This document shows, piece by piece, positions 1 through 44,746 of a stretch of 44,746 bases of DNA (positions are counted from its first letter, which is position 1; every line of letters starts with the position of its first letter). Under the pieces are notes generated by a model. It had not been told where the DNA came from and did not search any database. It was given only the letters and a program-made list of their open reading frames with translations. The translations under genes and the position numbers were made by a program. Location: positions 1 to 44,746 of the forward strand of contig JAIUNR010000013.1 of NCBI GenBank assembly GCA_020161575.1, written 5' to 3'. Source of the DNA: Pseudomonadota bacterium (lineage in GTDB: Bacteria > Pseudomonadota > Alphaproteobacteria > Rhizobiales > Beijerinckiaceae).

Positions 1-64
1 CCCTTGAGTGAGAAGAGGAGCTCGGAGGACCTCAGATTGATTTGCCCGGCCCCTGACCCCTGGT

Positions 65-1639
65 TCACCGAGAATGTCGCTCGATCAACGCTTCGGTCAC
101 CAATGTCGTGAAAGAAGCTACGGATAGCCGCATCACATCATGCGGATCAACGATTCCCTTGATAAACTCGCACAGAACGCTCTTGCCGGCTCCGGCGTCC
201 CCGTCGACCGCCAGCACGCAGTATGGTCCGGTCGGATGCAGCGTGCTGATGATAAACCCCGCCAATAATGGCCGGTTCTCCTCGGCAACCCCAATCAGAT
301 TGAAGAATTTGACCAAGCCGGAGTTCGCTTCTGGACCGGGCGCGGGCAGTGGCAATTCCCGCATTCCTGCGGCCCGGATCAATCGGACAGACGGAGCCTT
401 GGTCAGACGATAGCCATCACGGTCGATTTCGATAATCAGACCATCCGCGCGCCCAAGGTCATGGAAGACCCGTGTTTCATCGCCACCAACACGCAAGGTG
501 GGCTTGATCGCCAACCCCTTGCTGCGCGCATGACCACGGATCGTCGCGAGGGCATCTTTCATGGCGCGATCAGACACGCCGCCCTCGTAGGCCCCGAAGT
601 AAAGATCGCGGATGTAATCCTCGGCTTCTTCAGATTGCAGTTTGTAGTTGATCGATGCGCCTTCCGCTGTCGGCAGTTCGATGAACGCGCCAATCTTTTT
701 CCAGTGGAAGAACCGCACACCCGACGCCAAGACCAGTTCGACCGCCTCATCGGCTTGCGACTTTTTGCGCTTCTTGCCGCTCCCCCCGATGAGCTTGTCC
801 AAGCCTTTTTCGCGGGCTCCTCGGATCAAACCCGGCAGTTCTACAAGCGTATTGCCGGAATACCCCTCGGGCAGAACCGCCTTCACGATTTCCTCGATCC
901 GCGCATCGCTCGGCTCGAAGGCGACGAGGGCGGCCGAAAAGTCGCGCGCTGCGTCATGTGTCGAAACCCCGCTTGCGAGCTGCATGAAGTGCTTGTTGGT
1001 CACGACCGCCTTGAGCAGATGAAGGCTAAGTCCCGGGCCATCGTGGTCAAACCACACGGCCGGTAGTTGGAGCAGGTCAGCGTCTTCGATCGTCGGCCCG
1101 GTCCATGCATAGGGCTTGCCCGTGTCCGGGTGGATCGAAGGCGGCAATACCGAGATTTTTCCATCGAATAGGCATTCAACGACCTTCACCTTATCCGTCT
1201 CGATGCCGTTCACGATCGCGCGGTTGCGGAACTCGGGGTTGCGCGTGAAGCTGCCTCCCGGCGTGCCGGCGACACGGACAAAGAAGGAAGCGCCCTTCCT
1301 ACCGATCTTCACGACCGCAGGGTTTCCGAGCAGGCACGCAACAGCGCGAGTGTATGCATCGTTGTCGACATCGATCACGCCGAGATGGGTGCCATCCGAA
1401 ATCGGCGCACCGAGAAGGAGCGCGATGCCGGCGTCCCCCGCCTGATGAGCCCAGGCGTCCAGCGTAGCCGTAGCTTGCTGGGCATCCGGCACTTGCCAGT
1501 TGTGGCTATGGCAGGCCTTGGTGCCGTCGGTGACGACGCGGGGCGACAGTCCCTTTTCCTGAAGCACACGGAATAGGCGACGATTCTCTTCACGTTCCGC
1601 CTGGCTGCGGATGATTTTGGTCTTGCTGATCGTAGACAT
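65..1639 (-). CDS. Prim-Pol-type DNA primase/helicase, C-terminally truncated
   Basis: Mobile-element replication protein of 524 residues. The N-terminal third fits a bifunctional primase/polymerase (Prim-Pol) domain: an acidic VIDVDND motif (metal-binding DxD) near residue 90 is followed by GRKGASFFVR. The C-terminal part begins a P-loop ATPase with Walker A GDAGAGKS near residue 480. Relatives continue for a further 150-300 residues after Walker A (Walker B, sensor motifs), but here the frame stops about 40 residues later, so the helicase half is missing. ATG chosen for an AAGGA ribosome site about 8 bases upstream. It is followed downstream (bases 1-64) by nothing recognisable. Such proteins occur in prophages, satellites and integrative plasmids, which fits the excisionase-like gene just upstream. 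Truncation by recombination or an unseen frameshift is inferred; the Prim-Pol assignment rests on motifs only. Confidence 0.7.
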   Translation of the reverse strand: MSTISKTKIIRSQAEREENRRLFRVLQEKGLSPRVVTDGTKACHSHNWQVPDAQQATATLDAWAHQAGDAGIALLLGAPISDGTHLGVIDVDNDAYTRAVACLLGNPAVVKIGRKGASFFVRVAGTPGGSFTRNPEFRNRAIVNGIETDKVKVVECLFDGKISVLPPSIHPDTGKPYAWTGPTIEDADLLQLPAVWFDHDGPGLSLHLLKAVVTNKHFMQLASGVSTHDAARDFSAALVAFEPSDARIEEIVKAVLPEGYSGNTLVELPGLIRGAREKGLDKLIGGSGKKRKKSQADEAVELVLASGVRFFHWKKIGAFIELPTAEGASINYKLQSEEAEDYIRDLYFGAYEGGVSDRAMKDALATIRGHARSKGLAIKPTLRVGGDETRVFHDLGRADGLIIEIDRDGYRLTKAPSVRLIRAAGMRELPLPAPGPEANSGLVKFFNLIGVAEENRPLLAGFIISTLHPTGPYCVLAVDGDAGAGKSVLCEFIKGIVDPHDVMRLSVASFTTLVTEALIERHSR

Positions 1640-1789
1640 GCGATTGGTCCTTCAATGCTGCAAAGCTCCCTCGTTGCCGGGCGCAGATGGTGCGCCCGGA
1701 GGGGATAGGCTCGAGTTGTCGAGGGAATAGAAGCTGGATCGTTTGAAAGTCCGGGCGGCGCACTCGCAGCCCGGACTTAGAGTTGCCGA

Positions 1790-1981
1790 TTACTCCGCGC
1801 CAAGCTCCTCAAGCTCGGCTTCCGCCTTTTCAAGCACTTCGATACGCTCGATCTCCTTGCTGATGAACTCTTTCATCAAGCCGAGACCGTGCTCCCAGGC
1901 GCTCTCCAACCGAATCTTGCGGCGCGCAAGGCGGGCCATTTCGGCCTTAACCTCTTCCAGTTCTTCATGAATACAAGTCAT
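1790..1981 (-). CDS. small coiled-coil hypothetical protein
   Basis: A 63-residue, strongly charged protein made almost entirely of E, K, R, A and L in a heptad-like pattern (for example EELEEVKAEMARLARRK and EIERIEVLEKAEAELEELG), so it is probably one long helix or a short coiled coil. A GGAGA ribosome site lies about 8 bases before the ATG. It sits between the HTH gene and the primase gene on the same strand, in the usual position of small accessory genes of a phage-like replication module. No family is recognised and no function is claimed. Confidence 0.55.
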   Translation of the reverse strand: MTCIHEELEEVKAEMARLARRKIRLESAWEHGLGLMKEFISKEIERIEVLEKAEAELEELGAE

Positions 1982-2040
1982 ATGATTCTCCGTATCTCCA
2001 AGGGAGTTAGGCGATTGCGAATGGCCAGGGCCGTTCAGGG

Positions 2041-2253
2041 TCAGTCAGCCAACCCGGTCGTCCCGTGGCGGTGCTTGCTGGCCCACTCGCGCAAATCGCG
2101 GAGCGTTACAAAGACGCGGCTCTTGCCGATGTGGTACGTCGGCAACCCATCCTTGATAGCTTTGCGAATGTTGTGCGCGCCGGCACCGGTGGCCTTGGCG
2201 GCCTGGGGAACCGTCAGCCAACGGTCCTCGTAGCTGACGCTGTTAAAGTTCAT
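2041..2253 (-). CDS. excisionase/AlpA-like helix-turn-helix protein
   Basis: A 70-residue DNA-binding protein. The stretch WLTVPQAAKATGAGAHNIRKAIKDG is a winged MerR/excisionase-type helix-turn-helix (HTH_17-like), followed by LPTYHIGKSRVFVTLRDLREWA, the typical strand-turn-helix ending of this family. Proteins of this type serve as excisionases or as regulators of mobile-element genes. The ATG has an excellent AGGAGGT ribosome site 5-6 bases upstream. It heads a leftward group with the coiled-coil gene and the primase, as expected for an integrated element. The family is well supported; whether it acts as a recombination directionality factor or as a transcriptional regulator cannot be told. 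Confidence 0.75.
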   Translation of the reverse strand: MNFNSVSYEDRWLTVPQAAKATGAGAHNIRKAIKDGLPTYHIGKSRVFVTLRDLREWASKHRHGTTGLAD

Positions 2254-2327
2254 GTGCGACCTCCTTTGTTAATGGGAAGGAGGCCAGCATTGGATGAAAC
2301 CGAATGCCCTTGGAGGAAGGGCTAGAA

Positions 2328-3065
2328 TTATTCAGGACCCACTTGCCTTATTTTTAGGTCACTGCGGATCACGGATGTGTCGACGGGCACTCCAAATTTA
2401 GCCAGCACATCGATAGCATCAAGAAGTTTCTCTAGCCTATTGGTTAGTTCTTCCGGTCTATCTATGGCTCGCGCCATATTCACTTCAAATTTCCGTTTAA
2501 ATCTTATCGCTAAATCCCTCGCCATAGATTCTGGGTTGACACTTAACTCGTTATGGAGATCAAATTTTTTGATTGCCTTCCTTGCCGCACTCTGTAGTTT
2601 AAATTCTATCTCATCATCATTCTCATTGATCTGACCGACTGCTTCATCGGTTAAATATCTTGCAATCTCCCGGAACAACGCTTCATCCATATTTTTTCTT
2701 GTTCCGATTTCTCTTATTCTTAGAATAGTTGAAATTATTGTTGTTTCCTGACTAAATTTATTAATTTTTGATTTTTTTGACGATACAGAAGCTAAATGTT
2801 TGCTCTCAATTCCATTTTGAATCGCCTGCAACAAAAGGTCTATTGGCGCTTCCGGCTCAATTCCATGCTCATTGAGCAGATTCCAAGAGTCTTCATCAGT
2901 ATATAAATCATCATGAAGGACATCTTTGATGCCAAATCCATCTTTTAATTCTACCTTTTTGTGAAGGTGTTCTGTGAGGTATTTTGGAATCTCATTTTGC
3001 GCGAAAAGTGGTGACTTTCTGCGTGACCTGGTCTTCGTCGGTCCCCGCTTACCCACTTTGGACAT
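2328..3065 (-). CDS. AT-rich hypothetical protein
   Basis: A 245-residue protein of unknown function. An in-frame ATG exists 15 codons upstream (3110), but the start at 3065 is preferred because GGAGGGAG lies 5 bases before it. The N-terminus is very basic (KVGKRGPTKTRSRRK), as in nucleic-acid-associated proteins. The rest is charged and helical, rich in E, K, I and N, with no membrane segment or signal peptide. The gene is visibly much richer in A+T than everything around it, with codons such as AAA, ATA and TTT that its neighbours avoid, so it was probably acquired recently from a different genome. It lies downstream of dnaE2 on the same strand but 390 bases away, so separate transcription is likely. 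Confidence 0.6.
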   Translation of the reverse strand: MSKVGKRGPTKTRSRRKSPLFAQNEIPKYLTEHLHKKVELKDGFGIKDVLHDDLYTDEDSWNLLNEHGIEPEAPIDLLLQAIQNGIESKHLASVSSKKSKINKFSQETTIISTILRIREIGTRKNMDEALFREIARYLTDEAVGQINENDDEIEFKLQSAARKAIKKFDLHNELSVNPESMARDLAIRFKRKFEVNMARAIDRPEELTNRLEKLLDAIDVLAKFGVPVDTSVIRSDLKIRQVGPE

Positions 3066-3458
3066 GAAGCTCCCTCCAAAAACGTATCTGCGCTGCATAG
3101 AATCCAGCAACGCAGATCAATTGTCGAGCATGAGAAGACGGGCAATACTGCCTGCAGCGTGCTCCACCTCGCGTTGGGACAAACGGAGCGCTTGTCCGAC
3201 GCTTAAGGCGCGACAACACGAACTATCGGACGCGGGTGCAGTCTGGGACAGGTAAAACGATTGCTGCACGATAAGCTCGTAGCCGATCACCTAGTAGTGC
3301 AGGATTCACGTCTCCGCCCCAGCAAACGGACTGCAAATATACATTACAGTTCCATATTACACCTTATGCGAAGACAGCTTCTTTTTTTTACAACCCCGTG
3401 GATTTATCGTTGTCTATGGGGTGGAGAGCTAACAGGCTTGGTTGGGCTGTACTTTGTT
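3066..3458. other. intergenic region without a recognisable gene
   Basis: About 390 bases between the stop of dnaE2 and the start of the AT-rich gene. Composition drops gradually from GC-rich to AT-rich across it. An imperfect inverted repeat CTGCAC-N27-GTGCAG lies at about 3263-3302. Short open frames here have no family resemblance and no ribosome site. It probably contains the promoter of the downstream AT-rich gene, but I cannot place it. Confidence 0.4.
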
Positions 3459-6400
3459 TCAATGAAAATCCCGGCTTTTCGGCAGGATGCGTGCATCGCG
3501 CGGGTGGCGGTTGCGTGGAGGTGGTACGAGATGGAGCGGCGAGGGGACGACGCTGTGGCGGGCATCGCGCGTATTACCGGGCGTGCCGAGTGTGGAACCT
3601 TCATCGGCGGGTGACAGCAGAGACTTTGTGAGCGCCTGACCTGAACGCTGGGCATCCCACATCAGATCCAGCGCATCGGAGCGGTCGATCACGTTCGTGG
3701 TCATGAGATGCACCACACCCTCGGGACTTTTCTGCACGCGTCCTTCGACGAGCATCAGCCGCGCGGCCATGACAGGGCGTCGAAGGGCCTCGAATTGCCG
3801 TGCCCAGAGCACGCAATTGGTGACACCAGTTTCATCTTCCAGCGTGATGAAAATCGCATTCCCCTTGCCGGGGCGCTGGCGCACCAGCACCAACCCCGCC
3901 ATGCGGGTGAAACGTCCATCGGCGCGGCTTGCGGTTTCCGCCGCCGAACAGATTCCCTCGCGTCGGAACAGCGGGCGCAGCAGCGCCATCGGGTGTGCTT
4001 TCAGCGAGAGGCGCATGGTCTGATAATCGGTCGCGACATGCTCGCCGAGGCCCATTTCGGGCAGGTTGGCATCGGTTTCAACCCCGAGTTCTGGCGCGGC
4101 AGCACTCGCAAAGAGGGGGAGCGGATCATCCTCCGGCAAGCGGCGCACCTCCCATAGAGCTTGCCGCCGGTCGAGCCTGATGGAGCGGAAGGCATCGGCA
4201 TCAGCCAGCGCGCGCATGGGTCGGCCATAAAGCCGCGCGCGGGTGGAAAGCTCTTCGACCGAGGCAAATCCCTCGCGTCGTGCGACCATGAGGCGCTTCG
4301 CTTCCGCCTCGTGGATACCCTCGGCCTGCCGGAAGCCGAGACGCAAAGCGAGAGCGCCGCTTTCGGTGCACTCCAGCGTGTTATCCCAGAACGAGTGGTT
4401 GATATCGACCGGGCGCGCTTCCACCCCGTGTTCGCGGGCATCGCGTACGATCTGTGCCGGGGCATAGAAGCCCATCGGCTGCGAGTTCAGCAGGGCGGCG
4501 GCGAAGATCGTGGGGTGATGGCATTTGATCCAGGAGGAGATGTAGACAAGCTTCGCGAAGCTCGCGGCGTGGCTTTCGGGAAAACCGTAGGAGCCAAAAC
4601 CCTTGATCTGCTCGAAGCAGTTCTGCGCGAATTCCCGCGCATAACCGCGCGCCACCATGCGTTCCACCATCAGGCTCTCGAAGCGCCCGATGGTACCGAC
4701 ATTGCGGAAGGTCGCCATGGCGCGGCGGAGCTGGTTCGCCTCGACATCGGAGAATTTCGCGGCAACCATCGCGAGCTGCATCGCCTGCTCCTGGAAGAGC
4801 GGCACACCCTTGGTTTTGCCGAGAACCGCGTGGAGTTCATCCGGCGGGCCATGTTCTGGCGCCGGCGAGGGGAAGGTGACGGCTTCCATCCCCGCCCGGC
4901 GGCGCAAATAGGGGTGTACCATGTTACCTTGGATGGGGCCGGGGCGGACAATCGCGACCTGGATCACGAGATCGTAGAATTCACGTGGCTTGAGGCGCGG
5001 CAGCATGTTGATCTGCGCCCGGCTTTCGACCTGAAACACGCCCACGCTGTCGCCCCGGCAGAGCATGTCATAGGTCGGCTTGTCATCCGGAGGCACATCG
5101 GCGAGGCCCATGTCGATGCCCTCGTGGTCGCGCAGCAACTCAAAAGCCTTGCGGATGCAGGTGAGCATCCCCAGCGCCAGCACATCCACCTTCATGAGGC
5201 GAAGCGCGTCGATATCGTCTTTGTCCCATTCGATGAAGGTGCGGTCCGCCATGGCGGCATTGCCGATTGGCACAAGTTCGTCGAGCCGGTCGCGGGTCAA
5301 CACGAAACCGCCGACATGCTGGGAGAGATGGCGCGGAAAGCCGATCAGCCGTTTTGCAAAACCGACCGCGCGCGCGATCCAGGGGTTATCGGGGTCGAGC
5401 CCCGCCTGCTTCACCTGATTGCGGGTGATATCCGAGCCCCAGCTGCCCCATTGCGTGCCGGAGAGCGCGGCTGTGACATCCTCCGAGAGACCCAGCACCT
5501 TGCCGACCTCCCGGATCGCGCTTTTCGGCCGGTAATGGATGACGGTGGCGGCAAGGCCCGCACGCTCGCGCCCATAGCGCTGATAGATGTGCTGGATGAC
5601 CTCCTCGCGTCGCTCATGCTCGAAATCGACATCGATATCCGGCGGTTCGCGCCTCTCCTCGGAGATGAAACGGGCGAAGAGCACGTTGTGCTCGGCTGGG
5701 TCCACGCAGGTGATGCCCAACACATAGCAGACGGCGGAATTCGCGGCCGAGCCGCGCCCCTGACAGAGGATTCCCTTGTCGTTCGCGACGCGCACAATGT
5801 CATGGATGGTGAGGAAATAGCGCGCGTAATCGAGCTTGCCGATCAGCGCGAGTTCGTCGCGCAGTAGCTTCTCGACCTTCTCCGGGACACCATCGGGATA
5901 ACGCATGGCGGCGTGGCGGAAGGTGAGTTCGGTGAGCCATCCTTGTGCATCCTTTCCCGGCGGCACGGGCTCATCGGGGTATTCATAGGTGAGCTGGCCG
6001 AGATCGAATTCAACGCGCGAAAGCAGGCGCTGCGTCTCGGCGATTGCATCCGGGGCATCAGCAAAGAGACGCGCCATCTCATTGGGGTGTTTCAGGTGCC
6101 GCTCGGCATTGGCTTCCAGCAGCCGGCCGACATTCTCAAGCGTTCGCCCCGCGCCGATGCAGGTGAGAATATCCTGAAGATCGCGCTGGCCGGGCTCGGC
6201 ATAGAGGGCGTCGTTCGTTGCCAGCAGCGGGATGCGCTGGGCTTCACCGATTGCCTTGAGTTCCGCAAGCTTGCGTCGGTCATCACCCCGTCGTGGCATG
6301 GTTGCGCCGAGCCAGAGCGCGCCGGGCGCGGCTTCCGCGAGGCGCGGCAGCAGGGCGGAGAGGTTTCGCCGGTCGCGCTCCGGCATCACGATCCACAGGA

Positions 6401-6890
6401 GGTTGCGGGCATCGGTGAGAAGGTCATCGAGCCTCAGATGACACTCGCCCTTTTTCGCGCGGCGATTGCCAAGGGTGAGCAGCCGGCAGAGCCTCCCCCA
6501 ACCGGCGCGATTTTCCGGATACACAACGATATCCGGCGTGCCATCCGCGAAAGCGAGACGCACGCCAGTGACGAGTTTGAAGGTCTGCGCCCGCGTCTGC
6601 ACCTCATGCCGCAAGGCTTCGGCTTGGGCTTCATAATCGGACAGCGGGGTGATCTCGACGCGATATTCCCCCGGCCCGGAGCCTTCGCGTTGCTTCACCG
6701 GCGGCAACAGGCCGCCCTCGCGCAACTCCCTGAGCGCCCCCCATGCCCGGACAACCCCGGCGACGGTATTGCGATCCGCGATACCAAGCCCCGAATGCCC
6801 CAGCAGCACGCTGGTGAGAACGAGGTCCGCCGCCGGCGAAGCTCCACGCAGGAAGGAGAAATTCGTCGCGCAGGCGAGTTCGGCATACAT
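3459..6890 (-). CDS. dnaE2: error-prone DNA polymerase DnaE2 (ImuC)
   Basis: The catalytic subunit of the SOS-inducible translesion mutasome, a C-family polymerase related to the replicative alpha subunit. The 1143 residues fit the family. It opens with MYAELACATNFSFLRGASP, the classic start of the PHP domain. The palm carries PDIDVDFEHERREEV with the catalytic aspartates, preceded by GRGSAANSAVCYVLGI. An OB-fold precedes the C-terminus, which ends PKSRDFH as in other DnaE2 proteins. The ATG overlaps the stop of imuB by one base (TAATG), so the two are translationally coupled. It copies past damaged bases without proofreading and needs ImuA and ImuB for activity in vivo. Expression is expected from the LexA-controlled promoter ahead of imuA. 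Confidence 0.95.
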   Translation of the reverse strand: MYAELACATNFSFLRGASPAADLVLTSVLLGHSGLGIADRNTVAGVVRAWGALRELREGGLLPPVKQREGSGPGEYRVEITPLSDYEAQAEALRHEVQTRAQTFKLVTGVRLAFADGTPDIVVYPENRAGWGRLCRLLTLGNRRAKKGECHLRLDDLLTDARNLLWIVMPERDRRNLSALLPRLAEAAPGALWLGATMPRRGDDRRKLAELKAIGEAQRIPLLATNDALYAEPGQRDLQDILTCIGAGRTLENVGRLLEANAERHLKHPNEMARLFADAPDAIAETQRLLSRVEFDLGQLTYEYPDEPVPPGKDAQGWLTELTFRHAAMRYPDGVPEKVEKLLRDELALIGKLDYARYFLTIHDIVRVANDKGILCQGRGSAANSAVCYVLGITCVDPAEHNVLFARFISEERREPPDIDVDFEHERREEVIQHIYQRYGRERAGLAATVIHYRPKSAIREVGKVLGLSEDVTAALSGTQWGSWGSDITRNQVKQAGLDPDNPWIARAVGFAKRLIGFPRHLSQHVGGFVLTRDRLDELVPIGNAAMADRTFIEWDKDDIDALRLMKVDVLALGMLTCIRKAFELLRDHEGIDMGLADVPPDDKPTYDMLCRGDSVGVFQVESRAQINMLPRLKPREFYDLVIQVAIVRPGPIQGNMVHPYLRRRAGMEAVTFPSPAPEHGPPDELHAVLGKTKGVPLFQEQAMQLAMVAAKFSDVEANQLRRAMATFRNVGTIGRFESLMVERMVARGYAREFAQNCFEQIKGFGSYGFPESHAASFAKLVYISSWIKCHHPTIFAAALLNSQPMGFYAPAQIVRDAREHGVEARPVDINHSFWDNTLECTESGALALRLGFRQAEGIHEAEAKRLMVARREGFASVEELSTRARLYGRPMRALADADAFRSIRLDRRQALWEVRRLPEDDPLPLFASAAAPELGVETDANLPEMGLGEHVATDYQTMRLSLKAHPMALLRPLFRREGICSAAETASRADGRFTRMAGLVLVRQRPGKGNAIFITLEDETGVTNCVLWARQFEALRRPVMAARLMLVEGRVQKSPEGVVHLMTTNVIDRSDALDLMWDAQRSGQALTKSLLSPADEGSTLGTPGNTRDARHSVVPSPLHLVPPPRNRHPRDARILPKSRDFH

Positions 6891-8467
6891 TACGCGAAAA
6901 GCCCGTGCATGAACCAGCGCGGACGCGCGGTGGAATCCTCGTAAAGCCCTTCGCGGAAAATCCAGAAGCGATGCCCGTTGGCGTCCTCGATGCGGTAATA
7001 GTCGCGCGTGGCGGGCGGGCGATCACCCCCGCCAGAGGCTTCACGCCACCATTCCGGCGCGATGCGCTCCGGCCCTTCCGCCAACCGCACCTCATGCAGC
7101 ACGCGCCGCCATCGAAAGCGCAGGGGCGGGCTATCCGGCACCTCGGCCAGCACCTCGATGAGGTGCGGATATTCGAACAGAGTGAGCGGTCGCGCGGGCG
7201 GTTGCCCCGGTTCGGGCGCAGGAAAAGGGGCTGCCGCATGGCCCGAAAGATACGGCACGCTGCCCCCGGCTCGAACGGGATCATGCGTGTCGCGCCCGAC
7301 AAACCGACGCACATTCTCGCGCCCGAAGCGGACGGTGAGTCGATCGACGAGAGCGGCGATTTCACCCGCTTCCTCCGCAGGCGCGGTTCCGCCCTCCAGC
7401 GTGGATTGCTGCGCATCGAGGGGCTCGCTGCGATGAACCGCAAGACGCAGCGCATCGAAGCCAAAACCGGGATCGAGCGGATCGGTGAGCGTATCGATCC
7501 TGAGCCTCAAAAGCCGCATCAGCACGGCTGGGTCACGGGTGCCTTGCGCTGTCTCGATCATCACACGCCGCACCGCGCCATCCGAGCGAAAGAAGCTCGC
7601 CTCGAACGCGCGACCGCCCGCTCCGCGCCGCTCCAGCGCTTCAACGATATCCTGCGCAAGCCTTTCGAGCGCGCCGAGCAGGCTTTCGACATGCGCCAGG
7701 GGCTCGGCGAAATGCCGCTCTGCTACGATGAGCGGCGCGGGCCGCAGCGGCGTGATGCGGATATCCTCATGCCCCAGAACGCGGCGCAGGGCATGAGAAA
7801 GTCCTGCTCCGAAACGCGCCGTGAGCAGATGCGAGGGGCGATCGGCAAGGTCAGCCAAGATGCGGAACCCTGCGCGGCTCAGGGCAAGGGTTGTCTCGAT
7901 GGGTTGATCCAGAGCCGTGATCGGCAGCGCGCGCGCGTGGATTTTCTCCTCTCCAGGAGCGGCAATCCTGTTGCGCCTGTAGCGCGCGAAAGCCCATGCA
8001 GCATCCGGCGTGTCAGCCATTGCTGCCCATGTCGTGAACCCGAGGCCTGCAAGCCTGCGCCGCGCGCGCCCGAGCATCGCTTCCTCTCCGCCGAAGAGAT
8101 GCGCACAGCCCGTGATATCGAGGATAAGGCCATCGCGCCCGTGCAGGGCCACGAGGGGGGTGAACATGTCGCAGAGATCACTCGCGCGGCGTAGAAAATC
8201 GGTGTCGGCCTCATTGTTGGCCTCCGCCACCTCGAGGTTGGGCCAGAGCGCGCGTGCTTCTGTGAGCGCCATGCCTATGCGAAGACCGATGCCTGCTGCT
8301 ACGCGGTCGAGCGCCGCGATCCGCAACGCGCCGCGATCTTTCTCGACCAACACGAACGGGCGTTCATCCCGCTCGTTGCGCGTGGGGCTGTTCATCGCGC
8401 GCCGGGCGCGATCGGTTGAGAGAAATGGGAACCACAGGGCGAGATAACGACGGGGCTGACCTGTCAT
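6890..8467 (-). CDS. imuB: ImuB, catalytically inactive Y-family polymerase-like mutasome subunit
   Basis: A 525-residue Y-family-like protein that bridges the beta clamp, ImuA and DnaE2. RRYLALWFPFLSTDRARR opens the family core. LDITGCAHLFGGEEAML stands where active Y-family polymerases carry their catalytic SIDE motif, so the protein is probably non-catalytic, as known for ImuB. RPLTLFEYP near the C-terminus (about residue 450) could be a clamp-binding peptide. The frame is open to 8653, but homology begins right after the ATG at 8467, which is my choice; an ATG at 8527 is the alternative. With either start, imuB overlaps the end of imuA by 100 bases or more in another frame. It is coupled to dnaE2 through TAATG. 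Confidence 0.9.
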   Translation of the reverse strand: MTGQPRRYLALWFPFLSTDRARRAMNSPTRNERDERPFVLVEKDRGALRIAALDRVAAGIGLRIGMALTEARALWPNLEVAEANNEADTDFLRRASDLCDMFTPLVALHGRDGLILDITGCAHLFGGEEAMLGRARRRLAGLGFTTWAAMADTPDAAWAFARYRRNRIAAPGEEKIHARALPITALDQPIETTLALSRAGFRILADLADRPSHLLTARFGAGLSHALRRVLGHEDIRITPLRPAPLIVAERHFAEPLAHVESLLGALERLAQDIVEALERRGAGGRAFEASFFRSDGAVRRVMIETAQGTRDPAVLMRLLRLRIDTLTDPLDPGFGFDALRLAVHRSEPLDAQQSTLEGGTAPAEEAGEIAALVDRLTVRFGRENVRRFVGRDTHDPVRAGGSVPYLSGHAAAPFPAPEPGQPPARPLTLFEYPHLIEVLAEVPDSPPLRFRWRRVLHEVRLAEGPERIAPEWWREASGGGDRPPATRDYYRIEDANGHRFWIFREGLYEDSTARPRWFMHGLFA

Positions 8468-9137
8468 CGGGACGTGTTCCGTATCCGGCTTCCCCTTCGG
8501 CAAAACGGTTTTCAAGGCGTTGAGCATCGCGGTTCCATTCCAGATGATGTTGCGCTCCCTCCTGCCCGTTGCGCGCACGCAGCAAGGTGAGGTGAAAAGC
8601 CGGCTGCCCCGGCGCTTTCGCGGCCAAGGCGCGCGAGGGGGCCGAGCGCGCAAGCCAGCGGGTTTCAGCGGCGCTCGCCTTCACCGTCGCGCCGCTCCGC
8701 AGCAGGAAAACCGGCACACCGGAGGTTTTCGCAGCCAGCGCAAGGCGACGGCTCGCGGTGAGATCATAGGCCCGCGCCTCACCCCTGATATCGATGATCA
8801 CCGCGCCGAGAGCCTTGCATCGCGCCCCTTCGAGGCCAGCCTGAAGCGCGGATGGGACATCGAGTGCGCGAACAAACAGCAGAAGCGTCGGGTCAAACCC
8901 CAGTTCCACCAATCCTGCCGGGTATGGCGTGCCTGTCTCGCTCGCCAGAGCCTCATGCCGGATCCAGAGTTTTGCCTTATTCCCACGGCTCGCACCCAGC
9001 ATCAGCGCGAGAGCCGTAAGACTCACACCATCGGCATCGGCAGATGCGTAGAATTCATGCAGTACCGCCGCCGCGAGGGAAAACCCGGGCGCTGCATGGA
9101 CTTGACAATCCGGAATTCTCCTCATGGCGAAGGACAT
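8364..9137 (-). CDS. imuA: ImuA, RecA/SulA-like mutasome accessory protein
   Basis: First gene of the SOS mutagenesis operon, 257 residues. ImuA proteins are RecA-fold relatives that interact with ImuB and RecA. Visible family features are the opening with FSLAAAVLHEFYA, then LWIRHEALASETGTPYPAGL, FDPTLLLFVRA, and LGAVIIDIRGEARAYDLTASRRLALAAKTSGVPVFLLR. A canonical Walker A is not evident, which is common in this family. The C-terminal 35 or so residues (RPVVPISLNRSRPARDEQPH) are encoded by DNA that also encodes the start of imuB in another frame; most relatives end near this point, so this tail may be variable. An SOS box lies 16 bases upstream of the ATG. Confidence 0.85.
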   Translation of the reverse strand: MSFAMRRIPDCQVHAAPGFSLAAAVLHEFYASADADGVSLTALALMLGASRGNKAKLWIRHEALASETGTPYPAGLVELGFDPTLLLFVRALDVPSALQAGLEGARCKALGAVIIDIRGEARAYDLTASRRLALAAKTSGVPVFLLRSGATVKASAAETRWLARSAPSRALAAKAPGQPAFHLTLLRARNGQEGAQHHLEWNRDAQRLENRFAEGEAGYGTRPDDRSAPSLSRPVVPISLNRSRPARDEQPHAQRAG

Positions 9138-9152
9138 GATTGCCGCTCAAAT

Positions 9153-9167
9153 GTTCACTTTATGTTC
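9153..9167 (-). promoter_or_regulatory. LexA (SOS) box of the imuA-imuB-dnaE2 operon
   Basis: GTTC at 9153-9156 and GTTC at 9164-9167 are separated by exactly 7 bases. This is the direct-repeat operator GTTC-N7-GTTC (GAAC-N7-GAAC on the gene strand) known for alphaproteobacterial LexA. It lies just upstream of the imuA start, next to AT-rich promoter-like sequence (TTATAAG on the gene strand). DNA damage should therefore induce the whole cassette. Confidence 0.85.
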
Positions 9168-9261
9168 TTATAATCAAAGGTCAGCGTGGCGAGTCAAGAG
9201 CGCGTGCCGGTTCATCGCCAGCATGACGCTCCACTTGAGAGAAGGCCACAAGGACATGGCG

Positions 9262-9283
9262 GTGGTTACACCGTGGTTACAGG
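9262..9283. repeat. phased GTGGTTA repeat, left copy
   Basis: Two GTGGTTA units with starts 11 bases apart (GTGGTTACACC then GTGGTTACAGG). A near-identical pair is found at 9582-9602 on the other side of the tRNA fragment. One helical turn of spacing and placement around an attachment core is what arm-type integrase or excisionase binding sites look like. This role is inferred. Confidence 0.5.
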
Positions 9284-9428
9284 CTCCACCCGCGCACCCG
9301 TGGACAACTCTATATAATCTTTCACGATTTTTCACGGAACGGTCGTCCGACGTCCTTCGTGAAATCTCGTTCAAAATTGTCGATTTTCGTGTATTTTTCT
9401 AGCAATTTCTGATAGTTAAACACATCCC

Positions 9429-9473
9429 CTACGAATCTGGGGGTCAGAGGTTCGAATCCTTTCGGGCGCGCCA
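9429..9473 (+). other. 3' part of tRNA-Arg(ACG): putative attachment site
   Basis: Starting at the anticodon loop CTACGAA (anticodon ACG), the sequence reads the 3' strand of the anticodon stem (TCTGG), variable region GGGTC, T stem AGAGG, T loop TTCGAAT, stem partner CCTTT, the acceptor 3' strand CGGGCGC, discriminator G and encoded CCA. The bases 5' of the loop (ATCCC) cannot pair with TCTGG, and no D arm or 5' acceptor strand exists, so this is not a functional tRNA gene. A 3' tRNA fragment beginning in the anticodon loop is the standard footprint of a tyrosine integrase that uses a tRNA gene as attB. With this orientation the element lies to the left, and the intact tRNA should be beyond its far end. 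Confidence 0.75.
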
Positions 9474-9581
9474 TTTCTCCGAAATATCTGAATGGAAAAA
9501 ACGCGTGGAAACGCGCGGTTTCGGCAATTTCCGCGTGCGTTCGGGCACCAGAACGGCGTTGGCAGGATACCCCGAAAATCC

Positions 9582-9602
9582 GTGGTTATACTGTGGTTAC
9601 AG
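9582..9602. repeat. phased GTGGTTA repeat, right copy
   Basis: GTGGTTATACT followed by GTGGTTACAG, again with an 11-base period, matching the pair at 9262-9283. It overlaps the stop of the decayed gene at 9586-9949. It may be an arm-type recombinase site or a shared relic of two insertions at the same tRNA. Confidence 0.45.
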
Positions 9603-9949
9603 TCACGCTCCTCAACGCCCATGCGCGATCCCGCCAGATCGCGCCTGATTCGTCCCGCAACTGGCGGGTGATCTCTAGGGCAGCCCTCCTTTGCACGCTT
9701 GACCGCTCGCGCATGCTGATCTGGGGTACAATGACGGATAATCCGCGATACCGGGAAGCCTCGTTTCCAGCTGCGCCAATTTGCCGAGAAACTCGCCGAA
9801 TGAAGGCGCATCGTCGACAAGGCCCGCATACCCGGCCTGGCAGGCATCGCCTCGATCTTTCGGCCAAGCGCGGCCACCTCGTGCTGGAGGGTGGCAAAAG
9901 CCTCAACCATGCCGGCTTCCACCGACGCTCCTGTTTCCGCCGTCATCAT
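9586..9949 (-). pseudogene. frameshifted remnant of a small accessory gene (DUF6118-like?)
   Basis: A coherent protein can be read only by changing frame about three times. Frame one gives MMTAETGASVEAGMVEAF and AALGRKIEAMPARPG. A second frame continues AGLVDDAPSFGEFLGKLAQL and then LPGIADYPSL. A third gives TPDQHARAVKRAKEG. A further shift gives ITRQLRDESGAIWRDRAWAL before a stop at 9586. The MTAETG start and the TPDQHARAV block remind me of DUF6118 proteins, which occur near mobilisation genes in alphaproteobacterial plasmids and islands. That family call is tentative; the repeated loss of frame is directly visible. Confidence 0.55.
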
Positions 9950-9991
9950 TCGAATTGAGTGCGCCGATACATAATCGGCGCACCTCAATTT

Positions 9992-11746
9992 TTAGAAGTA
10001 CCTGACTTCTTCCGCCGAGACGCTCAGTGGATCCTTTCCGCGTTTCGAGAGCCAGGAATAGACCGGCGGTACGCGATCGGCGATCGACTCGACGTGGATG
10101 TCGATCAAGCAGGGGCCATCCGAATGGGCAAAAGCCTCTGCGAGCGCGATATCAAGCTCGGCGGCCGTCTTGGCCGTCCAGGCCTTCACATCGAACGCCT
10201 CGGCGATGGCTTGGCCACGCGGAGGCATGAAATCGACGCCAAAGCATTGATTGTGCCCCTTCAGGCGATGCAGTCCCTTGATCCAGCCGAAAGTGCCGTT
10301 GTTGAACAGCAATAGGATTGCCGGCACATTCAGGCGAACGAGCGTCTCAAGTTCGCCGACAGTCATGCCAAATGAGCCGTCGCCGAACATGCCGATCGGG
10401 CGCCGCTTCTTGTCCGCATGCCATGCCCCGACGGTTGCCGGCAACGCCGAACCGAGGCCTCCGAAGGCCCGCGGGATCGCAAAGCGGGTCCGGCGGTCCT
10501 TAAGCTTGAGGAACCGCGTCATGTGGGGGGTCGGCGTACCGGCGTCCGAGTAAATATGCGCTGGCTTCCCGTAAGCTTCCAGTGCTTCGTTGAAGCAGCG
10601 TACAGCTCGTTCTGGACGGAGCGGCATGGCCTCCGAACTCAGCAATGCCTCGGCGTTCTTCCAGAATTCCGCCCGCAAAGCGTTGAGGTCTTCGATCCAG
10701 TCCTGCGTCCGGCCCGTGTCTGCCGGCTCGGGAACCATCTCGATAAGACGTTGCAGCACGAGCCTGGCATCGCCCGGGATCGACAGGACGTTCTCGTAAT
10801 TGTTCGCCATGATCTCTGGATCGATGTCGATCTGCGCGACCCGCTTGTTCAGCGTGATCTTCGGGAAGGTCCAACCGATGGTGACGACCGAGCCCATCCT
10901 GGAACCGACGAAGAGCACGAAATCGGCTTGCTCCAGCGCCCAGTTGGCATGGGGATGAAAGCCGTTATCGCCAATGACCCCGACAGCGAGCCGGTGGTCG
11001 TCGGGCATCGTGCCTTGGCCGGTCATCGTGGTGCAGACCGGGATGTTCAGGCGCTCGGCAAGTTCAGTCACCTCCGGTCCGGCGCAGGAGCGGTTCACAC
11101 CACCACCGGAGACGATCAGCGGGCGTTTGCTGGCGGTGAGCTGCGACAGGAGCGCCTCCAGCTTGCCGGGAGCCGGTAGCGTCGGAAAGGCCGGGAATTG
11201 CTTGCATTCCTCTTCGACGTGCAACGAAATGCGCGCGGGATCGACCTCCGCGATCAGCATGTCCTCCGGAATCTGAAGATGGACCGCCCCGGGCTTGCCC
11301 GAGCAGGCGACCCGGAACGCCCGGCGGATGATCTCAGGCAGCTTCTCCGGCGACTTTACCTGCACCGACATCTTGGTGATCGGTTCGAAAAGGCGCGCGC
11401 AATCGAGTTCGGTCAGCACCCCGCGCCCTTCGCCTGGCAGCGGGATGTCGATCGTCAGCAGGATGACGGGAACAGAGGAAGCGTTGGATTCAGCGACAGG
11501 GGGCAATGAATACATCGCGCCGGCGCCCGATGGGCACTCGAAAACTCCGGGCTTGCTGGTGAAGCGGCCATAGGCGTCCGCCATGTAGCCGGCAGAGCGC
11601 TCGTCACGCGCCATGACATGCCGAATTTGATCTTCCCGCCCCTGTAGAGCTTCGTAGAAGGGCACATTCGTATCGCCGGGGACGCCAAAAACGACTTCGA
11701 CGCCGTAGCCTATGAGCATCTCGACCAAAATGTCCGCACCGCGCAT
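9992..11746 (-). CDS. thiamine diphosphate-dependent enzyme, acetolactate synthase-like
   Basis: A 584-residue enzyme of the acetolactate synthase / 2-oxoacid decarboxylase superfamily. The N-terminal Pyr domain has GVEVVFGVPGD and the conserved cofactor-activating glutamate E49 in RDERSAGYMADAYGR. A central domain follows (PLIVSGGGVNRS). The C-terminal PP domain has GDGSFGMTVGELETL from residue 455 and ends in LLLFNNGTFGW, the metal/diphosphate motif. Start set at 11746 because of GAGGAG 6 bases upstream; the open frame reaches 11854. It is the last gene of a leftward unit with an amino-acid transporter, racemase and FAD dehydrogenase, so a 2-oxoacid derived from the transported amino acid is the likely substrate (inference). 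It is not obviously an anabolic acetolactate synthase, since no small subunit is adjacent. Exact reaction unknown. Confidence 0.8.
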   Translation of the reverse strand: MRGADILVEMLIGYGVEVVFGVPGDTNVPFYEALQGREDQIRHVMARDERSAGYMADAYGRFTSKPGVFECPSGAGAMYSLPPVAESNASSVPVILLTIDIPLPGEGRGVLTELDCARLFEPITKMSVQVKSPEKLPEIIRRAFRVACSGKPGAVHLQIPEDMLIAEVDPARISLHVEEECKQFPAFPTLPAPGKLEALLSQLTASKRPLIVSGGGVNRSCAGPEVTELAERLNIPVCTTMTGQGTMPDDHRLAVGVIGDNGFHPHANWALEQADFVLFVGSRMGSVVTIGWTFPKITLNKRVAQIDIDPEIMANNYENVLSIPGDARLVLQRLIEMVPEPADTGRTQDWIEDLNALRAEFWKNAEALLSSEAMPLRPERAVRCFNEALEAYGKPAHIYSDAGTPTPHMTRFLKLKDRRTRFAIPRAFGGLGSALPATVGAWHADKKRRPIGMFGDGSFGMTVGELETLVRLNVPAILLLFNNGTFGWIKGLHRLKGHNQCFGVDFMPPRGQAIAEAFDVKAWTAKTAAELDIALAEAFAHSDGPCLIDIHVESIADRVPPVYSWLSKRGKDPLSVSAEEVRYF

Positions 11747-11850
11747 GTTTTTCTCCTCGAAGTGATGGTGTATTCGGTTGTCTGGTTTGGGCAGCTCCGC
11801 GATCGGTTGCCGCCGAGAATGCTTCGTCTCGTCATTTCGAAGAGCCCCTC

Positions 11851-13122
11851 TCATCCCGCCCGTCCGATCCAGCGGAAGCGTCGAGGAGAGAAGGGCTTCA
11901 AATCGCGATCACTTGGCCTGCCCGCGATCTGGTCGGCGACTATCCGTCCCGTGGTGGGCCCGCTGGCGAAGCCGACATGGCCGTGACCGAATGCGTAGAC
12001 GACGTCGTCAGAACGAGAGGATGAGCCGATGACCGGCAGGCCGTCGGGCGTCGAAGGCCGGTGGCCCATCCATCGATCGACGACGAGATCCGTCTTGCGG
12101 CCGAGCGACGGGTATGTCTTCAGCGCGTGATCGACCAGGATATCAACGCGGTTCCAACTCGGCGGCGTATCGACGGATGCAAGCTCGACCTGCCCCGAGA
12201 GACGCAATCCCTTCGCCGTAGGCGTATTCGCCATCTTACCGTCGCTCGGCATGACGGGATGCAATGGGCCACCGCGAGGAGACGCAATGACTCCGTGATA
12301 GCCGCGTTCCGACTCGAGCGGGACCCGATCGCCTGCAATTTGGGCGAGCTTCTTCGACCACACGCCTGCGGCGATCACGGCCCTGTCGCATGCCAAAGGG
12401 CCGCTTTCGGTCAGGATCGATCTAAGTCGCCGCCCCTCGAAGGCGAGATCGACGACCTTCGTCTTCAGAAGCTTCGCACCGCGCGCGACTGCGGCATCGA
12501 TGATCGCGGACACATAGGATTCCGGATCAACGCAATGCGCGCCATCTTCCGCGAGAACGCCGAACCTGTAATGTTCGGACAGGCCGGGTTCTCGTGCGGA
12601 GAGCTCGGCGGCGTCGAGCTCGCGCCAGCGTAGCCCCGTCAATCGGCGAAGGTGCCATGCAAGGGCCTCCGCCTCGAAATGCTCGCGGCTCGGATAAGCA
12701 TAGAGCAGGCCTTCGCGACGGATTAGATCCTGGCGCCCGAGCTCCTCCGCGAGGGCGCTATGGCGTGCGGGACTGTCGGCCAGCAGGCTCGCCAGAGCCT
12801 GTGCCGTCCGCTCCACCCGTGGCACAGTCGAACCGGCAACGAGGAAACGGATCAGCCAAGGCAGTAGCGCACCAATATGCCGCCACCTAATGACCAACGG
12901 TCCGTGCGGATTGAGCAGATAGCCCGGAATCTGCCGCCAGAGGCTCGGCGTCGACATCGGGACGACCGAAGCCGGGCTGATCCAGCAACCATGGCCATAG
13001 CTCGCCGACTGACGTCCGCCGGGTTTACCAGGCTCCACGATCGTGACCTGGTGACCATCACGCAGGAGTTCGAGTGCGCAACTCGCGCCCACGATCCCGG
13101 CACCGACGACAACGATATGCAT
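11851..13122 (-). CDS. DadA-like FAD-dependent D-amino-acid dehydrogenase
   Basis: A 423-residue flavoprotein of the DAO/DadA family. It begins with a Rossmann GxGxxG (VVGAGIVGASCALELL) and an acidic residue at the end of the second strand (VTIVE). The C-terminal block DRWMGHRPSTPDGLPVIG and then YAFGHGHVGFASGPTTGRIVADQI is the classic ending of DadA-type dehydrogenases. These enzymes oxidise D-amino acids, or cyclic imino acids such as pipecolate and proline, to the oxo acid or imine and pass electrons to the respiratory chain. The position after racemase and transporter genes suggests it oxidises the D-isomer made by the racemase. D-lysine, D-2-aminoadipate and pipecolate are all possible in view of the neighbouring 2-aminoadipate operon. 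Substrate not readable from sequence. Confidence 0.85.
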   Translation of the reverse strand: MHIVVVGAGIVGASCALELLRDGHQVTIVEPGKPGGRQSASYGHGCWISPASVVPMSTPSLWRQIPGYLLNPHGPLVIRWRHIGALLPWLIRFLVAGSTVPRVERTAQALASLLADSPARHSALAEELGRQDLIRREGLLYAYPSREHFEAEALAWHLRRLTGLRWRELDAAELSAREPGLSEHYRFGVLAEDGAHCVDPESYVSAIIDAAVARGAKLLKTKVVDLAFEGRRLRSILTESGPLACDRAVIAAGVWSKKLAQIAGDRVPLESERGYHGVIASPRGGPLHPVMPSDGKMANTPTAKGLRLSGQVELASVDTPPSWNRVDILVDHALKTYPSLGRKTDLVVDRWMGHRPSTPDGLPVIGSSSRSDDVVYAFGHGHVGFASGPTTGRIVADQIAGRPSDRDLKPFSPRRFRWIGRAG

Positions 13123-13327
13123 ATTCGTTTCCGTGTCTGAAGAGTTTTCGATGGTTAGCCAGCGGCCCGGAGAGACATGCAGAGCACCAGCCCTTCCTCA
13201 TCGGAGGAAAGGTGAAGCCTTGCGCAAGTGCGGTCGGACCGTCGGGATTTCGGCGAAGACACCGAACATCCTGGTTCAGAATGATGTGCGGGCGTGCCTC
13301 TGGCCGTCCGCGATCAGCGGCGCCTGC

Positions 13328-14104
13328 TCATGATGGGCCGAGCCCTCCATGAAAATGGCTGAGGAAAGCCTTGGTCGCGGCCTGCGACGGGTTTTCGATC
13401 ACCTGTTTCGCCTCGCCCTCCTCGACGACGCAGCCGTCTCGCATGAACACGACGCGATCGGCGACATCGCGCGCAAAGGCCATTTCATGCGTCACCAGCA
13501 GCATCGTCATGCCTTCACCTGCCAGGGACCGGATCACGGCCAGAACTTCACCAACGAGCTCGGGATCGAGCGCGGAGGTCGCCTCGTCGAAGAGCATGAC
13601 ATCGGGCTTCATTGCCAATGCCCGGGCAATCGCAACACGCTGCTTCTGGCCGCCCGAGAGGCTGTCGGGTGGGGCGGAGGCCTTCTCGGCAAGCCCAACT
13701 TTGCCCAGAAGATCATGGGCCAGCGCCCTCGCTTCGTCCTTGGACTGCCGAAGTACGGTGACCGGCCCTTCCATCACGTTCTGCTCCACGCTCATATGGG
13801 GGAACAGATTGAAGCTCTGGAAGACCATGCCGGTGCGCGCTCGGAAGGCCGACAATTCCTTGTCACCTGGCAGATTTTGCGCCGTCGAGAAATCAATCGC
13901 CTGGTCACCGACCCGGATGAAGCCTTTATCCGGTACTGTCAGCAGGTTGACGCTGCGCAGCAAGGTCGATTTACCGGAGCCGCTGGGGCCGATCAGGGCG
14001 ACGACATTGCCTCTTTTCACGTTCAGCGTGATGTCCTTCAGCACCGTGAGGTTGCCGAATGACTTCTGAACGCCGACGAGTTCGATCATTGCTTTTTCGG
14101 ACAT
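13328..14104 (-). CDS. amino-acid ABC transporter ATP-binding protein (GlnQ/HisP type)
   Basis: A 258-residue ATPase of the polar amino-acid uptake family (PAAT). Walker A is [12 protein letters not shown], the Q-loop region is [16 protein letters not shown], the signature is [15 protein letters not shown] and Walker B is [14 protein letters not shown], with the switch histidine in [15 protein letters not shown] serves as ribosome site for the ATG at 14104; a second ATG at 14089 is possible. The gene directly follows the permease and precedes the dehydrogenase on the same strand. It energises uptake of the substrate bound by the protein encoded at 15608-16456. Confidence 0.93.
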
Positions 14105-14123
14105 GATTGCCGCCTTTCCGCGT

Positions 14124-14783
14124 TCAGCGGCTCATCCGCGCTTCGAGCCGATAGGCCAGGCGCGTGAGCGGGAAGAGGATGATGAAATAGATAACGGCGA
14201 TCATCGTATAGGTCTCGAGAGGCCGGTAGCTCGCCGATGTGATCAACTGCCCTTGGTAGAGAAGGTCGGGAACGGCGAGAACCGAAAGCAGCGAGGTGTT
14301 CTTCAGTTGAAGTACGGTTTGGTTCACCAGCGGCGGGATCATACGGCGCAGGGCCTGGGGTAGAACCACGCGCGCCATGAGCTGATGCCGCCGCATGCCA
14401 ATCGCCCGCCCGGCGTCCCACTGGCCGGAATCAACCGAGATGATGCCTCCGCGGATGATCTCGCCGAAAAACGAGGCGCCGTAGAGGGTAAGGGTGATAA
14501 AGGCGGCCGCACCGGGCGACAGTTCGATACCTGTGAGGATCGGCAAAGCGTAATAGCACCAGACGAGTTGGACGAGCACCGGCGTGCATCTGAAGATTTC
14601 GATGAATCCTGTCACGAACGCGGTCAGGATCCTGAAGCTGGACAGACGCGCCAGCGCGACCAGACAGCCGACGATCAGGCCAGATATCGCAGTCCCGATC
14701 GTGAAGGCAATCGTGTAGAGAATGCCGACCCCGATGAGCGATTTATACTGCAGAAGAAATCCGAAATCCCACTGATACTGCAC
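14124..14783 (-). CDS. amino-acid ABC transporter permease (HisM/GlnP type)
   Basis: A 219-residue inner-membrane subunit with several hydrophobic spans (for example [20 protein letters not shown] and [20 protein letters not shown]). The EAA-like loop [21 protein letters not shown] contacts the ATPase. I choose the GTG at 14783, because AGAGGGGG lies 7 bases upstream and homology starts with [14 protein letters not shown]; longer in-frame starts add a poor-quality leader. It is the only permease gene in the unit, so it would have to work as a homodimer, or a partner is encoded elsewhere. Confidence 0.9.
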
Positions 14784-14821
14784 GTCTGCCCCCTCTTTTA
14801 CTTTTTTATTCGTATTTAATT

Positions 14822-15490
14822 TTAGGACGTCCCTGCGTGCAGCCAGCAACCAAGCGTCAGGATGTCGAAAACGGGAAGCTCGAACCGCTTGCGGATCACT
14901 GCTGAGAACGGTGGCAGATTGGTGCATTCCAGCACGATAGCTCCGATGGAGGGTTCGCGCTCGATGAGACCTTCCACCGCCTGCAACAGCTCCCTTTCCA
15001 ATGCCTGACGATCATAAGGTCGACCGCCTTCGATCAACCCATGAAATGCGCCGTCCCTGGGCAGTCCGACAACCGGCGGTTCCAAGGTCATCCCGGCTTC
15101 GGCGAAGTGAGCCGTCGTCAGAGACAATCGATCGTAGGTTACCACGCCCACGCTTTTCCCCGCGGGCAGCAGCTTGGCCACTTGCGGTATCTGCAGCAGG
15201 CTTGATGTCGCCAGCGGCAAGGCCAGGCGGCCGGCGAGCTTGCGCTGGCGCAGGATCAGGAAACCGCAGGATGTCGTCAGGGCGCAGGCCCCGCGTCTGT
15301 GCAATTCCTGCCCGGCAGCCACGAAGGCATCCAGCAAATCGTCGTCCCGCCCATCTACGATGGTGCGCGCCGTGGCGCCCTTCACCGTCTCGAAGAGGAC
15401 GGGGAACGGCCAACTTTCCGCGTTTCCGACATCTCCGACCGGTCGCTCGAAAGCGGTATCGAGCATGATCACGCCAAGTGCCTTACTCAT
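14822..15490 (-). CDS. Asp/Glu-type racemase family protein
   Basis: A 222-residue member of the aspartate/glutamate/hydantoin racemase superfamily (cofactor-independent, two-cysteine mechanism). The two candidate catalytic cysteines are C75 in ALTTSCGFLIL and C189 in GAIVLECTNLPPF. The duplicated alpha/beta layout and the length fit. It lies between the binding-protein and permease genes of an amino-acid uptake unit, so it probably inverts the imported amino acid or a derivative for the DadA-like dehydrogenase downstream. The superfamily also includes maleate isomerases and arylmalonate decarboxylases, so racemase activity is likely but not certain. Confidence 0.8.
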   Translation of the reverse strand: MSKALGVIMLDTAFERPVGDVGNAESWPFPVLFETVKGATARTIVDGRDDDLLDAFVAAGQELHRRGACALTTSCGFLILRQRKLAGRLALPLATSSLLQIPQVAKLLPAGKSVGVVTYDRLSLTTAHFAEAGMTLEPPVVGLPRDGAFHGLIEGGRPYDRQALERELLQAVEGLIEREPSIGAIVLECTNLPPFSAVIRKRFELPVFDILTLGCWLHAGTS

Positions 15491-15607
15491 CGCAGTCCTG
15501 CGCTGTCTCCTGCAAGGGCTCGGGCAACGTCATTGAAGGGCCAGATCCCGTTGTCTCACGACGATTGTGAAAGCGACGGACAGGAAGTTTCCCGTCCGTC
15601 CGCTCTG

Positions 15608-16456
15608 TCAAAATTGGATGTCGGCCGGGATGTCCTCTTTCTTCACGCCCACCAGTTCGAGGCTCGACGTGATCCACCCGGACATCACGCCCGAGGAACG
15701 ATTGAATTCCAGCCAATTGTCCACAAAGGTCCGGAACCTTCCACTGTCTTCCGCGCGCACACCGGCACAGGTCGGCTGACGGACGATCGGGCCGGGGACA
15801 ACGATCTTGCCAACGCGCGGATTCTTCTTGACCGTCACCAGCGACAGCATGGCGACCTGGATGACGGCGTCCGCGCGTCCGGTCTGCACCGACAACGTCG
15901 CCTCATCCGGCGTCTTCAGGGCGATCAAGGTCGCCTTCGGCAGCACACGGCGGGCGAACAGATCATGCGTCGAGCCAATATCGACGGCGATGCGGATTTC
16001 CGGCTTGTTGAGCTCTTCCCAGCTCTTGGGTTCGAGGCCGGCTTTGGCGATGATCGTGAACGTGTTCTGCATGATTGGCCGAGTGAATTCGACCACGAGA
16101 GCCCGCGAGGGCGTCGGGCTCAAGCCGAACATTATGTCGATCTTGTTGGCCTGCAGGTCCAGCACAGCGTTGCCCCAAGTCGTCTCGCTGATCTCAACCT
16201 CGGCTTCGAGTGCCTTCGCGAGATCCCGCGCCATGCTCATGCAGAAACCTGACCATTGGCCGGTCGCAATGTCCTTGTGGTAATAGGGCTCGGTGCCGAC
16301 GATACCTGCGATGCGCAGCTTTTTTGTACTACGGACCCGATCGAACGTTGACGAGGCTGTGCCGCCCTGCTGCGCAAGCGCAGGCATGGACAATGCAGCC
16401 GCGGCGCCGCCTGCGGCTAGCCCCACGAGCCCGGCGAATTCTCTCCGCTTGATCAT
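15608..16456 (-). CDS. amino-acid ABC transporter substrate-binding protein (family 3)
   Basis: A 282-residue periplasmic binding protein. The start at 16456 is set by GGGAGGAAAA about 6 bases upstream; the frame is open further but without homology. The N-terminus MIKRREFAGLVGLAAGG then ALSMPALAQ is a signal peptide with a twin-arginine-like RREFAG. The mature part has the SBP_bac_3 features: LRIAGIVGTEPYYHKD, then GFCMSMARDLAKALEAEVE and LQANKIDIMFGLSPTPSRA, and later VQTGRADAVI. It is the first gene of the leftward unit and is divergent from a LysR gene 144 bases away. It should bind the amino acid that the unit degrades. Confidence 0.92.
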   Translation of the reverse strand: MIKRREFAGLVGLAAGGAAAALSMPALAQQGGTASSTFDRVRSTKKLRIAGIVGTEPYYHKDIATGQWSGFCMSMARDLAKALEAEVEISETTWGNAVLDLQANKIDIMFGLSPTPSRALVVEFTRPIMQNTFTIIAKAGLEPKSWEELNKPEIRIAVDIGSTHDLFARRVLPKATLIALKTPDEATLSVQTGRADAVIQVAMLSLVTVKKNPRVGKIVVPGPIVRQPTCAGVRAEDSGRFRTFVDNWLEFNRSSGVMSGWITSSLELVGVKKEDIPADIQF

Positions 16457-16565
16457 GTCATTTTCCTCCCTTGGTAACAGGCGCATCGAGTTGATCTCGT
16501 CGCATTGGGCGCAAGTCTCGCCGATTTCAGCTGGAGGGAAAAACGTTGAATAGGCGCGGATTGCA

Positions 16566-16578
16566 TGATTTTTATTCA
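16566..16578. promoter_or_regulatory. candidate LysR operator (T-N11-A)
   Basis: TGATTTTTATTCA has the T-N11-A form with inverted ends (TGA/TCA), extended by ATGA/TTCAT. It lies in the 144-base divergent region between the binding-protein gene and the LysR gene at 16601, where a LysR regulator would be expected to bind. Motif is short; pattern match only. Confidence 0.4.
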
Positions 16579-16600
16579 TACTGAAGACATCGAGTGACCC

Positions 16601-17542
16601 ATGCGACGTTACCTCCCCTCTCTCGCCTCCCTACATGCGTTCGAAGCGGCAGCCCGTTTCATGAACTTCACGCATGCCGCGGAGGACCTGGGTCTGACGC
16701 AGAGCGGCATCAGCCGGCAGATAAAGAATCTCGAGGATTTTCTAGGCGTAACGCTTTTCCATCGCGCCGGACCACGCCTCATTCTAACCGAAGTTGGCGC
16801 CGTCTATTTTCGGGATCTCTCGCTCGTACTCGACAAACTTCAGGAAATTTCGATCGACGCCGTCAGAGGGCGAAGTGTCGATTCCTCGCTTATGATAGGC
16901 GCGCACAATGCCTTCACGACCCGCTGGCTGATCGAGCGGCTCAACCCATTCATCCTTGCGCATCCAGATATCCCGATCGAGATCATGCCTGCAGAGCCGG
17001 GAATGGATTTCGAGACGACCCGACTGGACATCGCAATTCTGCGTGGAGGCGGCTCCTGGTATCACGCGCGGGCGGTCGAGCTGTTCGCGGAAGAGCTCGT
17101 CGTCGTCGCGTCGCCATCGCTGATCCCCCATGGGCAGAAACTCAAACCGCTCGAATTCGCAAACTATCCGATGCTGCAGAATGCCAGTCGGCCCAGCTTG
17201 TGGCTGCACTGGCTGCGCACCGTCGAACTCGCCTATAACGGGCGCATTCACGGCACGCGCTTCGCCCATAACGACATGCTGATCAAGGCGGCGGTCCATG
17301 GTCTCGGCATCGCCGTCGTGCCGACCTGCTTCGTCGAGGACGAACTGGCGCGAGGGGAACTACACGCGCCCTTCGGCGATCCCATCCGCTCCGGTGATTC
17401 CTATTTTGCCGTCTATCCCGAACGCAAGGCCGGCCTGCCGAGCATCATCCTGTTCCGGGATTGGCTGATACGCCAGACGCGCGAATACAAGCGTGCCGCC
17501 ACGCGCCAGCAATCCGGCGCCGTCCAGTCGCAGGGATGCTGA
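16601..17542 (+). CDS. LysR-family regulator (GcvA-like)
   Basis: A 313-residue LysR-type transcription factor. The N-terminal winged helix-turn-helix reads LHAFEAAARFMNFTHAAEDL then LTQSGISRQIKNLEDFLGV and LFHR. The effector domain follows (SLMIGAHNAFTTRWLIERL, later LGIAVVPTCFVEDELARGEL), of the GcvA subgroup. It is divergent from the binding-protein operon and most likely controls it in response to the transported amino acid. Its 3' end converges with the second LysR gene, with only 4 bases between the stops. Confidence 0.9.
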   Translation: MRRYLPSLASLHAFEAAARFMNFTHAAEDLGLTQSGISRQIKNLEDFLGVTLFHRAGPRLILTEVGAVYFRDLSLVLDKLQEISIDAVRGRSVDSSLMIGAHNAFTTRWLIERLNPFILAHPDIPIEIMPAEPGMDFETTRLDIAILRGGGSWYHARAVELFAEELVVVASPSLIPHGQKLKPLEFANYPMLQNASRPSLWLHWLRTVELAYNGRIHGTRFAHNDMLIKAAVHGLGIAVVPTCFVEDELARGELHAPFGDPIRSGDSYFAVYPERKAGLPSIILFRDWLIRQTREYKRAATRQQSGAVQSQGC

Positions 17543-17546
17543 CGGG

Positions 17547-18434
17547 TTAGCCGACCTGCGACAGCAACCAGGCCTCGAACAGGTCGACGATCTGATTCTC
17601 GCGCCTCGTTTCCGACCGGACCACGTAATAGGCGTTCTGCGTCGACATGGGCGCATCGAGCATGGCGACGAGCGCGCCCGAGCGGAGCTCGTCCTCGACG
17701 AGATAGGTCGGGAGCAGGGCGACGCCGAGCCCTGCCATGGCCGCCGCGGTGATCATGGCAAACTGGTCGAAGCGGATGCCGTGATAGGCATTGTCCGCCG
17801 GACCGACATGAAGTTGGAACCATTCGGCCCATAGCTTCGGCCGCGTTGTCAGATGCAGGAGCGGGGTTTCCAGCAGATCGGCGGGGCGGTCGACGCGAAG
17901 GCTCGCTGCAAGCGCCCTGCCCGCGATCGGCAGAACCGTCTCGGTGCAAAGAAAGGTCGGCATTCCGCCAGCCCAGACAGGCTGCCCGAAATGGATGGCG
18001 AGGTCGAAATTCTCTTCCGCGAAGCTAAACGGCCGCGATCTGGACTCTACGGTCACGGCGACGTCGGAATGCTGCCTGAGGAAGCCGCCGATCCTCGGAA
18101 CCAGCCACTTCGCGCCAAAGGTCGGCAGCGTTGCGATCCTTAGCGAGGTCTTCATCTGTCCGGCTGCCACGGCACCGATCATCAGGCGCTCCGACTGGAG
18201 CAGGAGATCTCGGACTTCCGGCAGCAGGCGCTGGCCGGCTTCGGAGAGGACGACACGCTGGCGAATGCGCTCGAAGAGCCTGAGCCCTGTCTGATCCTCC
18301 AATTCGGCGATCTGCCGGCTCACGGCGCTCTGCGTCAGGTTCAATTCCTGGGCGGCACGCGAGAAATTTTGGTGGCGGGCGGCACATTCGAAGGCTTGCA
18401 GATTGACGATGTCCGGGATCAGGCGTCGACGCAT
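17547..18434 (-). CDS. LysR-family regulator (GcvA-like), likely activator of the hglS operon
   Basis: A 295-residue LysR-type regulator, related to its convergent neighbour. The HTH reads LQAFECAARHQNFSRAAQEL and LTQSAVSRQIAELEDQTGL, and the C-terminal domain includes LGVALLPTYLVEDELRSGAL. The start at 18434 (MRRRLIP) is chosen because family homology begins there; a longer frame reaches 18614 but runs into the hglS gene. It is divergent from hglS with a 106-base gap that contains a T-N11-A palindrome. The shared ending (ATYLVEDEL-like) of the two LysR proteins suggests an old duplication. Confidence 0.9.
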   Translation of the reverse strand: MRRRLIPDIVNLQAFECAARHQNFSRAAQELNLTQSAVSRQIAELEDQTGLRLFERIRQRVVLSEAGQRLLPEVRDLLLQSERLMIGAVAAGQMKTSLRIATLPTFGAKWLVPRIGGFLRQHSDVAVTVESRSRPFSFAEENFDLAIHFGQPVWAGGMPTFLCTETVLPIAGRALAASLRVDRPADLLETPLLHLTTRPKLWAEWFQLHVGPADNAYHGIRFDQFAMITAAAMAGLGVALLPTYLVEDELRSGALVAMLDAPMSTQNAYYVVRSETRRENQIVDLFEAWLLSQVG

Positions 18435-18483
18435 ATCATTCCAATTCCACATCAACCTAGCCGAATATCTCACAACAACGGCG

Positions 18484-18500
18484 CATAAACCAGCCCTATG
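18484..18500. promoter_or_regulatory. candidate LysR operator, CATA-N9-TATG
   Basis: CATAAACCAGCCCTATG is an inverted repeat CATA-N9-TATG containing T-N11-A, centred 48-49 bases before the hglS start in the divergent region shared with the LysR gene at 17547. Position and form suit an activator site; inference from pattern. Confidence 0.45.
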
Positions 18501-18540
18501 TTGCCACTCTCGAATGACATGGCATTTATGGAAGGGTTCG

Positions 18541-19938
18541 ATGATGTCCGATTTTCTCTCCGCCGACGAAATCCGCGCTTCGTTTTCCGCCGCCATGTCG
18601 GCCATGTATCGCAACGAAGTTCCGGCCTACGGCACTTTGATGGACCTCGTCGCGCAGGTGAACGACGACACCCTCGCGCGGCAACCGGCATTGCGGGAGC
18701 GTCTGGACGCGACCGACAGCCTCGACCGGATCTCGGAGGAGCGGCATGGCGCCGTTCGCCTGGGAACCGCCGCGGAGCTGGCGATGATGCGCCGCGTCTT
18801 TGCGGTGATGGGCATGTATCCCGTCGGCTATTACGATCTCTCGACCGCAGGCGTGCCGGTCCATTCCACGGCGTTCCGCCCGGTCGGCGCCGCCGCGCTG
18901 GCACATAATCCGTTTCGTGTCTTTACCTCGCTGCTGCGCCTCGACCTGATCGCCGACGAGGAACTGCGCGAGGCCGCCGGCCGCATCCTGGCCGCGCGCC
19001 GGATCTTCACGACCGGCGCCGTCGCACTGACCGAAAAGGCGGAGCGTGATGGCGGGCTCGCACGGGCCGATGCCGAGCGTTTCGTGACGGAGGTTTTGGA
19101 AACCTTCCGCTGGCACCGCGAGGCGAATGTCGATGCGGCGATGTATCACCGCCTGCACGAGGCTCATCGCCTGATCGCGGACGTGGTCTCCTTCAAGGGG
19201 CCCCATATCAACCACCTGACGCCCCGGACGCTCGACATCGACCAGGTCCAGGCGCTGATGCCCGAACACGGCATCGCGCCGAAGGCGGTGGTGGAAGGCC
19301 CGCCCACTCGCAAATGCCCGATCCTGCTGCGCCAGACCTCTTTCAAGGCGCTGGAGGAAAGCGTGCTGTTTCCGGGCGGTGACGGCACGCACCGGACCGG
19401 CTCGCACACAGCCCGCTTCGGCGAGATCGAGCAGCGAGGAGTCGCGCTGACGCCGAAGGGGCGCGGGCTCTACGACCAGCTTCTCGACGAGGTCCGCAAG
19501 CTGGTGCGGCCGGCGGCCGACGGCTCCAATGCCCGCGCCTATGAGGCTGCACTGGCCCGCGTATTCGAGGCCTTTCCTGACGATTGGGCGGCGATTCGCA
19601 GCGCGGGGCTCGGCTATTTCAGCTATTCCCTGACCGAGAAGGGCAAGGCGGCGGCGCTGTCCGGGCCTTGCGAAGTCGAGACGCTGATCGCGCAGGGGCT
19701 GATCCGCTTCGATCCGATCGTTTACGAGGATTTCCTGCCGGTCAGCGCGGCGGGTATCTTCCAGTCCAATCTTGGCGACGGCGCACAGCAGGAATTCGTC
19801 GCGAGCCCGAATCAGAAGCGCTTCGAGGCCGATCTTGGCGCCTCTGTCCTGAACGAGTTCGAGCATTACGCCGGCATCGAGCAGGCTTCGCTGCAAGCCT
19901 GCCTCGACATGCTGACGCGGCGTTCGGCCGCCGAATGA
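18541..19938 (+). CDS. hglS: 2-oxoadipate dioxygenase/decarboxylase (HglS, DUF1338)
   Basis: A 465-residue non-haem iron enzyme of the DUF1338 family (also called YdcJ). Characterised HglS converts 2-oxoadipate plus oxygen to D-2-hydroxyglutarate and CO2. The family metal triad is visible: H69 in EERHGAVRLG, H225 in INHLTPR and a glutamate in ARFGEIEQRG (about E295). R73, four residues after the first histidine, matches the substrate-binding arginine. GGAAGG lies 5 bases before tandem ATG codons at 18541 and 18544. First gene of a four-gene rightward operon whose other members supply 2-oxoadipate and consume D-2-hydroxyglutarate, which makes the assignment firm. Confidence 0.93.
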   Translation: MMSDFLSADEIRASFSAAMSAMYRNEVPAYGTLMDLVAQVNDDTLARQPALRERLDATDSLDRISEERHGAVRLGTAAELAMMRRVFAVMGMYPVGYYDLSTAGVPVHSTAFRPVGAAALAHNPFRVFTSLLRLDLIADEELREAAGRILAARRIFTTGAVALTEKAERDGGLARADAERFVTEVLETFRWHREANVDAAMYHRLHEAHRLIADVVSFKGPHINHLTPRTLDIDQVQALMPEHGIAPKAVVEGPPTRKCPILLRQTSFKALEESVLFPGGDGTHRTGSHTARFGEIEQRGVALTPKGRGLYDQLLDEVRKLVRPAADGSNARAYEAALARVFEAFPDDWAAIRSAGLGYFSYSLTEKGKAAALSGPCEVETLIAQGLIRFDPIVYEDFLPVSAAGIFQSNLGDGAQQEFVASPNQKRFEADLGASVLNEFEHYAGIEQASLQACLDMLTRRSAAE

Positions 19939-19984
19939 GCCTTCGCCCCGCCGCTATCACCCTAAACATCCGGAGTTCGTGATC

Positions 19985-22767
<2,783 letters not shown>

Positions 22768-22789
22768 ACAAGCGGCCGCTGCATCCGCC

Positions 22790-25700
22790 ATGACCATGAT
22801 CCCGCGTCTTCGCGCTTTCCCCGACTCGAATCCCGTCCCAGCCGGGCTGTTCGAACGCCTGGTCGAAGCCGGCTATGCGGGCGATATCGATGCGGGGGCA
22901 GCAGCCAGGGCGGTGTTCGCGACGGACAACTCCATCTACCAGATGGAGCCGAAGGGCATCATCTTCCCGAAGGGCATCGAGGATCTGCGCATTCTTGCCA
23001 GGGTGCTCGCCGAGCCGCCCTTTCGAGCGATCCCCGTCGTGCCCCGCGGCGGCGGCACCGGCACCAACGGGCAATCCCTGACCACCGGGATCGTGGTCGA
23101 TTGTTCGCGGCATATGAACCGCATCATCGAGATCGACCCCGTGCGCCGCATCGCGCGGGTCGAGGCCGGCGTCGTCAAGGATCAGCTCAACCGGGCCCTG
23201 AAACCTCACGGCCTGTTCTTCGCGCCCGAGCTGTCCACCTCCAACCGCGCCACCATCGGCGGCATGGTCTCGACGGATGCCTGCGGCCAGGGATCGTGCC
23301 TCTACGGCAAGACATCCAACCATGTGCTCGGACTGCGGGTCGTGCTCACGGACGGCGTGGATTGGTGGTCGCGACCTCTCGACGAGGCGGGACTCGCCGA
23401 GACGATGGCGCGCGAGGACCGGGTCGGCGAGATTCATCGAACCGTCGCGCGGATCGCACGGGACCAGCAGGGGCGCATCGCCGAGATATTTCCGCGCCTC
23501 AACCGCTATATGACCGGCTATGATCTGGCCCATATCCGGCGCCAGGATGGCCGTTTTGACCTCAATGCAGTGCTCTGCGGCTCCGAAGGAACGCTGGCGA
23601 TCATCGCAGAGGCGGAGCTCAACCTTCTGCCGATTCCGAAGCACACGGCCCTCGTCAACATCCGCTACGGCAATTTCGAAGCAGCGCTCGAGGATGCCAG
23701 GACGCTGGCGGCGCTCGCGGTCGCATCGGTCGAGACGGTAGACGAGAAGGTTCTCGGCCTCGCCAAGGCCGATATCGTCTGGAACGGCATTGCCCGCTTC
23801 TTCCCCGATGACGCGGCTGGCTCGGCGAACGGCATCAACCTCGCCGAGGTTCTCGCCGATGACGAGGGCGAGCTGGAGCGCAAACTCGCGCAGGTGACGG
23901 CCGCGCTCGACGGCCAGACGAACCGTCGCCATCGCGGTTACACGGTGGCGCGGGGCCATGCCGATGTCGAGGCGATCTGGGCAATGCGCAAGCGCGCCGT
24001 CGGCCTGCTCGGGAATGTGGAGGGCCCGGCGCGGCCGGTGCCCTTCGTCGAGGACACTGCCGTTCCCCCGGAGAACCTCGCGGCCTATATCCGCGAGTTT
24101 CGCGCCCTGCTCGACGGCCACGGCCTGTCCTATGGCATGTTCGGCCACGTGGATGCCGGCGTGCTGCATGTCCGGCCGGCGCTCGATCTTGCGCGCCAAG
24201 ACCATGTCCCGCTGGTTCGCACGATCAGCGACGCAGTGGTGGCGCTGACCCGCAAATATGGCGGGGTTCTCTGGGGCGAGCACGGCAAGGGCGTGCGCTC
24301 CGAATACGTGCCGGAATTCTTCGGCGAGCTCTATCCGAGCCTGCAGGAGATCAAGCACGCCTTCGACCCCGACAACCGGCTCAACCCCGGCAAGATCGCG
24401 ACCCCGACGGCCGGGCCGCTGTTGAGGATCGACGACGTGCCGCTGCGTGGCGCGGTCGATCGCATCATCGGCAACGACATCCGCGCCGCCTTCGACAACG
24501 CCGCCTATTGCAACGGCAATGGCGCCTGTTTCGACTTCGACGAGTCGAGCCCGATGTGTCCCTCCTACAAGGCGACGCGCGATCGGCGCTTCTCGCCGAA
24601 GGGGCGCGCCGCGCTGATGCGCGAATGGCTGCGGCTGCTGGCCGAACAAGGCATCGATCCGCGATCCGAAGCGAAGCATCTGCGCCGCAGCTCCGCCCTG
24701 ACCTCCCTACCTCGGAGGCTCTTCAACAGCCTGAACCCGACAAACCGGAGCGATTTCTCGCACGAGGTGCGTGCGGCGATGGACACCTGCCTCTCCTGCA
24801 AGGCCTGCGCCGGACAATGCCCGGTCAAGGTGAGCGTGCCGGCCTTCCGCTCGAAGTTCCTGGAGCTCTATCACGGGCGCTATCTGCGGCCGCTGAAGGA
24901 CCCGCTGGTCGCGGCCATCGAGAGCCTTTTGCCGCTGCTGGCACGGCTGCGCCCGCTCTACAACCTCGTCGCCGGCACGCGGGCCGGGCGGGCGGCGCTG
25001 CGCGCGGTCGGGCTGACCGCCCTGCCCCTTCTGCCGGCATCGTCCCTGGAACGGGAGGCCGGGCGACTTGGCGTGCGGGTCGCGACCCCAGAGCGGATCG
25101 AAAGCCTCTCTGCCGAGGATCGGAGCCGCGCGGTGATCTTCGTGCCGGACGCCTTCACTGCCCATTTCGATCCGAAGGTCGCGGTGGCCGCGATCGAGCT
25201 CGCGCTCAAGATGGGGTTGATCCCGATGCTCGCACCGCCGCATGTCAACGGCAAGGCGCTGCATGTGCACGGCTATCTCGCCCGCTTCGAGAAGGCCGCC
25301 ATGCGAACCGCCGCGCTCTTCGGCAGGCTCGCCCGCTCGGGAATTCCGCTCGTGGGCCTCGATCCGTCGATGACGCTCGCCTATCGCAGCGAATACCGCA
25401 ATGCGGCCGAGGCGATCCCGGCGCCGAGCGTGCTCCTGCCTCAGGAATGGCTCGCGGCCAATCTCGACAGGCTTCAGGCAAGGGCGGGCGACGCGCCGCA
25501 GCGCGTCGCGCTGCTCGGCCACTGCACCGAGCGAACCAACGCCCCCGCCGCACTCGCACAATGGAAAAGCGTCTTCGGGCAGCTCGGGATCCAGCTCACC
25601 ATCGCCGATGCCGGCTGTTGCGGCATGGCCGGAACCTTCGGTCACGAGCTCCGCAACCGGGAATTGTCGGAGCGTATCTACGCAACGAGCTGGGCAGGGC

Positions 25701-25828
25701 ATGTCGCGGGCGCGACAGCCGATGTCATCTTGACGGCGACGGGCTATTCATGCCGCTCGCAGGTGAAGGCGATCGACGGCAAGACCCTCCCCCATCCAAT
25801 CGAGATCATCAACCTGCTGGCCCGCTGA
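22790..25828 (+). CDS. ydiJ: D-2-hydroxyglutarate dehydrogenase, YdiJ type (FAD + Fe-S)
   Basis: A 1012-residue membrane-associated flavo-iron-sulfur oxidase closing the operon: D-2-hydroxyglutarate to 2-oxoglutarate. The N-terminal FAD-binding PCMH domain has DNSIYQ, PRGGGTGTNGQSL and FFAPELSTSNRATIGGM; an FAD-oxidase C-domain follows. A ferredoxin-like cluster CLSCKACAGQCPVK lies near residue 666, with additional cysteines in CNGNGACFDF and MCPSYK. The C-terminal CCG-like part has GHCTERTN and GCCGMAGTFGHE. Close likeness to E. coli YdiJ is evident through the first 250 residues. The frame is open upstream into the aminotransferase gene; the ATG at 22790 fits the homology. With hglS it completes conversion of 2-oxoadipate to the TCA cycle. 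Confidence 0.92.
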   Translation: MTMIPRLRAFPDSNPVPAGLFERLVEAGYAGDIDAGAAARAVFATDNSIYQMEPKGIIFPKGIEDLRILARVLAEPPFRAIPVVPRGGGTGTNGQSLTTGIVVDCSRHMNRIIEIDPVRRIARVEAGVVKDQLNRALKPHGLFFAPELSTSNRATIGGMVSTDACGQGSCLYGKTSNHVLGLRVVLTDGVDWWSRPLDEAGLAETMAREDRVGEIHRTVARIARDQQGRIAEIFPRLNRYMTGYDLAHIRRQDGRFDLNAVLCGSEGTLAIIAEAELNLLPIPKHTALVNIRYGNFEAALEDARTLAALAVASVETVDEKVLGLAKADIVWNGIARFFPDDAAGSANGINLAEVLADDEGELERKLAQVTAALDGQTNRRHRGYTVARGHADVEAIWAMRKRAVGLLGNVEGPARPVPFVEDTAVPPENLAAYIREFRALLDGHGLSYGMFGHVDAGVLHVRPALDLARQDHVPLVRTISDAVVALTRKYGGVLWGEHGKGVRSEYVPEFFGELYPSLQEIKHAFDPDNRLNPGKIATPTAGPLLRIDDVPLRGAVDRIIGNDIRAAFDNAAYCNGNGACFDFDESSPMCPSYKATRDRRFSPKGRAALMREWLRLLAEQGIDPRSEAKHLRRSSALTSLPRRLFNSLNPTNRSDFSHEVRAAMDTCLSCKACAGQCPVKVSVPAFRSKFLELYHGRYLRPLKDPLVAAIESLLPLLARLRPLYNLVAGTRAGRAALRAVGLTALPLLPASSLEREAGRLGVRVATPERIESLSAEDRSRAVIFVPDAFTAHFDPKVAVAAIELALKMGLIPMLAPPHVNGKALHVHGYLARFEKAAMRTAALFGRLARSGIPLVGLDPSMTLAYRSEYRNAAEAIPAPSVLLPQEWLAANLDRLQARAGDAPQRVALLGHCTERTNAPAALAQWKSVFGQLGIQLTIADAGCCGMAGTFGHELRNRELSERIYATSWAGHVAGATADVILTATGYSCRSQVKAIDGKTLPHPIEIINLLAR

Positions 25829-25952
25829 CGGTGGATCGAGCATCCTGAAAAGCAAAGCGGCCAGGTCTCTAAGCGTGGTTTGCTCTCCTTTTGCCGTCCC
25901 TCCCGTCATCGCCCCGGTGGTCCCGACAAAGTCTCGCCAGCCAATGATGAGA

Positions 25953-26639
25953 TCACTCGCCCAACAAACGATAGCCGACACCCGGCTCGGTTATGATAAA
26001 GCGCGGGTCAGCGGCATCATCCCCGAGCTTCTCCCGGATATGACCGATGGCGACACGCAGGTAATGCGTATCCTCGGCATGTGCCGTCCCCCAGACGGTC
26101 GTGAGAAGCTGACGGTGCCCCACCAGCCGCCCGGAATGACGTGCGAGCAGTGCCAGCACGTCGAACTCCTTGCGGGTGAGCTTTGCCTCACGTCCGTCCG
26201 CGCGCACGAAGCGCGTGGCAAGGTTGATCTCGAGGGTACCGAAGGTAAGTTCCGCTTTTTCAATCGTACCGATAGGGCGTTTGCGGAGCGCCGCGCGAAG
26301 TCGCGCGAGGAGTTCGCCGGTCGCGAACGGTTTGGTGACGTAATCATCCGCACCAGCATCGAGCGCCGCGATCTTCTCGGCCTCGCCATCACGCACCGAG
26401 AGCACGAGGATCGGCACCTGCGACCATTCGCGGATGCTGGCAATCACTGCCTTGCCGTCGATATCGGGCAGGCCAAGATCAAGAAGAACAGCATCAGGCG
26501 CCAGAACCGCCGCAAGCTCGATTCCCTTGCGGCCTCGTTCAGCCTCCAGCACCTCGAAGCCACCCGCTCCGAGAGCAATCGTCAGGAAACGCCGGATCGG
26601 CGCTTCATCTTCGATAATCAGGATGCGGGGCTGATTCAT
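25953..26639 (-). CDS. kdpE: KdpE response regulator
   Basis: A 228-residue OmpR-family regulator, the transcriptional half of the potassium-limitation two-component system. Receiver: acidic pair ED at 10-11, phospho-acceptor D54 in VLLDLGLPDIDG, and the conserved lysine in DDYVTKPF. C-terminal winged helix: LTRKEFDVLALLARHSGRLV and THYLRVAIGHIREKLGDD. The ATG overlaps the kdpD stop in ATGA (26636-26639), so it is translated after kdpD. It ends the kdpFABCDE operon and converges with ydiJ; the 124 bases between them show no clear terminator. Confidence 0.95.
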   Translation of the reverse strand: MNQPRILIIEDEAPIRRFLTIALGAGGFEVLEAERGRKGIELAAVLAPDAVLLDLGLPDIDGKAVIASIREWSQVPILVLSVRDGEAEKIAALDAGADDYVTKPFATGELLARLRAALRKRPIGTIEKAELTFGTLEINLATRFVRADGREAKLTRKEFDVLALLARHSGRLVGHRQLLTTVWGTAHAEDTHYLRVAIGHIREKLGDDAADPRFIITEPGVGYRLLGE

Positions 26640-29377
26640 GCGGCGGGCCCTTCCGGTGATAGGCTTGCCACTGGCAAAACGAGACGAATGGTGGTGCCGT
26701 CCCCACCAGGCCCCGCTTCCGCGGTTACCTGCCCCCCATGGGCTTCCACGAGCCCTTTCACAATGGCAAGCCCCATTCCGGTTCCGGCAGGCGTGCCATC
26801 GCCCTGTGCGGCGCGGTAGAACAGGTCGAACACCTTCGCGCGATCAGCCACGCAGATACCGGGGCCTGAATCAGAGACAAGGATTTCAGCGTTGCCTCCG
26901 ACGCGCCGAGCGGCAAGACTGATCGACGACCCCGCGGGCGCATATTTGGCGGCATTTTCGAGCACATTCGCAAGAGCCTGCCCGATGAGGATCGGATCGA
27001 CATCCAGAGGTGGCAGGCCGGGTGCGATTTCGATGTTCAGGGCATGACTCGTGAGCACGCGACCAAGATCAGCCCGCACCCGGCCGATAATCTCGCGCAG
27101 GTCGATGGCCGCACGGTTCGGCTTCAACGCGCCATGGCCAAGGCGCGTCATGTCCAGCAAGTTCTGCACGGTACGATCGAGCCGCCGTGCCTCCTCGTGC
27201 GCGCTGGTGGCGAGCGCAGCGCGGATGTTTTCGGGGAGAGATGCGCCACTCTCCGCAAGGCTCGATGTCGCGCCGATCACGGTTACGAGCGGGGTGCGCA
27301 GATCATGGCTCACGGCGTTGAGCAAAGCTGCGCGCAGCTTGTCGCTCTCCGCCGTGACGCGGGCATTGGCGACCTCTTCCGAGAGACGGTTGCGCTCCAC
27401 GGCTATGGCCACCTGATCCTCCACCGCGAGCAGCAGGCGCTTGGTCTCCGGGTCTTTCGCACGAGACGGATCGTGAAAATGCACGCCCATCGTGCCGAAC
27501 GGGCGGTCCGCCGTGGCAAGCGGCACGAACTGCCATGTGGCATTCGGCAGCGTCCCTGTGCCGAAGCCCGCCGCCTCGGCCTTCTCGAAGGCCCATTGCG
27601 CGGCACCCAGATCGCGCGGGTCGAGTGCCTCGTCGATGGACGGCCAGCCCTGGACTTGCTGAAGCTGACCCTGGGCATCCGGCGTGAGGATCAGCACGTC
27701 AGCTTGCAACACGCGCGCGACATGCGCGACCGCCGCCCACAGCACATCGTCAGATTTTGTGGCCGAAGCAATCTTCCGGGCGAATTCGTAGAGGGTTTCG
27801 GTACGCGCCTGTGTCGCCCGCATTGTCACCACCTGCGCTCGGAGTCGACTCGCGAGCGTGCCGGTGACGACGGAGGAGACCACAAACACCGCCAGCCCCA
27901 CCACGGCCTCGTATTGCTCGACCGCGAAGGAAAAATAGGGCGTGGTGAAGAAGAAATTATAGGCAAGAAAACCGAATACGCTGCCAAGCAGCGCGCCCGG
28001 CAACCCCCGCCGGAAAGCGACGATCAGCACCGCAACGAGATAGATCACCGCGATCGAGGCCACCGGGAGCCAGAACCAGAAAGGCCATGCAAGCAGTGTC
28101 GCGGCGAGCACCGCGAGACTGGCCTCTAAGGCCGCGCGCCAGAAGCCAGGCAGCCACGTCGCGGGATGAGGCGCCGGACCCCGTGCCAGCGCGCGGCGGC
28201 GCTGGGCCCTGGCATGCGCGGTGACAACGGTGATCTCGAAATCCGTCGCTTCATCGAGAAGCGTCTCGGAAACCGGCTCCCGGATCAGACCGACCAGGCG
28301 TTGGACAAAGCTGTTATGCCAGCGCGAGCGCCCGATGACGAGCCGCGTGACGTTCCTTTCGCGCGCAAAGCGCAGGATTTCGCGCGCGGCATCCGATTCC
28401 GCGCGCAACGTTACGGTTTCCGCGCCGAGCGTTTCGGCGAGACGCAGGGCATCCTGCGTTGCGCTCCGCGTCTCGGCCTCCATCGCCTCGTGCTTGGGCG
28501 TCAGCACGCTTACAACGATCCAGGGAATTTTCGCGCGCTCGGCCATGCGCTTGCCGGCACGCACCAGGGCTTTCGCGACCGGCGCTTCATTGACGCACAC
28601 GAGCAGCCGATCAGCGGTTGGCCAGATCGTACGATCCGCCTGCGCTTTCTTGATGTCGAGCATCTCGGCGTCAACGCGGCCGGCCGCGGTGCGCAGGGCG
28701 ATCTCGCGCAAGGCAGTAAGCTTGGCTTTCGTGAAGAAGTTCTCCAGCGCACGCCCCGCCTGCTGGGGCAGATAGACCTTTCCGTCCTTGAGCCGCTGAA
28801 TCAGTTCTTCCGGTGGAAGATCGATCAATTCGATCTGGTCGGCGCGGTCGAGCACGGCATCCGGCACAGTCTCATGGACACGGACACCTGTGATCTGCGC
28901 GACGACATCGTTCAGGCTCTCGATATGCTGGATATTGAGCGTTGTGACGACATCGATACCGGCATCGAGAACTTCCAGCACATCCTGCCACCGCTTGGGA
29001 TGGCGCGAGCCCGATGCATTGGTATGCGCGAATTCATCGATGATCGCGAGGCGAGGCTTACGGACAAGAAGCGCGTCGAGATCCATCTCCTCAAGCATCT
29101 GCCCGCGATACTCGATCACACGACGGGGGATCTGCTCAAGCGGCGCGAGCAGGGCGGCGGTTTCCACCCGGCCATGCGTCTCCACGAGCGCAACCACGAC
29201 ATCCAAACCGGAACGGGCGCGAAGCCGCGCCTCCTCCAGCATGGCATAGGTTTTTCCGACGCCTGGGGAAGCGCCCAAGAAGATCTTCAATCGCCCCGGA
29301 CGCGAGGAAGCTTCCTCGGCGCGCGCGGCGTCGAGGAAGCTTTCCGGTGTCGGGCGGGATTGGTCGGGTGTTGTCAT
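26636..29377 (-). CDS. kdpD: KdpD sensor histidine kinase
   Basis: A 913-residue membrane sensor of potassium limitation and turgor. The N-terminal KdpD domain has Walker A GASPGVGKTYAMLEEA and PRRVIEYRG, then DEFAHTN. A USP domain follows, then four transmembrane segments around residues 400-500 (GFWRAALEASLAVLAATLLA, VASIAVIYLVAVLIVAF, and others), a GAF domain, and the kinase core with H691 in NAVSHDLRTPL, the N box NVLENAAKYAP and GPGIC. Full length compared with E. coli (894). It phosphorylates KdpE. The gene starts 18 bases after the kdpC stop and overlaps kdpE by 4. Confidence 0.95.
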   Translation of the reverse strand: MTTPDQSRPTPESFLDAARAEEASSRPGRLKIFLGASPGVGKTYAMLEEARLRARSGLDVVVALVETHGRVETAALLAPLEQIPRRVIEYRGQMLEEMDLDALLVRKPRLAIIDEFAHTNASGSRHPKRWQDVLEVLDAGIDVVTTLNIQHIESLNDVVAQITGVRVHETVPDAVLDRADQIELIDLPPEELIQRLKDGKVYLPQQAGRALENFFTKAKLTALREIALRTAAGRVDAEMLDIKKAQADRTIWPTADRLLVCVNEAPVAKALVRAGKRMAERAKIPWIVVSVLTPKHEAMEAETRSATQDALRLAETLGAETVTLRAESDAAREILRFARERNVTRLVIGRSRWHNSFVQRLVGLIREPVSETLLDEATDFEITVVTAHARAQRRRALARGPAPHPATWLPGFWRAALEASLAVLAATLLAWPFWFWLPVASIAVIYLVAVLIVAFRRGLPGALLGSVFGFLAYNFFFTTPYFSFAVEQYEAVVGLAVFVVSSVVTGTLASRLRAQVVTMRATQARTETLYEFARKIASATKSDDVLWAAVAHVARVLQADVLILTPDAQGQLQQVQGWPSIDEALDPRDLGAAQWAFEKAEAAGFGTGTLPNATWQFVPLATADRPFGTMGVHFHDPSRAKDPETKRLLLAVEDQVAIAVERNRLSEEVANARVTAESDKLRAALLNAVSHDLRTPLVTVIGATSSLAESGASLPENIRAALATSAHEEARRLDRTVQNLLDMTRLGHGALKPNRAAIDLREIIGRVRADLGRVLTSHALNIEIAPGLPPLDVDPILIGQALANVLENAAKYAPAGSSISLAARRVGGNAEILVSDSGPGICVADRAKVFDLFYRAAQGDGTPAGTGMGLAIVKGLVEAHGGQVTAEAGPGGDGTTIRLVLPVASLSPEGPAA

Positions 29378-29395
29378 TCCAACCTCAGCATGCCC

Positions 29396-29983
29396 TCATG
29401 GCGTGGCAGCGTCGAGTGCGAGATTAAGCACCAGCACGTTAATGCGCAGCTGACCCAAGACGCCAAGATCGCGTCCTTCGGTATGCCGTTCCACCAACGC
29501 GCGGATTTCCGCCTCCGGCTTGCCGCGCGCTTTGGCGATACGCGCGATCTGCACGCCTGCACCCGAGGGGGTGATGTGCGGATCAAGCCCCGAGGCAGAA
29601 GCCGTCACCATGTCCGCCGGTTGCGGCCCCACCCCAAGTGCCTTTGCGCGCGCCTCCATCGTCTCGGCCAGAGCCTTGCTGGAAGGGCCAAGGTTCGAGC
29701 CGGTGGAATTCGCTGCGTTGTATGGCGCATCGATGGTTTTCGTCGCATCGGCAGGATCAACGGCGCTCGTCACCGAAGGACGCCCCTGGAAGTAGCGATC
29801 CGAGGCGAAGTGCTGGCCGACCAGCGCCGAGCCAATGATTGTTTCGCCGCGCTTTATGAGCGAGCCATTCGCCTGATGGGGCAGGAGGACCTGCCCCAGG
29901 CCGGTAATGGCCAACGGATAGACCAGGCCCGTCAGGAGCGTGAAGAGTATGCTGAGAACAATGGCAGCACGAAGCTGTGTCAT
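29396..29983 (-). CDS. kdpC: KdpC subunit of the potassium-transporting ATPase
   Basis: A 195-residue subunit with one N-terminal membrane anchor (AAIVLSILFTLLTGLVYPLA) and a periplasmic domain carrying the conserved blocks GSALVGQHFASDRYFQGRPS, NSTGSNLGPSS, DMVTASASGLDPHITP and A.IQIARIAKARG-like text. It assembles with KdpA and KdpB and is thought to assist potassium binding and catalysis. GGAGAAAAATC before the ATG is the ribosome site. 15 bases separate it from kdpB. Confidence 0.95.
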   Translation of the reverse strand: MTQLRAAIVLSILFTLLTGLVYPLAITGLGQVLLPHQANGSLIKRGETIIGSALVGQHFASDRYFQGRPSVTSAVDPADATKTIDAPYNAANSTGSNLGPSSKALAETMEARAKALGVGPQPADMVTASASGLDPHITPSGAGVQIARIAKARGKPEAEIRALVERHTEGRDLGVLGQLRINVLVLNLALDAATP

Positions 29984-29998
29984 GATTTTTCTCCGTTT

Positions 29999-32044
29999 TC
30001 AGGCGAGGCGCAGGGCGTTGACGATCAGATCGATCGCCTTGATTCCGACGAACGGCACCACAAGCCCGCCGAGGCCGTAAATCAGCATGTTGCGCGCAAG
30101 CAGGCTCGAGGCCGAGGCCGGCTGATAGCGCACGCCCTTCAGCGCGATGGGAATCAACGCGATAATCACCAGCGCATTGAAAATGATCGCCGAGAGGATC
30201 GCGCTTTCGGGCGAAGCAAGGCCCATCAGGTTGAGCACCCCAAGGCCGGGATAGGCCGCGATGAACAGCGCGGGCAGGATCGCGAAATACTTCGCGACGT
30301 CATTCGCGATCGAGAACGTCGTCAGTGCCCCGCGCGAGATGAGAAGCTGTTTGCCGACAAGCACGATCTCGATGAGCTTCGTGGGGTCACTGTCGAGGTC
30401 GATGAGGTTGCCTGCCTCCTTCGCAGCCGGCGTGCCGGTATTCATCGCCACGCCGACATCGGCCTGGGCGAGCGCGGGCGCATCGTTCGAGCCGTCGCCG
30501 CACATCGCCACGAGCTTGCCTTCGGCCTGCTCCTTGCGGATGAGCTCGAGCTTCTTCTCAGGCGTGGCCTCGGCGAGGAAGTCGTCCACACCAGCTTCCG
30601 CTGCGATCGACGCCGCCGTCAGAGGGTTATCGCCCGTGATCATCACGGTGCGGATGCCCATACGGCGCAACTCTGCAAAACGTTCGCGTATGCCAGGCTT
30701 CACAATGTCTTTCAGATAGACAACGCCGAGCACGGTGCCGCCCTGCGCCACAACCAGCGGCGTGCCGCCCGCGCTGGCGATACGCCTCACGATGGCCTCC
30801 AGCCGCTCGTTATGCACGCCGCCCACCAGCTCCCGAATGGCGTCGGACGCGCCTTTTCGGATGCGCCTGCCATCCGGCAGATCAACACCTGACATGCGGG
30901 TCTGCGCGGTAAAGGGCACGAAGGTAAGCTTTTCGCGGTTTTCCGGCGTTGCAAAGCCGAACTTTTTCACCGCGAGCTCGACAATGGATTTGCCTTCCGG
31001 CGTCTCGTCGGCCAGCGAGGTGAGCCACGCGGCTTCCGCCAATTCACGCTCGCTTACGCCTTCGACTGGCTCGAAAGCATCGGCCATGCGGTTGCCGAAG
31101 GTGATCGTGCCGGTTTTATCCAGCAGCAACACATCGATATCACCTGCTGCTTCCACGGCGCGGCCGGATTTTGCGATAACATTCGCCTTCACGAGCCGAT
31201 CCATGCCCGCGATGCCGATAGCGGAGAGCAGGCCGCCGATGGTGGTAGGAATAAGGGTGACGAACAACGCGATGAGATAGATCACCGGAATGCTCGTGCC
31301 CGACCAGCTCGCGTAGAACGGCAGCGTCACAACGACCAGCAGGAAGACCAGGGTGAGGGCCGCAAGAAGAATGTCGAGCGCGATCTCGTTCGGCGTTTTT
31401 TGACGCTTCGCACCTTCGACCATCGCAATCATGCGATCAAGAAAGGTCTCCCCCGAGCGCGCGGTGACCCGGATCACAAGCCAATCCGAGACGAGACTCG
31501 TGCCCCCCGTGACCGAGGAGCGATCACCACCCGCCTCGCGGATGACTGGCGCGGATTCACCCGTGATCGCGCTTTCATTCACCGATGCAACGCCCTCGAT
31601 CACCTCGCCATCGGTGGGGATGAGTTCGCCTGCTTCAACGAGAATCACCTCGCCGGGTTCAAGCAGATCCACCTCTTCGTGTTCCCAGAGATTGCGATTC
31701 GCCGGGTCGAGCAGCACCCGCGCATGACCCTTCGAGCGCGTGGCACGAAAGGTGTCAGCCCTGGCCTTGCCGCGTCCCTCGGCCACGGCTTCCGCGAAAT
31801 TCGCAAAGAGCACCGTAAACCACAGCCAGAGCGTGATCTGAAGGCCGATCCAGAAGGTCGCCCCTCCCGTAACCCCCTCGCGGATCGTGAGAATGGTCGC
31901 CAATACCGAGACCAACGCGGTGGAGAAGATCACCGGGTTTCTCGCGAGCCCTTTTGGGTTCAGTTTCAGCACGGCCTGCTTCACAGCCGTCTTCAGGATA
32001 GCGGGTTCGAAGAGGCCGATTTCGGCCGAGACATGTTTCGACAT
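29999..32044 (-). CDS. kdpB: KdpB, P-type ATPase subunit
   Basis: A 681-residue P-type ATPase that powers potassium import by the Kdp complex. The phosphorylated aspartate D309 is in [14 protein letters not shown]. The actuator loop has [12 protein letters not shown], the nucleotide-binding domain [10 protein letters not shown] and the hinge [10 protein letters not shown], followed by [21 protein letters not shown]. Seven or so membrane spans are visible (for example [13 protein letters not shown] and [20 protein letters not shown]). GAGGAG stands 9 bases ahead of the ATG. 13 bases after kdpA. Confidence 0.96.
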
Positions 32045-32057
32045 TTATATGGACTCC

Positions 32058-33743
32058 TCAGAACGTCCGGCCCAGCAGCAGCGAGACATGCTCGGCGATG
32101 GGCCCCAAAGCGAGCACGGGCAGGAAAGTGAGCGCGCCGACGATCAGGATGGTCAGGACGAGAAGGGTGATGAAAACCGGCCCATGGGTCGGGAAGGTTC
32201 CAGCGGTCGCGGCGGCCGGCGTTTTGGTGGCGAGCGAACCCGCGATCGCGAGAATCGGGATGATGTAGCCAAACCGCCCCAGCAGCATCGCCAAACCCAG
32301 CATCGTGTTGTGAAATGGCGTGTTGGCAGTGAAGCCGGCAAATGCCGAGCCGTTATTGCCTGTGGCGGAGCTATAGACGTAGATCAGCTCCGAAAGGCCA
32401 TGCGGGCCGGCATCCTGCACGCTCGTCTGTGCATGCCCGGTGGCGATCGCGATCGCACCCAATACCAGCACACCGATCGGCGTGACGAGAAGCGTCAACG
32501 CGGCAAGCTTCACTTCTCGCGACTCGATCTTCTTGCCGAGATATTCCGGCGTACGCCCCACCATCAGCCCGGCGAGGAACACCGTGAGGATCACGAAGAG
32601 CAACATGCCCGTGAGACCGACACCCGCGCCACCATAGATGATCTCGCCAAGCTGCATGTTCACCATCGCGACCATGCCCCCAAGCGGGGTAAGGCTGTCG
32701 TGCATCGCATTCACCGAGCCATTCGAAGCCGCAGTGGTCGCCACCGCCCAAAGCACGGAATTAACAACCCCGAAGCGGACTTCCTTGCCCTCCATGTTGC
32801 CGCCAGCCGGGTCCGAGAACGCCGCATGCAGCGGATTTCCGAAGCGCTCGGCGGCATACAAGGCGGTAAAGGCAGCAACCAGCAGGATGCCCATTGCCGC
32901 GAACAACGCCCGCCCCTGTCGCTTGTCGCCGATCAGGCGGCCATAGGTGAAGGTGAACGCAACCGGGATCACCAGGATCGCCAGCATGGATAGGAAGTTC
33001 GTGATCGCGTTGGGGTTCTCGAACGGATGCGCGGAGTTAACATTGAAGAAGCCGCCGCCATTCGTACCGAGCTGCTTGATCGCAACTTGCGAAGCGACAG
33101 GTCCGAGCGAGAGCGTCTGCTTCGCGCCTTCAAGCGTTGTCGCCTCAACCGAAGCCGAAAGGGTCTGCGGCATGCCGAGCGCCAGGAACAGGAGCGCCAG
33201 CATAATCGCGCCGGGGAGCAGAATGTAGAGCGTCCCACGCGTCATGTCAGACCAGAAATTGCCGAGATACCGGGCCTGCCGCGCCGCAAATCCGCGCGCA
33301 ACTGCCACAGCCACAGCCATGCCGGAGGCCGCAGACAGGAAATTCTGTGTCGTCAGCCCCATCATCTGGCTGAGATGCGACAGCGTCGTCTCGCCGCCAT
33401 AGCTCTGCCAGTTGGTGTTGGTGATGAAGGAAATCGCTGTGTTGAGCGCGAGATGCCAGGTTAACCCGTCAAATCCTTGCGGGTTGAGCGGCATCCGGTG
33501 CTGGAGCATCAGGATCGAAAAAAGCAGAGCGAAGCCAACTGCATTGAACAGCAGTAGGGAAGCAGCATAGGCTTTCCAGCCTTGTTCGCGATGCTCGCCA
33601 GCGGCACCCATCAATAGACGCTCAACCGGCGCAAGGAAGGTGATGCTGCCGGTGAAAACCTTGGCCATGTACCAGCCAAGCGGCACCGCAGCGGTGAATA
33701 GCGCAAGGGCATAGAGCCCGGCCTGAAGAAGATCGGATTGCAT
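32058..33743 (-). CDS. kdpA: KdpA, potassium channel-like subunit
   Basis: A 561-residue inner-membrane protein of the SKT family that binds and translocates potassium. The four degenerate selectivity-filter loops are visible: SFITNTNWQSYGGE, LGTNGGGFFNVNSAHPFENP, ATTAASNGSVNAMHDSLTP and SATGNNGSAFAGFTANTPF. About ten transmembrane helices surround them. GAGGAGG lies 6 bases ahead of the ATG. It follows kdpF by 10 bases and heads the structural genes of the operon. Confidence 0.96.
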   Translation of the reverse strand: MQSDLLQAGLYALALFTAAVPLGWYMAKVFTGSITFLAPVERLLMGAAGEHREQGWKAYAASLLLFNAVGFALLFSILMLQHRMPLNPQGFDGLTWHLALNTAISFITNTNWQSYGGETTLSHLSQMMGLTTQNFLSAASGMAVAVAVARGFAARQARYLGNFWSDMTRGTLYILLPGAIMLALLFLALGMPQTLSASVEATTLEGAKQTLSLGPVASQVAIKQLGTNGGGFFNVNSAHPFENPNAITNFLSMLAILVIPVAFTFTYGRLIGDKRQGRALFAAMGILLVAAFTALYAAERFGNPLHAAFSDPAGGNMEGKEVRFGVVNSVLWAVATTAASNGSVNAMHDSLTPLGGMVAMVNMQLGEIIYGGAGVGLTGMLLFVILTVFLAGLMVGRTPEYLGKKIESREVKLAALTLLVTPIGVLVLGAIAIATGHAQTSVQDAGPHGLSELIYVYSSATGNNGSAFAGFTANTPFHNTMLGLAMLLGRFGYIIPILAIAGSLATKTPAAATAGTFPTHGPVFITLLVLTILIVGALTFLPVLALGPIAEHVSLLLGRTF

Positions 33744-33753
33744 TCCAACCTCC

Positions 33754-33843
33754 TCAGAACTGTTCGGGCGCTACAAGCGCCACCACAAGATAGACAAATA
33801 GCCCAGCGGCAAGGCCAAGCCCCAAAAGCACGTCGAGCGGCAT
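33754..33843 (-). CDS. kdpF: KdpF, small stabilising subunit
   Basis: A 29-codon gene: it begins MPLDVLLGLGLAAG, continues LFVYLVVALVAPEQF, then TGA. It is one hydrophobic helix, as known for KdpF (29 residues in E. coli), which stabilises the KdpABC complex in the membrane. GGAGG lies 7 bases before the ATG. It is the first gene of the operon, 10 bases ahead of kdpA, in the usual position. Confidence 0.9.
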   Translation of the reverse strand: MPLDVLLGLGLAAGLFVYLVVALVAPEQF

Positions 33844-33919
33844 GGATAGCCCTCCATTAAAACCGCTCTGGAGTTAGGCGTTAGCCTCATAAAGCCGCGA
33901 TGTGGAAAACCGGTCAGGC

Positions 33920-33937
33920 CGTAAAGCGAGCGTAAAG
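33920..33937 (-). promoter_or_regulatory. KdpE-like direct repeat and kdp promoter region
   Basis: On the gene strand CTTTACGCTCGCTTTACG holds two TTTACG units 11 bases apart, like the E. coli KdpE site TTTATA-N5-TTTACA and the 11-base phasing of OmpR-family operators. It lies about 77 bases upstream of kdpF. Below it, CTGACC and TTTATG separated by 18 bases could be the promoter. Assignment rests on pattern and position. Confidence 0.6.
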
Positions 33938-34115
33938 TCCGGCACGCCCCCCTATGCTCCTCGCTGAAATTCGGCAATTCGCGCGCCGAATTCGCCGCTA
34001 CGCGACAAGCCCGCGCGGTTCCGTGCACAAGTCAGGAATGAAGAGGCATCTCCGGCGTGCAGGCATGCCGCGCGCACCCGCCCGCTCAAGACGTCGAAGC
34101 GCCTGGAGGTATACG

Positions 34116-34154
34116 CAAGAAAAGGCCGGGCATGTTTCGCCCGGCCTTTTCTTG
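34116..34154. terminator. strong, probably bidirectional hairpin terminator
   Basis: A perfect 16-base stem, CAAGAAAAGGCCGGGC paired with its complement, with a 7-base loop ATGTTTC. AAAA on one side and TTTT on the other make it work in both directions. It lies 14 bases beyond the stop of the autotransporter gene, whose transcript it should end. Confidence 0.85.
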
Positions 34155-34167
34155 CTTTTGTTTTGTC

Positions 34168-37100
34168 TCAGAACTTGAGCTGGAACTTGGCTCGCCCTGC
34201 GATCGAGGAAGCGCGGCGGGAAAGATCGGCATCGAGCTCCGCCGAGATACGGGCAGTAGCGGAAAGCTCCGTCTCGATCCCGGTGGAGATCAGCGCCGAA
34301 TGATGGCCGCGACGAGAACCGCTCGTCGTAAACGCAGCCCCCCCGAAATTCACCAGCTGCGCATGCACCGTGCTCTTGTCGTGGGTGTCATACGCCCATG
34401 CAAGGCGCGTCGTGAAGCGCGTCGCGTTGCCGCCCAGCGTCGTATCGAAGGTGAAGCGCGCGCCAAGCTCGCTGCGAAGATTGGTCTGCGTGCGCGCGGC
34501 CACGCTCAGCGCAGCGCCACCCGCCGCACCCTTCTCCGTGAAGCGCGGCGTCGAGACGCTCATGACCTGACCCGCCACAACCGGCGACAGCGTGAACCCG
34601 CCATGGCTCCAGAGCGGCGCGGAAGCCTCTACCCGCGCATTGACCATGTGGCCGACATAATCCGCCTTGATCGCGGAAACGCCCAGCGCAGGCACAGTGC
34701 GGCTCGTGTTCACACCCAGAAGACCATATGAGAGGCTGCCGGAAAGCGTGGCTGCGCCGAGCTTCGTGCCGCCGTAAACGCCGAACTGGTAAACGCCCAT
34801 ATCCGCGGAGCCATGACCACCCGGCGCGCTGCTCCGCGCGCTTCCGGCCGCGAAGGCAAAGCCGAGATGGCTGTCGCGCCCGATACCCCGTTCAAAGCCG
34901 CCCGCCATGCCGAACGCCGTCTCGTCCTGGCGGCGCGTGCCGGTGCGCGCATCCGCACCCGTCCGGCTCAGGCCGCCATACGCGGCGCCCCACAGCGTCC
35001 AGCCCGTCGCGGACGGGAGGCTGCCCGTATGCACAGGGTCTCCGCGCCCGGATGTCCGCGCGCCATTCGCCGCCCGATCCGGCACGAAGGCCCGCGTGGC
35101 GCCGGACCCGCCGCCCTGCGACATGATCCGCCCGAAGCGGGTCATCTCACGGAAACCCGCGGGCGCGATGGTGGTGTGCACATCGCCCGAGAGCGTGCCC
35201 AGCGCCTGGCTCAGCGCATCGCCGGAAAGGGCGTAAATCGGGATCAGCCCCGAGAGATCCGCCCCCGCATCGCCGGCGACGTCGAGCCCGCCCGCAACCG
35301 CGCGCGCGTTCCGCGACGAAGCCGCGACCAGCGTTGCGAGGCTGGCGCGCGAAAGCGTGAGATAGGCGTTGTTGGCGTCGTAGCTGTCGCGGATGCGCAA
35401 ACCCGTCCCGACAAGGTTGAGCGTCGAGAAGGTGCCGGTCAACCCGCCCGTGGTCGAAAGGATCGTATAGGGCGTGCCGAAGGAATAGGCGCCGCCAAGG
35501 CCCGTGACCTGCAAGGTCGTGCCCGCCGCGATCGTCGCCGTGCCGGTCACATGGATGCGATCCGCCACAGCGCCCTGCACTTCCACCGCATAGGTGCTGC
35601 CCGCAGCAAAGGCGAGCGGGCCGGCGACATTGAGCGTGCCGGGCGAATTGCCCGGCGCGAGCGTGCCATGCACGGTCAGCGCGCCGACCGTGCCCGAACC
35701 GCCGAGCGTGCCGCCGGCCTGCACCACGGTCGTGCCGGTGATCGAGCCGTTGACCACGAGGGTGCCGCCGGTGACGCTGGTCCCGCCGGTATAGGTGTTC
35801 GTGCCGCTCAGCGTCAGCGTGCCGGTCCCGGCCTTGACGAGCGCGAGCGTTCCGGCGCCGCCATTCTCGATCACGCCGGAGAAGGTGGAATCGCCGCGAT
35901 CCGTGCCGTCGATTGTCAGCGTCGCGTTCGTGGCACCCCCGTTGCGGATGATGCCGGAGCCGGCCACCGCGCTCTGGATCGCGCCGAGAGTGGTCGAATA
36001 GCCGTTGAGCTGCAGCATACCGCCCGCGCCGCCCGCGGAATTGTCGAAGCTGACATGCGCTCCGCGCGTCGTCGCCTGATTGGCGCCAACCCAAAAGGTG
36101 CCGGCCTGATACAGCGTGATCGTCCCCCCGCTCACCGCATCGGCGGCCGCGGCAGAGAGCATGCTGGTATCCCGGAACGCCTGAACACCACCGCTCAAAG
36201 CATGGGCGACCGAAGCGCTGAGCGTGCTGGAATTGATGAAGTTCTGCGTGCCCCCGCTCACGGCATTGGCGGCGGTCGCATTAAGCTCGCTGTTGTTCCG
36301 AAAATTCTGCGTCCCCCCGCTAACGGAATTGGCAACAGAAGCGTTGAGCGTGCTGGTATCCCGAAAAATTTGCGTCCCTCCGCTCACGGAATTGGCAGCG
36401 GCAGCACTGAGCGCGCTGCCATGCCGGAACGTCTGCGTCCCCCCGCTCACGGCATTGGCCACGTTGGCGTTAAGGGAGGTGGTATCATAGAAATACTGCA
36501 ACCCTCCGCTCACGGCATTGGCGGCGGACGCGTTGAGCACGCTGGAGTTAGAGAAAAGCTGTCTTCCACCACTGACGGCATTTGAGGCGGAAGCATTGAG
36601 CGCAGCGGTATTCCAGAGATACTGGTCTCCCCCGCTGATGGCGTTGGCGACCGAAGCGTTGAGCCGGCTGGATCCGAAAAAATCCTGCAATCCTCCGCTC
36701 ACAGCACCGGCGGCAGAAGCGTTGAGCACGCTGTTGTTATCAAAGTACTGGTTCCCCCCGCTCACGGCATCGGCCACGGTGGCATTGAGTACACTGCCAG
36801 CGGCGAGATGCTGAAATCCGCCGGATAGAGCGTTGGCAACGGAAGCATTGAGCACAGAAGTGTCGGAGAGATACTGATTCCCGCCACTCACGCCATTGGT
36901 AGCGGTGACATTGATCACTGTAGAGTTGAAAAAATACTGCGCGCCCCCACTCACGGCATTGGAAACGGAAGCATTGAGGACACTGGTGTTGTGGAATGTC
37001 TGCCCCCCACCGCTCACGGCATTGGCCGCGGAGGCATTGAGCACGGCGGAATTGTAAAACTCCTGCGTCCCCCCGCTCAGGGCATTGGAAGCGGAAGCGT

Positions 37101-37449
37101 TGAGCATGGCGGAATTGTAGAAAAACTGCCCTCCTCCGCTCACTCCAAGGGCGGTGGTGGCGTTGAGCGCGCTCGTATCATTGAAGACCCATGCCCCGCC
37201 CGAGATCGGAGTCGCGCTCGTATCCAGAACCGAGCTTCCACTACAGGGGCTGCTCGCGCAAGCCTGAGCGACAGCCGGCTGCGACACGCCGGGCATGGCG
37301 ATCATCGCTGCGCCTAAAAGCGCCGCCGGAACGATACCTTGCCCCCGTACCTTTGCAGCCTGCAAGTAAACTATCGGGTTAACCCCGATCCAGGCCGGCA
37401 AGCGCACAGAATTCTTCAGGGCGGCAGAGGCAGAATGGACAGACAGCAT
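34168..37449 (-). CDS. autotransporter with 21-residue repeat passenger and C-terminal beta-barrel
   Basis: A 1093-residue type Va secreted surface protein. The start at 37449 is chosen for TGGAAG 6 bases upstream. An extended signal region (about 60 residues) ends VSQPAVAQA. Residues 83-439 are 17 tandem 21-residue repeats of the form SGGxQ...LNASxxNAV, which should form a beta-helix. Autotransporter-associated repeats follow (VKAGTGTLTLSGTNTYTGGT, then GTLVVNG). A linker leads to a beta-barrel of about 270 residues (GWTLWGAAYGGLSR to the terminal FQLKF, with the C-terminal phenylalanine needed for BAM assembly). Such proteins are usually adhesins or aggregation factors. No protease motif is seen. 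A terminator closes the gene; it stands alone between kdp and tct. Confidence 0.9.
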   Translation of the reverse strand: MLSVHSASAALKNSVRLPAWIGVNPIVYLQAAKVRGQGIVPAALLGAAMIAMPGVSQPAVAQACASSPCSGSSVLDTSATPISGGAWVFNDTSALNATTALGVSGGGQFFYNSAMLNASASNALSGGTQEFYNSAVLNASAANAVSGGGQTFHNTSVLNASVSNAVSGGAQYFFNSTVINVTATNGVSGGNQYLSDTSVLNASVANALSGGFQHLAAGSVLNATVADAVSGGNQYFDNNSVLNASAAGAVSGGLQDFFGSSRLNASVANAISGGDQYLWNTAALNASASNAVSGGRQLFSNSSVLNASAANAVSGGLQYFYDTTSLNANVANAVSGGTQTFRHGSALSAAAANSVSGGTQIFRDTSTLNASVANSVSGGTQNFRNNSELNATAANAVSGGTQNFINSSTLSASVAHALSGGVQAFRDTSMLSAAAADAVSGGTITLYQAGTFWVGANQATTRGAHVSFDNSAGGAGGMLQLNGYSTTLGAIQSAVAGSGIIRNGGATNATLTIDGTDRGDSTFSGVIENGGAGTLALVKAGTGTLTLSGTNTYTGGTSVTGGTLVVNGSITGTTVVQAGGTLGGSGTVGALTVHGTLAPGNSPGTLNVAGPLAFAAGSTYAVEVQGAVADRIHVTGTATIAAGTTLQVTGLGGAYSFGTPYTILSTTGGLTGTFSTLNLVGTGLRIRDSYDANNAYLTLSRASLATLVAASSRNARAVAGGLDVAGDAGADLSGLIPIYALSGDALSQALGTLSGDVHTTIAPAGFREMTRFGRIMSQGGGSGATRAFVPDRAANGARTSGRGDPVHTGSLPSATGWTLWGAAYGGLSRTGADARTGTRRQDETAFGMAGGFERGIGRDSHLGFAFAAGSARSSAPGGHGSADMGVYQFGVYGGTKLGAATLSGSLSYGLLGVNTSRTVPALGVSAIKADYVGHMVNARVEASAPLWSHGGFTLSPVVAGQVMSVSTPRFTEKGAAGGAALSVAARTQTNLRSELGARFTFDTTLGGNATRFTTRLAWAYDTHDKSTVHAQLVNFGGAAFTTSGSRRGHHSALISTGIETELSATARISAELDADLSRRASSIAGRAKFQLKF
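36133..37203 (-). repeat. 17 tandem 63-bp coding repeats (21 residues each)
   Basis: Within the autotransporter, seventeen units of exactly 63 bases each encode S-G-G-x-Q-x-F-x-N/D-x-S-x-L-N-A-S-x-x-N-A-V. An eighteenth unit (SGGTITLYQAGTF) starts the pattern and departs from it. Units never lose register, yet differ at the DNA level in most positions outside the SGG and LNAS codons, so this is an old, selected array rather than a fresh expansion. Confidence 0.92.
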
Positions 37450-37679
37450 CAGACTTCCAAAGCAGAAAAAGACACCTTGCTTGGACAAGCAGGGCGACGT
37501 ATAACAGATTACTTCAACCAGAAGTCGAGCAACCCGCGCCACACGCAGGCGCAACCTAACAGGATCGCCCTCCCCTTCAATGGGGATAGCGAAGGCGAGA
37601 GGGTTCGCGGGCGTACTAGCTCATCTCTTGTGTGGATTTTACCGCACTCCGCGGCACCACTCGCTCATGCTCATATTTT

Positions 37680-37719
37680 GCAATAAAAATGCCGCCCCCG
37701 GATACATTCCGGGAACGGC
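37680..37719 (-). terminator. rho-independent terminator of tctCBA
   Basis: On the gene strand GCCGTTCCCGG pairs with CCGGGGGCGGC around the loop AATGTAT (11 pairs including two G-U), followed by ATTTTTATTG. It begins 39 bases beyond the tctA stop and separates the tct operon from the autotransporter gene on the same strand. Confidence 0.8.
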
Positions 37720-37757
37720 TCTTTCGCGCGTGGAGCGACATTGACGGGATTTCCAAC

Positions 37758-39251
37758 TCACCCGGCAAGCCGCGCCTGCCGCCTCCTTAGCCACCATGGC
37801 AGACAGACAACCAGCGCAGCGAGAACCCAGAGCACGAGCGAGAGCGTGCTTGAGAAGAAGATCGAGAACTCTCCGCCCGAGATGGCAAGCGCATTGCGCA
37901 TGTTCACTTCCATCACCTTGCCCAGAACAAAGCCAAGAATAATCGGCGCCATGTCGAACCCGAGCTTGCGCAGCAGGTAGCCCACGATACCGATCCCGAA
38001 CATGATCACCACGCTCATCACGCTCGCAAAGGCGGAATACACGCCCAGGATCGACAGGGCCGTGATCCCGGGGATCAGGACCCAGTTGGGCAGGAGGAGC
38101 ATGCGCGCGAAGAGCTGAACCATCGGCAGGTTCATGATCAGGAGCAGGATATTGCCGATATACATGGAAGCGATCAGCCCGCCCACGAGCTTGGGTTGCT
38201 CCACAAAGAGCTGCGGCCCCGGCTGGATGTTGTAGAGCATCAGCGCGCCCAGCATTACCGCGGTCGTGCCCGAACCCGGTACTCCGAGGGTGAGCATCGG
38301 CACGAAAGCGCCCGTTGCCGCCGCGTTGTTCGCGGCTTCCGGCGCAGCGAGACCGCGCATGTCGCCATGTCCGAAAGTTCCGTTTTTGTCGCTGATCCGC
38401 TTTTCGGTGGTGTAGGATACCGCGCTTGCAACGGAAGCGCCCGTGCCGGGCAGAACCCCGATCACGAAACCGACAACCGTGGCGCGCACCGAGGGCCACC
38501 AGATAAACCGGATCTCGGACCAGCTCGGATAGGCGCCGGACACGACAAGCGGCTTGAGCGCGCCCTTAACCTGGCTCTCCAGCATCAGCAATACCTCGGA
38601 GATCGAGAACAGCCCGATCACGAGGATGATGAACTCGATACCATCATGCAGCTCCGGCTGATCGAAAGTGAAGCGGTAGGCACCGGACGTGGCGTCCAGC
38701 CCGATCGTGGTGAGCATCAGACCCAGCACGCAGCCAAGCAAGGTCTTCACCGGCTGGTGCCCGACCATCGATCCCAATGTCGCGAAGGCGAACACCATCA
38801 GGACGAAATATTCCGCAGGGCCGAATTTGATCGCGAGCCAGGAGAGCGGCACCGCGAGGAATGTCATCGCAACAACGGCCAGCATGCCGCCGATGAAGGA
38901 CGAGATGCCGGAGATCGCCAGCGCCTTGGTCGCCTCCCCCTTCCGCGCCATGGGGTAGCCGTCGAGCGCGGTCATGACCGCGCCGGCATCGCCCGGCACA
39001 TTGAGCAGGATGGAAGAGATGCGTCCGCCATATTCCGCGCCGTAATAGATCGAGGCGAGCAGGATAAGCGTCGATTCCGGCGCCAAACCGGATGTGTAGG
39101 CGATGGGCAGCAGCAGCGCGATGCCGTTGATCGGGCCGATCGCCGGCAGACAGCCGATGATCGTGCCGAGAAAGCAGCCGATCAGGCCGATCAGCAGATT
39201 CTGGGGCAGAAGGGCGACGTTCATCCCCTGCCAGAGGAAATCGAAAGACAT
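37758..39251 (-). CDS. tctA: tripartite tricarboxylate transporter, large permease TctA
   Basis: A 497-residue integral membrane protein with about twelve hydrophobic spans, the main transport subunit of a TTT system. Family signatures are GCFLGTIIGCLPAIGPINGIALLLP, the twice-occurring glycine-rich block (second copy GVLPGTGASVASAVSYTTEKR), and IYYGAEYGGRISSILLNVPGDAGAVMTALDGYPMARKG. It uses an ion gradient and receives substrate from TctC. Final gene of tctCBA, 29 bases after tctB, closed by a hairpin terminator. Confidence 0.95.
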   Translation of the reverse strand: MSFDFLWQGMNVALLPQNLLIGLIGCFLGTIIGCLPAIGPINGIALLLPIAYTSGLAPESTLILLASIYYGAEYGGRISSILLNVPGDAGAVMTALDGYPMARKGEATKALAISGISSFIGGMLAVVAMTFLAVPLSWLAIKFGPAEYFVLMVFAFATLGSMVGHQPVKTLLGCVLGLMLTTIGLDATSGAYRFTFDQPELHDGIEFIILVIGLFSISEVLLMLESQVKGALKPLVVSGAYPSWSEIRFIWWPSVRATVVGFVIGVLPGTGASVASAVSYTTEKRISDKNGTFGHGDMRGLAAPEAANNAAATGAFVPMLTLGVPGSGTTAVMLGALMLYNIQPGPQLFVEQPKLVGGLIASMYIGNILLLIMNLPMVQLFARMLLLPNWVLIPGITALSILGVYSAFASVMSVVIMFGIGIVGYLLRKLGFDMAPIILGFVLGKVMEVNMRNALAISGGEFSIFFSSTLSLVLWVLAALVVCLPWWLRRRQARLAG

Positions 39252-39280
39252 GGGTCAACTCCGAAAGCAGAAGGGGCGCG

Positions 39281-39754
39281 TCAGAAGCCCAGTGGGCCCT
39301 TGGGCAAGGTTCCGCCGAGCAATGGGCCGAACAAGAGCCACCAGGTCAGCGCCTGACCGACGCCATTGACCAGCGAGAGCGGCCAGGACGCGCCGAACAG
39401 CCGCGCGATCGCGCTCATCAGGATTGTCATCGCCGGCACGAAACCGATCCAATCCATGGCCAGAACGCTCGCTAGCGAGACCGCCAGAAACGTGGCGGCG
39501 GCAACAATGCCTGCACGCTCGGGCATATCCTCGCTCGCGCCGGGCTGAAGCCAGTACCAGCCACCGAGCAGGAACAACGTCACCGCAAGGCCGGCGGGAA
39601 AGCCGCGCGGCCCGATCGGATCGGAGGAGAAGGAATACTCGATCGTCAGGCCAAAATAGCCGTAGACCATCGCGAAAATCATCAAGACGGCGGCTGAAGC
39701 GCGGCCGATCACACGCTGTCGCCGGGCGAGTTCGGCTGCGGAAGGTTGGGACAT
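39281..39754 (-). CDS. tctB: tripartite tricarboxylate transporter, small permease TctB
   Basis: A 157-residue membrane protein with four predicted spans (for example ASAAVLMIFAMVYGYFGLTI and GLAVTLFLLGGWYWL), and the DPIGPRGFP motif typical of TctB after the first span. It pairs with TctA. It lies 102 bases after tctC and 29 before tctA. Confidence 0.92.
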   Translation of the reverse strand: MSQPSAAELARRQRVIGRASAAVLMIFAMVYGYFGLTIEYSFSSDPIGPRGFPAGLAVTLFLLGGWYWLQPGASEDMPERAGIVAAATFLAVSLASVLAMDWIGFVPAMTILMSAIARLFGASWPLSLVNGVGQALTWWLLFGPLLGGTLPKGPLGF

Positions 39755-39856
39755 GGAAACGACTCCGGGCGTTCTGGCCGCGAAACAGGGCAGGACCTGA
39801 AGGGCGCTGCGGTGCCAAGAAGCCGCCGCAGCGCTGCAAGAGACGAAAATCGCTGC

Positions 39857-40822
39857 TTAGAGGCCAGCATCCTTCGCCAGCGCCCGGAAGGTCATGACAT
39901 CCTTCTTGACGCGCTTGTCGAAGGCGTCGCCCAGCGAATCGAAGGCGAACAGGCCACGCGCCTCGCGCTCTTTCTTGAATTCTTCCGTCTTGACCAGCTT
40001 GCCCAGCGTATCGACCCACCAGTTATACTCGGCATCGCTCACTTTCGGGCCGACATAAAGGCCCCGCCAGATCGGCCAGTCGATCACGTATCCCTGCTCG
40101 AATGTCGTGGGGATGTCCTTGAAGGCGCCGGGCAGACGCCGGTCCGACATCACGGCGAGGATGCGCAGCTTGCCCTGCTGATGCAGGTTGATCATCTCGG
40201 AGGCATCGCCGGAGGCCAGTTTGATATGCCCGCCCTGCAGAGCCGTGGTGACGGCCCCGCCGCCTTCGAGCGCGGCGTAACGCATTTTCTTAGGGTCGAC
40301 CTTCGCCTCCTTGGCGATCATCGCCATTTTCATCCAGTCCTGGCTGCCGACGGCACCGCCGCCGCCGACCGGGAACGCCGCCGGGTCCTTGCCGAAAGCC
40401 TCAACCAGCTCCTTCAGCGATTTGATCGGGCTGTCGGCCGCAACGGCGATCACGCCGAAATCGGTACCAAGCGCGCCAACCCAGCGGACGGCGTTCTCGT
40501 CATGCTTGCCGAACTTGCCCTGCGCGATCAGCAGCGCCGAGCCCGAAGAAGCGGCCACAACGAGGCCGGCATCGCCCGGGCGCGTACCGATCACATGGTT
40601 ATACGCCACGGCCCCGACCCCGCCTTCCATGTAGGAGACGTTCATCGGGTCCTTGATCAACTTGGCGGCATGAAGCGCATTGCCTGCAAGGCGGCAGGTG
40701 AGGTCAAATCCTCCGCCGGGCTTTGCGCCCGCAAGGCATTCCGTCTTGGCAGGCTCGGCCTGCGCGGCATGGGTCAAACCCGCGAGGGCCAGGGCAGCGA
40801 TGTAGATTCTGGGGTTCATCAT
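39857..40822 (-). CDS. tctC: tripartite tricarboxylate transporter, binding protein TctC
   Basis: A 321-residue periplasmic binding protein of the Bug/TctC family. The signal peptide IYIAALALAGLTHAAQA is followed by a mature part with CLAGAKPGGGFDLTCRL (substrate-binding loop), later VGGGGAVGSQDWMKM and WPIWRGLYVGPKVSDAEYNWW. GAGGAAAC precedes tandem ATG codons. It heads the leftward tctCBA operon and is divergent from tctD. A di- or tricarboxylate such as citrate is likely, though Bug proteins bind many carboxylates. Confidence 0.93.
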   Translation of the reverse strand: MMNPRIYIAALALAGLTHAAQAEPAKTECLAGAKPGGGFDLTCRLAGNALHAAKLIKDPMNVSYMEGGVGAVAYNHVIGTRPGDAGLVVAASSGSALLIAQGKFGKHDENAVRWVGALGTDFGVIAVAADSPIKSLKELVEAFGKDPAAFPVGGGGAVGSQDWMKMAMIAKEAKVDPKKMRYAALEGGGAVTTALQGGHIKLASGDASEMINLHQQGKLRILAVMSDRRLPGAFKDIPTTFEQGYVIDWPIWRGLYVGPKVSDAEYNWWVDTLGKLVKTEEFKKEREARGLFAFDSLGDAFDKRVKKDVMTFRALAKDAGL

Positions 40823-40906
40823 GTTTCCTCACTCGGCTTTTTCGCCCAGCGAGGAAGGCATGCGCGGCACGACGTGCCCGCAAGCGACAATCTCCTCCCC
40901 AGGCAG

Positions 40907-40928
40907 TTTTCCACCCGATTTTCCGCCC
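40907..40928. promoter_or_regulatory. candidate TctD operator, tandem TTTTCCRCCC
   Basis: TTTTCCACCC and TTTTCCGCCC are direct repeats 12 bases apart in the 161-base region between tctC and tctD. OmpR-family regulators bind such phased direct repeats. A short palindrome GGCACGACGTGCC (40866-40878) lies nearer tctC. Role inferred. Confidence 0.4.
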
Positions 40929-40983
40929 ACTTGGCGGGGCGATATCGGGTAGTTACGGTGCGAACCTGTCGTCAAACTGACGA

Positions 40984-41658
40984 ATGGCGAACATGCGCGT
41001 TTTCGTTGTCGAAGATATTGCTGATGTCCGTGAGGCTCTGGTCACTTCGCTTGAGCGATTGGGGCATACGGTCGATTGTGAGCGCGACGGCGAGAATGCC
41101 GCCGATCTCCTCGCGGTGCAGAGCTACGATCTTGTCGTGCTGGACGTGATGCTGCCGAGGCTGGACGGCTTTGCTATCCTCAAGGCCTTACGCAAGCGGC
41201 GCGATTCCACGCCGGTACTCGTGCTCACCGCGCGCTCGCAGATCGAAGACCGCGTGACCGCGCTCGATCTGGGCGCGGATGATTATCTGGTAAAGCCCTT
41301 CGATTTCCGCGAGTTCGAAGCGCGGGTGCGTGCGCTGCTGCGCAGGAAATCCGGCGCATCGACCAATCTCATCCAGTGCGGTGCGCTGGAGATCGATCGC
41401 GCGAGCCGCCTCGCCACGCTGGCCGGAAAACCGCTCGACCTTACGCGCCGCGAGCTGACATTGCTCGAGATCCTCGCCGCCAGGCCAGGACGCATTTTTC
41501 CTAAGGAAGAACTGATTGATCAGCTCTTCGGCTTCGCCGATGAACCGAGCGAGAACGCGGTGGAACAATATATCGGCAGAATACGGCGCAAGCTCGCGGG
41601 TGGAAATGTCGAGATCCGTACGCTGAGAGGGCTTGGCTACCAGATGGTGGCGCCATGA
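40984..41658 (+). CDS. tctD: TctD-type response regulator
   Basis: A 224-residue OmpR-family regulator. Receiver with VVEDIADVREAL, phospho-acceptor D54 in VVLDVMLPRLDG, and GADDYLVKPFDFREFEARV. Winged helix with LDLTRRELTLLEILAARPGRIF and NAVEQYIGRIRRKLAGGNVEI, ending TLRGLGYQMV. An ATG three codons later (40993, MRVFVVED) would put the aspartate at the usual position 51 and may be the true start; neither has a clear ribosome site. It overlaps tctE by 4 bases (ATGA). It likely activates the divergent tctCBA operon when its carboxylate is present. Confidence 0.92.
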   Translation: MANMRVFVVEDIADVREALVTSLERLGHTVDCERDGENAADLLAVQSYDLVVLDVMLPRLDGFAILKALRKRRDSTPVLVLTARSQIEDRVTALDLGADDYLVKPFDFREFEARVRALLRRKSGASTNLIQCGALEIDRASRLATLAGKPLDLTRRELTLLEILAARPGRIFPKEELIDQLFGFADEPSENAVEQYIGRIRRKLAGGNVEIRTLRGLGYQMVAP

Positions 41659-43076
41659 GGGCACCTTCCTCCCTGTTCGCGCGACTCACCGGCCTCATCG
41701 CGTTCGTGCTTCTGGTGGCAGCGGTTCTGCTTGGTCATGCCGCGTGGATCTATGCTCGCGTCGCCGCTGATGACGCCTATGATCGATTGCTGGTGGGTGC
41801 CGCGTTGCAGATCGCCGAAAGCGTCGCGGCGGAACAAGGCCGCGTGACGGTCGATCCGCCGAACTCGGCCTTCGAGACACTCGGCATGGCCGCGGATGAT
41901 CGCATCTTCTACCGCGTGAGCGACCCTGGCGGCGCGGTGCTGACCGGCCAGGCCGACCTTGCCAGCGCGACACGTTTCCGCCCCCAGCGCGAACCCGTTA
42001 TTTCGGATGGCACCTATCGCGGCTTCGCGATTCGCATCGTCTCGCTCGGTCGTTTCGTGACCGGGCCGGACGTTTCGGGCTGGGTGGAAGTGACGGTCGC
42101 GCAGACGCTCCACGCCCGGCTGATGCTGACGCGCGACCTCACGGAAAAAGCGCTGATCCTGGTGATCGGCATGTCGATACTGGCGCTGGCCGGCGTCGTT
42201 TTTGCCGTACGCCGCGCGCTTCGCCCGCTCGAACAGGTCGAAGCCCTGCTGAAATCGCGAGACCCTCACGATTTGAGCCCTGTCGCCATCGCCACCCCGC
42301 GTGAAATCCGCCCGCTCATTGATGCGATCAACCACTTTCTCGGTCGCCTCGCCAAGCGTATCGGCGGCATCGAACGCTTCATCGCCGATGCCGCGCACCA
42401 GATCCGCACGCCGCTTACCGCGCTCACGGCGCAGGTCGATCTGCTCTCCGTGGAGAACAGCGCCGTCCGGCGCAGCAAGCAGATCAACCGGGTGAAGGAA
42501 CGGACGGAACAGCTCGGCCGGCTCACCAACCAGCTTCTCAACCATGCAATGGTCAACCACCGCCGCGAGGTGGTTCGCCCCGAGCTCATTGACCTTGTGC
42601 CTCTCGCCCGGGCGGTGCTGGCGGAGACGGTTCCCCTTTCGCTTGAGCGGGATATCGAGGTGCGTTTTGAAAGCAGCGCCCCCTCCATGCCTGTGATGGG
42701 GGATCGTGTCTCCATGCGCGAGGCGCTCATCAATGTCGTTCACAACGCCGTTTGTCATGGCGCGCCCAACGAGCTGGGCATGATGCTGACGAAGCAGGAC
42801 AGCTGGTGCGAGGTGCTCATCGAGGATGACGGCCCCGGCATTGCCAGGGAATTCTGGACGGAAGCGCTCAAGCCATTCCGGCGGATCGGTGGCGAGGATG
42901 GCGCCGAGCGGCAGGGCTCGGGCCTAGGGCTCAGCATCGTTGCGGATGTGATGGCCGCGCATGGTGGTGAGATCGCCGCGGTTACCCGTCCTTCGGGCCG
43001 CTTTGCGATCGTCCTGCGCTTTCCGGCGCATCAGGAAAAATTACCATCTCGGGAACACAACGATGCGCAGGCATAA
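41655..43076 (+). CDS. tctE: TctE-type sensor histidine kinase
   Basis: A 473-residue membrane kinase. Two transmembrane segments (about residues 8-30 and 160-185) frame a periplasmic 2CSK_N-type domain. A HAMP linker leads to the phospho-acceptor H248 in IADAAHQIRTPLTALTAQVD, then the N box NVVHNAVCHG and EDDGPGIAREFW with GSGLGLSIV. It phosphorylates TctD. The gene overlaps tctD by 4 bases and the downstream binding-protein gene by 14, so all three are translated together. Confidence 0.93.
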   Translation: MRAPSSLFARLTGLIAFVLLVAAVLLGHAAWIYARVAADDAYDRLLVGAALQIAESVAAEQGRVTVDPPNSAFETLGMAADDRIFYRVSDPGGAVLTGQADLASATRFRPQREPVISDGTYRGFAIRIVSLGRFVTGPDVSGWVEVTVAQTLHARLMLTRDLTEKALILVIGMSILALAGVVFAVRRALRPLEQVEALLKSRDPHDLSPVAIATPREIRPLIDAINHFLGRLAKRIGGIERFIADAAHQIRTPLTALTAQVDLLSVENSAVRRSKQINRVKERTEQLGRLTNQLLNHAMVNHRREVVRPELIDLVPLARAVLAETVPLSLERDIEVRFESSAPSMPVMGDRVSMREALINVVHNAVCHGAPNELGMMLTKQDSWCEVLIEDDGPGIAREFWTEALKPFRRIGGEDGAERQGSGLGLSIVADVMAAHGGEIAAVTRPSGRFAIVLRFPAHQEKLPSREHNDAQA

Positions 43077-44175
43077 CCCGCCCGGTCTTTTTCGGCATTG
43101 GCTGCGCCACTGGTCGATGCTCGCGGTTTCATTCGGCAGCATGATCGGCGTCGCGGCGCAGGATGTGGAACACCATTTCCCTGCCACGCAGACCTCCAGC
43201 CGTGAGCTTGTGATCCATTCCGCGACCGACATCGAAGCGATAGCGCCGGTACTCACGGCCTTCCAGCGGATCGCACCGGATCTCTCGATCCGCTATAGGG
43301 AAATGGGAACGAACGGGCTTTTCGAGGAAAGCCGCGCCGCCTGCTCGGCCAAGGCGACAACAGCGGATATCATCATTTCCTCGTCGGTCGATCATCTCGT
43401 GGTGCTTGCCAATGAGGGGTGCGCACTGCCCCATCGCTCGCCGTGGAGCACCCCCGCCTGGACTCACTGGCGCGGTGAAGTCTTCGGCTTCACCTTCGAG
43501 CCGGCGGTGATCGTCTACAACAAGACCCTGCTTTCCGAGGCGGACCGCCCGCGAACACGGGCCGCTTTGATCGAACTCATGCGCGCGAAGCCCGAGCTGC
43601 TCACCGGGCGGATCGGCACCTATGACATCGCGCTTTCCGGGATCGGTTATCTTTTCGCCAGCTTCGATGGTCGTGATGCGCTCATCCATGGCCGGTTGAT
43701 CGAAGGTTTCGGTCGGCTCCAACTCACCAGGCGCTGCTGCACATCCGACCTTATCCGGGAAATCGCGGACGGGCGGCTTCTGCTCGGCTACAACCTGCTT
43801 GGCTCATACGCGGTCGGTGCCTTGCGGCAGGGGGCGCCGATCGGGATCATCGTGCCCGAGGATTACGTTCTGGCGCTCAGCCGTGCGGCCATGATCTCGA
43901 TGCGCGCGGCTAACCCGGACGCTGCCCGACGTTTCCTCGATTTCCTGCTCTCGCGCGAGGGACAGCGCGTGGTGCGCGAGAACTCGTTCTTTTTCGACTT
44001 CTCCGGTCAACTACCGGACGGGGTGGAAGGGCCACGCTCGCTCGGCGATGCCGGCGTCGTCCGGCCTATCGTCATCGGGCCCAGCCTGCTCGCCGTACAG
44101 GATCGAGCCCGACGCGAGCGCTTTCTGCGCGACTGGAACAAGGCGTTTGAGCGAAGCGGCGCGCTCGTGCCTTGA
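43063..44175 (+). CDS. periplasmic solute-binding protein linked to TctDE, possible sensory subunit
   Basis: A 370-residue exported protein of the iron/phosphoglycerate-type binding-protein group (extracellular solute-binding; AfuA/PgtC-like). A signal peptide with WSMLAVSFGSMIGVAA is followed by ELVIHSATDIEAIAPVLTAF, ADIIISSSVDHLVVLANEG, FTFEPAVIVYNK and PDAARRFLDFLLSREGQ. The ATG at 43063 lies inside the tctE gene (14-base overlap). No permease or ATPase gene accompanies it. In the phosphoglycerate system PgtC, a similar protein encoded with a two-component pair, works in sensing. I infer the same here: it may hand its ligand to the periplasmic domain of TctE. Four cysteines in the mature part are unusual. 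Confidence 0.82.
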   Translation: MRRHNPPGLFRHWLRHWSMLAVSFGSMIGVAAQDVEHHFPATQTSSRELVIHSATDIEAIAPVLTAFQRIAPDLSIRYREMGTNGLFEESRAACSAKATTADIIISSSVDHLVVLANEGCALPHRSPWSTPAWTHWRGEVFGFTFEPAVIVYNKTLLSEADRPRTRAALIELMRAKPELLTGRIGTYDIALSGIGYLFASFDGRDALIHGRLIEGFGRLQLTRRCCTSDLIREIADGRLLLGYNLLGSYAVGALRQGAPIGIIVPEDYVLALSRAAMISMRAANPDAARRFLDFLLSREGQRVVRENSFFFDFSGQLPDGVEGPRSLGDAGVVRPIVIGPSLLAVQDRARRERFLRDWNKAFERSGALVP

Positions 44176-44505
44176 TCAGACGCCTTGTTTGGCTGATTGC
44201 GAAACTTTCTGTCCGGTTTCTTTCGACATCACCCGCCCGCGTTGAAGCATGCGTTGGTGGCGCGAAGCCCATCGGGGTGACGAGCAAGGAATGATCGGAG
44301 CGGTCATCACATGCTGCCTTCGGGGGCGGGCCTATATGGAATCAATTGAGGCTGAAGCTTGGTGGACGCGGCGAATATCGCTCAAGCTTATGCAGGACTG
44401 GAAGGTCAGTTCCACACTCCTATCCAACGCTTGCGCGCAGGGGGACGCGAGAATAGTGGGACAGACCTGCAAGAAAACAGTCAAATTATTGAAATACAAT
44501 ACAAA

Positions 44506-44534
44506 TGGCGGAGAGGGAGGGAAACCCGATACGG
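44506..44534 (-). other. degenerate 3' end of a tRNA-Ser (possible attachment scar)
   Basis: Read on the minus strand, CCGTATCGGGTTTCCC runs into TCCCTCCCTCTCCGCCA. The last 17 bases equal the 3' end of a typical tRNA-Ser including CCA. The preceding bases resemble the end of its long variable arm and T stem, with about four bases of the T loop (CGAA) deleted. No other tRNA part is near. It is a relic, perhaps of an insertion at a tRNA-Ser gene. Confidence 0.45.
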
Positions 44535-44637
44535 ATATTCTTCTCTGGTTACCGCGCAATCTATCACTCTGGCACGAAATTTTGAGTGATGCCGGACAAC
44601 TAAACACTATCAGAACGACCAGTAGTTTGTCGCATAT

Positions 44638-44746
44638 TGAACCGCTCCGGGTTTGCCGGAGGCCATTTGGTTTAAGTTATGCGGCCATGGCTGGCTGGTC
44701 CAGCGTGGCGTAGTAGCGCTCCTCGGCCTCAGCAGGCGGGATGTTG
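44638..44746 (-). mobile_element. right end of an IS3-family insertion sequence (partial)
   Basis: TGAACCGCTCCGGGTTTGCC at 44638 onward has the TGA start and GC-rich pattern of IS3-family terminal inverted repeats. It is followed inward by the stop of a transposase-like frame on the minus strand. The composition changes abruptly at 44638 from AT-rich to GC-rich sequence. The rest of the element is beyond the window. Confidence 0.75.
44677..44746 (-). CDS. IS3-family transposase OrfB, C-terminal fragment
   Basis: The minus strand encodes NIPPAEAEERYYATLD followed by QPAMAA and a TAA stop at 44677-44679. The PPAEAEERYY motif is the familiar C-terminus of IS3-family (DDE) transposases. Only 22 codons are in the window, so integrity cannot be judged. 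Confidence 0.8.
   Translation of the reverse strand, partial: NIPPAEAEERYYATLDQPAMAA

Follow-up and report, generated by a model that had tools for sequence, protein, structure and literature searches.

The question raised by this locus is which compound is degraded by two neighbouring gene clusters at positions 9992..25828 of the window, that is, the whole analysed stretch of 44,746 nucleotides. A sequence-only reading had proposed a linked two-operon island for uptake and oxidation of lysine, pipecolate or 2-aminoadipate. The ORF list contained all 12 genes as open frames at the positions and on the strands described, and our results support a linked catabolic island in which a racemase and an FAD enzyme are the likely upper steps. 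In soil and sea, peptidoglycan makes up a large store of organic nitrogen, and 2,6-diaminopimelate (DAP) is an amino acid of the bacterial cell wall. DAP was absent from the earlier list of candidate substrates. The reading we favour, with moderate confidence, is an acquired island for the import and full oxidation of DAP.

The right unit, on the + strand, consists of HglS, L-2-aminoadipate 6-semialdehyde (AASA) dehydrogenase, an AspB-like aminotransferase and YdiJ, and its assignment as the lower D-lysine route is supported by three of the four proteins exceeding curated cut-offs. HglS, the 2-oxoadipate dioxygenase/decarboxylase (18544..19938, +), scored 754.7 against NF049974 (cut-off 550) and is the sole HGLS-family match in the genome. 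The AASA/L-piperideine-6-carboxylate dehydrogenase (19979..21517, +) scored 810.2 against NF050084 (cut-off 730), and YdiJ, the D-2-hydroxyglutarate dehydrogenase (22790..25828, +; start placed at MTMIPR on the basis of the translation), scored 1472.7 against NF049975 (cut-off 1350). The fourth protein, a class I aminotransferase predicted to act on 2-aminoadipate (21532..22767, +), matched aspartate aminotransferase B (PDB 6f35) at 2.6e-210 and exceeded the cut-off of no named equivalog among the matches listed, the best being PRK06107 (561.9, cut-off 617).

The left unit, on the − strand, encodes an amino-acid ABC importer, a two-cysteine Asp/Glu-type racemase, a DadA-like FAD enzyme and a ThDP-dependent enzyme. 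Between the two units lie two LysR genes with HTH_1 and LysR_substrate domains, each divergent from its own unit as had been claimed: one at 16601..17542 (+) faces away from the left unit, and the other at 17547..18434 (−; start picked inside a longer frame) from the right unit. For the importer, the best-scoring models of both the ATPase (13328..14104, −; TcyN-type PRK11264, 324 bits, cut-off 406) and the permease (14124..14780, −; BPD_transp_1; PRK15100, 157.3, cut-off 300; start set by comparison with how long its relatives are) are cystine-type and both scores are under cut-off. The cystine carriers of E. coli also take up DAP, which fits import of DAP here. The periplasmic family-3 solute-binding protein (15608..16456, −; SBP_bac_3), whose start is preceded by GGGAGG, has ancestral cyclohexadienyl dehydratases as its nearest PDB chains, followed by amino-acid binding proteins. 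The racemase-like protein (14822..15490, −), predicted to epimerise LL-DAP to meso-DAP, exceeded the cut-off of PRK07475, a "hypothetical protein" model (274.7 vs 231), stayed under that of Pfam Asp_Glu_race (25.3 vs 31), and found nothing useful in the PDB. Members of this superfamily, we assume, carry two catalytic cysteines in matching motifs; here Cys75 was present in 30 of 30 aligned rows and Cys189 in 29 of 30. The FAD enzyme (11851..13122, −), predicted to oxidise the D-centre of meso-DAP, has a DAO fold (Pfam DAO, 202 bits), and its best-scoring named model is the D-amino acid dehydrogenase PRK00711 (180.7, under the cut-off of 383). That the aminotransferase, the FAD enzyme, the ATPase and the permease all fall under named cut-offs among the matches listed counts against the DAP reading.

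In P. putida, the D-lysine/L-pipecolate route includes DpkA (the Pip2C reductase, which we take to belong to the Ldh_2 family), AmaA (L-pipecolate oxidase) and AmaB. As described in an excerpt of PMC6034422, that route comprises a racemase, a D-amino acid dehydrogenase, a Pip2C reductase, an aminotransferase, HglS and YdiJ. The island resembles it in the lower part from AASA to 2-oxoglutarate and in having a racemase and a D-amino acid dehydrogenase on top; unlike it, the racemase has a different fold and a ThDP enzyme is added. Nowhere in the genome did a search for Ldh_2 (PF02615, DpkA-type) find a hit at E ≤ 0.001, while the control matched 4 of 14 genomes; nor is the left FAD enzyme an AmaA, at 32.1 bits against a cut-off of 600. 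The earlier statement that the pseudomonad enzymes are missing was upheld for DpkA genome-wide. For AmaA the result concerns the left FAD enzyme alone, and an unnamed FAD enzyme adjoins the second AASA dehydrogenase of the genome. Without a DpkA-family match the known pseudomonad route from D-lysine is unlikely; it is possible that a reductase of a non-Ldh_2 family could fill this step. D-lysine and pipecolate lost further ground as substrates, since the ThDP enzyme would have no role in making AASA from them. Pipecolate and saccharopine-type substrates were set aside on the same point, as the ThDP enzyme would have nothing to do in either case.

The ThDP enzyme (9992..11746, −; start picked within a 620-aa frame, guided by relatives) has all three Pfam TPP_enzyme domains (N, M and C). 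It exceeded the cut-off of none of the 25 NCBIfam models listed, of 53 matched, and its relatives are annotated merely as "thiamine pyrophosphate-binding protein" among the records listed. Acetohydroxyacid synthase presumably conserves Gln202, Arg380 and Trp586 (yeast numbering, positions counted off on the printed 1jsc alignment). In the island enzyme these are replaced by Thr113, Val288 and Leu493, invariant in 24 sequences, while the catalytic Glu50 is retained. The loss of these acceptor and specificity residues makes a plain decarboxylase plausible. The missed cut-offs together with these replacements led us to set aside acetolactate synthase, and glyoxylate carboligase was rejected at 241.6 against a cut-off of 791.

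The sequence-only reading had regarded this enzyme as a possible side branch on 2-oxoadipate. This became less likely because HglS within the island should act on 2-oxoadipate and because a second AASA dehydrogenase operon of the same genome (L070) includes both a ThDP enzyme of its own (PRK08199, 917 bits, cut-off 539) and a CaiB-type gene resembling glutarate-CoA transferase. The two operons are alike in combining AASA dehydrogenase with a ThDP enzyme; they differ in that the ThDP enzymes are only about 29 % identical and that of L070 presumably acts after 2-oxoadipate. We think that the island ThDP enzyme is the key member of the set, not a side branch.

The 2-oxo acid that yields AASA by plain decarboxylation is 2-amino-6-oxopimelate, which is deaminated DAP and whose L form is the open form of tetrahydrodipicolinate. 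DAP is the substrate that uses every island gene in one line. The ABC system would bring DAP into the cell, the racemase would convert LL-DAP to meso-DAP, and the FAD enzyme would oxidise the D-centre of meso-DAP to give L-2-amino-6-oxopimelate, from which the ThDP enzyme, a predicted L-2-amino-6-oxopimelate decarboxylase, would form AASA. AASA dehydrogenase would then yield 2-aminoadipate, the aminotransferase 2-oxoadipate, HglS D-2-hydroxyglutarate, and YdiJ finally 2-oxoglutarate. That DAP is the substrate, what the three upper enzymes catalyse and which way the flow runs are what we infer here.

With the ThDP enzyme as the query, we collected 49 loci from public genomes, with flanks of at most 10 kb, some ended by contig ends; only locus L037 was followed further, and neighbouring genes at several loci were read by ORF listing and tblastn. 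The ThDP gene, being the query, is the constant member, and the other upper parts are exchanged around it. The transporter is of the ABC, TRAP or Opp/Nik type, the racemase slot is occupied by an enolase-superfamily protein in 13 of the 49 loci and by an Asp/Glu-type racemase in others, and the oxidase is a DAO, another flavoprotein or a GMC oxidoreductase. AASA dehydrogenase was over cut-off in 42 of 48 ThDP genomes compared with 66 of 289 in the class sample; locus L022 was left out of this count and of that for HglS. Among class genomes of at least 4 Mb the base rate was 29 of 65, leaving out three ThDP genomes, omitting 17 genomes of unlisted size and scoring one partial match as absent. 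Four further ThDP genomes have AASA dehydrogenase copies that are partial, frame-broken or at contig ends; in G386 and G353 no hit reached E ≤ 1e-150 and other means turned up no copy either, a point against the DAP reading. Locus L022 also carries, near its end, a LysR gene resembling that of the right unit.

The association is also physical. In 10 of the 49 loci, AASA dehydrogenase and the ThDP gene were about 11 kb apart or less (one AASA dehydrogenase copy cut by a contig end), compared with about 0.3 linkages expected for a 13-kb reach, and the ten are a minimum because the flanks are limited to 10 kb and some are cut by contig ends. Outside the ten, locus L043 has AASA dehydrogenase and HglS about 17 kb from the ThDP gene, apparently on the same contig. 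Two Burkholderiales loci show the same-strand order ThDP enzyme, flavoprotein, AASA dehydrogenase. The linked loci are partly related: their label clusters on the tree, a value as low arising in 8 of 500 shuffles. At least six linkage changes are forced by starred branches, and these may include losses. Against the DAP reading, AASA dehydrogenase was not within about 11 kb in 39 of the 49 loci. HglS was over cut-off in 29 of the 48 genomes, and most of the 49 loci have the left unit without the HglS unit. In the class sample (n = 289), both ThDP enzyme and HglS were over cut-off in the window's own genome only; the four other ThDP genomes, three from one genus, lack HglS over cut-off. The co-conservation on which the earlier reading depended stood for the recurrent ThDP–AASA dehydrogenase link and for frequent co-presence with HglS, and failed as a universal rule. 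On plasmid pTiCFBP4996, a LysA gene over cut-off (479.6 vs 297.9) follows a 58 %-identical ThDP gene, as does an aspartate-dehydrogenase-like gene, with aminotransferase, aldehyde dehydrogenase and HglS genes alongside; this LysA neighbour favours the DAP reading, but its detection at this one locus only counts against it. A saccharopine-dehydrogenase-type gene, another possible source of AASA, adjoins several of these loci.

These associations also bear on three other explanations. It is rather unlikely, yet deserves weight, that the left unit degrades another amino acid by the same racemase–dehydrogenase–decarboxylase logic and that the HglS unit is adjacent by chance or through shared habitats. 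Paralogous ThDP genes (about 38 % identity) likewise accompany racemase and FAD enzymes, with no annotated aldehyde dehydrogenase in the stretch examined; G173, whose 57 %-identical ThDP gene neighbours HpaB and hydantoinase genes, lacks an AASA dehydrogenase over cut-off; and the absence of the HglS unit beside most left units fits this account, which the recurrent linkage and genome-wide co-presence with AASA dehydrogenase oppose. We consider it unlikely that the left unit acts on lysine. In that case racemisation would turn L-lysine into D-lysine, oxidation would yield 2-oxo-6-aminocaproate, and from this the ThDP enzyme would form 5-aminopentanal by decarboxylation, the right unit serving separately on lysine-derived AASA. 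In the arginine transaminase route, AruI is the 5-guanidino-2-oxopentanoate decarboxylase. The set of racemase, DadA-like enzyme and ThDP enzyme resembles that route, which, like the island, takes an amino acid to a 2-oxo acid, decarboxylates it with ThDP to an aldehyde and ends in an aldehyde dehydrogenase; the AruI model PRK07524 gave 288.8, though under its cut-off of 500. Unlike that route, the island has an AASA-type aldehyde dehydrogenase, and an FAD enzyme and a racemase in place of the transaminase. P. putida, too, is known to racemise lysine for catabolism, in the excerpt of PMC6034422. However, 5-aminopentanal is not a substrate of AASA dehydrogenase, so the genome-wide association would be left unexplained, as would the gene order of the Burkholderiales loci.

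Quite improbable is a left unit acting on 2-aminoadipate, in which the racemase and FAD enzyme would lead to 2-oxoadipate and the ThDP enzyme would decarboxylate it to glutarate semialdehyde alongside HglS. The PRK08199 enzyme of L070, next to its glutarate-CoA-transferase-like gene, does indicate that ThDP enzymes occur near the 2-oxoadipate point of such pathways. However, the island-type ThDP gene coexists with HglS in the 29 genomes above, and PRK08199-type genes lie near AASA dehydrogenase in six genomes without HglS over cut-off (L091, L092, L095, L097, L102, L103; one of them, G387, has HglS fragments), so that with either gene present the 2-oxoadipate step seems already served. Moreover, imported aminoadipate would make AASA dehydrogenase needless.

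Returning to DAP, we give about equal weight for and against a widespread proteobacterial route that would mineralise DAP by oxidation and ThDP-dependent decarboxylation to AASA without passing through LysA or lysine. Its signature would be a new decarboxylase acting on L-2-amino-6-oxopimelate, around which transporters, racemases and oxidases would be exchanged freely. In the excerpted text of PMC9602339, a study of growth on DAP, LysA is the key enzyme and decarboxylates DAP directly to lysine. The proposed route shares with it the substrate DAP, users among the Alphaproteobacteria and an end in central metabolism; it differs in that oxidation of DAP would precede the decarboxylation, which the ThDP enzyme would carry out to give AASA, and lysine would be bypassed. 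The same excerpt lists 12 enzyme genes of a Thalassospira that were elevated with DAP and not with lysine; no ThDP enzyme is among them, which counts against our route provided that this strain has the ThDP gene. The excerpt names LysA for the use of free DAP and leaves other routes open. This was the only paper on DAP breakdown among the matches listed, and we found no description of a DAP route through ThDP decarboxylation to AASA, in mostly non-subscription literature.

If true, this would be a second route of DAP use besides LysA, would provide an assayable function for a family so far annotated only by its cofactor among the records listed, and would make the ThDP gene a marker for DAP-using bacteria. 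Tetrahydrodipicolinate serves as an intermediate in making both lysine and the cell wall, so tight regulation would be expected of a catabolic enzyme that consumes it.

Searches of 16 same-genus genomes turned up neither HglS nor the island ThDP enzyme, and repeats and tRNAs in the window revealed no island boundary.

The island, at about 9992-25828 of contig C13 in a 3.19 Mb genome, carries the gene content that the sequence-only reading had assigned to it. Its rightward unit encodes HglS, 2-aminoadipate 6-semialdehyde (AASA)/piperideine-6-carboxylate dehydrogenase (AASA-DH), an AspB-like aminotransferase and YdiJ, in that order. In profile searches HglS, AASA-DH and YdiJ scored above their NCBIfam equivalog cut-offs, and the aminotransferase, below such cut-offs, matched PDB 6f35 at 2.6e-210. 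The leftward unit runs from its promoter side through a solute-binding protein, a racemase-like protein, a permease, an ATPase, a DadA-like FAD enzyme and the ThDP enzyme. Between the two units sit a pair of LysR genes, each transcribed divergently from the unit it belongs to. Domain search placed a Prim-Pol domain protein, of a kind frequent in mobile elements, at the window's left end (65-1639). A dnaE2-imuB-imuA-like mutagenesis cassette (3459-9137; ImuB-type IMS domain matched, the rest read by eye) and a kdp-like potassium-uptake set (25953-33743; regulator, sensor, C, B and A, with the P-type ATPase alone matched in domain search) flank the island.

The island looks acquired. Neither the ThDP protein (E <= 1e-120) nor HglS had a match in 16 same-genus genomes; among the 61 genomes searched, the window's own included, three others matched the ThDP protein at 40-41% identity and one other carried HglS. 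The closest ThDP proteins (86-92%) came from Rhizobium, Agrobacterium, Shinella, Bosea, Mesorhizobium, Azospirillum and others, and 47 plasmid records matched at E <= 1e-100, with identity of at least 80% in 10, 60-80% in 7 and under 60% in 30.

ThDP decarboxylases convert 2-oxo acids into aldehydes, and plain decarboxylation of 2-amino-6-oxopimelate, which is 2,6-diaminopimelate (DAP) oxidised at one amino group, yields AASA. Since the linked dehydrogenase uses AASA and a ThDP decarboxylase makes aldehydes, we infer that the island's ThDP enzyme decarboxylates DAP-derived 2-amino-6-oxopimelate to AASA. A D-specific FAD enzyme would oxidise meso-DAP at its D-centre and leave the L-centre intact, decarboxylation would then give L-AASA, the form taken by AASA-DH, and a racemase or epimerase would bring LL-DAP into the route. 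DAP as the substrate gives each island gene a place in one line. Among the papers listed in literature searches on DAP breakdown, none described this route or its decarboxylase, which we propose as new, with enzymes of known superfamilies. Gene content and sequence comparison support the DAP reading, which we consider evenly balanced as a whole.

AASA-DH exceeded its cut-off in 42 of 48 genomes carrying the ThDP gene (the L022 locus left out of the search). Further copies lay in frame-broken pieces in G385 and G381 (two pieces in the latter), were cut by a contig end in G390 or matched partially below the cut-off in G391; no copy was found in G353 or G386. The base rate in a class sample was 66/289, giving a Fisher p of ~2e-18, or ~4e-6 when large genomes, counted by hand, served as the comparison; both values are a guide only, for the sets differ in make-up. 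Distance is more telling than genome-wide co-presence: AASA-DH lay within ~11 kb of the ThDP gene at 10 of 49 loci (L006, L008, L023, L036, L037, L039, L041, L050, L051 and L054), with ~0.3 expected for a 13-kb reach. The linkage recurs in A. pusense and A. leguminum, there on plasmids. The two genes are divergent in the window, with the LysR genes between; AASA-DH is downstream of the ThDP gene and convergent at L006, L008 and L058, or co-directional at L036 and L039. A saccharopine-DH-type gene is present at L008, L023, L037, L039, L051 and L061. In a quickly built tree of 55 ThDP proteins the starred branches force at least six changes of the linked label (nine in the tree as drawn), some of which may be losses; the label shows some clustering, with a count as low in 8 of 500 shuffles.

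The co-conservation that the sequence-only reading asked for is genuine yet incomplete, and its gaps count against the DAP reading. In the class sample the ThDP gene (E <= 1e-170) and HglS over cut-off each occurred in five genomes, and both only in the window's genome (1/289). Three of the four other ThDP genomes belong to one genus, and G173 has the ThDP gene (57%) and no AASA-DH over cut-off. In Alloyangia (the L043 contig, G382:C39, and L082), HglS and AASA-DH lie ~17 kb from the ThDP gene, apparently on the same contig.

We scanned genome contigs with the ThDP protein as query and sorted the resulting 49 loci by neighbour genes; the ThDP gene is their constant part. Nine have the neighbours of the window's leftward unit with an Asp/Glu-type racemase. 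At 13, the place of the racemase, between ATPase and FAD enzyme, is taken by an enolase-superfamily protein, and the ABC set is more distant. At another 13 (Brucella/Ochrobactrum, Rhizobium and kin) a LysR gene separates the ThDP gene from the remaining genes; eight have an FAD enzyme at 29-33%, several of these with TRAP genes, and six show other arrangements. The nearest structure to the enolase-type protein is PDB 3my9, filed as muconate cycloisomerase, and its sequence, read by eye, holds KxK plus a later Lys, which we take to be the pattern of racemases of that fold. The two cysteines of the window's racemase are kept in 30/30 and 29/30 aligned rows. Because two unrelated folds, both capable of racemisation, are swapped in one slot, these comparisons support a probable racemisation step in the upper route. 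At the Mesorhizobium loci L014 (1576-6332) and L015 a GMC oxidoreductase precedes the racemase and ThDP gene (87%), and no DAO-type gene was detected. At L024, the protein adjoining the racemase (14112-15113) gave a borderline L,D-transpeptidase-type YkuD_2 match (27.7 against a cut-off of 27), which may hint at a cell-wall link.

Two outlying branches are the most helpful to the DAP reading. In the Burkholderiales loci L050 and L054 (53-54% identity), the ThDP gene, a flavoprotein of another family and AASA-DH follow on one strand, with AASA-DH over its cut-off; at L050 a single open frame spans the flavoprotein and AASA-DH. Upstream, on the opposite strand, lies an Opp/Nik-type ABC permease gene that scored under every named cut-off shown. 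The plasmid pTiCFBP4996 (58%), reported without plant hormone genes in the accessible text of PMC8756689, carries in order a binding protein, two permeases, an ATPase, the ThDP gene, LysA and an Asp-dehydrogenase-like protein, the last two directly after the ThDP gene (L061, 13884-16047). Its LysA scored 479.6 against a cut-off of 297.9, and an aminotransferase, aldehyde dehydrogenase, FAD and HglS set lies beside the ThDP-LysA genes. LysA acts on meso-DAP, so this neighbour suggests that the compound imported is DAP; no other fetched locus had a LysA relative. At Alloyangia L043 an Asp-dehydrogenase-like protein, 65% identical to that of pTiCFBP4996, sits between the racemase and ThDP genes.

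Other substrates fit the island less well. The D-lysine route as known from pseudomonads is unlikely, as Ldh_2, the family of DpkA, had no match in the window's whole genome, although a reductase of another family could take its place; two saccharopine-DH-type genes elsewhere in this genome may make AASA from lysine. The sequence-only reading had offered 2-oxoadipate as a side-branch substrate of the ThDP enzyme. That proposal is weakened because the island itself holds HglS, which 29 of 48 ThDP genomes have over cut-off. Moreover, six ThDP genomes without such an HglS have a ThDP gene of another family, PRK08199, near AASA-DH (with a CoA-transferase in four), and we infer that the PRK08199 enzyme acts on 2-oxoadipate. 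The window's genome has such an operon as well: at L070 (G000:C2:86001-105000), 8902-13472 holds a second AASA-DH (793 bits), after which come a CaiB-type CoA-transferase, below cut-off but nearest the succinate-glutarate type, and a PRK08199 ThDP enzyme; an FAD enzyme gene is divergent from this set. This set, also found in four Bosea genomes, looks like a resident lysine/glutarate route. 2-Oxo-6-aminocaproate is a possible substrate but would not account for the AASA-DH link.

The ThDP gene was found in Thalassospira (L026, L027), Mesorhizobium (L014, L015), Azospirillum, Novispirillum and Insolitispirillum, the last three formerly placed in Rhodospirillaceae. These hosts agree loosely, at family level and not as the same isolates, with the Thalassospiraceae, Rhodospirillaceae and Phyllobacteriaceae in which DAP enrichments were rich, according to the accessible text of PMC9602339. 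The same text speaks against the DAP reading of the island, as it traces DAP growth to LysA and lists 12 enzyme genes of Thalassospira A40-3 raised on DAP and not on lysine, with no ThDP enzyme among them. LysA is the key enzyme there, whereas the proposed island route would rely on a ThDP decarboxylase instead.

Ruegeria and Leisingera have ThDP paralogues accompanied by genes for a racemase and an FAD enzyme and by TRAP genes, which suggests that the racemase-FAD-ThDP logic can serve other substrates. Marine paralogues with these partners at L063 and L064 (~38%), one adjoining a cystathionine gamma-lyase gene, may belong to sister routes that handle other amino acids.
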